From a virus, in IMG/VR virus record IMGVR_UViG_3300048833_000013, positions 1 through 48,226 of that record: a stretch of DNA of 48,226 bases; one strand, 5' to 3'. Below, piece after piece: positions 1-48,226 of the stretch. Positions within the stretch are counted from its first letter, which is position 1, and every line of letters starts with the position of its first letter. The position numbers were made by a program, and so were the translations under genes. A model generated the notes under the pieces. That model saw only the letters and a program-made list of their open reading frames with translations, did not search any database and was not told the DNA's origin.

Positions 1-127
1 CCGCTCCTCTTGGATTGAGGAGAAGAAGGAACTCCGTAACTATCTCTTTGCTACGTCTACCAAGACCACCTCCAACGCTATCCTGCCTTGGTCTAATACC
101 ACGACCACTCCTAAGCTGACTCAAATC
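1..127. repeat. Terminal direct repeat, left copy (circular closure)
   Basis: These 127 bases are identical to 48100-48226. The repeat lies inside the portal coding frame, which reads through it without a break in either copy. An exact 127-base end overlap is what a short-read assembler leaves when it closes a circle at k=127, so it most likely shows a complete circular or circularly permuted assembly. A true virion direct terminal repeat of this length inside a structural gene is much less likely. Confidence 0.9.
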
Positions 128-1651
128 AGTGATAACCTCCACGCCAACTACATGGCTACCCTGTTTCCACAGAACAAGTGGATGAAATGGGAGGCTCTGG
201 ATAAGGAATCTGGGACTAAGCTGAAGAGAGACATTATCCAAGCCTATATGGATAACAAACTTCGTCAATCTAACTTCACTACCGTAGCCTCTAAGCTTGT
301 TCAGGACTATATTATCTATGGTAACTGCTTTGCTACCGTAGAGTTTGAGAAATCTTTTCGCAATAAAAAGGACGGTCAACGTGTTTTAGACTACGTAGGC
401 CCCCGTCTAGTCCGTATTAGTCCTTACGATATCTGCTTTAACCCTACCGCAGCCTCATTTGCCCATACTCCAAAGATCATTAAGTCCATTATGACAATCG
501 GAGAGGTCAAGAAATACATCGAAGATAGCGGTAATACGGCTTATAACGGTGTCTTTGACCGTATGATTGCCTCCAGGAATGCAGTTAGGGGTAGTGATGG
601 TGATGTCTCTAAAGGAAATGCTTATACTGCTGACGGCTTTACTGATATCAGGAACTATTATAATTCAAATTATGTCGAGATTCTCACTTTTTACGGAGAT
701 ATGTACGACTACACTACCGGAACTCTACTTAGAGACCGTATTATATCGGTAGTAGACCGCGCTTATGTCCTTGAGAACAAGGAACAGCCCTCCTGGAACG
801 GTAAAGCGCCTATTTTCCATGCTGGTTGGAGAGAAAGACCGGATAACCTCTACGCTATGGGGCCGCTAGACAACCTCGTGGGTATGCAATACCGCATTGA
901 CCACCTTGAGAACCTCAAAGCTGACGTATTTGACCAGATTGCCTACCCAATCACCAAGATTAAGGGTGATGTCGAGGAGTTTGACTATGCTCCGGGTAGC
1001 CGTATTTACATGGGTGAAGAAGGAGACGTAGCCTACCTTGTCCCAGACGCCACAGCCCTTCAGGCAGACTTCCAAATCAGAGCACTTGAAGACAAAATGG
1101 AAGAGATGGCAGGTGCCCCTAGGCAAGCTATGGGTATCCGTACTCCGGGTGAGAAGACAGCATTTGAAGTAGAGCAACTTCAGAACTCTGCTTCTAGAAT
1201 CTTTGAACACAAGGCTGCTCATTTCGAGAAGGTATTCCTTGAGCCTGTCCTTAATGCCATGCTGGAACTCTCTACCAGAAACCTTGACATGGTGGACAAG
1301 ATTGAGGTTGTAGACCCTAACTCTGGTGTTTCTGTCTTCAGAACCATTGAGAAGAAGGATATCTCTGGTAACGGTAAGATCATCCCTATGGGTGCCCGCC
1401 ACTTCGCAGAGAGAGCTAGGCGTATCCAAAGCCTTAGCACTCTCTGGCAGATTAAAGCTGGTGATCCTTCTGTCGGTGCCCACCTATCTGGTAAGAAGTT
1501 TGCTCAGATTCTAGCTGAGGAACTGTCTGAACCAGAACTGTTTGGTGAAAACATCGCAGTTAAAGAACAAGCCGAGACTCAGATGGCTATGCAAGACCAA
1601 GAAGCAGATAACATGGAAATGCTTCAGATTTCAGCGGAGAATGGACTTTGA
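1..1651 (+). CDS. Portal protein (3' part; the gene starts at 48008)
   Basis: The frame is open from base 2 and continues the ATG at 48008 across the circular junction, giving about 580 residues in all. The sequence matches podovirus head-tail connectors: a large, mostly alpha/beta protein with an Asp- and Tyr-rich centre and a Gln/Met-rich C-terminus ending near residue 580. The portal forms the dodecameric ring at one capsid vertex through which terminase pumps DNA and on which the tail is built. It sits directly after terminase and before the scaffold, the standard podovirus order. The ATG at 152 is internal and not the start. The stop codon overlaps the TTG start of the next gene. Confidence 0.92.
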   Translation, partial: RSSWIEEKKELRNYLFATSTKTTSNAILPWSNTTTTPKLTQISDNLHANYMATLFPQNKWMKWEALDKESGTKLKRDIIQAYMDNKLRQSNFTTVASKLVQDYIIYGNCFATVEFEKSFRNKKDGQRVLDYVGPRLVRISPYDICFNPTAASFAHTPKIIKSIMTIGEVKKYIEDSGNTAYNGVFDRMIASRNAVRGSDGDVSKGNAYTADGFTDIRNYYNSNYVEILTFYGDMYDYTTGTLLRDRIISVVDRAYVLENKEQPSWNGKAPIFHAGWRERPDNLYAMGPLDNLVGMQYRIDHLENLKADVFDQIAYPITKIKGDVEEFDYAPGSRIYMGEEGDVAYLVPDATALQADFQIRALEDKMEEMAGAPRQAMGIRTPGEKTAFEVEQLQNSASRIFEHKAAHFEKVFLEPVLNAMLELSTRNLDMVDKIEVVDPNSGVSVFRTIEKKDISGNGKIIPMGARHFAERARRIQSLSTLWQIKAGDPSVGAHLSGKKFAQILAEELSEPELFGENIAVKEQAETQMAMQDQEADNMEMLQISAENGL

Positions 1652-1866
1652 ATATCCGGTGGTCTAAAGCTGGCTACACCAAGGAAGAGGTAGACAGATT
1701 TAAACCTGCCTTGGTAGCACTAAAAGAAATCTTAGAGACAGACTACCTCAAGAAGGAAGCTGTCCGGGATTACTCCCCTGGATGGGAGTACAAACAAATC
1801 GCTGTAAATGAGTATAACCAAGCTCTCAGTGATGTAATTAAACTCTTAACCGTAGAGAAGGAATAA
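1648..1866 (+). CDS. Small conserved-position protein between portal and scaffold
   Basis: A 72-residue charged, helical protein with no recognised domain. The start is TTG: the portal stop overlaps it and a GCGGAG ribosome-binding site lies 8 bases upstream, while no ATG occurs in frame near the beginning. Its place between portal and scaffold suggests a role in capsid assembly or simply co-translation with the portal, but nothing in the sequence shows the function. It ends 2 bp before the scaffold gene. Confidence 0.7.
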   Translation: MNIRWSKAGYTKEEVDRFKPALVALKEILETDYLKKEAVRDYSPGWEYKQIAVNEYNQALSDVIKLLTVEKE

Positions 1867-1867
1867 A

Positions 1868-2614
1868 ATGTTATTTGAGGACCAAACCAAGGGTCAAGAC
1901 GGCAATCAGAATCAACAGACGACTAACCAAGAAGACTGGCTGATGAAGGTTGTGGAAGCTAAAGGCGAATCTTTTAAGGATGTCCAAGTCCTTGCCAAAT
2001 CCAAGCTAGAGTCTGATAAGTACATTAGTGAACTTGAAAGACAACTCAAGGAAATCCGTGAGGAAGTTGGTAAGCAAGACTATGCATCCAAGCTTTTAGC
2101 TGAATTGCAGAGCGGGCGGCAGAACACCAATGCAAACTCTGTACCGAATACTGGTGAACCTAAGCCGAGCGATACCAAGCCAGAACTTAGTGAAGATGTA
2201 ATCAAACGCCTAGTCGAACAAACGCTGACTCAACGAGAGCAAGAGAATACTACGGCTCAGAACACCAAGATTGTACAGGAACAACTGTTACAGAAGTATG
2301 GTACTGAAGCTAAAGCTCACGTCGAGGCAAAGGCAAGAGAACTTGGTATGAGCATGGACAGAATGTCTGCTCTAGCTGCTGAGTCCCCCACTGCCTTTAT
2401 GACGCTTATTGGTGAACCTAAACCGGAGTTTAAAGCTCCCATCCAAGGCACCATTAATACGTCCTCAGCGCAGTATTCGAACCCAGCGGAGCGTGACTGG
2501 AACTATTACCAGAATCTCCGTAGAACTAACAAAACTCTTTACTTTGACCCCAAGACGCAACAACAAATGATGCAAGATAAAATCCGTCTCGGGGACCGAT
2601 TTGGAAACTCATAA
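1868..2614 (+). CDS. Capsid assembly scaffolding protein
   Basis: 248 residues, hydrophilic and rich in Gln, Glu and Lys, with a predicted coiled-coil stretch at about residues 50-75 and a disordered Asn/Pro/Thr-rich middle. Composition, size and place immediately before the major capsid gene are those of podovirus scaffolds, which line the inside of the procapsid and leave before or during DNA packaging. The C-terminal part (about 195-248) is richer in aromatic and basic residues, where scaffolds usually contact the coat protein. The call rests on composition and order rather than a catalytic motif. Confidence 0.82.
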   Translation: MLFEDQTKGQDGNQNQQTTNQEDWLMKVVEAKGESFKDVQVLAKSKLESDKYISELERQLKEIREEVGKQDYASKLLAELQSGRQNTNANSVPNTGEPKPSDTKPELSEDVIKRLVEQTLTQREQENTTAQNTKIVQEQLLQKYGTEAKAHVEAKARELGMSMDRMSALAAESPTAFMTLIGEPKPEFKAPIQGTINTSSAQYSNPAERDWNYYQNLRRTNKTLYFDPKTQQQMMQDKIRLGDRFGNS

Positions 2615-2629
2615 CAGGAGAAAGCTTAA

Positions 2630-3601
2630 ATGAGTGGTATGACTACTGCAAATATGAGCCAACTCACTCGCTCGGAACTTTGGTCTTCGGAACTCAAAGA
2701 AATCCTTCGCGATGAGATGCAGGCTCAAAAATACGTCAAGATGCTTGACGGCTTCCCGGATGGCGACACGTTCACCATTCCGTCTATCGGCCAACTGCAA
2801 GTCGATAACTACGAAGAAGACACTGACGTTCTGTTCCGTCCGATGGACACTGGTGAATTCCAGTTCACCATCACGGAGTACCTGTCGAGTGCTACCTACA
2901 TCACCAATAAGGCTAAGCAAGACGCCTTCTATTCGGCTCAACTTATCTCCAGCTTCGTCCCGGAGCAGGAACGTGCTATTATGGCACACTTTGAGACCAC
3001 GACTCTTGCTACCCCGGAAGCTGGTGTGTCGGCTAACTCGCAAGAACTCATTGACGGTATCCAGCATCGCTGGGCTGGTTCGGGTTCAGGTACTTTCATT
3101 ACCGTTGCTGACTTCGCTCGTGCTCGTTACGCGCTTAAGCGTCTGAACGTTCCTGATACTAACCTTGTCGCGATTGTTGACCCCTCGGTGGAATACACCA
3201 TCAACACTCTGTCGAACCTCGTTTCGGTTGCAGACAACCCGCGCTGGGAAGGTATTGTTTCTTCGGGTATCGCCACTGGCATGAAGTTCGTTAAGAACAT
3301 CTATGGCTTTGACGTTTATACCTCGAACTATCTTAAGACTGCTACGGACAACGCTCTTACTAACGCAGCTTCTTCGCCTGCTAACCAGGACTTCTCGTCC
3401 ACCAATGGTAAGGTGAACCTGTTCTTCTCGGCTTCGCCTACCGTGATGCCGTTTGTTGGTGCTTGGCGTCAGCCCCCGAAGGTTGACTTTGAGTACAACA
3501 AGAACAAGCAGCGTGACGAGTATGTGACCACGGCACGTTATGGCGTTAAGCTGTACCGTCCTGAGAACATGGTCCGTATCATCACCAAGACCAACGTGTA
3601 A
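2630..3601 (+). CDS. Major capsid protein
   Basis: 323 residues, a T7/N4-like HK97-fold coat protein by order and character: an acidic N-terminal part, then a beta-rich body with a typical C-terminal patch (tyrosine- and arginine-rich, about 290-318). A strong AGGAG site lies 9 bases before the ATG. Codon use differs from most of the genome: serine is often TCG and arginine CGT, with more GAC and TTC, as expected for a very highly expressed gene tuned to a higher-GC host. The same bias continues in the next gene. Confidence 0.9.
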   Translation: MSGMTTANMSQLTRSELWSSELKEILRDEMQAQKYVKMLDGFPDGDTFTIPSIGQLQVDNYEEDTDVLFRPMDTGEFQFTITEYLSSATYITNKAKQDAFYSAQLISSFVPEQERAIMAHFETTTLATPEAGVSANSQELIDGIQHRWAGSGSGTFITVADFARARYALKRLNVPDTNLVAIVDPSVEYTINTLSNLVSVADNPRWEGIVSSGIATGMKFVKNIYGFDVYTSNYLKTATDNALTNAASSPANQDFSSTNGKVNLFFSASPTVMPFVGAWRQPPKVDFEYNKNKQRDEYVTTARYGVKLYRPENMVRIITKTNV

Positions 3602-3616
3602 TAGGAGTATAATTAC

Positions 3617-4096
3617 ATGTCTTACACTAACGCTGACGGCCTTCGCGTTCTTACTAATGCAGATCAAGGTGCGGAAAAACTTCAGGGTACCGCTACGACT
3701 CCCATGTCGCAAGTACTTGTTGTTGACATCACCTTTACTGCTCTTGGTACGACCTTCGGTGCCTCGAATATTGACGTAATGAACCCGGTTATTCCGGCTA
3801 ACTCCGTCATTACTTCGGCCACTCTGGTTATGACCTCGGCAGCTACTTCGGGTGGTACGCCTACTCTTGATATCGGTACCTACAATGCTGCTGGTACTGC
3901 TATCGACGCCGATGGTATCGACGCTGCCATCGCTCTTACGGCGATTGACGGCACTGGTGAGACTGTCCGTTGTGACGGTGCTCATCTGACTACCGCTGGC
4001 CTTATTACGGCTGACGCCTATATTGGTGTTATCCGTTCCGCTACCGTCTACACCGGTGGTGTTGGCAAGCTGTACATCCAGTACATCAAGCTCTAA
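3617..4096 (+). CDS. Probable capsid decoration or head protein
   Basis: 159 residues, rich in Ala, Thr, Gly and Val with many beta-strand-like segments and almost no charged clusters, as in head-decoration or head-fibre proteins. It follows the capsid gene after 15 bp with its own ribosome-binding site and shares the TCG/CGT-rich codon bias of the coat gene, implying similarly high expression. A stem-loop follows it. The decoration role is inferred from position, codon use and composition. Confidence 0.7.
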   Translation: MSYTNADGLRVLTNADQGAEKLQGTATTPMSQVLVVDITFTALGTTFGASNIDVMNPVIPANSVITSATLVMTSAATSGGTPTLDIGTYNAAGTAIDADGIDAAIALTAIDGTGETVRCDGAHLTTAGLITADAYIGVIRSATVYTGGVGKLYIQYIKL

Positions 4097-4105
4097 TCTA
4101 AACTT

Positions 4106-4129
4106 GGCTAGGGGGTCCGCTCCCTAGCC
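4106..4129 (+). terminator. Stem-loop after the capsid genes
   Basis: GGCTAGGG and CCCTAGCC form a perfect 8-bp stem around an 8-base loop, 10 bp after the stop codon at 4096. There is no run of T after it (TTCACCTT follows), so it is more likely a partial terminator or an mRNA-stabilising hairpin. Either would lower expression of the downstream genes relative to the capsid genes. Confidence 0.6.
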
Positions 4130-4150
4130 TTCACCTTATCAGGATAAGAT

Positions 4151-4603
4151 ATGCCCACTCACGCTTCCCTTACTGGTGCTGACCTCCATGAGCCTAAAGG
4201 CGTTGACGCTGCTGCCGTAGGTGAAGTCTACGTAGCTGATGGTCTTGGCAGTGGTGCTTGGGTTAACCCTCCGTATGCTGTAACTGGTGTTATTGATGAT
4301 GTCTCTACGGCATCCACCATTTACCTTCCTATTCCATTTGCTGGTACTGTAGTTAAGGTTGTAACTGTCCTTGCTGGTTCGCTTACCACTGCTAACGCTA
4401 CCATTACTGTACGTAATGCTGCTGGTACCTCTATGGGTACTCTGACTATTACTCAGTCTGGTTCTGCTGCCGGTGACATCGACACCCTTAACCCAGTCTC
4501 TAACAACACTGTTACAAATGACAGCCGTATTAGTGTTGAAACTGATGGTGCATCTGACACCGCAAGAAAGCTTTTTGTAACGGTATTCGTTAGAGGTTCC
4601 TAA
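4151..4603 (+). CDS. Probable head or tail structural protein
   Basis: 150 residues, rich in Thr, Ala, Val and Ser, with alternating beta-strand patterns. It starts with a short His/Leu/Gly-rich segment (about 1-45) resembling the N-terminal attachment regions of phage fibre or decoration proteins. Its composition resembles that of the gene at 3617, and the two could be paralogous decoration proteins. The stop overlaps the ATG of the connector gene (TAATG). Function is inferred from location. Confidence 0.6.
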   Translation: MPTHASLTGADLHEPKGVDAAAVGEVYVADGLGSGAWVNPPYAVTGVIDDVSTASTIYLPIPFAGTVVKVVTVLAGSLTTANATITVRNAAGTSMGTLTITQSGSAAGDIDTLNPVSNNTVTNDSRISVETDGASDTARKLFVTVFVRGS

Positions 4604-5313
4604 TGAAGAGAAGTTTACTAGATATGGTTCAGTCGATCCTTAACGATCTTGACTCTGAGCCAGTCAATAGCATCTTCGACACTGAAGAAGCCCAGCAGTG
4701 TGCTTCTGTTATCAGAGATACTTACTTTAACATTATTGCTGCCAGAGAGAATCCAGAGCACGATGAACTCCTCAAGCTCACTGCCTTGTCTGATCTTGAT
4801 CGCCCTACTCTGTTTCTATATCCTACTAATGTAAAAGAGATTAGAGTCTTTGAGTATAACGGCAAGGAAGTCTACTGGAAAGACCCTACTGACTTCCTGA
4901 ATAACCTACCTAGCTCTGGAGATGATGTCTTTACTTATAATCATCCTCTGAACAGCATCCCTCTTACCGCCCGTAACAGCAAGAATCCTAGATACTACAC
5001 CTCTTTTGACAATCAGTATATTGTCTGCGACAGCTATGATATGTCTGTAGACTCTACTCTTCAAGAGAGTAAGACCCGCTGCTGGGGCACTAAATACCCT
5101 ACCTTCACCATGTCGGACAGCTTTATTCCAGACCTTAGTGAGACTATGTTCCCCTATCTTCTGGCTGAATCCAAGTCTGTCTGTTTCTCTGTATTTAAAT
5201 CCGGGAGTGATCCTAAAATTGAACAAGCCGCTAGACGACTCAAGTCCTACGTCCAAAATGACCGACACAAGACTAAGCAAGCTAATCGAAGAAACTTCTA
5301 CGGTAGACGTTGA
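4603..5313 (+). CDS. Head-tail adaptor (tail tubular protein A-like)
   Basis: 236 residues. Size, position and overall pattern (an N-terminal helical segment, a Tyr/Asp/Asn-rich middle, a basic C-terminal helix ending in Arg) match podovirus gp11-type adaptor rings, which bind the portal and connect it to the nozzle. The gene is joined to the upstream gene by TAATG and overlaps the next gene by 56 bp in another frame. Confidence 0.75.
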   Translation: MKRSLLDMVQSILNDLDSEPVNSIFDTEEAQQCASVIRDTYFNIIAARENPEHDELLKLTALSDLDRPTLFLYPTNVKEIRVFEYNGKEVYWKDPTDFLNNLPSSGDDVFTYNHPLNSIPLTARNSKNPRYYTSFDNQYIVCDSYDMSVDSTLQESKTRCWGTKYPTFTMSDSFIPDLSETMFPYLLAESKSVCFSVFKSGSDPKIEQAARRLKSYVQNDRHKTKQANRRNFYGRR

Positions 5314-5572
5314 TTGGGAGAACCAGAAAGCTGTAATTACCTCTGGTAAGCATAAGGTAGACTTCCATATTGGTAAGCTTAGGTCTGCTATGTTCTTTAC
5401 AGTTAAGACCACCAAAGGCTCTATCCCTAATGTTTTAAGTGGTAAATACACCTCTCTTAGCTCTGCTATCGAAGCTGTGTTACACTACATCCGTACCACT
5501 AAAGAGACTTTTGCTGTAAGGTCTGATAGACTCCACGAAGAACGGCAACAAAGAAAAAATGCAGAATCTTAA
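5258..5572 (+). CDS. Small unknown protein between adaptor and stabilisation protein
   Basis: 104 residues, starting at an ATG inside the last 56 bp of the adaptor gene; an upstream extension of the same frame is only a shadow of the adaptor. The sequence is mixed alpha/beta with a charged Arg/Gln/Glu-rich C-terminal helix. Its end overlaps the start of the next gene by 14 bp. No domain was recognised. Tight overlap on both sides suggests translational coupling within the tail operon. Confidence 0.65.
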   Translation: MTDTRLSKLIEETSTVDVDWENQKAVITSGKHKVDFHIGKLRSAMFFTVKTTKGSIPNVLSGKYTSLSSAIEAVLHYIRTTKETFAVRSDRLHEERQQRKNAES

Positions 5573-7775
5573 TCAAAGAACGGTTAACACTCTCAACAAG
5601 GGGCTTATTACCGAGTTCGGGGAGCTAACGTTCCCTGAGAACGCCTCTATTGATGAGCTTAACTGTTCCTTGAGTAGAGATGGTAGCAGAGCTAAAAGAC
5701 TTGGTATTGAGTTTGAACAGTCTGCTGATTTGTCTTCGTTTGCCGTAGACCCTACTAAGATTTTCCATAGTGGTACTTGGGAAAACCCTGGTGGTATCTC
5801 TGGCTTAACCCTTATGGTTATTCAGACTGGTGCTACGCTGCATTTCTATAATGCTGGTGTTTTCCCCTACAGTGAACAGTATACTGGGCTGTCTGTAGAC
5901 CTTACACCTTACCAGATTAGTGGTAGAGACATTAGCCTCACTAAGGTAGAGTTTGCCACTATTGCCTCTAGCTTAGTTGTAGCCTCGGAGGCTATGAATA
6001 CCATCTATCTTCGCTACAATGGTTCTTCTATTACCGCTACTCAGATTGAGTTTAGAGTAAGAGACTTTGAGTGGATTAGCGATGTCTGTGACCTTACCGA
6101 ACGTATCCCTACGTCTACGGTTACAGTACAGCGTAAATATGACACTCTAAATGCTGGTTGGGTTGGTAACTACGGTGACCAGCTTCCTGATAACAACTTT
6201 AATTCGGCGATACTGAGCCTACTTATTGGGCAAATGCTTAATATTCCCAATGAGCAGGTCCGTAAGCTTAGACTTAATGGTGGCCTTACTGCTCTAGAAA
6301 CCTATGTTAATGCTAGAGGTGCATGGCCACCTCTTACCCATCCGTGGTATTCTGGTAAGAACTCCAGCGGTAACTTCGACCTCTCTACTTGGGAAAAGGT
6401 TTACTCCGGTTCTAGTCTTATTGGTAACGGACACTTTGTTCTAGACTTCTTTAACAAGGACAGAAATACTGTCTCTGGTCTTACTGGTATTCCCTCTGAT
6501 GTAGAGTCAGAAAGATTTAAGACTGTATCTGCTTACGCTGGTAGGATGTTCTATGCTGGTTTAGGATCAGGTAAGAATGCTGGTAAGATTCTTTACAGCC
6601 GTATTATTGAAAGTATTGTAGATACTAATAGTTGTACTGTAATTGGTGAGTGCTACCAACAGAACGACCCTGTGGCAGAATACTACAGCGATCTTCTTGA
6701 GACTGATGGTGGTGTTATTCATATCCCTGACGCCTATAACATCAAGAAACTTTACACTCATAACCAATATCTTTATGTCTTTGCTGAGAATGGTGTCTGG
6801 GTTATCTCTGGGCCAGAGAACAAATTTAGTGCCACTAGCTACTATGTGTCTAAAGTATCTAACGTAGGACTCTACAGCACCAGTAGCTTTGTGTCTGCTG
6901 AAGGAGTGCCTTTCTGGTGGTCCAAGTATGGTATCCATACCTTTGCTTACGATGAAAGCTCTGGCTATCCTATGGAGCAGAACCTTTCTATTAGCACTGT
7001 ACAGACCTTCTGGGATGCTATCGACACTAATGCTAAGGCTAAGGTAGTTTCTGCCTACGATAGGTTTAACAAGCAAATCTTCTGGCTCTACCCAGAAAAC
7101 GGTGAGACTGTATTAAACAAGAGAACTAGAGTCCTTATCCTAGACATTCCTCTTCAAGCATTTTATCCTTGGAAGATTGCTGATGACGATAACTACCCTA
7201 TGGGTCTTTACTTCTTTGACTCCTATGGTAGTGAGGCATTTGAGGATGAAATCTATGATAACGCTGATGCTCTAGTTGTAGATGCTCTAGGTGAAGCTGT
7301 ATACGTAGTTAACTATAATACTCTAGCTACCTCCCAGACACAGTTGTCTGTGTTAACCTTTAGTAATAACAAGTTTACTATTTCTGTCTTTACTAACGAT
7401 GACTACCTGGACTGGGGCACCACTAGCTATGACGCCTACGTAGAGGCTGGGTATGACTTTGGTGGAGACCTCCTACTCAAGAAGTCCACCCCCTATGTTA
7501 CAGTGTATACTAGGTCCACTCCTGACATAGACGATATTAGTACCTCAGGTATGTTCCTAGAGACTTACTGGGACTTCAAGAACTATCCATCTACCAGACA
7601 ACAAGTTTACCTACCTAAACGTATCTATGACCAACAGAACAAGAGTGTGGTTGTTACCAGACTTAAGACTAGAGGTTCTGGTAGATCATTCAGACTTAAA
7701 TTCCAAGGCGAAGAAGGTAAGGACTTTACCCTTCTGGGTTACTCAGTCCTGATTGGAGCAAATGCCAGATTCTAA
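5559..7775 (+). CDS. Tail stabilisation / tubular protein B-like (nozzle)
   Basis: 738 residues, with a Tyr-, Ser- and Asn-rich composition and repeated beta-strand patterns across the length. This is the expected profile of the large podovirus nozzle or stabilisation protein (gp12-like) that forms the lower tail tube. Its position after the adaptor and before the internal virion proteins agrees. No enzymatic motif was seen. The final 14 bp overlap the next gene. Confidence 0.75.
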   Translation: MQNLNQRTVNTLNKGLITEFGELTFPENASIDELNCSLSRDGSRAKRLGIEFEQSADLSSFAVDPTKIFHSGTWENPGGISGLTLMVIQTGATLHFYNAGVFPYSEQYTGLSVDLTPYQISGRDISLTKVEFATIASSLVVASEAMNTIYLRYNGSSITATQIEFRVRDFEWISDVCDLTERIPTSTVTVQRKYDTLNAGWVGNYGDQLPDNNFNSAILSLLIGQMLNIPNEQVRKLRLNGGLTALETYVNARGAWPPLTHPWYSGKNSSGNFDLSTWEKVYSGSSLIGNGHFVLDFFNKDRNTVSGLTGIPSDVESERFKTVSAYAGRMFYAGLGSGKNAGKILYSRIIESIVDTNSCTVIGECYQQNDPVAEYYSDLLETDGGVIHIPDAYNIKKLYTHNQYLYVFAENGVWVISGPENKFSATSYYVSKVSNVGLYSTSSFVSAEGVPFWWSKYGIHTFAYDESSGYPMEQNLSISTVQTFWDAIDTNAKAKVVSAYDRFNKQIFWLYPENGETVLNKRTRVLILDIPLQAFYPWKIADDDNYPMGLYFFDSYGSEAFEDEIYDNADALVVDALGEAVYVVNYNTLATSQTQLSVLTFSNNKFTISVFTNDDYLDWGTTSYDAYVEAGYDFGGDLLLKKSTPYVTVYTRSTPDIDDISTSGMFLETYWDFKNYPSTRQQVYLPKRIYDQQNKSVVVTRLKTRGSGRSFRLKFQGEEGKDFTLLGYSVLIGANARF

Positions 7776-8061
7776 ATCACTAGTAGCTATCGAAACCCGT
7801 AACTACACAGTACGCCTAGAATACAATGAAGAGTATGTAATCCTCCACCTACCAGACGTAAAGATGACTAAAGATACCTTCCTAGATATGAAGTTCAGAC
7901 TAGAAGATTGGTATAAGTTCTTCAAGGTAGCAGGATTCAAGGGTATCTTTGCAGCAGTTGATCCTAATAACATTAAGATTGTAAAGCTTCTGAAGATGCT
8001 TAATTTTAGCAAGAAAGGACATGCCGACAATATGGATGTCTATTTTTACGGAGAACTATGA
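7762..8061 (+). CDS. Small acetyltransferase-like phage protein (T7 gp13-like position)
   Basis: 99 residues from the ATG at 7762; a TTG nine bases earlier is possible but weaker. The pattern of beta strands followed by a helix and a C-terminal segment with Asn/Lys/Gly resembles small GNAT-fold proteins found at this place in many podoviruses, where T7 gp13 helps assemble internal virion proteins. Acetyl-CoA-binding residues are not clear, so enzymatic activity is doubtful. Its stop overlaps the next ATG (ATGATG). Confidence 0.5.
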   Translation: MPDSKSLVAIETRNYTVRLEYNEEYVILHLPDVKMTKDTFLDMKFRLEDWYKFFKVAGFKGIFAAVDPNNIKIVKLLKMLNFSKKGHADNMDVYFYGEL

Positions 8062-8543
8062 TGGGTCCAGTAGCAGCAGTAATTGGTGCGGTAGCAACAG
8101 TAGGCGGCACTATGATGGCCTACAAGCAGCAGAAGAAAGCTGCCGCAGCCCAGCGTAGACAACAGGAGCTTGCCACTGAACGTAGCAATAGAGAGTCTAT
8201 CCGTGAAGCACAGCTTCGTAGGGCTATGGCTATTGCTGCTGCCTCTGGCATGGGTGCTATTGGTGGCTCTGCTCTAGCAGGTGGTGTAGCCTCTCTAGGC
8301 TCTCAGCTAGGCTCTGGACTAGGCTTCTCTAGTCAGATGTCTGGGCTTAGTAAAGACATTGAAAAGTTTACCCAGAAGGCTAATACGTGGGGTGCTATCG
8401 CAGGTATGGGTAGCTCACTGTTCCAGGCTGCTGGTGGCTTTGCTGCCTTTGGTAAGAGTGCTGATACCTCTACTAAGGCTCCTACCCCAGCCCCCGGCAA
8501 TAACCTTATGCGTGATCCTTATCCTGGCAAAGCGGGACGTTAA
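8058..8543 (+). CDS. Internal virion protein (gp14-like)
   Basis: 161 residues. A hydrophobic Gly/Ala-rich N-terminal segment (about 4-22) is followed by a Lys/Gln/Ala/Arg-rich helix (about 23-60) and then several Gly/Ala/Ser-rich membrane-like segments (about 60-135). This is the profile of the smallest ejected core protein of T7-like phages (gp14), which forms a channel in the outer membrane. A GGAG site lies close before the ATG. The two large partner proteins follow directly, with one-base overlaps. Confidence 0.72.
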   Translation: MMGPVAAVIGAVATVGGTMMAYKQQKKAAAAQRRQQELATERSNRESIREAQLRRAMAIAAASGMGAIGGSALAGGVASLGSQLGSGLGFSSQMSGLSKDIEKFTQKANTWGAIAGMGSSLFQAAGGFAAFGKSADTSTKAPTPAPGNNLMRDPYPGKAGR

Positions 8544-11500
8544 TGACAGTCTTAAAGCTTAAAGAAGACAAACCTACTAATCCTGTCTTCAGGCTTCCGG
8601 TAGATACTTCTACTGGTCCAACAGCTATATTAAAAAATGAATACCTTAAGGATCAGGCAGAGATTCTGTATCCTCTGGTGTCTAATACTCCTAAGGAAGA
8701 AGTTAAAAGCTTTCTAGATGCTGGTGTCATTGGCCCACTTGAAGCTAAAGCACAAGCACTGACTACAGAGAAACAGACCAATAAAATGGTCGATATCATC
8801 GAAGTGTCTAGGTTAGACCAGAAGACTCCTGAGCAAGCTATTGCTGAGCTTGAAGCCCTTAGAGAGACTAATCCATTCCTTAAGGCTTATGTCTCTAAAG
8901 AGGTGTTACATTCTCTTAAGCAGAGTGATAACCCTGTAGCCCAACGTGCTGCTCAGGGCAAGATGGCTAATGTCCTTATTGCTGCTGAAGTTCTTAATAA
9001 CAAGATGTCTGAAGCCAATGAAGAGTCCTTCTGGACTAACTTTGACTTTGTAGACATGCTTGTCTCAGACTTACCTATTGTATCTTCTGTTAATGTTGAG
9101 CAGCGTAAGAACCTTAGTGATAGATTCCTTCAGCTTCTGGACTCCAATGAGAGTCCTGCTGTTATTCGTGCTGAGATGGAAGCTCTTGTTAATGAAGCTG
9201 CTGACCAAGGCTTCTTTACTAACAGCAATAGATTCTACTTTAATGACTTCCTTAACCTTACACTTGAACAAGGTAAAGGCGGTGAATTAGCCCTACAGCA
9301 AGCTCTGGGGGTGCTTGACACTGTTGCCTTTCTCGGTGGTCTTAGTGATACTGGTAAGCTCGTGGCTGTTACCAGAGGTTCTGTTGAGGAGACCTCTGAA
9401 GCTCTAGCTAAAGGTGTCTTAAAGGATAACCCTGCTGGTGGTGTAGACCCCGCTACTTGGAAAGAATCTATTCTTACTCCAGAAGCCACTACAGTAAGAA
9501 ACCCTGTAGTCTCTGCTGCTGTTAAAGATGTAGAGCTAGCTATTCAAGCTAGAGAAGAAGCTATTGCTGTAAGGCTTGCTTCTGGATCAGCTATTGATGA
9601 TGATACCTTTGAGCCTTTTGTAGCTACTCTAAAGGAACAAGCTAAAGCTAGGGCTGAAAAAGCTGGTAACCTTAGAACTATTGACATTACTGTAGACAAG
9701 GATGCTTTTGATAACATCACTATGTCTGAGTTCTACGGTACCACTAAAGGTAAAGCTTTTACTAGCCAAGTAGCTGCACAGAAGTATGCTGACCAAATCC
9801 TTGGTGAGGTTGTGCCTACGGATGGTGGCTTTATGGTTAAGAAGACCAGTAACGTTCCTACTGGTTGGTATAGCCAAGGCGCTACGCCTAAAGATATCGT
9901 AGATGAACTTAAAGTTTATCCTACTCTTAAAGAAGATGAGCTTGGTAATGGTATCTGGGCACATATTGGTTCTGGCCTAGCTCAAACTGACTGGACTAAC
10001 AATGCTATCCTTAAGCAAGGTGAGGCTGCTAGAGCCTTAGCGCTAGAGACTATTGAGGTAGACGTAGCAGCTAAGCTTAAGGCTGTTGGCGCTGAAGGTC
10101 GTACCGCTGTAGAGAAAGTCTTTACTGAACTTAGAGACGGTTCTCTAGCTAATCTTAGAAGGGCACCTACTGCTGCTGAGTTTGATGATTACTTCTTCAA
10201 ACTTAATGGTCGTAAGGCTACTGAAGATGAACTAGACCTGTATCGTCTACAACAAGAGTGGAACGATACTGATTGGTTTATGTCTGCTGACATGCACTTC
10301 AAGCGTGAAGTAAACCGTGGAGTGGAAATCTTTGTACCACAAGACGACATGGAGCTTCCTGCCATTAAAGCTAGCAGAGATGTTAACGCTGGCCGTATGG
10401 TCTGGGATGCTGATGCAGGTAAATATGTAGCTATTGAAACTCTTGCTGAAGATAGGGTTGTCTACAAGCTTGTAGAAGCTGCTGAGTTTGGTGGCCAGAC
10501 TACAGACCTTGTTGCCTCTGCTGCCCCTAGAACTAGAGCCTTAAAGCATAGTGATGTTATGGGCTACAATGTTGGTGGCTCTAGACTTTACACCAACAAC
10601 AGAACCAACTTTATGGTTAAGCAAGACACCACTGTAAAGCTTGCTGGTGGTGTTACTCGTCAAGGTACTCCTAGGACTATTCTAGTAGCCAAGACTGAGA
10701 AAGAAGCTAATAAGGCTGTCTCAGAGATTAACGAGATTCTTACTGAACTCCATAAGATTGCTGACCCCAGAGCCTTTGAGAATGCTGAGGACTACATTAG
10801 GGTTATCCAGTCTAAAAATAAAGATGTAGAACTTAACGACCTTATTGCTCGTAACTCTGCTTGGAATACTGATGTCCATAGCGTTATGGACTTAGTGGAG
10901 TTTGCTTCTGAGAATAAGTTTGACCTAAGAGAACTTGTACAATCTGTCTCTGATGGTCAACAACTTGTTAAAGGTGACTCTATGATTGGAGATATCACCT
11001 TTAAGGATGTAGCTATTGCCCCAGGCCCACTTAAGTATGGTGACTTTAGAAACGATAAAGTATTGATGGGTTATGGTGGTCAGAGACTTCCTACGGTAGC
11101 ACCATTTGAGGCTATGCAACGTAGCCTTATGTCAGCCATGGCTAGACAGACTGAAGTGGCTTATGAGTCTAGGGCTATCCTTAGACTCTATAGAACTGCT
11201 TTAGAACAAAACTTACTCTCTAAACAAAACATTGCAGCTATTAGAAACATGTCTCTACGCCAAAAGGCTAGAAACATGGAGATTGCTACTGGTACTGAAT
11301 TTGGTAAGAAGCTTGAGTTAGAGCGTAAGAAGATTCTTACTAGACTTGAGAAGCAAAGAGTTCTTGACGTAGCTTACCATAACATGAAGGATAGGTTTTC
11401 TAACATCCTTTATGATAAAGGCTTCAAAAAGATTTCTGAGAAGATGGATGCTCTGTCTGCTGATCCTGTGGCTGGCACTAGAGGTATTGTCTTTGATACA

Positions 11501-12973
11501 TTCTTTTGGGGAGCTATTGACCAAGCATGGGTTCAGGCTTCTCAGTTGTTTGCTATTGGGGCTATGTCTAATAAGGCTGCTGGACTTCAAGCTACGGCAC
11601 TAGCACCATTCTTTAGAGGCACTGTGGCTAACGGCCATGCTGCTGTAGAAGAGGCTATGTCTAAGCTTATGGGTAAAGCTACTGGTATTGATCCTACTCA
11701 GATGCAGGCTATGATTGATACCTTTAAGACCTCTGGTAGAGGTGCTGTTCAGGCTTCTGTTGCTGACCTTGGTGAAGATGCTGGCGGTAAGATTGCTTTA
11801 AGACAGGTTAGAGAAAAGGGTAGATTCTTCTATAACGAAGGTGAACTTATCTCCCGTATTGCTGCTCATATTTCGGCTTCTGTTGATTATCTAGCTAAAC
11901 ATGGTCCTAAGGCTGACCTTAAAAGCCAACATGCTAAGCGTTGGGTTATGCACGAGTCTGACAAGCTTACTCATGCCATGACCTCTACTTCTAGACATCC
12001 TATTGAACAACTGCCTATGATGCAGTTCATGTCTTATGCCTTGCGTATGACTGAGTTTATGACTGCTGGTGTAGCTAATGATCTTAGAAGATTAGTAGGC
12101 AAAACCGCTAATATTGACTCTGGTATGGGTGTTCTTACCGGAACCCAAAAGATTAAACTTGGCAGTATGCAGTTAGCTTTCTTTGGGGCTACCGCTGTAC
12201 CATTCGGTGGGGCTATGCTGGCTTTCTACGAATACCGCTATGGTACTGGTCTAGATGAAAGCACCTATAACTTTATTCGTAAAGGTGCCTTTGACTCTCT
12301 TTTAGGTTATCTGACTGGCATTGAGACTGAAGTTGGTAGCCGTATTGCTTGGGGTGAGGGTCTTACTACCACTATGCAAGACCTACAGAATAAGAACACC
12401 CTTCAGATTATCTTAGGACCTACTGGCACTGTAGCTAGGAATGCTATGGAAGCAATTAACCAGTTTGTTGGTAACCTTAAGTATGGTCTGTCGTCTGGTA
12501 CTGCTAATGATGTCGTAGATATCTTCAAGGTTATGAAGTTTGCTAACTCATACCATAATGCTATCCTTGCTTGGAAAGACGGTACCTTTAGTATGCGGAA
12601 TAGCGGTGGTGTTATTCTAGATGATGTCAGCAGAGGTGAGGCTATTGCTATCGCCTTGGGTATTCCTCTTGAAAGAGTAAACTCTGTCTGGGACACCATT
12701 CAGAATACCAAGAAGCTTGATGAATACTACAGAGATGTAGGTAAGAAAATCTCTAAGATGTACTATGACCTCCACAGAGAGGTAGATGCTAATGGTTGGA
12801 ACAGTCCTTATGCTCGTCAGCTTACTAAAGCTATTGAGCATATGTACGCCATCAATCCAGAGCAGCATAGATATACTAGATACGTAGACAACACCTTTAG
12901 GTCTATGTACGAAGAAAGCATGATTAATGAAGCTAAGCGTGAAGCTGAGCGTAATGCAGGAGCTAATCAATAA
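8543..12973 (+). CDS. Large internal virion (ejection) protein
   Basis: 1476 residues, the longest gene in the genome, mainly helical with many charged residues. A few Gly/Ala-rich hydrophobic stretches occur near residues 1000-1030 and 1200-1250. Its length and place, between the gp14-like and transglycosylase-bearing proteins, match the big core or ejection proteins that T7- and N4-like podoviruses inject ahead of the DNA. No peptidase, polymerase or nuclease motif was seen. The stop codon overlaps the next start (TAATG). Confidence 0.7.
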   Translation: MTVLKLKEDKPTNPVFRLPVDTSTGPTAILKNEYLKDQAEILYPLVSNTPKEEVKSFLDAGVIGPLEAKAQALTTEKQTNKMVDIIEVSRLDQKTPEQAIAELEALRETNPFLKAYVSKEVLHSLKQSDNPVAQRAAQGKMANVLIAAEVLNNKMSEANEESFWTNFDFVDMLVSDLPIVSSVNVEQRKNLSDRFLQLLDSNESPAVIRAEMEALVNEAADQGFFTNSNRFYFNDFLNLTLEQGKGGELALQQALGVLDTVAFLGGLSDTGKLVAVTRGSVEETSEALAKGVLKDNPAGGVDPATWKESILTPEATTVRNPVVSAAVKDVELAIQAREEAIAVRLASGSAIDDDTFEPFVATLKEQAKARAEKAGNLRTIDITVDKDAFDNITMSEFYGTTKGKAFTSQVAAQKYADQILGEVVPTDGGFMVKKTSNVPTGWYSQGATPKDIVDELKVYPTLKEDELGNGIWAHIGSGLAQTDWTNNAILKQGEAARALALETIEVDVAAKLKAVGAEGRTAVEKVFTELRDGSLANLRRAPTAAEFDDYFFKLNGRKATEDELDLYRLQQEWNDTDWFMSADMHFKREVNRGVEIFVPQDDMELPAIKASRDVNAGRMVWDADAGKYVAIETLAEDRVVYKLVEAAEFGGQTTDLVASAAPRTRALKHSDVMGYNVGGSRLYTNNRTNFMVKQDTTVKLAGGVTRQGTPRTILVAKTEKEANKAVSEINEILTELHKIADPRAFENAEDYIRVIQSKNKDVELNDLIARNSAWNTDVHSVMDLVEFASENKFDLRELVQSVSDGQQLVKGDSMIGDITFKDVAIAPGPLKYGDFRNDKVLMGYGGQRLPTVAPFEAMQRSLMSAMARQTEVAYESRAILRLYRTALEQNLLSKQNIAAIRNMSLRQKARNMEIATGTEFGKKLELERKKILTRLEKQRVLDVAYHNMKDRFSNILYDKGFKKISEKMDALSADPVAGTRGIVFDTFFWGAIDQAWVQASQLFAIGAMSNKAAGLQATALAPFFRGTVANGHAAVEEAMSKLMGKATGIDPTQMQAMIDTFKTSGRGAVQASVADLGEDAGGKIALRQVREKGRFFYNEGELISRIAAHISASVDYLAKHGPKADLKSQHAKRWVMHESDKLTHAMTSTSRHPIEQLPMMQFMSYALRMTEFMTAGVANDLRRLVGKTANIDSGMGVLTGTQKIKLGSMQLAFFGATAVPFGGAMLAFYEYRYGTGLDESTYNFIRKGAFDSLLGYLTGIETEVGSRIAWGEGLTTTMQDLQNKNTLQIILGPTGTVARNAMEAINQFVGNLKYGLSSGTANDVVDIFKVMKFANSYHNAILAWKDGTFSMRNSGGVILDDVSRGEAIAIALGIPLERVNSVWDTIQNTKKLDEYYRDVGKKISKMYYDLHREVDANGWNSPYARQLTKAIEHMYAINPEQHRYTRYVDNTFRSMYEESMINEAKREAERNAGANQ

Positions 12974-15411
12974 TGGTGTTTGCACCTAAACTAGAAGGCG
13001 GTGTAGCCTACAACCAACCCATTGAGACACCTAACGCAATGAGTGCGGTTGCTAACCTATTTAACTTTGGGCTACAGGCTGCTGCTGGTGGGAAAACCAC
13101 TGAGACTAAACTTACCGAAGATGAGAAGTTTGCTGTAGCAATTAGAGAGTTTGAAGAGTCCAAAGGAGCTACCTTTACTTGGAATAGAGCGAGTGGTAGA
13201 GAGTTTATTTTTAAATACCCTCAGTTTGAACCTCAAACTAAATCATGGCTTGAATCCCAGGGGGTTATGACTAAGGCTCCTCAAGAAGCCTCTAGAGACG
13301 CTCTTATGGAGTGGGCTAAGACTCCTGAGGGTGTGGTGGCTGCTGCTATGACCTCTAACATGACTCCTGATGAGGGTGCTGCCTTCATGGCCCAAGCCTT
13401 CACTGAAATAGTTCAACAGCAGGCTGAGATTGCTAAGCTTGAGAGAAATGTAGCTAGGCTTAATGCTGAAGGCACTCTTGAGGCTAAGCGTTGGGATGCT
13501 ATTGCACCAACTCAGAAGTCTATGGTTGACAACGCTGTTACTGGCATTCTTGGTCCTATTGTTCAAACTGTCAAAGAAGGTGGCACTGTAGAGGTTACCC
13601 CAGAACTAGCAGAGATGCTTGGTGGTCTCCCCTTTAATCAGATCACTATGACTAACCTTCCCCTGTTTCTGAGTACTGCTAAGATTGCTTTGTCTAATCA
13701 AGGCCAACAGAGTTTTAGTAATAACTTTGGCTATGATGCTCTTCCTTCAGAAGACTGGAATAAGAAAGTTTATGGTAGCATTGATGGCTTAATTAAGATT
13801 GCTGAGGAGTTTGACTCCCCGCAGGAAGCTGCTGCCGCTATGAATGCTCTTATTGAAGCTGATGCTCTTAGGAAGCTTGATGAGCGTGGCGTTAGCACCG
13901 CTGTCTATTTAGCTAAGATTCTACCACCTGAGACCTTTAGTCTTATGATTGGTGACACCAATGATATGATGGATAGACTTGGTGGTATTCTTATTAGTGA
14001 CAATGGACAACTCTTTAGCACTAAAGACATCAAAGGCAATGTCGTTGACATGTCTAAGAAGGATGCTGAAGCCTTAGCCAAAGATACCGTCAATGTACTT
14101 AGCTACACTATGGACAAGGGTGTCTTCACTGCCTTTAACGCCGCTAGAGAGAAATCTGGCTATAACGTTATGGATGGTGAAAGCTTTAACGTAGTTATCG
14201 GTAAGAATGCTACTCGTATCATTGAACTTGCCAAAGGTGACGCTGAGTTTAAAACTGAGGTACAGGATACCTTAGTTAGTGACATTCAACAGACTATTAC
14301 TATTGTCAAGAACAATCTTCCTGCTACTGTAGAGCTTGTACAACAAGGTGGTAAGTTCTCTGTAAGGATGAAAGATAGTTATAGACAAGACTTTGAGGCT
14401 CTTAATACTAACCGTATTGAGTCTAGTCTTGGTGCTATTAGCGAAGAAGAGTTTATCGCTTCTCAAGTAAAGGACCTGCCTTTAGGTGTAGATGCTCTTA
14501 ACCAGAAGGTTAGTACTTTAAGTATTCTTGGCCCTGTGGGTAAAGAAGTCCAAGAAGCTGTAGGTTTACTTAATACTCAAACTGGATCAGACATCTTTGG
14601 TAAGATCAAGAACATTCAACCTACTCAGGGTACTGTAACTAAGAGTTCCAAGAATAGCCCTAGAGATGTAGGGGCAGAGCTTGGTATTGACTTTGGAGCT
14701 TATGAAGCTGACAATGCCCTGCCTCCAGGCTATCTCAACAGAGTAGCTATGATTGAGTCTGGTGGTAATCCTTCAGCGGATAATCCAATGTCTTCGGCTG
14801 GTGGTCTATTCCAACAGATCGACTCTAACGCTAAAGCCTATGGAGTGTCTGATAGATACGACCCAGTACAGTCTACTGAAGGTGCTGTAAGGTTTGCTGT
14901 AGACAACATGAACTACCTTACCAGAGTGCTCGGTAGAGAGCCTACCGGTGGAGAACTTTACCTTGCCCACCAACAAGGTCCCGGAGGTGCAGCTAAGCTT
15001 CTGTCTAATCCAGATGCCTTGGCTGTTGACATTGTAGGTGTTAAGGCTGTGGAACAGAATGGTGGTAGCGCCAATATGACTGCTGGAGAGTTTGCTAATA
15101 TCTGGATCAGTAAGTACAACGGCTCCAGAGGTCAGACTTCAGTGGCTTCAGCAGCCACTCCTTCCATCCGTTCTGATAGCTCCTCTATTGACTCTGCGGT
15201 GATGACCGGAGGTACCCCTCTAAACATGCCCGTAGAGGCCGTAGGAGGGGCTACAGAGGGCCTTACCGCAGAGCAGGTAGCCCAACTAGTGGAAAGAGTC
15301 AAACAAGCCCCTGAGCAGGCTGTACAGATCGTACAGGAGGCTATGGCTGGAAGACCTATGGACCCGATGATTAAAGCCCTGATTGAAGCACTGGTAGGAG
15401 GTAAAGCATGA
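12973..15411 (+). CDS. Internal virion protein with lytic transglycosylase domain
   Basis: 812 residues. The C-terminal third (about 585-700) is a soluble lytic transglycosylase-like domain: the catalytic Glu595 lies in a typical I-E-S-G-G-N-P context, followed by a G-L-F-Q motif and a Gln/Gly-rich block near 660. It would cut peptidoglycan glycan strands so the ejected protein channel can cross the periplasm. The first 580 residues are helical, presumably the core-forming part. In T7 the enzyme domain sits at the N-terminus of gp16, so here it is on a different protein and end. The stop overlaps the lysozyme ATG. Confidence 0.82.
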   Translation: MVFAPKLEGGVAYNQPIETPNAMSAVANLFNFGLQAAAGGKTTETKLTEDEKFAVAIREFEESKGATFTWNRASGREFIFKYPQFEPQTKSWLESQGVMTKAPQEASRDALMEWAKTPEGVVAAAMTSNMTPDEGAAFMAQAFTEIVQQQAEIAKLERNVARLNAEGTLEAKRWDAIAPTQKSMVDNAVTGILGPIVQTVKEGGTVEVTPELAEMLGGLPFNQITMTNLPLFLSTAKIALSNQGQQSFSNNFGYDALPSEDWNKKVYGSIDGLIKIAEEFDSPQEAAAAMNALIEADALRKLDERGVSTAVYLAKILPPETFSLMIGDTNDMMDRLGGILISDNGQLFSTKDIKGNVVDMSKKDAEALAKDTVNVLSYTMDKGVFTAFNAAREKSGYNVMDGESFNVVIGKNATRIIELAKGDAEFKTEVQDTLVSDIQQTITIVKNNLPATVELVQQGGKFSVRMKDSYRQDFEALNTNRIESSLGAISEEEFIASQVKDLPLGVDALNQKVSTLSILGPVGKEVQEAVGLLNTQTGSDIFGKIKNIQPTQGTVTKSSKNSPRDVGAELGIDFGAYEADNALPPGYLNRVAMIESGGNPSADNPMSSAGGLFQQIDSNAKAYGVSDRYDPVQSTEGAVRFAVDNMNYLTRVLGREPTGGELYLAHQQGPGGAAKLLSNPDALAVDIVGVKAVEQNGGSANMTAGEFANIWISKYNGSRGQTSVASAATPSIRSDSSSIDSAVMTGGTPLNMPVEAVGGATEGLTAEQVAQLVERVKQAPEQAVQIVQEAMAGRPMDPMIKALIEALVGGKA

Positions 15412-15899
15412 ACTTTAGGGAGAAGAGCATTGGTGCTGTTACCTCAGTAGGTAAGCCTAGTGTTAAGAACATTGACTTGATTAAGAAGCATGAGGGTCTT
15501 AGGCTTCAAGCCTATCTACCCACTAAGGATGATAAATGGACCATTGGTTATGGCCATACTAAAACTGCCCATGCTGGTATGGTTATCACTGAGGAGAGAG
15601 CAGAGCAACTGCTTAGACAAGACATTGCTTGGGTAGAAGATGTTATTGCTAAGTATGTTAAGGTTAAGATTACTCAGAACCAATATGATGCTCTAGCTTC
15701 CTTGATCTTTAATATTGGAGAAGGTAACTTTGCTAAGTCCTCTGTACTTAGAGAACTTAACGAAGGTAACTATGAGGCTGCTGCCGATGCCTTCCGTATG
15801 TGGAACAAGCAGCGTAGCAAGACTACTGGTAAGCTTAATGTTCTGAAAGGACTCACTAAGCGTAGGGAGGAAGAGAGAAATCTCTTCTTGTCTAAATGA
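15408..15899 (+). CDS. Endolysin, GH24 lysozyme family
   Basis: 163 residues with the T4-type lysozyme core: catalytic Glu29 in K-H-E-G, an Asp pair at 41-42, and the W-T-I-G-Y-G-H-T block at 44-51. The C-terminal helices carry the usual A-L-x-S-L-x-F-N-x-G and basic K-x-x-G-L-x-x-R-R-x-E motifs. It hydrolyses peptidoglycan at lysis. There is no signal peptide or anchor, so it relies on a holin. It overlaps both neighbours by 4 bp and heads the lysis cassette. Confidence 0.93.
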   Translation: MNFREKSIGAVTSVGKPSVKNIDLIKKHEGLRLQAYLPTKDDKWTIGYGHTKTAHAGMVITEERAEQLLRQDIAWVEDVIAKYVKVKITQNQYDALASLIFNIGEGNFAKSSVLRELNEGNYEAAADAFRMWNKQRSKTTGKLNVLKGLTKRREEERNLFLSK

Positions 15900-16084
15900 C
15901 AGAGCAAGAGCAAAGACACAAAGACCAACAACAGAATCATCAGGATGACCTTTGGAACAAGGTTCTTATTGCTGCTGTCATTGGTCTACTCAGTTGGAAC
16001 CTTATGACCACTCAACAATTAGCTGTAGATGTAGCTGTACTAACAGAGAAGATTGGTAGGATTGAGGAGACCCTTAGACCATGA
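15896..16084 (+). CDS. Single-pass membrane protein, holin candidate
   Basis: 62 residues: a hydrophilic Gln/His/Asp-rich N-terminus (1-20), one transmembrane helix (about 22-40), then an amphipathic helix to the C-terminus. This resembles XhlA or class III-type holin accessory proteins. It lies between the endolysin and a second membrane protein, so these two genes probably provide the holin function together. Which one forms the lethal hole cannot be told from sequence. Confidence 0.65.
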   Translation: MTEQEQRHKDQQQNHQDDLWNKVLIAAVIGLLSWNLMTTQQLAVDVAVLTEKIGRIEETLRP

Positions 16085-16278
16085 CTAAGATTAAACTATT
16101 AAACTATATCCTAGACTTCTTGATGCTAGTTGTTCCTGTCCTGGAGCTTACCGAGCTTATTGCAATTATTCCTGTGGAATACCTTCCGTACTACATGCTG
16201 GCCTCTGTCCTACTCCGTAGGGGCATCAGAATTGTAGAAGAGACTTTGGGTAAAGACAATGATAACTTGGCTCCTTAA
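16081..16278 (+). CDS. Membrane protein, probable holin
   Basis: 65 residues with two hydrophobic segments (about 8-30 and 34-46) separated by a short turn containing Glu and Pro, and a charged C-terminal tail. Small size, two membrane spans and location between endolysin and spanins fit a class II holin. It overlaps the preceding gene by 4 bp and the inner-membrane spanin by 20 bp. Confidence 0.65.
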   Translation: MTKIKLLNYILDFLMLVVPVLELTELIAIIPVEYLPYYMLASVLLRRGIRIVEETLGKDNDNLAP

Positions 16279-16510
16279 ATGGATCACCCCTGCCTCAATT
16301 CGGATATGGAGCCTTGTGGCCACTGCCTTTGGTGTGCTTCTGCTCGTCGTCAAGGGCCAGAGGAACAAGATTCAGAAGCAGAAAGTAGAGAACCAGAATC
16401 TAGAGTCAGAGGTTCAGAAAGCAGAAAGGCTACAGAATGTCAAAGTTAATACTGATAGGGATGCTGCTCTTAACAGGCTGCGTGAGCACAACCAAGTCCG
16501 AAAGGATTAA
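16259..16510 (+). CDS. Inner-membrane spanin (Rz-like)
   Basis: 83 residues: an N-terminal transmembrane helix (about 15-32), then a Lys/Gln/Glu-rich heptad coiled coil (about 35-80) that would lie in the periplasm. This is the standard architecture of i-spanins, which pair with an outer-membrane lipoprotein to fuse the two membranes at the end of lysis. The matching o-spanin gene is embedded in its 3' end in the +1 frame. Confidence 0.82.
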   Translation: MITWLLKWITPASIRIWSLVATAFGVLLLVVKGQRNKIQKQKVENQNLESEVQKAERLQNVKVNTDRDAALNRLREHNQVRKD

Positions 16511-16613
16511 TCTCTGCAACCAACTACCTACGGTATCTGACAAGGATACCACACAGACCATCCTAGAGGTGGATAACTTCAACGCTAAATATAGGGCTGC
16601 ATACTGTGCCTAG
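16437..16613 (+). CDS. Outer-membrane spanin lipoprotein (Rz1-like), overlapping gene
   Basis: 58 residues, starting inside the i-spanin gene in another frame. The N-terminus MSKLILIGMLLLTGC is a short lipoprotein signal ending in the lipobox L-T-G-C, so Cys15 would be lipidated after signal peptidase II cleavage, leaving a 44-residue periplasmic peptide. The ATG at 16437 has an AAAGG ribosome site; a later ATG at 16461 would remove most of the signal. An Rz1 gene partly nested in and running past the Rz gene is the classic arrangement. The mature part has two further Cys but little Pro, unlike lambda Rz1. Confidence 0.82.
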   Translation: MSKLILIGMLLLTGCVSTTKSERINLCNQLPTVSDKDTTQTILEVDNFNAKYRAAYCA

Positions 16614-16869
16614 TTCACCTAATTATAAACGCGACTACCGACAGGAGTACCTTAGTCAACATGCTTCTCCTGAGGCTAAGAAGAAGCGTGCTTCCCGTAA
16701 CGCTGCTAGGGCTAAGCTTATGAAAGAGGGCAAGGTTCGTAAGGGTGACGGGAAGGATGTAGACCATAAGAATGGTAATGCTAACGATAACTCCAAAGGT
16801 AACCTTAGGGTTAGAAGTGCTTCCTCTAATAGATCATTTGCTAGAAATAAGAATGCAGGCAAGAAGTGA
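16606..16869 (+). CDS. HNH-like basic protein
   Basis: 87 residues, strongly basic at both ends. A central block (about residues 50-75) reads D-V-D-H-K-N-G-N followed by a G-N-L-R-V-R-S motif, the core of a short HNH-type nuclease family common in phages. It lacks the paired Cys zinc ligands of the larger HNH genes in this genome. The start is GTG at 16606, overlapping the o-spanin stop by 8 bp. Whether it nicks DNA or is a free-standing packaging partner cannot be said. Confidence 0.65.
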   Translation: MPSSPNYKRDYRQEYLSQHASPEAKKKRASRNAARAKLMKEGKVRKGDGKDVDHKNGNANDNSKGNLRVRSASSNRSFARNKNAGKK

Positions 16870-17327
16870 CCACAAGTAACAGAGCCAAGATTCCAGACAA
16901 GCTAAGGAGAGTCCTCTCCAACATCCAGGAGGGTGGTAGCTCTCCGGGTGGTGCTGTAGCTTGGGCTGATGTTACTGGTAAGCCAGCTACTTTCCCTCCA
17001 GAAAGCCATACTCATCCTACTAGTGCTGTCACTGGACTTGATACTGCTCTAAGTGGAAAGGCTTCCACTACCCATACTCATTCTATTTCTGATACCACTG
17101 GACTACAAACTGCTTTAGACGGTAAACAGGCTGCTGGTTCTTATGCCGCAGCTACTCATACACATGCGACCTCTGATGTTACAGGCTTGGATACAGCTCT
17201 TAGTGGTAAGCAAGCCACCTTAGTTTCTGGTACTAATATTAAAACTATTAATAGCACTAGTATTCTAGGTTCAGGTAACATTGTAGTTTCTGGTGGCGGT
17301 TCTCCTTTAACAGCGTGGTTCATATGA
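16866..17327 (+). CDS. Tail fibre protein with trimeric repeat region
   Basis: 153 residues. From about residue 45 to 120 it has three copies of a repeat with H-T-H followed 6-7 residues later by a T-G-L-x-T-A-L-x-G-K block, a repeat seen in trimeric phage tail fibres and collar proteins. The C-terminal part ends with a Gly-rich segment. The start is GTG, overlapping the previous stop. The stop overlaps the next ATG (ATGA), and the next gene probably carries the following fibre domain. Confidence 0.75.
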   Translation: MTTSNRAKIPDKLRRVLSNIQEGGSSPGGAVAWADVTGKPATFPPESHTHPTSAVTGLDTALSGKASTTHTHSISDTTGLQTALDGKQAAGSYAAATHTHATSDVTGLDTALSGKQATLVSGTNIKTINSTSILGSGNIVVSGGGSPLTAWFI

Positions 17328-18169
17328 TCTTACTAGATGGTGCAAATGATGTCTTGAGGTTGGTAACAACTTCGACAGCTAACCTTGATGTAGTAGCTGG
17401 CTTTGCTTCTTATGCTTCTGGTACTATTACTCCAGGTAAAGAGGTGGCCACTATTTCCTCAGCCACTACAACTACTATTGTAAGTGCTCCCGGTGCCTCT
17501 ACTCAGAGGACTGTTAGATTCCTTACTGTTCGTAACAGGCATGATACCACAGCTAACACAGTTACCTTACAGCTTTATAATGGCACCACTGCTTATGAGA
17601 TTTATAAAGTTACTCTAGCTGCTGGTGAAGCCTTTACCTACGACGAGGCTAATGGTTGGCAGTACGTAAGTGCCTTAGGTCTTCCCAAGACTTCTGAGAC
17701 TACTGGCTCTTCTGCACCAGCAGTAAGCTCTATTAACTTAGTGGTCTTAGCCTCTGATGTGACCAACAACAATGCTACAGCAAACACCATGGCTGACGTA
17801 ACAGGGCTGTCTTTCGCCGTGACCTCTGGTCTTAAATACTGGTTTGAGTTCTTCATTAACTACACGGCTGCGGTGACCACGACAGGTTCGCGCTGGGCGG
17901 TCAATGGTCCGACATTCACCCGCCTTGCCTATCAGGCCAACTGGTCCCTCACGGCCACGTCGAACACCTTCTCGAACGCGGTGGCCTATGACATCCCGGC
18001 GGCGTCGAACGCCACCAGCGCAAACACCGCGGGCAACTTCGCGTATATCACCGGAATCATCCAACCTTCGGCAAACGGTACGCTGATTGCTAGGTTTGCT
18101 TCAGAGGTGTCATCTTCCGCAATAGTAGCCAAGGCAGGTTCAGTCTGCCGGTGGGTTCAAGTAGCTTAA
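17324..18169 (+). CDS. Tail fibre or receptor-binding protein
   Basis: 281 residues from the ATG overlapping the preceding stop. The sequence is beta-rich with many Thr, Ser, Ala and Val. Roughly the first 165 codons and the last 30 use the ordinary AT-leaning codons of this phage. The stretch at about 17860-18060 switches abruptly to high-GC codons (GCG, TCG, ACC, CCG), then back. That points to replacement of one domain by DNA from a high-GC source, as expected for a receptor-binding module under recombination. No enzymatic motif was seen. Confidence 0.7.
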   Translation: MILLDGANDVLRLVTTSTANLDVVAGFASYASGTITPGKEVATISSATTTTIVSAPGASTQRTVRFLTVRNRHDTTANTVTLQLYNGTTAYEIYKVTLAAGEAFTYDEANGWQYVSALGLPKTSETTGSSAPAVSSINLVVLASDVTNNNATANTMADVTGLSFAVTSGLKYWFEFFINYTAAVTTTGSRWAVNGPTFTRLAYQANWSLTATSNTFSNAVAYDIPAASNATSANTAGNFAYITGIIQPSANGTLIARFASEVSSSAIVAKAGSVCRWVQVA

Positions 18170-18180
18170 TAGGAGAAATA

Positions 18181-19491
18181 ATGAGAATTTACCCCGGTAC
18201 TACAGTAGACTATGAGTTCAAGACACTTGGTGACTTAGGTCATACTGGTAGTCTTAACGACAGACAGTTTAAGTTCCTCAGAGCAGCGGGGTATACCAAT
18301 GCTCTTCCAGATATGTTTAAGGTGTATGTAGCTGGGGGTGGGGGTGGTGGCACTGCTGCTGTCCTCTCGGGCCTTGCCTACTCTTCTGACTTAATTAGTG
18401 TGACTACTGATACTGCTAGCGGTACAATCTACTACTTGCTGCACAACAGTGTGACGCCTATGACGGCGGCAGATATTAAGGCGGATGTGCTGGACCTGTC
18501 GGCGGTTGGCGGCGGCACGCTTGACCCGCTAGAGACTGACAACCAGCCGGTGGACTGGACCGGCGTGACCCCCGGCACCTACTGGATCAACATGGTCCAG
18601 GATACCGGGGTTTTCAGCAACGTGGTTTCGCTGGAGGTCACGATTGTCGCGGCGGCCTTCGATCCTGCTTCGTTGCCGGGGGCCGCTATCGTGGTGGATG
18701 TCAGCGACATCACGACGCTCTGGCAGGACGCAGGCGGCGTGACCCAGGTGACAGCATCAGGCCAGCGCGTCGGCAGCGTGACCAACCGGGGCAGCCTTGG
18801 CGGGCTTTTCGACACGTCGAACACGAACCAGAAACCCCTCTACACGGTGGCGAGTGGGCGCAGCTATCTCACCGCCGATGGGTCACTCAACCGGGAGCGC
18901 CTTCGGCTTGATCTTGGGGCCAGCCCGGCCCTTGACCTGTCCGGCGGTTACTTCTTGTGGGTGCTGTTCAACGATACGGCAGGATCGCCGGGAGCGCCCC
19001 GGCGCGGCGTATTCTCAATGGCCGCAGCGGGGTCCAACGCCTACAACCAAGACAACGGCTTTGTGATGCACAATACCGACTTCAGCACGGATACATGTGC
19101 TGTTCGCATCTGGGCCGGGCAAGACAACAGTGCCGGGGTGCAGACCCAGCTTGAAGACCGGCGCACAAGCAACATGGCTTGGGGGATCGCCGAATTTGAG
19201 TGCATCCCCACGGCGTCCAGCCCGAACACATGGCTGCGGGTCGAGAAGGCTGCGGATGGCGGCGTCCCCGTTGACATCGGCAACTACGGGACTACCGGGT
19301 CAAGCGGCTATCCCGACCTCGCTACATCCGTGAAGCTGTTCAACATGTTCGCTGACAACAACGGCGGCTCAGGCGCACCGAACGGCTTCTCTAGTTGCGA
19401 CATTGCTGCGGTGGTTCTTGTCACTGGCGCACTCAGCACGGCAGACCGCGATGATGTCCGGGCTTGGCTTAGAACGCGGGGGGCCTTCTGA
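18181..19491 (+). CDS. Chimeric tail fibre / tip protein, GC-rich C-terminal part
   Basis: 436 residues from the ATG at 18181, which has a clear AGGAGA site. The N-terminal about 55 residues are phage-like in codon use and would attach to the tail. A hexaglycine linker (about residue 56) follows. From about 18440 the DNA becomes GC-rich to the end. The acquired part is beta-rich with a jelly-roll or lectin-like appearance (Gly, Asn, Asp, Trp and Val alternation), consistent with glycan binding, but no family was recognised. It is joined to the next GC-rich gene by TGATG. Confidence 0.68.
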   Translation: MRIYPGTTVDYEFKTLGDLGHTGSLNDRQFKFLRAAGYTNALPDMFKVYVAGGGGGGTAAVLSGLAYSSDLISVTTDTASGTIYYLLHNSVTPMTAADIKADVLDLSAVGGGTLDPLETDNQPVDWTGVTPGTYWINMVQDTGVFSNVVSLEVTIVAAAFDPASLPGAAIVVDVSDITTLWQDAGGVTQVTASGQRVGSVTNRGSLGGLFDTSNTNQKPLYTVASGRSYLTADGSLNRERLRLDLGASPALDLSGGYFLWVLFNDTAGSPGAPRRGVFSMAAAGSNAYNQDNGFVMHNTDFSTDTCAVRIWAGQDNSAGVQTQLEDRRTSNMAWGIAEFECIPTASSPNTWLRVEKAADGGVPVDIGNYGTTGSSGYPDLATSVKLFNMFADNNGGSGAPNGFSSCDIAAVVLVTGALSTADRDDVRAWLRTRGAF

Positions 19492-21125
19492 TGGCAAACC
19501 TGAACCCATTCAACCTGATCGGCGTTCGCGTCAACGCACCCCCGGCCCCCGGCTACAACCGGGGCACCCGCGTCACCGCGCCCAATGGGCACTATCTGGA
19601 CTTCGCGTCTGACGTGACATGGGGCACCTTCGCGGACGGTCAGCCTTGGTTCATCAATGACGGCGTGGCGCTGACCGCAAGGTTCCCGGCTGGCCGGACC
19701 TACAGTGGGAATGCAATCGACGGCTACACGCTGAACCCAAGGCTGAACGGGCCGCAGGGCTTGGACCAGCGCCGGGCGAACTATTCAGCCCCCGCAAACA
19801 TCAACACGATCACCCCGCGCAAGATGGATGTGATCCTGTCGGTCGAGTGCGAGGAAACATCGACCAACCCGGCTGGGAACGCATGGCGGGACGGATACTT
19901 CAAGACCCAGGGGCAGGCATGGTTCACCTGTCTGACCAAGCCGCCACCGGCAGGTGCGTTCAGCCCAACCATTCACTGGCCTGCCGATGATGTGAACCGG
20001 CTGCTGCGGCCCATGCGCGTGCCTGACATTGACGGTATGCTGTCGCGCCTGCCGTCCTATTCGGATAGTGGCATCACATCGCCCCCGACTTGGTCCAGCT
20101 TTGCCAACACCTTCAACCAGCCTGCTGCGGCCTGGCTGCACAATGCCTATTTCTCGGGCGGCCTGGTGGTGGACGGCGTTGGGTTTGGCGGCGGCATGTC
20201 CCGTGGCTTCGGCGGGGCAATCGGTGACAACTGGGGCGACTACATCACACAGGAGATCAACCGCGCCCTTGCCACCGCCGTTCTGAACACTTGGACCTCG
20301 GCCCAGAAGCGTGAGTTCCTTGTGCGCCTCTGCCAGCACGGAAACCAGTGGATTGAGCCGTTCAACGGATTGCCTGCTGATGTCATCAAGCCAGACGGCG
20401 GACAAGCCCTGTGGCATTGGGCACCCGTCGCGGCATGGCTGGATGCTACGGGCCAGAACGCCCGGTCCACCGCTTTGCTCAATTCCTTCAAGGGCAACTT
20501 GGATCAGGTCTTCGCGGTCACGGCTTCACACATCGCCAATGACTTCGTTCGCCACACATCGGACAGCAAGCCCTTCCCGTGGCGGGATCGCGTTCCTACA
20601 GCCGTCAGCGGGACGAACATCACCATTCCGGCGTTCACCGCGTCCAACAACCTTGCGGACGGTCCGAACCCTGTATTCACGAACCTGCGGCTGAAGCGCG
20701 TCAGCGATGGCGATGAAGCACTTATCACGGTCGGCAACGATTACCCGCTCACCGTGAACGCCCAGGCGTCGCCGGTATGGTCCACAAGCGATAACGTCTA
20801 CATGGTGCCGGGCTTCACGATCACCGAGGGGCAACTGCAATGGACGCTGAAGGGGCCGGGGCAGATCAACCTGTTCAACCCGACGCCGAACGCGGCATAT
20901 CTCGGCCTGCAATCGCCGCACTCGCAAATCCTGTTCCTTCGGGCGATGGGGATTGTTGCGCCGGAATGGGAAAACTTTGCTGACTTCTGGCAACTAGTCA
21001 TCGCTGGCAACTATCCCGCTGCCGCGCCTTACGCATACCCCGATCCGCGCACTGGCGACACCTTGGGAACGCAGGTGTGGAACGCACACTTCGCCACGGC
21101 AAACGCTGTCCCCTCTAGATTCTAA
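19491..21125 (+). CDS. Large GC-rich tail-associated protein, possible tailspike
   Basis: 544 residues encoded entirely in GC-rich DNA unlike the rest of the genome, and translated by overlap with the preceding gene (TGATG). The protein is rich in Trp, Asn, Pro and Gly. It contains a His/Trp-bearing central section (about 275-330) and a beta-sandwich-like C-terminus with a short I-T-I-P-A-F type segment. It might be a glycan-binding or glycan-cleaving receptor protein, but no catalytic signature could be identified. Origin from a Rhodobacterales-like genome or prophage is inferred from composition. Confidence 0.6.
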   Translation: MANLNPFNLIGVRVNAPPAPGYNRGTRVTAPNGHYLDFASDVTWGTFADGQPWFINDGVALTARFPAGRTYSGNAIDGYTLNPRLNGPQGLDQRRANYSAPANINTITPRKMDVILSVECEETSTNPAGNAWRDGYFKTQGQAWFTCLTKPPPAGAFSPTIHWPADDVNRLLRPMRVPDIDGMLSRLPSYSDSGITSPPTWSSFANTFNQPAAAWLHNAYFSGGLVVDGVGFGGGMSRGFGGAIGDNWGDYITQEINRALATAVLNTWTSAQKREFLVRLCQHGNQWIEPFNGLPADVIKPDGGQALWHWAPVAAWLDATGQNARSTALLNSFKGNLDQVFAVTASHIANDFVRHTSDSKPFPWRDRVPTAVSGTNITIPAFTASNNLADGPNPVFTNLRLKRVSDGDEALITVGNDYPLTVNAQASPVWSTSDNVYMVPGFTITEGQLQWTLKGPGQINLFNPTPNAAYLGLQSPHSQILFLRAMGIVAPEWENFADFWQLVIAGNYPAAAPYAYPDPRTGDTLGTQVWNAHFATANAVPSRF

Positions 21126-21135
21126 GGAGAAATAA

Positions 21136-22353
21136 ATGGCTAAAAGACCTGTATTAAGTGATGTTACTTCACTAACTAACTCTAGTAACATTAACGTAAT
21201 TAACCAGAACTGGGACGCTATCGAAGAAGCTTTCGATAATACTATCTCCAGAGATGGTTCTACTCCAAACACTATGTCTGGAGACTTAGACCTTAATGGT
21301 AACGCCCTACTTAACGTAGGTACCATTGATGTCAATAACCTTACCCTAGATGGTCAGACTGTTACTGACTTAGCTTCTGTTCCAGAGTGGAGAGGAGCTT
21401 GGCTTACTGGTACTAGCTATGTCAAGAATGACTTAGTTAAGGAAGCTGGTAACGTCTATATCTGTCTAGTCGCCCATACCTCAAGCATTTTCTCTACTGA
21501 CCTTACCGCTGTTAAGTGGGAGCTTATGGTTAGTAAAGGTGACTCTGGGGCTGGTACTGGTGACGTTGTAGCAGCTAACAATCTTAGTGATCTTGCTAAC
21601 GTAGCTACTGCTAGGGCTAATCTTGGTTTAGGTACTGTAGCTACTGAGAACACTGTACCTGTAGCTAAAGGTGGTACTGGTGCTACTGATGAAGCTACTG
21701 CAAGGTCTAATCTTGGTCTGGCTATTGGCTCTAACGTTCAAGGTTATAGTGTTAGACTTAATACTCTAGCTACTGTAGCAGACCCTAACGACGACCGTAT
21801 AGTATTCTGGGACGATAGTGCTTCAGACTATGCTTTGTTAACTTTAGGTAATGGTCTGCGTGTCAACTCTACAACCATCTCTGCTGGGTATAACTGGACC
21901 ACTAATATCAGTACTACTGGTGCTGCTGCCTTTGACGTGACTAGTATTCCTCTCGGAATTAACGAGATAATTGTGGTATTTGATAGTGTCTCGTTAGCCA
22001 CCAAGACTGATATGCCTGTTGTCAGAATAGGCCAAGGTGGTGTTGTCACTTCCAGTGGGTATGATGGAATAGCCTCTACAGTAGACTTTACTTCAACCAC
22101 TGCTGCCGGTTGGGTCACGGGTTTTGGTCTTATGGGTACTGATGATTATATTGTAGGTACTATGAGATTGACTAGACTACCTCAAACTTTTACCTGGGTT
22201 ATGGACTTTACTGGTAGACGTGATGGAACTAACAAAGCAACACTTACCGCTTCTGGTGTGCTAAACTTAGGTGCTGACCTGAATATCCTAAGACTTACTC
22301 GTAATGGTTCTGGTAACTTTAACGGTGGAACACTAGCTGTGGGGTGGAGATAA
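21136..22353 (+). CDS. Tail fibre protein
   Basis: 405 residues. The N-terminal about 80 residues are an attachment region with the G-D-L-D-L-N-G-N-A-L-L-N-V segment typical of fibre necks. Around residues 80-130 is a carbohydrate-binding-like block (W-R-G-A-W then Y-V-K-N-D-L-V, then Y-I-C-L-V). Around 165-210 are short repeats of the A-R-x-N-L-G-L type seen in many tail fibres, with a beta-rich C-terminal knob. Codon use is normal for this phage. The ribosome-binding stretch AGGAGAAATA is the same 10-mer as before the gene at 18181. Confidence 0.85.
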   Translation: MAKRPVLSDVTSLTNSSNINVINQNWDAIEEAFDNTISRDGSTPNTMSGDLDLNGNALLNVGTIDVNNLTLDGQTVTDLASVPEWRGAWLTGTSYVKNDLVKEAGNVYICLVAHTSSIFSTDLTAVKWELMVSKGDSGAGTGDVVAANNLSDLANVATARANLGLGTVATENTVPVAKGGTGATDEATARSNLGLAIGSNVQGYSVRLNTLATVADPNDDRIVFWDDSASDYALLTLGNGLRVNSTTISAGYNWTTNISTTGAAAFDVTSIPLGINEIIVVFDSVSLATKTDMPVVRIGQGGVVTSSGYDGIASTVDFTSTTAAGWVTGFGLMGTDDYIVGTMRLTRLPQTFTWVMDFTGRRDGTNKATLTASGVLNLGADLNILRLTRNGSGNFNGGTLAVGWR

Positions 22354-22706
22354 TGATTAGAGTAAAAAGAGTTGATGCTAAGACTGGTCAAGTAGTCCTA
22401 GTCGATGAGCAAGAAGAAACTATCGTAGAGTCTAACGGCGAGGTTATCCGTAGATACCAAGAAGCAGTCCAGAAGTGGATTGACAAGGTGGCCAGAGACA
22501 GAGACTACAACGATGGCGTCCACTGTGTCAGTTACACACATAGCTCCATCCCTCAATGGAAGGCTGAGGCAGATGCCTTTATTGCCTGGAGAGATGCTGT
22601 CTGGGCTTATGTACTAGCCTTGTTCGCTAAAGTATTACAAGGTACTGCCACACGACCTACTATTGTACAGTTGATACAGAACCTACCAATTATGGTATGG
22701 CCGTAA
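22353..22706 (+). CDS. Tail fibre assembly-like or tail accessory protein
   Basis: 117 residues from the ATG overlapping the fibre stop (TAATG). The C-terminal half has the aromatic, Trp/Ala-rich helical pattern (W-K-A-E-A-D-A-F-I-A-W-R-D-A-V-W) seen in fibre-assembly chaperones that follow tail fibre genes. The N-terminal half is beta-rich with many Glu and Val. Last gene of the rightward operon; a terminator follows within 11 bp. Confidence 0.6.
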   Translation: MIRVKRVDAKTGQVVLVDEQEETIVESNGEVIRRYQEAVQKWIDKVARDRDYNDGVHCVSYTHSSIPQWKAEADAFIAWRDAVWAYVLALFAKVLQGTATRPTIVQLIQNLPIMVWP

Positions 22707-22716
22707 TACAATAAGA

Positions 22717-22738
22717 AAGGGGGCCGAGAGGCCCCCTT
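22717..22738. terminator. Bidirectional terminator between convergent operons
   Basis: AAGGGGGCC and GGCCCCCTT form a perfect 9-bp GC-rich stem with a GAGA tetraloop. It lies between the last rightward gene (stop 22706) and the last leftward gene (stop 22743). In the leftward direction the stem is followed by TCTTATT, in the rightward by AGCTTTAT, so it can stop transcription from both sides. Confidence 0.9.
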
Positions 22739-22742
22739 AGCT

Positions 22743-22946
22743 TTATGCTTTATCCCAAGAGATACACTGAAACTCTGCTTGGAATGGCTCTAGTTCCCCT
22801 CTCAGTACTCGTTCAGTCTGAGTAGCAATAATGTCTAAGGCGTAGGTCTTACATTGCTCATGAGTCTGGAACTTTGCCTGTGGCTCTGTGATTGAATAAC
22901 ACTCACCACTCATAAGATTACAGACTAGGAATACAACACTAATCAT
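22743..22946 (-). CDS. Small secreted or membrane-attached protein
   Basis: 67 residues from the ATG at 22946, which overlaps the upstream stop (AATGATTAG). The first about 15 residues are hydrophobic, a possible short signal or anchor, followed by a Glu/Gln/Thr-rich helix. Four Cys occur (near 9, 16, 35 and 62), so disulfides are possible if exported. Last gene of the leftward operon; function unknown. Confidence 0.55.
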   Translation of the reverse strand: MISVVFLVCNLMSGECYSITEPQAKFQTHEQCKTYALDIIATQTERVLRGELEPFQAEFQCISWDKA

Positions 22947-23199
22947 TAGCTTTCTCTCTTTCAATTAACATTTGGGCATAGTGTACAACCTTCTCTAGGT
23001 CTTCTACACCTCCTTTTTGTTTATAACGACAAGTATACTTAATGATGTTCCCCTCACAGAAGCCTAGATCATTGGCTAGAATAAACTCTATTGGTTGGAA
23101 CTTCATTGACTTGTAGTGGCTGCCGCCTACTTGTTTGTCTAGGGGAGAGGTCGAAGCCGATTGGGTATCTAACTCTTTCAACATAGAATGGTTCTCCAT
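22939..23199 (-). CDS. DUF3310-family protein
   Basis: 86 residues. From about residue 22 the sequence has the DUF3310 signature: V-G-G-S-H-Y near the start, then I-Q-P-like P-I-E-F-I, N-D-L-G-F-C-E-G-N-I-I-K-Y and R-Y-K-Q-K-G-G-V-E-D-L. Members are small helical proteins widespread in phages and related to the C-terminal part of T7 gp1.7, which has nucleotide-kinase-associated roles. It sits beside the ribonucleotide reductase gene, so a nucleotide-metabolism role is plausible. Confidence 0.85.
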   Translation of the reverse strand: MENHSMLKELDTQSASTSPLDKQVGGSHYKSMKFQPIEFILANDLGFCEGNIIKYTCRYKQKGGVEDLEKVVHYAQMLIEREKAND

Positions 23200-23235
23200 T
23201 AGCTTTAAGTACCGTACTTGGTCGGCTATGTGTCT

Positions 23236-25174
23236 TCATTCACAAGTCCTTAAGCCGGTTGCAGGGTCATAGTAGCAAGCTCCGCCGTCAGTCTCGTTAA
23301 CGAAGTCGTCTTCTTCCACCACAGGCTCCTCTGCCACATCCTCTACAGCAGCAGCATTGAGGATACCATAGCGTTTACCAGCAGCACGGAAGGTGGTACA
23401 ACCAGAGGCACCACCAAGGTAAGCTTGCATGTACACTTCCTTGAACTGATCCCAAGTAACATCGTTACCTACGTTACAAGTTTTAGAGCAAGCAGAGTCT
23501 ACATACTTACTGGCAAGGTTTAACACCTTAACGTGGTCAAAGACACTAAGCTCATTAGCAGTCTTACCCTTTACTCCGAACTCTCTATAGCCATAGTCCT
23601 CTACCTCTACTTCAATAGGGCCATCAAACGTCTGTACAGTTCTGTTGTAGGAATAGCTAAACACAGGTTCAATACCACTTGTAACATTGTTAGCACTAAT
23701 ACTAATAGTACCAGTGGGAGCAACAGACAGAAGGTGGCTATTACGAATACCGTAGTTAAAGATGTCTCTACGAATATCTTCAGGTAATGTCTTAACGAAA
23801 CCAGAGTCAATGTACTTATCTGCTTTGAATAGTGGGAATGGTCCTTTCTCTAATGCAAGTGAAATGCTGCTGCGATACGCTGTGTCCCTGATAGTAGTCA
23901 TAACAATCTCAAGCCACTGAAGGAACTCAGGACTACCATACTCGTAGCCTAGAGCTTCACCAGCATTGGCTACACCAGTGACACCTAAGCCCATCCTACG
24001 CTTACTGAGTGCTTCTTCTTTCTGTTGTGGTAGTGGATACACAGTCCTGTCAATAACGTTATCCATTGCTCTAACAACAGGCATGATATCATGCTTAAGC
24101 TGTTCGTAGTCAAAGGCAAAAGTAAAGCCAGTATGGTAGATATACTTGGTTAAGTTAAAGCTACCAAGCAGACAAGCACCGTAGGGTGGTAGTGGTTGTT
24201 CTCCGCCGTCACACTGAGCCTTGTGTTACAGTTAGCTCTGTGCGCTGGACTATCGCATACGAATATAGTTATACTCGCCCTTCTCGCTTAGTCTCTCACG
24301 CTGCCCAGATGGTTAATCTTGCTTGCGCCCTGTCGCCTCTGTAAAGGCTTCCAAGTCAATCAGAGAAGGTTTTACATCCGCACTCAGTTTACGGATTCGT
24401 CGCTGCAATAGTCTCAGCGTACCAGAGGTTATTCTTCTTGTTGATAGTGTCAATGAACAATACCCCAGGCTCTGCCCAGTCCCACGTAGAGCGAAGGATT
24501 TCATCCCATAGATGCTTGGCTCTTACAGTCTTATACCGTCTTCCTTCAAACTTAAGGTCAAACATCTTGTCATGGATAACAGCATCCATGAACTCATCAG
24601 TGATGCCAACAGAAACATTAAACTGGGTTAGTGTCGTCGAATTATTCTTAGCTTTGATGAACTCTTCAATATCAGGGTGGTCAACCCTAAGGACTCCCAT
24701 TTGTGCCCCACGGCGATGTCCTGCCGATGCAATGGTTTTGCAGATGGCGTCGAAGATGCCCATGAAACTAATTGGGCCGGAGCTACGACTGTCCAGAGAG
24801 GCGATGTGGTCCCCTCTTGGTCTGAGAGTGCTAAAATCATAACCGATACCTCCACCTAAGCGCATTGTTTGCGCTGCTTCACCAGCCTTCTCCATGATGT
24901 CATCCATGGAGTCTTTAATAGTCCCACTTACAAAACAGTTGTATGCAGTGACCTCACGAGGAGCGCCCATAGCTGCCTGTACACGACCAGCAGGGAGGAA
25001 CCTCTGGTTAAGCAGGATATCCTTTACTTGAAGATAGTGCTCATCATTATCCTTTAGTGCGTTAGCAATACGCACCATGGCTTCTTTGAAGCTCTCCCCT
25101 TTAGACCTATATTTTAAAGCATGAATGTATTCAGAGAACGCATTATTAGGTCCATGTACCTTAGATGTAGTCAA
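23236..25174 (-). CDS. nrdJ: Cobalamin-dependent (class II) ribonucleotide reductase, split by a group I intron
   Basis: Two exons (25174-24391 and 24206-23236) join in frame to 1755 nt, encoding 584 residues. Exon 1 holds the A-Y-N-C segment, the G-G-G-I-G-Y-D-F-S block and R-R-G-A-Q-M. The join restores N-P-C-G-E-Q-P-L-P-P-Y-G, a conserved RNR motif. Exon 2 has the catalytic-site T-G-T-I-S region and a C-terminal Cys pair (C-x10-C). Length and motifs fit the adenosylcobalamin-using class, reducing ribonucleotides for phage DNA synthesis. The start is TTG at 25174 (AAAGGAG, 7-base spacing; TGA directly upstream in frame). CobS/CobT-like genes in the same operon fit a link to cobalamin. Without splicing the product would stop after 261 residues. 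Confidence 0.9.
24207..24390 (-). ncRNA. ORF-less group I intron in nrdJ (184 nt)
   Basis: The intron begins after the exon U in AUCCGU and ends in G, as group I introns require. A guide sequence GCGGAU, 10 nt inside the intron, pairs with AUCCGU, leaving the canonical U-G wobble at the splice site (P1). GAGAGACUA (24289-24297) and GAUAGUCC (24247-24254) provide a GACUA/UAGUC P7 with the usual R/S flavour. GUAAA and UUUAC just after P1 can form P2. It is shorter than the 205-nt Azoarcus tRNA-Ile intron and holds no endonuclease gene. Its removal exactly restores a conserved protein motif. Confidence 0.88.
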
Positions 25175-25304
25175 TCAAAACTCCTTTGGTTGCAAATACT
25201 ACGTTAACAACTTCCTTGTCATCAATACCATTAAAGTCTGGAACGTATACCGTCTCGTCTTCAGGCATCTCTTCCAGTCTTTCGATTAGTTCCTTAACGG
25301 TCAT
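25161..25304 (-). CDS. Small acidic protein before nrdJ
   Basis: 47 residues, starting at the ATG at 25304 (AGGAG six bases upstream; a nearer ATG at 25310 leaves no spacing). The sequence begins M-T-V-K-E-L-I-E-R-L-E-E-M-P and continues D-E-T-V-Y-V-P-D, a pattern common in small phage proteins that sit beside nucleotide-metabolism genes. It overlaps MazG upstream and nrdJ downstream. Function unknown. Confidence 0.6.
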   Translation of the reverse strand: MTVKELIERLEEMPEDETVYVPDFNGIDDKEVVNVVFATKGVLIDYI

Positions 25305-25713
25305 CACCATCTCCTTTAAGAGTACCACGCTCTTGCCTAGACTTAAGCTTAGCTACGTTGTCAATAGCTACATCAGACAGGTGTACATCAAGCTCTGCTG
25401 CTGCTCTAGCAAGGTACCACAGTACATCACCAAGCTCTGCAATCATAGCCTCGGTGTCCCACTTGTTGTCTCGGATCATCTTCTTGACTTTACCAGCAAA
25501 CTCTCCAGCTTCAGAAGCTAAGCCAAGAGCAACATACTCTAGGGCCTTATCCTCAGGATAGATAGCAGTGGTGTCGGTGAAGTCTTGGTAGGCATCAAAC
25601 TCATACCAAGTAGCCATCTCGTCTTCATCATCGTACTGGTCTTCTTCTAGAACATACACTTTAGGTTCTCCATAATACTCAATGCTGTCGGTGTATTCGT
25701 TATTCGTCATCAT
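25294..25713 (-). CDS. mazG: MazG-like nucleotide pyrophosphohydrolase
   Basis: 139 residues. The C-terminal about 90 residues carry the MazG fold signature: L-G-L-A-S-E-A-G-E-F (E-x-x-E metal ligands) then, about 20 residues on, E-L-G-D-V-L-W-Y-L-A (E-x-x-D). The N-terminal 45 residues are acidic and probably unstructured. MazG enzymes hydrolyse NTPs or ppGpp-like nucleotides and are frequent in marine phages, where they may keep the host metabolically active. The start at 25713 overlaps the previous stop; 25710 is an alternative. Confidence 0.87.
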   Translation of the reverse strand: MMTNNEYTDSIEYYGEPKVYVLEEDQYDDEDEMATWYEFDAYQDFTDTTAIYPEDKALEYVALGLASEAGEFAGKVKKMIRDNKWDTEAMIAELGDVLWYLARAAAELDVHLSDVAIDNVAKLKSRQERGTLKGDGDDR

Positions 25714-25882
25714 CTTCGGGTAGCTCCACACATAGGTTATCAACATCAATCAATCCTTCTGCTATAAGTAGTTCTATCACTTCTCTTGGTTCAATATCAT
25801 TAATCTCCAATAATGTCTCAAGCCCTAGGTCTTCACAGATATGCTCTAGGAAGTCTTCTGGCAATACTTTACGTTTTACCAT
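25700..25882 (-). CDS. Small acidic hypothetical protein
   Basis: 60 residues, very acidic (net strongly negative) with a predicted helix-turn-helix-like pair of amphipathic helices (about 8-45) and an E-D-D-D-E tail. Such phage proteins can be DNA mimics or inhibitors of host enzymes, but nothing specific is recognisable. It overlaps the phosphoesterase gene upstream and the MazG gene downstream by 14 bp each. Confidence 0.6.
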   Translation of the reverse strand: MVKRKVLPEDFLEHICEDLGLETLLEINDIEPREVIELLIAEGLIDVDNLCVELPEDDDE

Positions 25883-26645
25883 ACTCCCTCCTTAAAGCAT
25901 CAAGGCTAATGTGCTGGAGGTCATAGTTACCATTCTCTACCTGACGCTTAATGACTACTCCAGGGGACCAATGGTTATACTGTGCTCTACCTGCCCACGG
26001 TGCCACGTAGTCTTGATAGACTCCACAAACGAGGCCATGTCTAACGTTACCGCTACTGTCCCTGCTAATATGATAATCGAAAAGGTGACTATGCCCGCAA
26101 GTTGAAGAACCAAAACGCTTCTGGGTAAGAGCATAACCATGATGAGCAGACTGAAGAGCGCGGCCACTGATGCCACTGACAAAATAGTGAGCATAGCCAA
26201 TTCCATCAATAGTAATGACACCGGGACTGCCTCCATCATACTCTACAACATCAGAGTAATACTTGTTAAAATCAAAATCCCTAAAACTAATCCCGTAACG
26301 AACGCCTTCCAAGTGTGGTTCGTATTCCAGAACCTTCTTGAGTCTGTGTTCATGGTTGCCTTCCAAGATGACGGAATATGGACGTTTCTTCTTGGCTTTG
26401 ACGATGGGTCCAAAGAGTCTCTCCTGTGCGTCTAGGTGTGCTTCAATGTCTTTGCCGTAGTTCTTACCGTGGAAGGAAGCCTTACCTTTATCGTAAGCAC
26501 TGAGACTAGCCATATCAGCAGTATCACCAATGTTGACAAAGACATCAGGCTTTAGGTCTAGGATAAGCTTACCCACCCAATCATAACGGTCATTCTTGAA
26601 GTCGGGGTGACTGTGGCTGTCTGGTAGAATAAGGTGAGTCTTCAT
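25869..26645 (-). CDS. Calcineurin-like metallophosphoesterase
   Basis: 258 residues with the full set of metallophosphoesterase motifs: D-S-H-S-H near the N-terminus (D-x-H), G-D-T-A-D near residue 38, G-N-H-E-H-R near 97, and G-H-S-H-L near 187. This family uses two metal ions to cleave phosphate mono- or diesters; substrates range from proteins to cyclic nucleotides and DNA ends. In podoviruses such genes often lie among DNA metabolism genes, as here. A role against cyclic-nucleotide defence signals is possible but not shown by the sequence. Confidence 0.88.
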   Translation of the reverse strand: MKTHLILPDSHSHPDFKNDRYDWVGKLILDLKPDVFVNIGDTADMASLSAYDKGKASFHGKNYGKDIEAHLDAQERLFGPIVKAKKKRPYSVILEGNHEHRLKKVLEYEPHLEGVRYGISFRDFDFNKYYSDVVEYDGGSPGVITIDGIGYAHYFVSGISGRALQSAHHGYALTQKRFGSSTCGHSHLFDYHISRDSSGNVRHGLVCGVYQDYVAPWAGRAQYNHWSPGVVIKRQVENGNYDLQHISLDALRREYGKT

Positions 26646-26842
26646 GTGAATGCCTTAAATAAAGTATAGGGCCAGATGAATGGAGTAGTAAAGACAACAA
26701 ACCATTTCTGACTAGTGGTTGGTGGAGTCTCATCAAGGTATTCTTCTACGAACTCATCATAGTCAGGTTGGAATACTGTCCACCAGACTACCAAGGCTAC
26801 GATACAACCTACAATTAGATACGCTGCTAATAGTGTTTCCAT
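26642..26842 (-). CDS. Small single-pass membrane protein
   Basis: 66 residues: an N-terminal transmembrane helix (about 4-24), an acidic soluble stretch (about 27-42), and a second hydrophobic aromatic segment near the C-terminus (about 46-62). It overlaps the HNH gene upstream by one base and the phosphoesterase downstream. Function unknown; the HNH gene upstream probably inserted between it and the nuclease gene. Confidence 0.55.
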   Translation of the reverse strand: METLLAAYLIVGCIVALVVWWTVFQPDYDEFVEEYLDETPPTTSQKWFVVFTTPFIWPYTLFKAFT

Positions 26843-27276
26843 TATTTCACTAACTCCTCTTTGTAGGTTTTATAAACCCAGTCGGCAAATTTTAGTAACT
26901 CTTCTGGAGAAGCATCTTGCTTCATAGAATTAGCTAGTTTGGATATAACTTGTACATTACCTTTAACATACCCCTTAGAAGGATCTATCCTATCAATAGA
27001 CGGAGACATTCTCATAGTCTTATGGGAACCTCTTTGCATAGTTACATTAAAGACGGGACATAAATCATAATCGTTAACATCGGACTCTTCTATACTAAAC
27101 TCTACACCAGCAGCTTTAGCCCTAGCTTTAGCACATAGATACGCAGACCTCTCCCTGTTGTTATCTCTATATTTGGTTGCCTTTTTCTTTGCGTAATCTA
27201 TGTCACTAAGTTTTTTGGCTGCATACCATTCTTTAGAGTACTGTTTAATAAATTCTTTATCTTTCCATTTACTCAT
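26842..27276 (-). CDS. HNH homing endonuclease
   Basis: 144 residues. The N-terminal half is basic and helical. The C-terminal half contains C-P-V-F-N, then S-P-S-I-D-R-I-D-P-S-K-G-Y-V-K-G-N-V, then I-S-x-L-A-N, the signature of a phage endonuclease family in which the Asp/Asn residues form the HNH-like metal site. A second member of the same family is encoded at 32411-33004. These are free-standing mobile genes that spread by cutting unoccupied sites. It is slotted between two ordinary early genes with end overlaps. Confidence 0.82.
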   Translation of the reverse strand: MSKWKDKEFIKQYSKEWYAAKKLSDIDYAKKKATKYRDNNRERSAYLCAKARAKAAGVEFSIEESDVNDYDLCPVFNVTMQRGSHKTMRMSPSIDRIDPSKGYVKGNVQVISKLANSMKQDASPEELLKFADWVYKTYKEELVK

Positions 27277-27608
27277 TTAACGATACTCATAAAGGTATCT
27301 AAGTCAATCACTACAAGAGGTTTACGTCTATTAGCTTTGATTACTAGTAAGGGTTCTACCCCAGAGCCAGCATTAGTTACAGCTTGGTCGTACCATTTAT
27401 AGACACCAATAGTAGCTCTGCTTTTGCATTCAACACTAAATGGAAAACTCCTACGAGCAGCAGGACTAAGTTGAATGTCTTCTCCTGAAGCTCCCATGCT
27501 GGTACTCTTAACATCATCCTTCTCTAGTTTAGGGAAGGTATCTAGAATCTTGTCACGGACTACTTGCTGAAGGATTCGACCTTTCGACTTCACTGATGCT
27601 GTCTTCAA
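27273..27608 (-). CDS. PD-(D/E)XK nuclease / resolvase-like protein
   Basis: 111 residues. A G-E-D-I motif near residue 45 followed by V-E-C-K-S about 15 residues later is the D-x(n)-E-x-K metal site of the PD-(D/E)XK fold, and the following W-Y-D-Q-A helix is typical of small resolvase or VRR-NUC-like enzymes. It would cut branched or single-stranded DNA during replication or recombination. It lies directly downstream of the RecB-like exonuclease gene, so the two probably act together. Confidence 0.72.
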   Translation of the reverse strand: MKTASVKSKGRILQQVVRDKILDTFPKLEKDDVKSTSMGASGEDIQLSPAARRSFPFSVECKSRATIGVYKWYDQAVTNAGSGVEPLLVIKANRRKPLVVIDLDTFMSIVK

Positions 27609-28459
27609 GGTTTAAACTCCGGTACAAGAGGCAACTTAGCAACAGTTGTTAAAAATTTAGGTCCATTTGAGTACAAGAACGTTCTCATCGTAGGATGGCA
27701 AACTTCCTTAAAATCACAATACCCACACGCCACTGGAAGCATCATATTGCCGGACTTACCGTCCGGGATTGGACTAAAATATCTCGAAGGAGGTTTGGGT
27801 TGTGTTACGTCTTTCTTTAACTGGCTAAGCTGGTCTTGGAAAAGAAATAGTTCGTATTCTAGGCTATAGTAATCAAGAACAATATGCCCTGTAGTCTTAT
27901 CCATGACAAGGAAGGCACCACCAGTCTTATCAATAACTAAAGGGTCTTCTTTAGCACCATAGACATAGCCAGTAAGCTGCTTCATGTAGCCAAAGGGGTC
28001 ATCTGCTCTAAGCTCATTCTTCTTAAACTTAGCAAACCCCATGGTGCTTACTGATTTAACATCGACAGTCACACCATCAATAACAGCATCTCTATGGCCT
28101 ACGATACCATCTACAATAATCTCGTCTTGTTCTCCTTCTACGGTATGGCCTGCTGCTTTAGCTAGGCTAAGAATCAACCCTTCAATGATATCACCATAAG
28201 CAAACTTCAGGTGAGCATTAGCAGGAAGATCAGTCTCGTGTTCAGGTAGGTTAAGGTAGTACCAAAGCTTACGACGACAAGGAGTACCAATGTTAGACAT
28301 ACGCAATGTCTTGGCTCTTGGTTCTGTAGAAGGAACAAACCGCCTTTCGGCGGTTTGCCCCATAGATTCCTTGAAGTACTCGTTAACTGCTTTAGTCCAC
28401 CCACCCTTACCCTTAATGACATCTTCGATGTCTTGCACTAGGGTATTAATGGATTTCAT
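27605..28459 (-). CDS. RecB/Cas4-like exonuclease with probable Fe-S cluster
   Basis: 284 residues with PD-(D/E)XK motifs: G-H-R-D-A near residue 121 and V-D-V-K-S near 132. One Cys near residue 60 (G-T-P-C-R-R-K) and three C-terminal Cys (A-C-G-Y-C and E-V-C near 245-255) give the four-ligand pattern of the Cas4/AddB iron-sulfur nucleases. In podoviruses this gene takes the place of T7 gp6-type exonuclease for degrading host DNA or recombination. It overlaps the SSB gene by one base and the resolvase gene by 4 bp. Confidence 0.85.
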   Translation of the reverse strand: MKSINTLVQDIEDVIKGKGGWTKAVNEYFKESMGQTAERRFVPSTEPRAKTLRMSNIGTPCRRKLWYYLNLPEHETDLPANAHLKFAYGDIIEGLILSLAKAAGHTVEGEQDEIIVDGIVGHRDAVIDGVTVDVKSVSTMGFAKFKKNELRADDPFGYMKQLTGYVYGAKEDPLVIDKTGGAFLVMDKTTGHIVLDYYSLEYELFLFQDQLSQLKKDVTQPKPPSRYFSPIPDGKSGNMMLPVACGYCDFKEVCHPTMRTFLYSNGPKFLTTVAKLPLVPEFKP

Positions 28460-28944
28460 TAGAATGGAATCTCCATATCAACCTTAGATTTAGGCTTCTC
28501 TTCTGCTGCTGGAGCCTCCTCCTTTCGTTCAGGAAGCTCAGCCAATTCAAGCACCTTGACACTCTCAAGCCTAGTACCTGGAGACATAGAAGTGGTATAG
28601 ACAGTAAACTCTACCTCAACCACAGAACCATTAGGAATCATAACACCAGTGAACGGGGTATCATCCTTGTTCAGGACTTGAGGAGGACCACCGGCCCACT
28701 CAAAGCGCTCTTTTTCTTTTCTCTTAAATGTCGCTAGAAAATTTCCATCGTCATCGAACTTACCTTTACCCGAGGTACCTGAAGATTTATACTTAGCTTT
28801 GTTCTCTTTATCTAGAATAACATCAATCTTAAAGAGTCCACCAAAGTCATGTGGGTTACCTTGCCAATCTCTGAGTTCCTTATTGGAGTCAAAAACTTTA
28901 CTCCACATTGCTTTCCCAATTACTTTATGTTTAGTTGTTGCCAT
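28459..28944 (-). CDS. Single-stranded DNA-binding protein (gp2.5-like)
   Basis: 161 residues: an OB-fold-like body (about 5-125) followed by an Ala/Glu/Lys-rich linker and a C-terminal D-M-E-I-P-F end. An acidic tail ending in Phe is the hallmark of T7 gp2.5-type SSBs, where it contacts the polymerase and helicase. The gene lies just downstream of a near-consensus promoter at 29047-29075, so it should be strongly expressed apart from the upstream replication genes. Confidence 0.85.
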   Translation of the reverse strand: MATTKHKVIGKAMWSKVFDSNKELRDWQGNPHDFGGLFKIDVILDKENKAKYKSSGTSGKGKFDDDGNFLATFKRKEKERFEWAGGPPQVLNKDDTPFTGVMIPNGSVVEVEFTVYTTSMSPGTRLESVKVLELAELPERKEEAPAAEEKPKSKVDMEIPF

Positions 28945-29053
28945 AGTTTAATCCTTCTTTCATACTATAATAGATATCTAAGTAAGCTTCATGTAAGAGG
29001 CCATCTTCGGTATAGAACCAAGCCTCTTGGTTGTCATCGAACGTGTATTGTAT
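28931..29053 (-). CDS. Possible small gene or remnant without a normal start codon
   Basis: A 41-codon open frame, with protein-like composition (acidic and aromatic, ending Y-G-N-N), ends inside the SSB gene. A good AAGGAAGGAG site precedes it, but the codon at the expected start position is ATA, with ACG and AGT before it. The -10 box of the promoter overlaps its first codons. It may use ATA, be expressed only from upstream transcripts, or be a decayed gene whose start was lost as the promoter evolved. Confidence 0.3.
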   Translation of the reverse strand: MQYTFDDNQEAWFYTEDGLLHEAYLDIYYSMKEGLNYGNN

Positions 29054-29075
29054 CGTACTCTCCTTCCTTTGTCAA
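29047..29075 (-). promoter_or_regulatory. Sigma70-type promoter for SSB and downstream genes
   Basis: On the minus strand, TTGACA (29075-29070) and TACAAT (29052-29047) are separated by exactly 17 bases. Transcription would start near 29040 and run through SSB, nucleases, phosphoesterase, MazG and nrdJ. It lies just beyond the last of the small W-tail genes, so it lets the core genes be expressed separately from them. Confidence 0.82.
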
Positions 29076-29083
29076 GAACTATT

Positions 29084-29251
29084 TCACCATTTAACCAAAC
29101 ATTCTGGACCTACTGACACAAATGTACGGGTGGGTAACTCATATTTACCTCTATTTAGCTCACCTGTGATGTAGTATTCTCCTGATTTCCAGACGAAAAA
29201 GAATGGAACATAGACATCATTGCCAGTAAAATTTACTAGGATACCTCTCAT
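29084..29251 (-). CDS. W-tail small protein 1
   Basis: 55 residues, beta-rich with several Phe, Tyr and Trp (F-F-F-V-W near 18-21), ending exactly in V-G-P-E-C-L-V-K-W. Shares this C-terminal tail with at least eleven other small genes in the leftward region; the rest of the sequence shows no obvious likeness to them. It is the last gene before the SSB promoter. Joined to the upstream W-tail gene by TGATG. Function unknown. Confidence 0.7.
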   Translation of the reverse strand: MRGILVNFTGNDVYVPFFFVWKSGEYYITGELNRGKYELPTRTFVSVGPECLVKW

Positions 29252-29463
29252 CACTTACTCCATACAGTAAGGCAGGTAGCTCCTAGTAAGGCTGGTTGAG
29301 CACCACCAACATTACCATAATGGTATTTAGTAGGATGACTATTCGTCCCAATACTATAACCAGTTCTGTCACATCTTCTCTTACCGGAGGAGAAGTAAAT
29401 CTTTTCAGTAAGTTTCCAGCTACCTTCAACAGAAGGATCGTATTTAGATTGTACTTTAATCAT
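29251..29463 (-). CDS. W-tail small protein 2
   Basis: 70 residues, basic N-terminal half with Ser, Gly and Arg, ending L-G-A-T-C-L-T-V-W-S-K. The tail matches the shared small-protein motif with Val in place of the basic residue before Trp. The start overlaps the stop of the preceding member (AATGATTAA). No domain recognised. Confidence 0.68.
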   Translation of the reverse strand: MIKVQSKYDPSVEGSWKLTEKIYFSSGKRRCDRTGYSIGTNSHPTKYHYGNVGGAQPALLGATCLTVWSK

Positions 29464-29662
29464 TCCATTTCACCATACATAGGGGGCTAATACAAAATTC
29501 ATTGTCGACTATCACAGGTTTATGTTCCCATATTTTATTCTGATAGGAGTCTCCGTATAGTATATAGTGGCCTTCTAATAACATACAAGAATAAACATCA
29601 GGCCCACAGTCATCTTCAGGCCAAATGAATAAACCTAGTGGATTTAATGAGTCTGAAGCCAT
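29456..29662 (-). CDS. W-tail small protein 3
   Basis: 68 residues, acidic and aromatic, ending S-P-L-C-M-V-K-W-N-D. Its start lies 19 bp inside the 3' end of the polymerase-domain gene in a different frame, so it must have been fitted onto an existing gene end. The middle has a Y-I-L-Y-G-D type strand segment. No other family likeness seen. Confidence 0.68.
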   Translation of the reverse strand: MASDSLNPLGLFIWPEDDCGPDVYSCMLLEGHYILYGDSYQNKIWEHKPVIVDNEFCISPLCMVKWND

Positions 29663-30675
29663 GATTTACCTATACTAGTATTACCTGCTAATGGACAGAA
29701 GATCCCTAAGTCTTTCCCTACTTGCTCTAAAGACTTTCTTTGCAACTCTCCAAGTCTCTCTGCTTGTTCCTTAGTACCATAAACTTCTGTCTGCCACTCA
29801 TCATGAACGAAGTTGACTTGCTTGAAAGGAATACCTTCTGCCTTAGCTAGAGTACGCCATAAGATATTAGCGTGCTTCATAACAACAGCTTCACCATTCT
29901 GGAGGTACCCAGCAAGCATGTGATGCTCTGAGTCACAAGGTACCTTACGACCATCTAGACCAATGAAGTAACCTCGTCTAGCATCATTAGGAATAGTCCA
30001 GTCCTTTAGCTTCTTTAGTCCAGGTAATGCAGCTAGGAAGTTATCCACAGCTTGCTTAGCTTGCTTCTTGTTGCACCCTAGAATCTCTGCTACCTTGTCT
30101 GTAGAAGCACCTAGCAAGAAGGCATAGATGAATGTCTTAGCAGTATCCCTATCCTTACAGACAGGGCCTAGAGCCTTCTTATTCATGTTGTGGATGTCTG
30201 TCTCAAGCTTCTTGTCGCCACTGACAATAGCGTCTACATACTCTTTAGACTTCATGTAGTGAGCTAGAAGCCTAAGCTGGATACCTTCAGCATCAGTACC
30301 TACTAGCCAAGCACCATCACTAGCCTTCCAAAGGTCACGCATAGAGGCATCATAACGATGCTTAATCTCTTCTACTGGTGTCTTAGGAGTGCCTTGGAAT
30401 GGAGAAGCAATGTTGGCTTGGTTAGGATTGGAGTGAGACATACGATGGGTCCAAGCACCGATAGGCCAGAACTTACCATGAATCTTACCATCGTCCTGTA
30501 CGCAGCCTAGCCACTCTACAAGAGCCTTACGCCTACCTTCTAGAGTAAGCCACTTAACTAGGTCCTTGGCTGCTTGTGGGGCCTCTGCTGGTAGCGTAGC
30601 TAGGTTAGTCTCATCCACAGTCCAGCCGTACTTAGAATAGTGTTCAGCTTTCTCTGCGTCAGTCTTCATCTTCAC
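29644..30675 (-). CDS. DNA polymerase, polymerase-domain protein (split gene, second part)
   Basis: 343 residues carrying the family A polymerase motifs of T7 gp5: motif A D-A-E-G-I-Q-L-R at about 128, motif B R-D-T-A-K-T-F-I-Y-A-F at about 176-186, and motif C V-H-D-E at 290-293. It lacks the 3'-5' exonuclease, which is encoded upstream as a separate protein (31886-31035). Between them lie two W-tail genes. The first residues (K-T-D-A-E-K-A-E-H-Y) look like the continuation of the exonuclease protein's C-terminus, so one gene was broken into two. The halves probably assemble to a working enzyme. Confidence 0.9.
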   Translation of the reverse strand: MKMKTDAEKAEHYSKYGWTVDETNLATLPAEAPQAAKDLVKWLTLEGRRKALVEWLGCVQDDGKIHGKFWPIGAWTHRMSHSNPNQANIASPFQGTPKTPVEEIKHRYDASMRDLWKASDGAWLVGTDAEGIQLRLLAHYMKSKEYVDAIVSGDKKLETDIHNMNKKALGPVCKDRDTAKTFIYAFLLGASTDKVAEILGCNKKQAKQAVDNFLAALPGLKKLKDWTIPNDARRGYFIGLDGRKVPCDSEHHMLAGYLQNGEAVVMKHANILWRTLAKAEGIPFKQVNFVHDEWQTEVYGTKEQAERLGELQRKSLEQVGKDLGIFCPLAGNTSIGKSWLQTH

Positions 30676-30868
30676 ACCATTTAATTAGACACTCTTCGGT
30701 TACTTTGGTATTACCTGAGGTTTTATTATATGGACTATATGAGGCATCACATTTGGCTAATTTAAACCTTGTATAATGATTGTCTATAGGTCCTGTAGAC
30801 CTTCTATCTTTAATAACAAAGGGTGTCTTTGTGTGACCGGTAAGCCATAAACCATTCTCACTGTTCAT
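30659..30868 (-). CDS. W-tail small protein 4, inside the split polymerase
   Basis: 69 residues, Thr/Lys/Ser-rich, ending T-E-E-C-L-I-K-W-C-E-D-E-D, the shared tail plus an acidic extension. Its last 17 bp overlap the start of the polymerase-domain gene in another frame. Its own start overlaps the stop of W-tail 5. With W-tail 5 it forms a two-gene insert between polymerase halves. Confidence 0.7.
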   Translation of the reverse strand: MNSENGLWLTGHTKTPFVIKDRRSTGPIDNHYTRFKLAKCDASYSPYNKTSGNTKVTEECLIKWCEDED

Positions 30869-31038
30869 TCAGACCACTCCACTAATAGTGTCGGGCCAAG
30901 AGGTTTGTTTTGAATAAAATTCAAATTCATTGGATATTTTTCGTAGTGTATTGTAAAGTGATGAAGACCAGTGCAGTATCGTCCTGATTCTTTTTGAAGC
31001 CTTATTGTATTGGGTGTTTTAGCTTCTGAATAAATCAT
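30865..31038 (-). CDS. W-tail small protein 5, inside the split polymerase
   Basis: 57 residues, with basic and aromatic residues (H-H-F-T-I-H-Y), ending G-P-T-L-L-V-E-W-S-E. Start and stop are joined by ATGA overlaps to the exonuclease protein upstream and W-tail 4 downstream. The tail codons GTG-GAG-TGG also form the ribosome-binding site for the next gene. W-tail 5, 6 and 7 are all exactly 57 residues long. Confidence 0.68.
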   Translation of the reverse strand: MIYSEAKTPNTIRLQKESGRYCTGLHHFTIHYEKYPMNLNFIQNKPLGPTLLVEWSE

Positions 31039-31886
31039 CTTGATTCCTTTTCAAACTTCTTGAAACCTTTAGTCTTTACTACAGGCTTCCACCCAGCATC
31101 CCATAAAGCATCAATACGATCCACAGAAGAAGCAGGATTAAAGGCTTCATAGTCAAAGCAGATAAGCTCACCATCCTCTACTTTAGTAAGAGGGTACTTA
31201 TCCATAGCATCTTCTACCGTAGAGAATAGAGAACCATCTTTCTTAGTACGATACTTGAGCCTATTAACCTCGACAAGCTTAGGTGGGAAGGCTACTTGGA
31301 ATGAGTCCTCAAGCACCTTCATCTCACCATTAAGCTGCTCTAGCATCTTCTCTGCCTCTTCTTTGTCAAAACTAAAGCCATTAGTAGTCATGTCATGACA
31401 GATGATAGCCATATCATGCTCTACACGCATAGCCTTAGCCCAAGCAGGGTCCTTGATGTAGTCCTTGTAATACTCAAAGACTTCCATAAGTACCTCAACA
31501 TCCTGCTCACCATACTTAATCATCTCTGGTGTACAGACATCCCAAGGACCATCGTACTTAAGCTTCTTGAAGCCTACATGTTCACCTAATTCTTCTAGAG
31601 AATGAGTGATAAACTTATTGTAACCAACTAATCTAGAGACAACAAAGGTGTCAATGACAGACCTTGGGTTAATAAGTGGAGCCACTAACCTATTGATTAC
31701 AGGCACATCAAAAGCAATACCATTATGGAAGACCCACTTATCTGGTTGGTAGAACTCTACCCAAAACTTAAAGGTATCCATCTCAAAGAAGGTACACTCA
31801 AAGCCATCTGAGGTTTTGACTCTGATGAAATGAATCTTAGAAGGATTAAGCCCATCTGTCTCGATATCCGAAAAAGCTAATTTCAT
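31035..31886 (-). CDS. DNA polymerase, 3'-5' exonuclease protein (split gene, first part)
   Basis: 283 residues starting M-K-L-A-F-S-D-I-E-T at 31886 (GGGAAATGGGA upstream; an in-frame ATG at 31904 is less likely). It contains ExoI Asp7/Glu9, ExoII in F-H-N-G-I-A-F-D, and ExoIII Y-G-E-Q-D-V-E-V-L. It ends in the linker that in T7 gp5 leads to the polymerase thumb. The polymerase domain continues as a separate gene after two W-tail ORFs. Proofreading and polymerisation thus come from two polypeptides. Confidence 0.88.
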   Translation of the reverse strand: MKLAFSDIETDGLNPSKIHFIRVKTSDGFECTFFEMDTFKFWVEFYQPDKWVFHNGIAFDVPVINRLVAPLINPRSVIDTFVVSRLVGYNKFITHSLEELGEHVGFKKLKYDGPWDVCTPEMIKYGEQDVEVLMEVFEYYKDYIKDPAWAKAMRVEHDMAIICHDMTTNGFSFDKEEAEKMLEQLNGEMKVLEDSFQVAFPPKLVEVNRLKYRTKKDGSLFSTVEDAMDKYPLTKVEDGELICFDYEAFNPASSVDRIDALWDAGWKPVVKTKGFKKFEKESR

Positions 31887-32056
31887 TCCCATTTCCCTAG
31901 GCAACTACCAGAAAGTAGAGCAAAGTTATCTTCTACAAACATTAGTCTTCTATACTCAAACCAATGAGCGTTAACACCATGATCCCCTTTATGATCCACA
32001 ATACCGATATCATAACAGTCATTATAGGTGTCTAAGATTAAAGTACCTTTCTTCAT
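31883..32056 (-). CDS. W-tail small protein 6
   Basis: 57 residues from the ATG at 32056 (TGATG with W-tail 7). Beta-rich with Asp, His and Gly (D-I-G-I-V-D-H-K-G-D-H-G), ending S-G-S-C-L-G-K-W-E. Its stop overlaps the exonuclease start (ATGA), and its tail codons GGG-AAA-TGG-GA provide that gene's ribosome-binding site, which supports tight coupling. Confidence 0.7.
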   Translation of the reverse strand: MKKGTLILDTYNDCYDIGIVDHKGDHGVNAHWFEYRRLMFVEDNFALLSGSCLGKWE

Positions 32057-32229
32057 CACCATCTCACTAGAATTAGAGGAGCTAAGTACGTCTGACCCTT
32101 TTCTTTGTAAATAGGCTCTGACCATCTAGTAGGGTAGTCGTACATATTATGGCTATGTAGCCAAGGATAAGTAAACTTAAAGTCATTCTTCTGAAATGAT
32201 ACTTGACCATGTTGATTAATATTAATCAT
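32056..32229 (-). CDS. W-tail small protein 7
   Basis: 57 residues from the ATG at 32229; an upstream in-frame ATG lies within the previous gene. Asn/Gln/His-rich N-terminal half with several Trp and Tyr, ending exactly A-P-L-I-L-V-R-W. Translated from a strong GGAGG site made by the W-R-G codons of W-tail 8. Confidence 0.68.
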   Translation of the reverse strand: MININQHGQVSFQKNDFKFTYPWLHSHNMYDYPTRWSEPIYKEKGQTYLAPLILVRW

Positions 32230-32411
32230 CAGCCCCTCCAAAACCCAAGACATACTGGTCCAAGTAAGGTATTCTTACCAGAAGCTATATGAGCTTTTGT
32301 TTCAAAAGGTGTCTGAAGTTTTTGGTATTTTTCCATATTGTAGTAAATATATATCATACTGTTCTCTTCAAAACACCACCAATCGATAGACTTAGAATCT
32401 TTAACTAACAT
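32229..32411 (-). CDS. W-tail small protein 8
   Basis: 60 residues with a W-W-C-F and a Y-I-Y-Y-N segment, ending G-P-V-C-L-G-F-W-R-G. The basic residue before Trp is replaced by Phe. Joined by TGATG to the HNH gene upstream and to W-tail 7 downstream. First of a run of three W-tail genes between the HNH gene and the polymerase exonuclease gene. Confidence 0.68.
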   Translation of the reverse strand: MLVKDSKSIDWWCFEENSMIYIYYNMEKYQKLQTPFETKAHIASGKNTLLGPVCLGFWRG

Positions 32412-33004
32412 CAGATACTAGCCTCCGTAATAATGGTAGTTTTAGATTTTAGATCATTTAGCACAGCCTCAAGCTCGTCTATAGTAGCGTTACTTTTTAG
32501 CAGATTTGCTCTTTGTGATATAATTCTTACATTACCTTTTACATAACCAAGCTCTGGTTTAATCTTATCAATTGATGGTGAATTATCGCAAGAATTATCC
32601 TTACCTTTTAGCAATTCTATTCCTAGAACAGGACAAACTTTAGGTATTTTTATATCAGACAAATCTAAATTAAACGGAATGTTTTTCTTTTTAGCGGATG
32701 CCTTTGACCTATAAAGTATACTTCTCTCTGGATTATTATCTTTCCAGTCATACCTTACTTCTGATGTATTATTAAATAAAGACCTACATTTATTAGAGCA
32801 ATAAAGTCTTTTTGTTGAAAGAAGCACAAACTCCTCTCCGCAGTGTAGGCAAATACTTTTCCTGACTTCCGATTTATTCAAACCAGGTTTTCTCTGTTTA
32901 CTGGAGCAGACCTTACACCAACACTGTAGCCCGTCTTTTTCCCTACTTGCTTTACTGAACTCTAACTCTGGCTTTACAGAGCCACATCTAGAACATCTCT
33001 TCAT
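32411..33004 (-). CDS. HNH homing endonuclease with zinc fingers
   Basis: 197 residues. The N-terminus carries three Cys-pair zinc sites (C-S-R-C at 4-7, C-K-V-C near 31, C-L-H-C and C-S-N-K-C near 52-73). The C-terminal part has C-P-V-L-G and S-P-S-I-D-K-I-K-P-E-L-G-Y-V-K-G-N-V, the same nuclease family as 26842-27276. It is the first gene after the promoter at 33026-33054. Free-standing homing genes of this type often sit beside polymerase genes, as here. Confidence 0.82.
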   Translation of the reverse strand: MKRCSRCGSVKPELEFSKASREKDGLQCWCKVCSSKQRKPGLNKSEVRKSICLHCGEEFVLLSTKRLYCSNKCRSLFNNTSEVRYDWKDNNPERSILYRSKASAKKKNIPFNLDLSDIKIPKVCPVLGIELLKGKDNSCDNSPSIDKIKPELGYVKGNVRIISQRANLLKSNATIDELEAVLNDLKSKTTIITEASI

Positions 33005-33025
33005 ATTAAAGTCCTCCTGATTAAT

Positions 33026-33054
33026 AGTGTATCATACATAGTACTATTTGTCAA
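33026..33054 (-). promoter_or_regulatory. Sigma70-type promoter for HNH and polymerase genes
   Basis: Minus strand: TTGACA (33054-33049) and TACACT (33031-33026) with a 17-base spacer. The -35 box overlaps the stop codon of the primase-helicase gene. Transcription would begin near 33019 and read the HNH gene, W-tail 8-6 and both polymerase genes. An AGGAGG site precedes the HNH start. Confidence 0.8.
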
Positions 33055-34577
33055 GAAGTAGTTTGGTCTATGATTGTGGTTTTTGGATCATAGTACACAG
33101 CACCAGCATACCCAAGCTTACTGAAGGGTCTGTTCTTAGTTACATAGAACTTAGTGGTGTTACTAATCTCTTCATCCAAAGACTCTTTGTCCCTCTCAAT
33201 CTTGATAAGCATAATAGCTTCTTCTTCAAGAGACTTAGCATACTTAGCATGGCCATCATCGTTAACGTGGCTAATCATGATTACTCCGATGTTAAGCTCT
33301 TTAGCTATTTGGGCAAGGTTACTTGCGATTCTTGTAAGCACGTTTGTTGCTCCTTCAACTCCTCCCATGTAGGCAAGGCGTTGTACATGATCCACGAAAA
33401 CATAATCAGCGCCATAAACACTAGCCGCCAGTCTAACATAGCTTAAAATCTCCATAGGGTCATCACCAGATTTCATTTCAAAGACAATGGTGCGGTCACC
33501 TTGTGCCATCTCTTGAGCAGCTTTGATGACTTCTTCTTCGCTGATACCATTCTCAGCAGCATCTTCCTTAGTACGTACATTGATACCAAGTTTATAGGTA
33601 GCCATAGCACGGTAGGTTGTAGACTTCTGTTCCTCCATGTGGAGTAGACCAACCTTCTGAGTAGAGTTAGTCAGTAAACCAGTCTCTAGCTTTCTAAAGA
33701 TTTCTGTCTTACCAGAACCAGGAGGTGCCATAAGGAATGTAAGCCCACCCTTAACAATACCTCTGATTACCTTATCTAATTCTTCAATACCAGTCCTTAC
33801 ATATTCATAAGGATTCTCTTCCTTAAGGATGTTCTCAATCTGAGAGTCAGAGCAGAAGAAGTTATCTGGAGTCCACCGTTGAGGTCTAAGGGCAGACCAC
33901 TTAAGCTCATCTTTCTGGCCAGCCATAAGGGCTTCGTTGGCATCCTTCCACTTAGTTAGAGGAACATAGAAGAACTTACTAGGTAGAGCCTTGTAGAGCC
34001 TCTCAGCAGCCTTCTTACCAGCCTTGTCTAACTCACCAGCGTAGACAATCTCTTGGAAGCTATTCAAATAATCGTAATGCTTCTTGACAAAAGAATCTCC
34101 AATAGAGGCGGAAGGTAAACTGAGTACTGGCCAAGTGGAATCCATTGATTGGTAAAGTGAAGCAGCATCGAACTCTCCTTCAGTGAGATATAAACGTTTA
34201 GAAGATGCGGGGTTAACCTCGGGGCCAAAGAAGTCAACAAGAGGTACACCAACGTCTTTAAACCAAAATACCTTATCGCTGTAACCACGGTACTTAGTAT
34301 TGTTAGGATATTTAAACGCATATCTATACGGCTTTCCTGTGTCATCAGTATGAATTACAATACCATATTTCTCAGCTACCTTAGGATCAAGGTTACGGAT
34401 ACCATCGTAAGTAAAGCCTTTAGGCTCTTGCTTTTTAATGTCTACATATTCTTCAGTCAAAATCCATTTCCCTCCACAACCACCATGACAATATCCTTTA
34501 CCTTTCTCATACCAAGAGAAAGCATCCTTGCTACCACACTCAGGGCAAGTAGCATGAGTTACCACTGGACTAGACAT
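33051..34577 (-). CDS. DNA primase-helicase (T7 gp4-like)
   Basis: 508 residues: a zinc finger at the N-terminus (Cys11, 14, 30, 34), a TOPRIM-type primase core (L-T-E-G-E-F-D-A at about 131-138, then G-E-L-D-K-A-G near 181), and a RecA-fold helicase with Walker A P-P-G-S-G-K-T at 285-291 and Walker B V-F-V-D-H near 393. It unwinds DNA and makes primers at the fork. The acidic Phe tail of T7 gp4 is absent. The ATG lies inside the 3' end of W-tail 9, out of frame, with an AGAGGAAAGG ribosome site. Confidence 0.92.
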   Translation of the reverse strand: MSSPVVTHATCPECGSKDAFSWYEKGKGYCHGGCGGKWILTEEYVDIKKQEPKGFTYDGIRNLDPKVAEKYGIVIHTDDTGKPYRYAFKYPNNTKYRGYSDKVFWFKDVGVPLVDFFGPEVNPASSKRLYLTEGEFDAASLYQSMDSTWPVLSLPSASIGDSFVKKHYDYLNSFQEIVYAGELDKAGKKAAERLYKALPSKFFYVPLTKWKDANEALMAGQKDELKWSALRPQRWTPDNFFCSDSQIENILKEENPYEYVRTGIEELDKVIRGIVKGGLTFLMAPPGSGKTEIFRKLETGLLTNSTQKVGLLHMEEQKSTTYRAMATYKLGINVRTKEDAAENGISEEEVIKAAQEMAQGDRTIVFEMKSGDDPMEILSYVRLAASVYGADYVFVDHVQRLAYMGGVEGATNVLTRIASNLAQIAKELNIGVIMISHVNDDGHAKYAKSLEEEAIMLIKIERDKESLDEEISNTTKFYVTKNRPFSKLGYAGAVYYDPKTTIIDQTTS

Positions 34578-34765
34578 CTATGACCAATAGCCTTTCCTCT
34601 GTAACCTGACCTCTGCTCCCACTCCCAACCTTTAGTCTTAAAATCATTTAACTTACGTGACCATCCCTTTGCTGGGAGGCCTTCTTTGTAAAGAAAACAG
34701 AGGAATGCTTCTCCAGTTAGGTAACCCTCAATACCGTCACCATGGTAATAAAGAATGTTATTCAT
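34559..34765 (-). CDS. W-tail small protein 9
   Basis: 68 residues, with several Trp, Gly and Lys (K-G-W-E-W-E), ending exactly G-H-R-C-L-V-Q-W. Its last 19 bp contain, in another frame, the start of the primase-helicase, so the conserved tail codons also encode the primase N-terminus. Its start overlaps the end of W-tail 10. Confidence 0.7.
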   Translation of the reverse strand: MNNILYYHGDGIEGYLTGEAFLCFLYKEGLPAKGWSRKLNDFKTKGWEWEQRSGYRGKAIGHRCLVQW

Positions 34766-34976
34766 CAGACCACCTTACTAGGAAAAGAGGAGTAATAGGT
34801 TTGTAATTTACACCATACTTTTCATAAAGTTCTGATGATACACCATCCTTAGAATATAGTGCTAATTGTAGATTCCTGTAAAAACCATTATTACCATAAC
34901 CAGAAGTGCATTTCTTATCTGCTGTAATAACGTCAACAATATCACCGAGTGGATGGTAGGCGATAAAATCAGTCAT
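34758..34976 (-). CDS. W-tail small protein 10
   Basis: 72 residues: an N-terminal beta-like segment (G-D-I-V-D-V-I-T-A-D), a Gly/Asn/Tyr-rich middle, and the end T-P-L-F-L-V-R-W-S-D-E. The codons for V-R-W (GTA-AGG-TGG) form a ribosome-binding site for W-tail 9, whose ATG lies a few bases later inside the S-D-E codons. Start overlaps the zinc-ribbon gene by 8 bp. Confidence 0.7.
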   Translation of the reverse strand: MTDFIAYHPLGDIVDVITADKKCTSGYGNNGFYRNLQLALYSKDGVSSELYEKYGVNYKPITPLFLVRWSDE

Positions 34977-35130
34977 CGTAATACAACTCCTTAATGATGT
35001 CTAACTCATCCAGGTCCTCATCATACTCTGATAAAGCATCGTATATTTCGTCTAGACATTCTTCACAATAGTATTCTTCCCATTGTGCTTGCCATGAAGC
35101 ATAAGGTGAGTCGCAGCTACGGCATCTCAT
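34969..35130 (-). CDS. Small zinc-ribbon protein
   Basis: 53 residues with two Cys pairs, C-R-S-C at 3-6 and C-E-E-C at 22-25, a compact zinc-ribbon, followed by a very acidic C-terminal helix. It does not have the W-tail ending. Such mini zinc proteins may bind RNA polymerase or DNA; function unknown. Overlaps neighbours by short out-of-frame joins on both sides. Confidence 0.65.
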   Translation of the reverse strand: MRCRSCDSPYASWQAQWEEYYCEECLDEIYDALSEYDEDLDELDIIKELYYDD

Positions 35131-35375
35131 TCTTCTACAGCCTTTAGAGTTACTCTAATAAACCTAGCATGATTTTTCTTATACTCCTCGGTCTTTTTCT
35201 TCTTATCGTAGTAATTAAGAGAAGCAAATTCTTTTGGCAACCAATGCCAATCGTGGCAACCAAAAGCATTTTTAGCCGCCGCAGAACTACCCCAGAAGAA
35301 TTTACCTGAAGGGGTTTTCCACATCTGTCCTTTTGGGTATTCTACGATCCAACCTTGAATATCTGAATTAATCAT
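35127..35375 (-). CDS. Small protein, numod-like sequence
   Basis: 82 residues with an aromatic N-terminal half (W-K-T-P-S-G-K-F-F-W-G-S then A-A-A-K-N-A-F) that resembles the short NUMOD-type DNA-recognition repeats found in homing endonucleases, and a Lys-rich C-terminal half. There is no nuclease domain. It could be a leftover targeting module or a DNA-binding accessory. Lacks the W-tail. Starts at ATG 35375, overlapping W-tail 11. Confidence 0.5.
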   Translation of the reverse strand: MINSDIQGWIVEYPKGQMWKTPSGKFFWGSSAAAKNAFGCHDWHWLPKEFASLNYYDKKKKTEEYKKNHARFIRVTLKAVEE

Positions 35376-35575
35376 TAATTAAAATCCCATCTAGTTAATG
35401 CTTCTGATGATAACAATCTAGACTTACCATTCTTAGCCCAGTCTTCTTTATCTTCTTCATATACGCTAAATGGTTTATCAAATAGTTTAGATTTTCTATC
35501 ATTGTTAATAGCCCTAAACTCTTTAAAGAAAAAGTAGATAAACTTATCGCTATAAGTTTGCATATTCATCCACAT
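35375..35575 (-). CDS. W-tail small protein 11
   Basis: 66 residues, basic and Phe-rich at the N-terminus (F-I-Y-F-F-F-K), acidic middle, ending S-S-E-A-L-T-R-W-D-F-N. The Cys/Leu position is Ala here. The start at 35575 overlaps the stop of the CobT-like gene by TGATG; later ATGs at 35569 and 35563 are possible. Confidence 0.66.
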   Translation of the reverse strand: MWMNMQTYSDKFIYFFFKEFRAINNDRKSKLFDKPFSVYEEDKEDWAKNGKSRLLSSEALTRWDFN

Positions 35576-37434
35576 CAGAAGTGTACCTTTCCACCAGTAA
35601 GAAGGTTACTAAGTTGTGTGAAGATAGCGCCAGATAGGTCATTGACCTTAGTGATAGACACAGACTTAGGATAGATATTCTCCACATGGTCTGTAAGGAT
35701 ACCTACACCAACACATTCTACACCATTTTTACCACACTCGTCAATAGCCATCTTAAGGCCAGAGATAAGTGCGCATCTACCATAATGGTCATCATAAACG
35801 TTAATGGTGGCGTTGGCAGGCTGACCGTCACTAAGCACAAAGAGAATCTTACGCTTCTCAGGACGCTTAAGTAACTCATGGTAGGCCCAGATCACAGCGT
35901 CGCGGTCAGAGTTGTTGCCAGAAGCACACTGATCGATAGCTGCAATAGGACCTTTAGCAAGTTGAAGAGGTTCAGAAAAGTCTTTGAACTTGATAATGTT
36001 AAGAGGTTCATACCTATGATACTTAGAACCATCACTCTTAGCTTTACGTACTAGCTTCTCAAGACCTCCACCCCAACCCTCAAGACCATTGTCAAAGCCA
36101 CTAATCTGGTACCTGATTTGAGTACCCTCAAGGCACTCAGCAAAGGCTACAGTAGCCTCTCTAGCAACCTTGATCTTGTCCCTACCCATAGAGCCACTAA
36201 GGTCAATAAGGAAGTGTACAGCAGTATCAAGCTCCATACGATCCTTACGCTGCTTATACACGCTAGGAGAGCCTAAAGAGCCTGCTACAAGGCGCTTAGT
36301 ATCAAGCTTACCATACTCCCTACCAAAGTCCCAGTCACGGTTCTCTTTGGCCATCAAGGCTCTACGAAGCCTAGCCTTCATGGTGTTAACTAGACCACCG
36401 AGGTCCATCTTAACCTTCTCATAGTCAATGGCAGGAGTATTTTGGATGAGCTTATGTCTGTAATCCTCACGCTTATTGTTACTGTTACGGGTAAAGACCT
36501 CATCCCAACGGTCACTGAGTACACGGTAGTTCTCACCAACAGCCTTAGCTTCATCCATATAGGTGTCAATCTTAGATTGAACCTGCTTCTTTACAGCTTC
36601 AATAACATCTGGAATAGCTTTACCAGCTTCAGCTTCACCTTCAGCCTCAATCTGCTTCTGAGACTTCTTAGGCTTACCTTGAGTAGGGTCACCGTCCTTA
36701 TCAAACTGGAAGTCTTTGGGGTTGCCGTCCAGACCTTCACCACCCTTATCTGGTTCACCTTGCTCAGGCATAGGCTCAGGCTTCTTGCCTTGCTCAGACT
36801 GTTCGATAAGCTTCTCAATAGCCAAGGCTAGGTTAAGAATCTCTGAGGTATTCTTACACGCCCTAGCCTCATCAGCAAACTTATTACCCCATGCCTTGAA
36901 GCGGTCAGGCATCATGTCAAACATCTTCTTGTTAGGTTCACCAGCATAATCAAGTGTGCCAGCACGGATGATGCTTGCCATAACGGCTTCAGGGTTGATA
37001 GTAGTAAACACCTCCTTATTAGCTTCCATAAACTCAAGCTCATGTTTACCAACGTTTTCACGCATAGCGGTAAAGTTCTTACGTGAGCCGGGGTATTCTT
37101 CCATAACTAAACCTTCAAGTCTAACATCTTCAAGGCAGTTAGAGATATTGAAGGCCAGTCTAGACTGAGTTTCAGCAAAAGCTTTGACTACCTCAAAGTC
37201 AGTATGTCTAACGTGACCAGCCTCATGGTCCAAAAGGCCACGCATAGTCATTACTTCTTCATGAGTAAACTCAAGATTGTCTGGCAGAGAAGGAAGAGTA
37301 ATCTCCTTACCATCCGTATAGGCGGTAGTATTCTGATGACCATCAGCCTCAAAGACTACGCTTACTTCCTTGTTACGCCCAAAGACAGCACCAGTCTGCT
37401 GAATCTCATGGGCAAGCATATGACCTTTCTTCAT
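35575..37434 (-). CDS. cobT: CobT-like VWA protein with N-terminal metallopeptidase-like motif
   Basis: 619 residues from the ATG at 37434 (GGAGTGGAG upstream). The C-terminal domain (about 405-619) is a von Willebrand A fold with MIDAS D-L-S-G-S (411-415), as in CobT, the cobaltochelatase partner of CobS. The N-terminal region has H-E-A-G-H at 70-74 and N-C-L-E-D-V-R-L-E near 99-107, a zinc-peptidase-like HExxH plus Glu arrangement found in some VWA proteins. An acidic, Lys/Glu/Gly-rich linker (about 210-275) joins them. With the AAA+ protein upstream it may insert a metal into cobalamin precursors or remodel a protein. Confidence 0.83.
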   Translation of the reverse strand: MKKGHMLAHEIQQTGAVFGRNKEVSVVFEADGHQNTTAYTDGKEITLPSLPDNLEFTHEEVMTMRGLLDHEAGHVRHTDFEVVKAFAETQSRLAFNISNCLEDVRLEGLVMEEYPGSRKNFTAMRENVGKHELEFMEANKEVFTTINPEAVMASIIRAGTLDYAGEPNKKMFDMMPDRFKAWGNKFADEARACKNTSEILNLALAIEKLIEQSEQGKKPEPMPEQGEPDKGGEGLDGNPKDFQFDKDGDPTQGKPKKSQKQIEAEGEAEAGKAIPDVIEAVKKQVQSKIDTYMDEAKAVGENYRVLSDRWDEVFTRNSNNKREDYRHKLIQNTPAIDYEKVKMDLGGLVNTMKARLRRALMAKENRDWDFGREYGKLDTKRLVAGSLGSPSVYKQRKDRMELDTAVHFLIDLSGSMGRDKIKVAREATVAFAECLEGTQIRYQISGFDNGLEGWGGGLEKLVRKAKSDGSKYHRYEPLNIIKFKDFSEPLQLAKGPIAAIDQCASGNNSDRDAVIWAYHELLKRPEKRKILFVLSDGQPANATINVYDDHYGRCALISGLKMAIDECGKNGVECVGVGILTDHVENIYPKSVSITKVNDLSGAIFTQLSNLLTGGKVHF

Positions 37435-37642
37435 TCTCCACTCCATTGAATTAGTAACTCTGGTCCAACATAAGCCATATTTTCACCCCACCACCACCCA
37501 TATTAATGTTTATTTTATATGGGTAACTACGTTGCTCAATATAATAGTATCTGTTATTACTATCTACTAAGAACGTAGGAACCTTCATAGTATTAGGAAG
37601 TCCGATAAAGATACCATGCTTAGGCTTTTCCGACACGATCAA
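37431..37642 (-). pseudogene. W-tail small protein 12, frameshifted
   Basis: The start frame gives 63 residues, ending at 37451 in L-M-L-D-Q-S-Y, without the family tail. In another frame the same DNA reads G-E-N-M-A-Y-V-G-P-E-L-L-I-Q-W-S-G-E and stops at 37431, overlapping the CobT start (ATGA) exactly as other members overlap their neighbours. A one-base change in or near the G-rich run at about 37488-37500 would join the two. It may be a real mutation, an assembly error or a programmed shift. The N-terminal part is beta-rich with Y-Y-Y-I. Confidence 0.6.
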
Positions 37643-39305
37643 CCAATCCTTTCAGTACCGCTGCATCAGCCTCGGTAGCACGATCCACAATGGTCTGAGT
37701 CAGAGCACGATGGACATTCTTCTTGTCACCGGGATAGATACCATTAAGGAATGTGAGAGCATTGGCAATAGCAAGGATACCACGAGGACTGATAGGCTGG
37801 AGAACCTTAGCTTGCTCAAAGGCAGTAAGATGCTCAGTACTGTACTTAGTGATAACAGTAGACTCTTCATCACTAAGAGCAGGATAGTGAGCCTTAAGCA
37901 GAGCCTTACGTTCCTTCTCCTCAAGGTAAGGAACCTTAGCCCAGATGGTAAAGCGGTCAAGGAAGGCCAGAGACTGAGGTCTAGCACCCTGATACATACC
38001 ATGCTCATCACCCTGACCAACCGTGTTGCCAGTACCGAACATACGGAACTGCTCATGCGGCTTAACCACACGACCACCATCTTCAGTGATGTTAAGCCCG
38101 TTACCTTCAAGAGCAGATTGCATAACGTAGCTAACATCGGGGCGGCAGAAGTCCAACTCGTCGAAGGCTACCATGTAGGGGCCAGACATAGCCCTAGGAA
38201 GCATACCATCCACAAAGACAGACTTACCATCTTGCAGAGTATCACGACCAATAAGGTCCATACGGGTAATCTCAGAATCGAAGTTGATACGCATGAAGGG
38301 CCAGTTAAGGTGCGCTGCGATCTGTTCAACTAGAGTAGTTTTACCAGAACCAGTGTGGCCCTGGAGATACATACGCTGATTAGTGATCACAGCATGAAGC
38401 GCACGGACAAGAAGCTCCTCACGGAAGATATAGTTAGGATCAATGCGAGGAACATCAGGATGAGGACCTTCCCACTCCCAAACAGGAACTTCAAACTCAA
38501 GCTTCTTCAGAGTGGGGAAGACTTTGCCGACAGGTTGCATAGTAATCTTACCATTAGGAATGGTCCCATCACCGACAACTTTAGCGTCCTCAAACGGCTT
38601 AGTGGCTAACTCCTTGGTAATACGAGCGATTGTCTTAACAGCATCGTCACGTTCTTTAGCAAGTTTAGCGACTTCAGCTTCGGCATGAGCCTTTACCTTA
38701 GTGGCTTCTTCCATAAGCTTAGTCTGGACAGCACCAGAGGTCTTGATATAAGCTTCTACCTCAGTCCACTTAGGCATAGACATAGAGGTAAGCACATGGT
38801 CAAGGCTCACACGCTTCTCGTTAGAGATTTCAGGAATCTTAGGGATACCAAGAGCAGTATAGTCTACCTCTACATAACCACTCTTGAATGCTTGGAAGTG
38901 ACGATAAGCAGCCCAGAGAGTCTTAACGAATACCTTCTCATCCACAAAGTTAGGGATAATCTCAGCATCGTTAGGAGCATCCATAACTACCTTATAGAAA
39001 TGCTCTGGAGTAACAAGATCAGCAGCCACAAAGATAACTGCGAAAGGAGGAATGATGTCCAGAGTACGGTAGAAAGTCTTACCAAACTTAGTAGCGATAG
39101 CTTCATGGTAAGACGGGTAGTTATGTTTCATGTACCGATCAAAGGCATGGCGTACATCCTTGCCCTTCATAGTCCACTTCTCAGGATCAGTGATTTCAAT
39201 CTCTTTAACAAGGTCTTCGATCTTATCAGAGCCAGAAGAACCATTGTCTTTGAAGTGGAAGTCACACAGCGGGTAGATTTCTTTAGCGAGTTCGTTGAAG
39301 TTCAT
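37620..39305 (-). CDS. cobS: CobS-like AAA+ ATPase (MoxR/CobS family)
   Basis: 561 residues. The C-terminal AAA+ module has Walker A G-H-T-G-S-G-K-T at 316-323, Walker B V-A-F-D-E near 379-383 and later sensor/arginine-finger segments. The first about 185 residues are phage-specific and a predicted coiled coil (about 190-240) links the two parts. CobS works with VWA protein CobT in aerobic cobalt insertion; MoxR/VWA pairs also act as chaperones. A CobT-like gene follows after one small ORF. A link to the cobalamin-dependent RNR is plausible but not proven. Confidence 0.88.
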   Translation of the reverse strand: MNFNELAKEIYPLCDFHFKDNGSSGSDKIEDLVKEIEITDPEKWTMKGKDVRHAFDRYMKHNYPSYHEAIATKFGKTFYRTLDIIPPFAVIFVAADLVTPEHFYKVVMDAPNDAEIIPNFVDEKVFVKTLWAAYRHFQAFKSGYVEVDYTALGIPKIPEISNEKRVSLDHVLTSMSMPKWTEVEAYIKTSGAVQTKLMEEATKVKAHAEAEVAKLAKERDDAVKTIARITKELATKPFEDAKVVGDGTIPNGKITMQPVGKVFPTLKKLEFEVPVWEWEGPHPDVPRIDPNYIFREELLVRALHAVITNQRMYLQGHTGSGKTTLVEQIAAHLNWPFMRINFDSEITRMDLIGRDTLQDGKSVFVDGMLPRAMSGPYMVAFDELDFCRPDVSYVMQSALEGNGLNITEDGGRVVKPHEQFRMFGTGNTVGQGDEHGMYQGARPQSLAFLDRFTIWAKVPYLEEKERKALLKAHYPALSDEESTVITKYSTEHLTAFEQAKVLQPISPRGILAIANALTFLNGIYPGDKKNVHRALTQTIVDRATEADAAVLKGLVDRVGKA

Positions 39306-39316
39306 GTTAGTTCCTT

Positions 39317-39523
39317 TCAGTCGTTAGGGTTGAATTGTAGAAGGTTGAAGGGCATTAGTTCGACAGGAGTTATATGGGGCTTTCTATCAAACCTATACTT
39401 AAGTGTAATAGAAAGGCTTTCTGTGTTTAGAGAGCGCAACCCATCAGTGTAAGACGAACCTTTTTTAATTACCCAGAAGGTGTGCACTTCCAGGCAAAAG
39501 ACTTTACAAGACTCTAAATCCAT
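39317..39523 (-). CDS. Divergent W-tail-like small protein
   Basis: 68 residues, ending V-E-L-M-P-F-N-L-L-Q-F-N-P-N-D. The P-x-x-L-L-Q-F core followed by an acidic end resembles the W-tail with Phe in place of Trp, and the gene occupies the same kind of slot (directly before cobS), but the match is weaker than for the other members. Its start lies 20 bp inside the previous gene, out of frame. Confidence 0.5.
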   Translation of the reverse strand: MDLESCKVFCLEVHTFWVIKKGSSYTDGLRSLNTESLSITLKYRFDRKPHITPVELMPFNLLQFNPND

Positions 39524-39722
39524 CGAATCCCTCCGTCTTTACTAGTGAGTTACCGAAAATGCACACAGAATTATTGGCTAGCTCATTTAGGATAGTAGTA
39601 ATCACCTCATCCCGTTTGCTAGCATCAAGTAACCCATACTCAGCAATAGGAATCATAGCAGTTCCCATGATACCTACCACAGTAAGCTTTTGTAGTGGGA
39701 GTTCTTTAATTTCAGCAGTCAT
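39504..39722 (-). CDS. Small unknown protein between W-tail genes
   Basis: 72 residues, alpha/beta, Leu/Ile/Glu-rich, beginning M-T-A-E-I-K-E-L-P-L-Q and ending F-D-G-F-R-V-L. No W-tail and no recognised domain. It overlaps W-tail 13 upstream by 11 bp and the divergent member downstream by 20 bp. Confidence 0.58.
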   Translation of the reverse strand: MTAEIKELPLQKLTVVGIMGTAMIPIAEYGLLDASKRDEVITTILNELANNSVCIFGNSLVKTEGFDGFRVL

Positions 39723-39912
39723 CTGACCACCTATATAGATTACGTGGAGCTATGTAGAAGAGTTTACTCCTTATACCTGAGTAATCCATTAATCTTCTAT
39801 AGAAAACTTCATAGATATCAGAGCAAAAAATAGTTCTACTCTTATCAGATAATCTCACAAATAAAGCTCTTTTACCATCAAAGGACATTCCTATGTAATA
39901 AAGACACTCCAT
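39712..39912 (-). CDS. W-tail small protein 13
   Basis: 66 residues, with basic and aromatic residues, ending A-P-R-N-L-Y-R-W-S-D-D-C. First protein gene after the tRNA cluster, with its own AGGAG site seven bases before the ATG, so it is not coupled to an upstream gene. The AGG-TGG codons of R-W precede the next start. Confidence 0.7.
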   Translation of the reverse strand: MECLYYIGMSFDGKRALFVRLSDKSRTIFCSDIYEVFYRRLMDYSGIRSKLFYIAPRNLYRWSDDC

Positions 39913-39927
39913 GCTAACTCCTGTAAT

Positions 39928-40012
39928 TGGTGTGGGGTAGGGGAGTCGAACCCCTACGCACTATGGCAACAGATTTTAAGTCTGTCATGTCTACCAATTC
40001 CATCAACCCCAC
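39928..40012 (-). tRNA. tRNA-Leu (UAA)
   Basis: A full canonical tRNA: acceptor GTGGGGT/ACCCCAC, anticodon stem ACAGA/TCTGT with loop CTTAAAA (anticodon TAA), a long variable arm as expected for Leu, T-arm AGGGG/CCCCT with loop TTCGACT, and an encoded CCA (39928-39930). It reads UUA, a codon frequent in this AT-leaning phage and rare in high-GC hosts. Confidence 0.93.
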
Positions 40013-40017
40013 AATAT

Positions 40018-40102
40018 TGGTGGGAAGGTGTGGTTATGCTCCACTCCCTGTTAAGGACGGGTTTTACAGACCCGATGCTAGAACTACTAGCTTTACCTTC
40101 CC
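40018..40102 (-). tRNA. tRNA-Tyr-like (GUA) with unusual T and D loops
   Basis: Acceptor GGGAAGG/CCTTCCC is perfect, CCA is encoded, and the anticodon arm CGGGT-CTGTAAA-ACCCG gives anticodon GTA with a variable arm, as for bacterial tRNA-Tyr. The T-arm is GTGG-AGCATAA-CCAC: the usual TTCRA loop is missing. The D-loop (between GCTA and TAGC) lacks the conserved GG. The tertiary D/T-loop contact therefore cannot form normally. It lies 5 bp from the tRNA-Leu gene. Confidence 0.65.
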
Positions 40103-40103
40103 T

Positions 40104-40127
40104 TGGTGACCCCGGCAGGACTCGAAC
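40104..40127 (-). tRNA. 3' part of a broken tRNA-Arg
   Basis: The sequence TTCGAGT then CCTGC, CGGGGTC, A and CCA is the 3' half of a tRNA (T-loop, T-stem 3' strand, acceptor). The 5' strand of the T-stem is missing. CGGGGTC pairs with GGCCCCG of a tRNA 5' half at 40613-40647 (one G-U pair). The two halves are separated by 485 bp containing a tRNA-like element and an antisense HNH gene. Confidence 0.7.
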
Positions 40128-40140
40128 TTCTAAATTTGCC

Positions 40141-40169
40141 TTGACTTTAGAAGTAATTTACGTTAGAAT
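40141..40169 (+). promoter_or_regulatory. Possible promoter for the antisense HNH gene
   Basis: Plus strand: TTGACT (40141-40146) and TAGAAT (40164-40169) with a 17-base spacer. It would fire toward the HNH gene at 40273, against the direction of all neighbours, and through the tRNA-Arg-like element. Box matches are 5/6 and 5/6. Confidence 0.45.
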
Positions 40170-40172
40170 ATA

Positions 40173-40260
40173 TGGAGATTGCTGGAGGAATTGAACCTCT
40201 TGACATCCATCCCACTGTTTAACGTCGAGAGTTTAGAAGACTCTTGTGGGGACAGCAACC
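40173..40260 (-). tRNA. tRNA-Arg(UCU)-like element lacking a D-arm
   Basis: Acceptor GGTTGCT pairs with AGCAATC, followed by T and an encoded CCA. Anticodon arm AGAGT-CTTCTAA-ACTCT is perfect (anticodon TCT), and the T-arm is GAGG-TTCAATT-CCTC. There is no D-arm: only nine bases separate acceptor and anticodon stem. Instead TCCCCAC there could pair with GTGGGA in a very long variable region. It may be a decayed, rearranged or functional unusual tRNA. Confidence 0.5.
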
Positions 40261-40272
40261 AAAGGAAAACAC

Positions 40273-40614
40273 ATGCCAAGTAATAAACCAGACTATCAAA
40301 AGAACTATATTAAGACTCACTATAATCTTAATAAGGATTACTATAAAGATAAAGCTAAAGAAAGAAAGCTTAGGATACTTCCTAAAACAAAAGCTATTCT
40401 TAATAGGTTTAAAATCCTTAAAGGCTGTATTGACTGTGGATATAAAGACCATCCAGAAGCTTTAGATTTCGACCATGTTAAGGGAACGAAAAGTTTTAAC
40501 ATAAGTCAGGCTGTTAATAGGTTAACTTCATGGTCTAAGATTAAGGATGAGGTAAGAAAATGTGAGGTAAGATGCGCTAACTGTCATAGGATAGCTACCG
40601 CATCTCGTCGTTGA
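40273..40614 (+). CDS. HNH endonuclease, antisense inside a tRNA gene
   Basis: 113 residues from the ATG at 40273 (AAAGGA seven bases upstream). Basic helical N-terminus, then C-I-D-C near residue 54, D-F-D-H-V near 69 and C-A-N-C-H near 103, a compact Cys-Cys-HNH-Cys-Cys nuclease. It is the only plus-strand gene in the leftward region. Its stop codon TGA lies on the anticodon-loop side of the tRNA 5' half at 40613-40647, so it seems to have inserted in the anticodon loop of a tRNA-Arg. Confidence 0.82.
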   Translation: MPSNKPDYQKNYIKTHYNLNKDYYKDKAKERKLRILPKTKAILNRFKILKGCIDCGYKDHPEALDFDHVKGTKSFNISQAVNRLTSWSKIKDEVRKCEVRCANCHRIATASRR

Positions 40615-40647
40615 AGTCTCTTGCTCTATCCGTTAAGCTACGGGGCC
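40613..40647 (-). tRNA. 5' part of a broken tRNA-Arg
   Basis: GGCCCCG-TA-GCTT-AACGGATA-GAGC-A-AGAGA-CTTC is a normal tRNA 5' half: acceptor strand, D-arm and the 5' side of an anticodon arm, breaking in the anticodon loop. The loop start CTTC fits anticodon TCT (Arg). The sequence then runs into the HNH gene. The matching 3' half is at 40104-40127. Confidence 0.72.
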
Positions 40648-40652
40648 TAGAG

Positions 40653-40820
40653 TTAACCGAATAGACACCAAGCAACAAACCAGAAAAGTAGAATATTACG
40701 AACATCTGTTAGAATATCCATAATTTGAAACTCTACTGCTTGATCTGACCTATTGTGGAAGAACCATCTAGTCGGCCAAAGTTTAGACGGGTGTCCGTAT
40801 TCTTCTGTTGAGTCTTTCAT
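40653..40820 (-). CDS. Small protein with C-terminal membrane helix
   Basis: 55 residues: a hydrophilic N-terminal part with Trp and His (about 1-35) and a hydrophobic helix (about 42-55, I-L-L-F-W-F-V-A-W-C-L-F) at the C-terminus. The start overlaps the stop of the next upstream gene by ATGA, which supports a real coupled gene. Function unknown. Confidence 0.6.
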   Translation of the reverse strand: MKDSTEEYGHPSKLWPTRWFFHNRSDQAVEFQIMDILTDVRNILLFWFVAWCLFG

Positions 40821-41020
40821 AGGTCTACCTTTGCTTTATCAGAACCTTTAGCCTTAGCTTCTTCAATAGCTTTAGCTACAGCCCTAATGACAGGCTCACA
40901 TTCCCTAAGAGTTCTATCTTGAATGTCAATAGTCTTACGCTGTGACCTGATGGTAAGCTCTTGGATAACTAGGAGCAATGCTCCTAGTACCAGGATGAGG
41001 ATGTATAGCCAATCAATCAT
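40817..41020 (-). CDS. Small membrane-anchored coiled-coil protein
   Basis: 67 residues from the ATG at 41020 (overlapping the upstream stop; an earlier ATG at 41038 lies inside that gene). A transmembrane helix (about 3-22) is followed by a charged helix with many Arg, Glu and Lys. Unknown function. Confidence 0.58.
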   Translation of the reverse strand: MIDWLYILILVLGALLLVIQELTIRSQRKTIDIQDRTLRECEPVIRAVAKAIEEAKAKGSDKAKVDL

Positions 41021-41381
41021 CAGCTTCAATCCAGTCAAATAGTTTAACGTATTCCTGAAAATTATTTACCATATTATAAGGCTGGATAATAAAGGTAAGT
41101 AGTTCATGAGGACTAATGGTAGAAGGTTTAAGTTTATCTTCAATAGCCTTATAAGGAATACCTTTAAGGTATCCACGAATAAGGTTGTAAGCCCTAGCCT
41201 CACGAGCAAGCCTAACCGTACGATGCCAGTCATAAGTGTTAGCCTCAGAGGACTCAGCGTTGGCCTTATTGGCTTTGTTATAAGCTCTCTGCTTCTGAGC
41301 AAGAGCCTTAAGAGCACGTTGTTGCTGCATCACAGACAAGTGAGACAGACGAAGAGCATGTTTGTCGATGTTCATTTCCAT
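41013..41381 (-). CDS. Unknown early protein, basic helical
   Basis: 122 residues, Ala/Lys/Arg/Gln-rich helices for the first about 75 residues (A-L-K-A-L-A-Q-K-Q-R-A-Y), then a more hydrophobic C-terminal half ending D-W-I-E-A-D-D. A strong AAGGAG site lies upstream. A nucleic-acid-binding role is possible from the basic first half, but no family was recognised. Confidence 0.62.
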   Translation of the reverse strand: MEMNIDKHALRLSHLSVMQQQRALKALAQKQRAYNKANKANAESSEANTYDWHRTVRLAREARAYNLIRGYLKGIPYKAIEDKLKPSTISPHELLTFIIQPYNMVNNFQEYVKLFDWIEADD

Positions 41382-41401
41382 TTTAGTTCTCCTTCAAAAT
41401 A

Positions 41402-41416
41402 GCCTCATACAGAGGC
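41402..41416 (-). terminator. Small hairpin followed by T-rich sequence
   Basis: On the minus strand GCCTC-TGTAT-GAGGC is followed by TATTTTG, 12 bases before the ribosome-binding site of the gene at 41381. It could be a weak terminator or attenuator. The region upstream (41449-41488) contains a second pair of 7-base complementary arms, so the whole 41400-41490 gap may be a structured leader. Confidence 0.4.
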
Positions 41417-41496
41417 GGTTAAGTGTTTTGGCTACCCTACCCTATGAAAAGTCTTAGAGGCTATTCTACGGGCTTCCTACGGCCTCTACGAGGGTA

Positions 41497-41595
41497 TTAT
41501 AATACGAGTACTAGGATTACCAACCATACCAACCCAATCACATGGGCTAAGGCTGCTGCTGTCAGGACTGCTATAACCATATCAATACCTCTCAT
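41497..41595 (-). CDS. Membrane microprotein (32 aa)
   Basis: 32 residues, almost wholly a single transmembrane helix (A-V-L-T-A-A-A-L-A-H-V-I-G-L-V-W-L-V). The start overlaps the upstream stop (ATGA), so it is probably translated by coupling. Such tiny phage membrane proteins often inhibit host membrane processes or superinfecting phage. Confidence 0.55.
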   Translation of the reverse strand: MRGIDMVIAVLTAAALAHVIGLVWLVILVLVL

Positions 41596-42083
41596 TTAGT
41601 CCTCCAAGGTGGTTCTTCACCATGAATCCAGGTAAGCATAATGGTATCACGCTTCCAACGTTCACAGATATACAGACGATAGGCTTCATGTACATCAGGG
41701 ATATGCTTGAAGCTGATAGCTAAGTCAGCGTTAGCGGCACAGTTAGGAAATTCTGTGCGGTCATACATAGGGAACCATCCAGTTTTATAATACTCACTAA
41801 AGACTGGAATAAGTTCTGATGACTTATGCTTGCCTTGTAATTCTACTAAGTCACGCATATAGGTAAGAAGCCAAGAGTAGTTAGCTCTAGAGTTCATTAC
41901 CCATTTGCAGCAAGGATGGCCAAGATGGGTTGGCTTGTAGACATGCGAAGCCCAAGAAGGATCATTGATGGCAACAGCAGATGATAGTAGTTGTGCTGTC
42001 TCAAGGATCATCTTGTTCTTACGCACATCATCGAGCCATAAGGCTGACTGCCAAGGATCAGGATCAAAGGCAAAGATATTCAT
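41592..42083 (-). CDS. Conserved phage protein of unknown function
   Basis: 163 residues beginning M-N-I-F-A-F-D-P-D-P-W-Q-S-A, then D-D-V-R-K-N-K-M-I-L-E-T-A-Q-L-L-S: a family seen in many phages, always with this N-terminus. A Cys pair and two His lie near 70-80, and Trp/Tyr are frequent. Strong AGGAGG site just upstream. No enzymatic assignment can be made with confidence. Confidence 0.7.
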   Translation of the reverse strand: MNIFAFDPDPWQSALWLDDVRKNKMILETAQLLSSAVAINDPSWASHVYKPTHLGHPCCKWVMNSRANYSWLLTYMRDLVELQGKHKSSELIPVFSEYYKTGWFPMYDRTEFPNCAANADLAISFKHIPDVHEAYRLYICERWKRDTIMLTWIHGEEPPWRTK

Positions 42084-42182
42084 TTAACCTCCTATCAAGG
42101 ATAGATAACCTATGATGAATGGTGATCCACAGATAAGCGTAAAGCCTATGACTATCTCTGCTATAAGCTCAAGCTTTCTCAT
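42084..42182 (-). CDS. Membrane microprotein (32 aa)
   Basis: 32 residues, one hydrophobic helix (about 6-31) with a charged start M-R-K-L-E. It overlaps the upstream stop by ATGA, and its own last codons GGA-GGT provide the ribosome-binding site for the next gene. Same length as the microprotein at 41497, but no sequence likeness beyond hydrophobicity. Confidence 0.55.
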   Translation of the reverse strand: MRKLELIAEIVIGFTLICGSPFIIGYLSLIGG

Positions 42183-42556
42183 TTGTGATCCTTAGTAAAC
42201 TCAAAGATACCATGCTTGAAGTGAGTCCTCATCCTAGCAAAAGCAAAGGGGTCGGAATTAGCCTTAGCATGACGCTCCATAGAATTGATACGAGCAATGC
42301 CATCACGAAGGACAGCACCGGACGGAATGATAGTAGTCACCTTGCTCTCACTCATAACGTAACCCTTATCCTCAGGTTTATCTTCCTTAGGACGGGGCTT
42401 GAAGTCAGCAGCGATGTAGTCACCCTGACTATTCTTTACGATGTTATGAGGACGACGACGACCAGCCTTGGCAGGAAGGCCAGCCTTAGCACGACCACCT
42501 TTAGCTTTCATCTTGCTGGAACGACGACCCTTAGCCTTCGAGATACCACTAGCCAT
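42179..42556 (-). CDS. Basic DNA-binding-like protein
   Basis: 125 residues with a strongly basic, Gly/Ala/Lys/Arg-rich N-terminus (about 1-36), probably disordered and able to bind nucleic acids, followed by a mixed domain with many Asp, Met and Phe. It could be a histone-like or regulatory early protein. No family recognised. Confidence 0.58.
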   Translation of the reverse strand: MASGISKAKGRRSSKMKAKGGRAKAGLPAKAGRRRPHNIVKNSQGDYIAADFKPRPKEDKPEDKGYVMSESKVTTIIPSGAVLRDGIARINSMERHAKANSDPFAFARMRTHFKHGIFEFTKDHK

Positions 42557-42560
42557 GTTG

Positions 42561-42887
42561 TTAATCCTTCTTGATTTCAGTTACACCACACTCACGATAG
42601 AGTTCTACTAAACAGGTAAGAAACTCTTCATTATTAAAGCTACCTGGAGTTCTTAGTTTTTCTGTTACACCTAAGACATGCATGATGTAGCAGAATGGAG
42701 GAATACTTTTATTATCCTCTACATTATAGGTAGACCTATACTTTGAATAAAAGTCCTTAACTCTAAGATGAATCTCAGAGTAATCATAATCTTCGTGTTC
42801 AATACCATAGAAACCGCCAAGACTATCTGTAGTAAAACTACGGACTGTATCCTTAACTATACTTTTAGCTAACTCTTTAATGTCCAT
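42561..42887 (-). CDS. Unknown early protein
   Basis: 108 residues, mainly helical with many acidic, Tyr and Lys residues and a single Cys-bearing segment near 95-102. Good AGGAG site before the ATG. It directly follows the tRNA-like element at 42901-43012 in the transcript. Function not recognisable. Confidence 0.6.
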   Translation of the reverse strand: MDIKELAKSIVKDTVRSFTTDSLGGFYGIEHEDYDYSEIHLRVKDFYSKYRSTYNVEDNKSIPPFCYIMHVLGVTEKLRTPGSFNNEEFLTCLVELYRECGVTEIKKD

Positions 42888-42900
42888 GTTTATCTCCTAG

Positions 42901-43012
42901 GATGAAACAGTCATGTAGTCCTATCGGTAGAGGGATTCGAACCCTCGTCCTTCGGACACCCGACGCTCTGGCCGGCTGAGCTATACCGGAGGACTACATG
43001 GTCGGCTTCATC
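42901..43012 (-). ncRNA. tRNA-like element without an anticodon loop, in an extended stem
   Basis: The core has a normal D-arm (GCTC/GAGC with AGCCGGCCA loop) and T-arm (GAGGG-TTCGAAT-CCCTC), but the anticodon arm is reduced to TCGG-GTGT-CCGA, so there is no seven-base loop and no anticodon. The acceptor ends mismatch and no CCA is encoded. Instead it is enclosed by an 11-bp perfect stem CATGTAGTCCT/AGGACTACATG, extended by GATGAA/TTCATC. Compared with a tRNA with arm TCGGG-loop-CCCGA, five bases are missing from the anticodon region. Role unknown: processing signal, tRNA mimic or relic. Confidence 0.7.
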
Positions 43013-43026
43013 CGACAGCCTTTGGA

Positions 43027-43043
43027 TGACCTTTCAAAGGTCA
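43027..43043. repeat. 17-bp inverted repeat
   Basis: TGACCTTT-C-AAAGGTCA is perfectly palindromic around one base. It lies just upstream (in the leftward sense) of the tRNA-like element in a gene-free stretch (43013-43124). It could be a protein-binding site or a small hairpin. Confidence 0.5.
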
Positions 43044-43124
43044 GAGCCAGTTAGGCCCAATAGACTAGGATCAAAGGAATACAATCTCCTCCCCTAGCCA
43101 TAAGACTTAGCAATAACCTAAGCC

Positions 43125-43283
43125 TTATCTCTTGCTCTTCTTCGGTAGCTTATGAAGAATAGCGATTGTCTCTGTTGCAACTCTATGGACATAGCCCATA
43201 GCCTTGAGTTGCTCATACTGCACCCAGCTACATGGAAGGACAGCCTTGGTTGCTGGGTCTTCGACGTAGTATTTCTGTTGCAT
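43125..43283 (-). CDS. Small unknown early protein
   Basis: 52 residues from the ATG at 43283 (AAAGG seven bases before); an in-frame upstream ATG at 43349 lacks a ribosome site. It has a mixed aromatic sequence with a basic C-terminus (L-P-K-K-S-K-R), possibly nucleic-acid binding. Function unknown. Confidence 0.52.
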   Translation of the reverse strand: MQQKYYVEDPATKAVLPCSWVQYEQLKAMGYVHRVATETIAILHKLPKKSKR

Positions 43284-43431
43284 AGCTAAACCTTTCTGTG
43301 CTGATCTGATAGTAGTAAACCTACCCTCAGTAGTAAGGACCATACTCAACAGGCTTCTAGACCTAGACTGTCAATACAGATTTGTGCTCAGGGCGAAGCT
43401 CAGAAGGCTAGTCCTTACAACAAAGGGTAGA

Positions 43432-43461
43432 GATACCCCTAAGCCTAGACCTAGGGGTATC
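43432..43461 (-). terminator. Strong hairpin after the first early gene
   Basis: GATACCCCTA and TAGGGGTATC form a perfect 10-bp stem with a 10-base loop, 14 bases after the stop codon of the 43476-44039 gene. No T-run follows, so it is more likely an mRNA-processing or stability hairpin than a full terminator. Confidence 0.55.
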
Positions 43462-43475
43462 CTATCTAGTGAAGC

Positions 43476-44039
43476 TTAGGCTTGTTCTTCAGTAACACCA
43501 GCCTCCATCAAGACTTCACGGATGCGACGTGCTACATCCGTAGGGATAAGACGGTCATTTAAACCCTTCTCCTCTCGCTTCTGATGAACATCAGGTGCAG
43601 AAGCCTTGGCATTCTTTGCAAGAATACCATAGAGAAGGCCAGCATAGTCCACCGGCTTAGCGGCAGGCGGAGGCGAGACTTCCCAGAAAGGTTCATCACG
43701 GCAAGACTTGAAGTCATCACCGTTAACCTTTGCATCCTTCTCGACATACCAGTTGTCAGTCTCATCCGAGAAGGCAAGCTTACCCTTAAGCTTCAAGGCA
43801 ATCCAATTCGCAAGCGGTTTACCATGATAACCCGCCGCATCCGACAGCGCATTGAAATAATCTGCCGGTTCCTGGCCCTTGATGATACCAGTCCCCCAAG
43901 CACGAATGATCGACAACGCAACGTTGTGGATTTTGTGTTTGAGTTTCTGACCGTCCTTCTTGACCTGAAGGATAGCGCCCGACAGGTCTTTTGTGTAGTC
44001 CACAAAACGGACCTCTTCCTTTTCAACTTTCTTAGCCAT
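43476..44039 (-). CDS. First leftward early gene, conserved unknown
   Basis: 187 residues from the ATG at 44039 (AGAGGAAGAA upstream; an in-frame ATG at 44105 lies in the structured leader). Lys/Glu-rich N-terminus, a helical middle with Trp and His, a Pro/Ala-rich linker (about 125-135) and a C-terminal helix containing R-R-I-R-E-V-L. Being first in the early operon and strongly initiated, it may act in host takeover. No domain was recognised. Confidence 0.65.
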   Translation of the reverse strand: MAKKVEKEEVRFVDYTKDLSGAILQVKKDGQKLKHKIHNVALSIIRAWGTGIIKGQEPADYFNALSDAAGYHGKPLANWIALKLKGKLAFSDETDNWYVEKDAKVNGDDFKSCRDEPFWEVSPPPAAKPVDYAGLLYGILAKNAKASAPDVHQKREEKGLNDRLIPTDVARRIREVLMEAGVTEEQA

Positions 44040-44095
44040 AGTCTGTTCTTCCTCTGCTAAGACAATCAACCATTGATTGCCCAAGGAAGGAAGAA

Positions 44096-44157
44096 CGCAA
44101 GGCATAGCCTAGACCCTTCGGTCTAAGCTTGTTGGCAAGCCTTAGCTATGCCTTGCG
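44096..44157. ncRNA. Three-way-junction RNA/DNA structure upstream of the early operon
   Basis: An outer 13-bp perfect stem, CGCAAGGCATAGC/GCTATGCCTTGCG, encloses two hairpins: TAGACC-CTTC-GGTCTA (44110-44125) and GCTTG-TTGG-CAAGC (44127-44140). In the leftward transcript it would sit 57 bases before the first start codon. Such a compact fold is unlikely by chance and could stabilise the leader, bind a protein or act as an origin structure. Confidence 0.7.
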
Positions 44158-44520
44158 CAGAATATGGATTTGCTTTGATCTTATCGGGCAACCTTATCAC
44201 ACCCGACTGCGTTAATGGTCCCCTAGGTGGACCTCACCTAGACGCCAAGAGGCATCCGCCTCGCATATCACATCCGCCCTATGCATGGTCACGCGCTTTG
44301 CAACGCTTGGCATACGCCACCGACCTACACTATAAATGCATAGACATTACACCAAGCACCTCGACACGTATGCCGGGGCTGATTGCGAATGTTGCCTGCC
44401 CTGATGTTCCCATGATCCTGCGAAGGACAGGATGGATCACGGGGCGGAATACGCCCGAAACATGCCGCGTATGGGATGACCTACCTGTCACCTAGGGCCA
44501 GCTAGGCGCTGGCTGCCTTG
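44158..44520. other. GC-rich stretch with no supported gene
   Basis: About 360 bases of higher GC than the flanks. An open frame on the plus strand (44148-44495) lacks a ribosome-binding site and protein-like character, so it is not called. Two hairpins are visible: CTAGGT/ACCTAG near 44223-44241 and GCCAGC-TAGGC-GCTGGC at 44497-44513. It would be a long untranslated leader of the early transcript or a DNA site. Confidence 0.5.
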
Positions 44521-44561
44521 TTCCGTGTCACCCTTGTCCCATACCGCCAGGCAAATAGCAA

Positions 44562-44704
44562 GTAACATATTGTTACAGACAATGAAACATTTCGTGAAGT
44601 CTGTGGCCGGGCAATGTCAGAGGAACACATGCGCGCATAGACTGGAAGGCAGGCTAAGGTCAAGTAACAAATTGTTTCAAGAGTGTAATGTAAACGAGTG
44701 TTAC
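44562..44704. promoter_or_regulatory. Three operator-like inverted repeats
   Basis: GTAACA-TAT-TGTTAC (44562-44576), GTAACA-AAT-TGTTTC (44664-44678) and GTAAAC-GAG-TGTTAC (44690-44704) share the 15-bp form GTAACA-N3-TGTTAC. The first is perfect, the others differ by one or two bases. They lie between the leftward promoter (44791-44819) and the first early gene, where a repressor or replication initiator could bind. Confidence 0.65.
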
Positions 44705-44790
44705 ATGTGTTGCCCTGGAGACACACAATGTTGCATAAATGTCACATAGACCAAAGGTTTATGCGAGATTGTATGTGTGTAAATGGTTTT

Positions 44791-44819
44791 ATCATACCCA
44801 CACACCTAGCAATATTCAA
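44791..44819 (-). promoter_or_regulatory. Leftward early promoter
   Basis: Minus strand: TTGAAT (44819-44814) and TATGAT (44796-44791), 17-base spacer, upstream of the whole leftward operon. Transcription would start near 44784 and cross the operator-like repeats and the structured leader. Confidence 0.62.
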
Positions 44820-44930
44820 AGATGTCAATGCGTTAGCCACAGGCAATTCCTCGAGAGGCCACCCAGGGGGGATGGGGGGTGGTCTTGTTCTAGAGGAAAT
44901 ACACCTAAACATTTTCTAAGAAAAAATACC

Positions 44931-44948
44931 ATAGTGCGAAAGCACTAT
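44931..44948 (-). terminator. Hairpin with T-tract (leftward)
   Basis: ATAGTGC-GAAA-GCACTAT is a perfect 7-bp stem with a tetraloop. On the minus strand it is followed, after four bases, by TTTTTT. It would stop leftward transcription arising in the palindromic region and so isolate the early promoter. Confidence 0.55.
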
Positions 44949-44974
44949 TTCAGTAATGCAAGAACCCCTACATA

Positions 44975-45216
44975 GCTATCCTATAGATAGCATACAGCTA
45001 TACCCCAAGGCCCCTTAATGTATATACACTGTGTATACTTAAGGTACTACGTAGTACTCCGTAGTTACCACAGTGGTATACATTAAGTATACTATAGTTA
45101 TTATTACTTAAGTTATATATCTATAGTATTATGTCTATAGCTACCATAAGGTATACCTTAAGGTATCTTAGGGTACTATATCTTATGTCTTATGTCAATC
45201 TATTTATTTTATGTCT
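44975..45216. repeat. AT-rich palindrome cluster, possible replication origin or control region
   Basis: Within 240 bases lie GCTATC-N5-GATAGC (44975), TATACAC-T-GTGTATA (45023), the 14-bp palindrome GTACTACGTAGTAC (45044), TACCAC/GTGGTA (45066), GTATAC-N5-GTATAC (45076), ACTTAAGT (45106) and AAGGTATACCTT (45148). Four direct copies of TTATGTC (45129, 45183, 45190, 45209) and four GTATAC sites are included. No gene is present. Position between divergent operons and base composition fit an origin and/or regulatory hub. Confidence 0.65.
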
Positions 45217-45242
45217 ATTTCATACTAAAGATACGATTTCTC

Positions 45243-45271
45243 TTGACAAGACCATCAAAATAGTTTATAAT
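45243..45271 (+). promoter_or_regulatory. Consensus sigma70 promoter for late genes
   Basis: TTGACA (45243-45248) and TATAAT (45266-45271), both perfect, with a 17-base spacer, 27 bases before the terminase small subunit ATG. Its strength suggests the late operon needs no phage RNA polymerase, but may be held off early by the flanking palindromes. Confidence 0.92.
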
Positions 45272-45298
45272 TACACTTAACCATTTATAGGAAGACTT

Positions 45299-45808
45299 AT
45301 GCCCATTTTCAGCTATAGTGACCTTTATAACAAATCTAACAACATGCTCATCAGAGATATCTTCTCTGAATGGAACCCTGATGCCCTACTTACTTTAGAC
45401 AAGAATGGTAAGGAAGGTAAGATTTGTCTATTCAAGCTTTATATGGCCCATACTGTCGATGACCCTTCTGAAGTAACCTTTGCTGAAGAAGTCTTTGGAG
45501 ACCTCTTCTTCTGGCAATGCCTTTGCGAAGCAAACTGGTTCCAGAAGCATATCTCTGAGTGGAGACACCTCTCTGCTGTTAAACGTAAACAAAAAGCCTT
45601 TAAGGCTATTATTCAGGAAGTAGAAAATAAAGGCCGTAGTTCTTTCTCTGCTGCTAAGTACCTTATCGAAGAACCCTGGAAAGTCGGTAGCGCAGCCGAA
45701 CGTAAGAAAGTAAGGAAGCAAATCTCCGATAGTGCTGAAGCTGCCCTTGGAGACTCTTCTGTCCAATCAGACCTCAAGAGACTTAAGGAACAAGGTCTCA
45801 TTCAATAA
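45299..45808 (+). CDS. Terminase small subunit
   Basis: 169 residues: an N-terminal half with Trp, Phe and Cys, then a long Lys/Glu/Ala-rich helical region (about 85-165) suited to forming an oligomeric ring. It lies first in the late operon and two genes before the large subunit, separated from it by an HNH gene. Small terminases recognise the packaging site and start DNA cutting. The identification rests on size and position; sequence motifs are weak in this family. Confidence 0.72.
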   Translation: MPIFSYSDLYNKSNNMLIRDIFSEWNPDALLTLDKNGKEGKICLFKLYMAHTVDDPSEVTFAEEVFGDLFFWQCLCEANWFQKHISEWRHLSAVKRKQKAFKAIIQEVENKGRSSFSAAKYLIEEPWKVGSAAERKKVRKQISDSAEAALGDSSVQSDLKRLKEQGLIQ

Positions 45809-46353
45809 TGTCTAAAGCCTTAGTTCAGGAAATCAGAGAAGCAGCGGAAGCTGACCTGAAACATTGTCATGGCTGTAACAAGACACTTGAATCTACAAAA
45901 TTTTCTAAGAATAAGACTAGAAAAGATGGTTTAGCCACTCAATGTAAAGAATGCCACAAAAATTACGTAAGGGCTAGGCGGAAGACTGATGTTGCCTTTT
46001 TAGAAAAAGCTAGAGAATATAGTAGAAAATGGCAGAGCAAGGACCCAGTAGCCAGAGCCAAGAGAATAAAACAGTGGAACACTCTAAACAAAGCTAGGCG
46101 GAACTACCTGACCACAAAAAGGTATACTAGAAAAAAGAACGCCTGTCCGTTGTGGCTTACAGAACGACATAAAAAAGAAATTGAAAATTTCTATTGGCTA
46201 ACTCAAGACTTGAGAGTAATTACTGGTGAAAACTACGAAGTTGACCACATAATCCCACTACAAGGAAAACAAGTCTGTGGTCTACACGTTCCTTGGAATC
46301 TTCAGGTTCTACCTTCCAACTTAAATAGGAAGAAAAGCAACTCACATGAGTAA
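45808..46353 (+). CDS. HNH endonuclease between terminase genes, with terminase-like N-terminus
   Basis: 181 residues. Cys pairs at C-H-G-C (about 20-23) and C-K-E-C (about 48-51), a basic helical middle, then the nuclease core Y-E-V-D-H-I-I-P-L and W-N-L-Q-V-L-P-S-N-L-N near 146-177. Its first 17 residues read M-S-K-x4-E-I-R-E-A-A-E-x-D-L, nearly identical to the start of the terminase large subunit that follows. The gene therefore looks inserted near the 5' end of the terminase gene, with the start region duplicated. Confidence 0.85.
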   Translation: MSKALVQEIREAAEADLKHCHGCNKTLESTKFSKNKTRKDGLATQCKECHKNYVRARRKTDVAFLEKAREYSRKWQSKDPVARAKRIKQWNTLNKARRNYLTTKRYTRKKNACPLWLTERHKKEIENFYWLTQDLRVITGENYEVDHIIPLQGKQVCGLHVPWNLQVLPSNLNRKKSNSHE

Positions 46354-47887
46354 GATGCAGATGGCGGAAATTAGAGAGGCCGCCGAGAATGATTTACTTT
46401 TGTTTATCAATCTGATTGCTCCTGAGCAGGTACTTGGTTCATGCCATGAAGAAGTTATTCGTTGGTGGAACAGACCAAACCACAAGTCGCACCAACTACT
46501 GTTATTCCCAAGAGACCACCAGAAGTCTCGTCTAGTAGCTTACAGGGTTGTCTGGGAACTAACTAAGGACCCCACTCTAAGGGTATTGTACATCTCTGCT
46601 ACTGCTAACCTTGCCGAGAAGCAGTTAAGCTTTATGAAGTCAATCTTTACCAGTGAAATCTACAGACGCTACTGGCCTCTCCATGTCCATCCTGAAGAGG
46701 GTAAGCGCAAGAAGTGGTCTGTGTCTGAGATTATGTTAGACCACCCTCTCAGAGAGTCTGAGAAGATCAGAGACCCCTCTATCTTTACCGCTGGTCTGAC
46801 TACTGGTATCACGGGTATGCACTGCGACATCGCCGTTATGGATGACGTGGTGGTCTATGAGAACGCCTACTCCAGAGAAGGTAGAGAGAAGGTTAAGAGC
46901 CAATACTCCCTTCTGTCTAGTATCGAAGGTGCTAATGCCAAGGAATGGGTTGTAGGCACTAGGTATCACCCTGCTGATCTGTATTCTGAGCTTATGTCTA
47001 TGACTCAAGATACCTTTGATGAAGAAGGTGATATCGTAGGTTCTGACTCTATTTATGAAGTCTATGAGAAGGCTGTAGAGTCTAGAGGGGATGGTACCGG
47101 AGAGTTCCTCTGGCCCAGACAGCAGCGTAAAGATGGTAAGTGGTTTGGCTTCGATCAGAAGATTCTGGCCAAGAAGCGTGGACAGTATTTAGATCGTGGT
47201 CAGTTTAGAGCACAGTACTACAATGACCCCAGCGACCCTGACAACGTACCTGTCACCAAAGATAAGTTCCAATACTACGAACGTAAGTTCCTAAGCCAAG
47301 AGAATGGACACTGGAAGTTCCGTGGTAAAAGACTGAATGTGGTTGCTGCTGTTGACTTTGCGTTTAGTCTAAGCAAAAAGGCTGACTTTACTGCTATTGT
47401 TGTGGTAGGTATGGACAGTGAAGGACAAGTCTACGTGTTGGATATTGATCGGTTTCGCACTGATCGTATTAGCGAATACTTTGAGCATATACTACAATTA
47501 TCAAATAAATGGGGATTTAGAAAACTTAGAGCAGAAGTTACAGTCGCTCAAGCAGTCATTGTCAGACAGATCAAAGAACTGATCCGAGATAATGGTCTTT
47601 CTATTTCCATTGATGAGCACCGTCCTCAGAGCAAGTCCAAGCAAGAACGAATGATGGCCATACTTGAACCCCGCTACGATAACATGCTTATCTGGCACTA
47701 TAAAGGGGGTGAATGCCAAACATTGGAGGAAGAGCTTGCTACACGGAATCCTGCACACGATGATGTTATTGATGCTCTTAGCAACGCTATTGATATTGCT
47801 GTAAAGCCTGCTGGAGCATCTAATGCGCAACGCACCTCCAACATTGATTGGAGTGCATTCAAGTTTAGAGGACAAAATGCCGCCTAA
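46346..47887 (+). CDS. Terminase large subunit
   Basis: 513 residues with the ATPase and nuclease domains of DNA-packaging motors: a Walker A-like F-P-R-D-H-Q-K-S at 54-61, Walker B D-I-A-V-M-D-D at 161-167, coupling motif S-A-T near 84, and a nuclease domain beginning A-A-V-D-F-A-F with Asp337 as a metal ligand and another acidic block H-D-D-V-I-D near 473-478. It packages DNA into the procapsid. The first 17 residues are mirrored in the upstream HNH gene. Confidence 0.93.
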   Translation: MSKMQMAEIREAAENDLLLFINLIAPEQVLGSCHEEVIRWWNRPNHKSHQLLLFPRDHQKSRLVAYRVVWELTKDPTLRVLYISATANLAEKQLSFMKSIFTSEIYRRYWPLHVHPEEGKRKKWSVSEIMLDHPLRESEKIRDPSIFTAGLTTGITGMHCDIAVMDDVVVYENAYSREGREKVKSQYSLLSSIEGANAKEWVVGTRYHPADLYSELMSMTQDTFDEEGDIVGSDSIYEVYEKAVESRGDGTGEFLWPRQQRKDGKWFGFDQKILAKKRGQYLDRGQFRAQYYNDPSDPDNVPVTKDKFQYYERKFLSQENGHWKFRGKRLNVVAAVDFAFSLSKKADFTAIVVVGMDSEGQVYVLDIDRFRTDRISEYFEHILQLSNKWGFRKLRAEVTVAQAVIVRQIKELIRDNGLSISIDEHRPQSKSKQERMMAILEPRYDNMLIWHYKGGECQTLEEELATRNPAHDDVIDALSNAIDIAVKPAGASNAQRTSNIDWSAFKFRGQNAA

Positions 47888-48008
47888 GCCCGCCCCTAAG
47901 GCTAAGACTCCTGTCTACAAGCCTGAGACACTCCGTAAGGAGCAACTCAAGAAGAACAAACCCAAGACTAAGAACTCTATGGGATACAAAGGAGCTACCA
48001 GAGTTTAA
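47877..48008 (+). CDS. Small basic protein between terminase and portal
   Basis: 43 residues, Lys/Pro-rich (P-K-P-A-P-K-A-K-T-P), starting at the ATG at 47877 with an AGAGGA site and overlapping the terminase stop by 11 bp. The stop shares its last A with the portal ATG. Probably disordered and nucleic-acid or protein binding. Conserved function unknown. Confidence 0.6.
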   Translation: MPPKPAPKAKTPVYKPETLRKEQLKKNKPKTKNSMGYKGATRV

Positions 48009-48226
48009 TGGCTGGTACTGTATTAGACCTAGATTCCATCGTTAGCCCTGACCAGCTAGCCTGTGAGATTGCCAACAAGTGGATGGAGTGGAACTCCTAC
48101 CGCTCCTCTTGGATTGAGGAGAAGAAGGAACTCCGTAACTATCTCTTTGCTACGTCTACCAAGACCACCTCCAACGCTATCCTGCCTTGGTCTAATACCA
48201 CGACCACTCCTAAGCTGACTCAAATC
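48008..48226 (+). CDS. Portal protein (5' part; the gene continues at base 1)
   Basis: The ATG at 48008 opens the portal frame, which runs off the end of the window and continues at base 2. The first 30 codons are found only here, and the rest repeats bases 1-127. The start is set by the TAATG overlap with the preceding small gene. Confidence 0.92.
   Translation, partial: MAGTVLDLDSIVSPDQLACEIANKWMEWNSYRSSWIEEKKELRNYLFATSTKTTSNAILPWSNTTTTPKLTQI
48100..48226. repeat. Terminal direct repeat, right copy
   Basis: Identical to bases 1-127. See the left copy for interpretation; removing one copy leaves a 48,099-bp circle with an intact portal gene. Confidence 0.9.

Follow-up and report, generated by a model that had tools for sequence, protein, structure and literature searches.

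Tiny genes with a shared C-terminal tail in the replication block of a marine phage group: candidate copies of one diverged family

What are the tiny genes, different in body and alike in their last residues, that stand between the replication genes of a marine phage? The question was raised by an earlier note on a 48 kb virus record (IMG/VR record IMGVR_UViG_3300048833_000013, 48,226 nucleotides, analysed over its whole length and termed here the window), which also encodes a T7-type head-tail connector and a terminase. The note listed 12 small leftward genes ending in a common motif closed by Trp, and read them as varied effector parts joined to a common docking tail or sorting signal. All 12 were recovered on the minus strand, with positions and tails unchanged. 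The two further genes that it had named as likely members also stand: the gene at 37431 carries its tail in a shifted frame, and in the gene at 39317 the motif ITPVELMPF is followed by nine more residues to the C-terminus, with the AAA ATPase gene 11 nt downstream. The window thus contains 14 tiny genes (one frameshifted), whose products are about 55 to 85 residues long. The starts of some were set by stop/start overlap, and on this basis the probable starts of the genes at 29084, 32056 and 31883 were corrected to 29251, 32229 and 32056, respectively. The frameshift in 37431-37636 lies near a GGTGGTGGTGGGG run, and could be either an assembly error or a sign of a decaying copy.

The replication block of the window encodes, in order, an AAA ATPase, a CobT-like VWA protein, a primase/helicase, the exonuclease (polN) and polymerase (polC) halves of a family A DNA polymerase, an SSB-like protein and a Cas4-type exonuclease (Table 1). 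The slots in which tiny genes occur are the junctions of the AAA, CobT-like VWA, primase, split polymerase and SSB genes; they are found ahead of the AAA gene and at junctions as far as SSB, and none lies beyond it. Their placement among replication genes, as described in the earlier note, was borne out for all copies. The primase/helicase is 61% identical to that of Roseobacter phage CRP-13. The SSB-like gene gave no Pfam match, and we take it to be SSB from its position and sequence. A tRNA-Leu (TAA) gene lies immediately upstream of the block (39928-40012), and an Rfam search of the block returned nothing but this tRNA.

Table 1. Tiny family genes and replication genes in the block of the window, by descending coordinate
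Feature	Coordinates	Strand	Evidence
Tiny family gene, tail YIAPRNLYRW(SDDC)	39712..39912	-	ORF and tail score
Tiny family gene, divergent tail ITPVELMPF	39317..39523	-	ORF reading
AAA (MoxR/CobS-like) ATPase; upstream block limit bar the two preceding tiny genes	37620..39305	-	Pfam AAA_5, 9e-19
Tiny family gene, frameshift between body and tail, tail AYVGPELLIQW	37431..37636	-	Three-frame translation
CobT-like VWA protein	35575..37446	-	Pfam CobT_C, 8e-26
Tiny family gene, tail LSSEALTRW	35375..35575	-	ORF and tail score
Tiny family gene, tail ITPLFLVRW	34758..34976	-	ORF and tail score
Tiny family gene, tail IGHRCLVQW, 19 nt overlap with primase start	34559..34765	-	ORF and tail score
T7-type primase/helicase	33051..34577	-	Pfam DnaB_C and Toprim_2
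Tiny family gene, tail LGPVCLGFW	32229..32411	-	ORF and tail score
Tiny family gene, tail LAPLILVRW, start moved to 32229	32056..32229	-	ORF and tail score
Tiny family gene, tail LSGSCLGKW, start moved to 32056	31883..32056	-	ORF and tail score
DNA polymerase A, exonuclease half (polN)	31035..31886	-	Pfam DNA_pol_A_exo1; alignment with intact polymerases
Tiny family gene between polymerase halves, tail LGPTLLVEW	30865..31038	-	ORF and tail score; polymerase alignment
Tiny family gene between polymerase halves, tail VTEECLIKW	30659..30868	-	ORF and tail score; polymerase alignment
DNA polymerase A, polymerase half (polC)	29644..30675	-	Pfam DNA_pol_A, 5e-31
Tiny family gene, tail ISPLCMVKW	29456..29662	-	ORF and tail score; homologue in L099 (X215, same slot)
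Tiny family gene, tail LGATCLTVW	29251..29463	-	ORF and tail score
Tiny family gene, tail VGPECLVKW	29084..29251	-	ORF and tail score
SSB-like protein, downstream block limit	28459..28944	-	55-72% identity to the L004 and L099 equivalents

The tails of the window follow the approximate C-terminal consensus [ILV][GAST]PxxLxxW. A position-specific score over the last 11 residues, derived from 13 tails by leave-one-out, ranged from 11.8 to 22.5 for the left-out members, against a best value of 9.2 among about 905 other stop-to-stop ORFs of the window; the best score per randomised window was 8.2 to 14.0 (20 windows). The score thus sets the members apart from every other ORF of the window. This separation, together with the recurrence of the tails in five other genomes, rules out chance or artefact as their origin.

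In total, the layout was detected in the window and five relatives, comprising 70 tiny genes in six records, mostly of metagenomic origin and including one short fragment. The genomes of this marine phage group carry up to 16 very different copies each. Of the large relatives, L004 is the closest, with a primase 70% identical. Its 14 tiny genes, of which four separate the polymerase halves, have the tail consensus [ILV][GA]PxE[LI]xxW, and the fragment L099 contains two, between polymerase and SSB. Both share the Trp tail of the window. In the remaining three genomes, L113, L034 and L118 (GenBank PQ867845, Cobavirinae), the 13, 11 and 16 tiny genes, respectively, end in a sister tail, [ILV]PxEF[LFM]. 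The primase gene lies between the polymerase halves in the three PxEF genomes, and before both halves in the window and L004. The window terminase is 62% identical to each of those of L118, L034 and L113; judged by such shared replication and packaging genes, the window phage group would fall within the Cobavirinae. Two family genes of L118 (PQ867845.1, 4778-4972 and 7005-7196) are absent from the deposited annotation.

Recognition of these relatives depended on the search used. Loci L005-L020 and L023-L033 were empty by a score for the Trp tail only, L113 was recognised by reading its ORFs, and L034 by a tail search free of any preset motif over most of the fetched loci. No tail-family copy was found outside the block in L034, L113 and L118 or in the regions of L004 that were read (about 1,450 ORFs together), nor in the rest of the window, and none of CRP-13, CRP-9, CRP-5, ICBM2, CRP-810 or the intact-polymerase relatives examined carried tiny family genes. 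A scan of viral contigs for the tail-DNA pattern gave, beyond the L004 contig, single matches only, with no further tails alongside, and a scan of bacterial genomes for a related polymerase found none.

The codons of the tail were analyzed further. In the PxEF group, the tail Pro occurs in all 37 of 37 genes through four different codons (CCG in 12, CCT in 11, CCA in 10 and CCC in 4), and codons for Leu, Phe, Met and Val all occur at the position after Phe. Third codon positions vary freely in the window and in L004, and the tails are not nucleotide-identical between genes. The motif is also retained where no gene start follows it, as in the gene at 29084 of the window, downstream of which there is no start for 139 nt (to SSB), and at 11908 of L034. 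Since the Pro is kept via all four codons and the motif is kept in the absence of a following gene, the tail is, on this codon evidence, selected as protein. The earlier claim of a shared protein-level C-terminal motif is thereby upheld.

The claim that the bodies upstream of the tail look unrelated fared less well. Leave-one-out HMMs were built from bodies only, with shuffles and decoy small phage proteins as controls. Among Trp-tail members, the left-out bodies, with tails removed, outscored on average 89% of the decoys and 65% of same-composition shuffles; for the PxEF group, the figures were 92% and 84%, respectively. A G-[ILVM]-[YWF]-like signature was found close to the N-terminus of 15 of 34 and 11 of 30 members (26 of 64 together), versus 2 of 34 decoys. 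AlphaFold models of one member per tail group displayed the same order of elements, namely four strands, then a last strand that ends at the conserved Pro, and a short helix (pLDDT 77 for the first model and 60, which is low confidence, for the second). Part of the resemblance between bodies reflects composition, which is rich in Tyr and Ser. Weak but real, the resemblance supports statistically the view that the bodies have diverged within one family. An HMM trained on either tail group placed members of the other no more than marginally above their shuffles (p 0.04 and 0.09), and hhalign of the two profiles was not significant (E 0.12), so that the case for a common origin is built on synteny, shared layout and weak signals in the sequence; the Trp-tail and PxEF groups are probably one family.

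These results bear directly on the reading in which unrelated effectors have in common a C-terminal tag, for docking, sorting or degradation, that one phage or host partner recognises. Such a tag would agree well with the tail being the most conserved part of the protein and selected as such, and with its uniformity within a genome and difference between lineages, as though it co-evolved with one partner. The bodies, however, are not unrelated, and in some members as many as 8 residues come after the motif. In the predicted structures, moreover, the tail is not a free tag, but forms the last strand and short helix; it probably closes a small beta-rich fold with a final strand and a helix cap. 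A set of varied effectors carrying one tag is thus not supported, because the bodies appear to have diverged within a single family; we consider this reading unlikely, although it survives best among the alternatives.

Copies of the tiny genes appear to move or turn over, because recognisable relatives occupy different slots. Among the three PxEF genomes, whose flanking proteins are 47-76% identical, 25 cross-genome body pairs exceeded the shuffled null, and only 5 of these (20%) share a slot, against a base rate of 17%. Two genes of L004 match at 26 of 27 nucleotides in the tail and at 16 of 21 around the start, with no similarity between these ends. Conversely, the gene at 29456 of the window and gene 215 of L099 are recognisable homologues in the same slot, indicating that some copies stay put over shorter times. 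We infer from these comparisons that copies are gained, lost and shuffled at junctions; no excised, donor or target sites proving movement were found.

In the window, the family A polymerase is split inside a variable linker with no sequence lost, and two tiny genes lie in the gap. The exonuclease and polymerase domains are on separate ORFs in the window, L004, L113, L034 and L118, as well as in the cobaviruses ICBM2 and CRP-5, in which split polymerase ORFs are annotated without tiny genes. Tiny genes were therefore ruled out as the origin of the split, which is older than, or independent of, them.

Mobility of this kind might also be expected of selfish mini-genes that are of no use to the phage and propagate through recombination between short junction sequences, carrying their own start, Shine-Dalgarno and stop. 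The high copy number, the slot changes between genomes, the common junction DNA around different bodies in L004 and the presence of copies inside the split polymerase would all suit such elements. On the other hand, about 69 of 70 frames are intact and the C-terminal motif is conserved, which is beyond what would be expected of useless passengers, and confinement to the replication block would be left unexplained. This reading is likewise improbable, and is ranked second among the alternatives.

A feature overlooked by the earlier note is that the tail codons usually hold the ribosome-binding site of the next gene, and often its start codon. The stop overlaps the next start in 11 of 13 cases in the window and in 28 of 37 in the PxEF group, and a Shine-Dalgarno sequence of at least 4 nt, mostly inside the tail codons, was present at 24 of the 26 coupled junctions tested. 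Examples in the window include the gene at 39712 (an 11 nt overlap between its stop and the next start, with AGGTGG upstream), that at 34758 (TAAGG in the tail codons, upstream of the next ATG) and that at 32229 (GGAGGGG, followed by the ATG of the next gene). The tail DNA thus usually doubles as the Shine-Dalgarno of the next gene. Shine-Dalgarno overlap is, however, a frequent feature of compact phage operons. Among the codons for the tail Glu, GAG was favoured (26 of 34, p 0.05; 10 of 10 in L004, p 0.008).

The tail could accordingly be imagined as no more than a by-product, in the protein, of a repeated ribosome-binding signal, with the proteins serving as spacers or relays through which replication-gene expression is set. 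The Shine-Dalgarno sequences and start overlaps in most cases, and the preference for GAG, are what this reading predicts. It is contradicted by the retention of Pro, Leu and Phe through many synonymous codons, by the persistence of the motif at ends that lack an adjacent start, and by the large genes of the same operon, which end without the motif. Codon usage and the uncoupled ends rule out a purely RNA signal as the sole cause, and the RNA-level reading as a whole, third among the alternatives, is improbable.

Library searches gave no family to which the bodies could be assigned. There was no significant match in Pfam, PHROG, NCBIfam, PADLOC or PDB (NCBIfam and PADLOC being searched with the PxEF group). 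The weak library matches that did occur were isolated and confined to one member each, the best (E 0.0028) being to a pilot-protein family. The PxEF profile aligned at its C-terminal end with the Nbp2 SH3 at E 0.9-1.4, and no SH3 family was among the Pfam matches. Foldseek found no significant match for either AlphaFold model. A 55-residue protein of Microbacterium phage Floof (gene 52; L132, 11372-11539), which is encoded near the DNA polymerase and starts with MRSGIYRG, is possibly the weak Foldseek match of the first model, with which it was paired by length; the tail family is lacking in the half of the Floof genome that was read.

Among known phage systems, T7-like phages carry small genes among their replication genes, e.g., T7 genes 4.x and 5.x, and resemble the present phages in having tiny accessory genes between primase, polymerase and their neighbours. 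To our knowledge, however, these T7 genes do not belong to a single family and have no common terminal motif. Cobaviruses (Zobellviridae, Cobavirinae), including Lentibacter phage ICBM2 and Roseobacter phage CRP-5, share related replication genes and the split polymerase; unlike the window, ICBM2 and CRP-5 lack the tiny genes and their polymerase ORFs overlap directly, whereas the cobavirus T5S1-k141_653015 carries tiny genes, labelled as hypothetical proteins. Start Associated Sequences (SAS), known from Cluster K mycobacteriophages and Cluster EF Microbacterium phages, are short repeats, with about 10-19 copies in each genome, that occupy the ribosome-binding position ahead of non-structural genes; the genes downstream of them differ (PMC3203893, PMC7302621). 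The tail similarly lies, in most cases, a few nucleotides before a start codon and holds a Shine-Dalgarno. In SAS, however, nucleotides are conserved just before starts, whereas the tail is conserved as protein with third codon positions free, belongs to the ends of one gene family and is present even when no gene follows. The internal proteins of T4 are small, with variable bodies and one short common terminal motif, an N-terminal propeptide of 10-19 residues that targets the head core and is removed by proteolysis (PMC9026906). A similar role, in which the tiny proteins are packaged and the tail is a capsid targeting signal, would account for the same layout of diverse small proteins with a short common motif, but is very improbable, as the motif is C-terminal in all members and apparently within the fold, and the genes lie in the replication operon, away from the head genes. 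Neither a library family nor a described phage system was found that fits the layout, in agreement with the earlier note.

The explanation that we favour, with roughly an even chance of being right, is that the tiny genes are movable, translationally coupled mini-genes of one diverged family, encoding diversifying accessory proteins with a beta fold. Many diverged copies of one small protein family would be present, each predicted to form a small beta-sheet domain, with the tail as its last strand and C-terminal helix cap. Each copy would be a mini-gene placed in a gap between replication genes and coupled to its neighbours in translation; because the tail codons usually hold a Shine-Dalgarno and the tail end or stop usually overlaps the next start, copies could come, go or change place at any of the junctions, including the one inside the polymerase, with operon translation left uncut. 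Within one genome, the bodies would diversify fast while the tail stays alike. At the weakest step, the products would be accessory factors for replication or host takeover, diversified by host pressure; such a role in replication or against the host is favoured by the confinement to replication genes and the fast divergence. More tentatively, and with more doubt than confidence, these genes may represent a class of mobile phage mini-genes, in which the tail-coding DNA is a translation hand-over site and copies enter an essential operon at any of its junctions and diversify once in place, to yield a dozen or more variants per genome.

If such mobile mini-genes exist, their products would perhaps be a changing repertoire for countering host defences, or serve as replisome adaptors. 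Tiny phage genes are treated as unrelated orphans, and here up to 16 of them would be one family, visible solely through the shared C-terminal motif, which gives a testable entry to tiny-gene function. The family also bears on how phages build and reshuffle tiny genes inside an essential operon, with one stretch of DNA acting as both protein core and translation signal. The sister tails, [GA]PxxLxxW and PxEFL, provide a natural experiment on the contacts of the tail.

Several other genes in and around the block were observed. A small zinc-ribbon-like protein (CxxC...CxxC) without the tail travels with the block, recurring inside it in each phage (window 34969-35130; L004 6056-6202; L113 8250-8450; L118 12859-12999). 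A conserved small gene upstream of AAA, not a member of the family, is found in the window (39504-39722, between two tiny family genes) and in L004 (810-1046; 26% identity). An HNH/endonuclease VII-like gene lies between the primase and tiny genes of the window (32411-33004) and is absent from the equivalent position of L004; it could be a homing-type element. Outside the block, positions 18001-22000 of the window, which contain structural or tail-fibre genes, have a G+C content of 53-60%, compared with about 44% elsewhere, which suggests recent acquisition.
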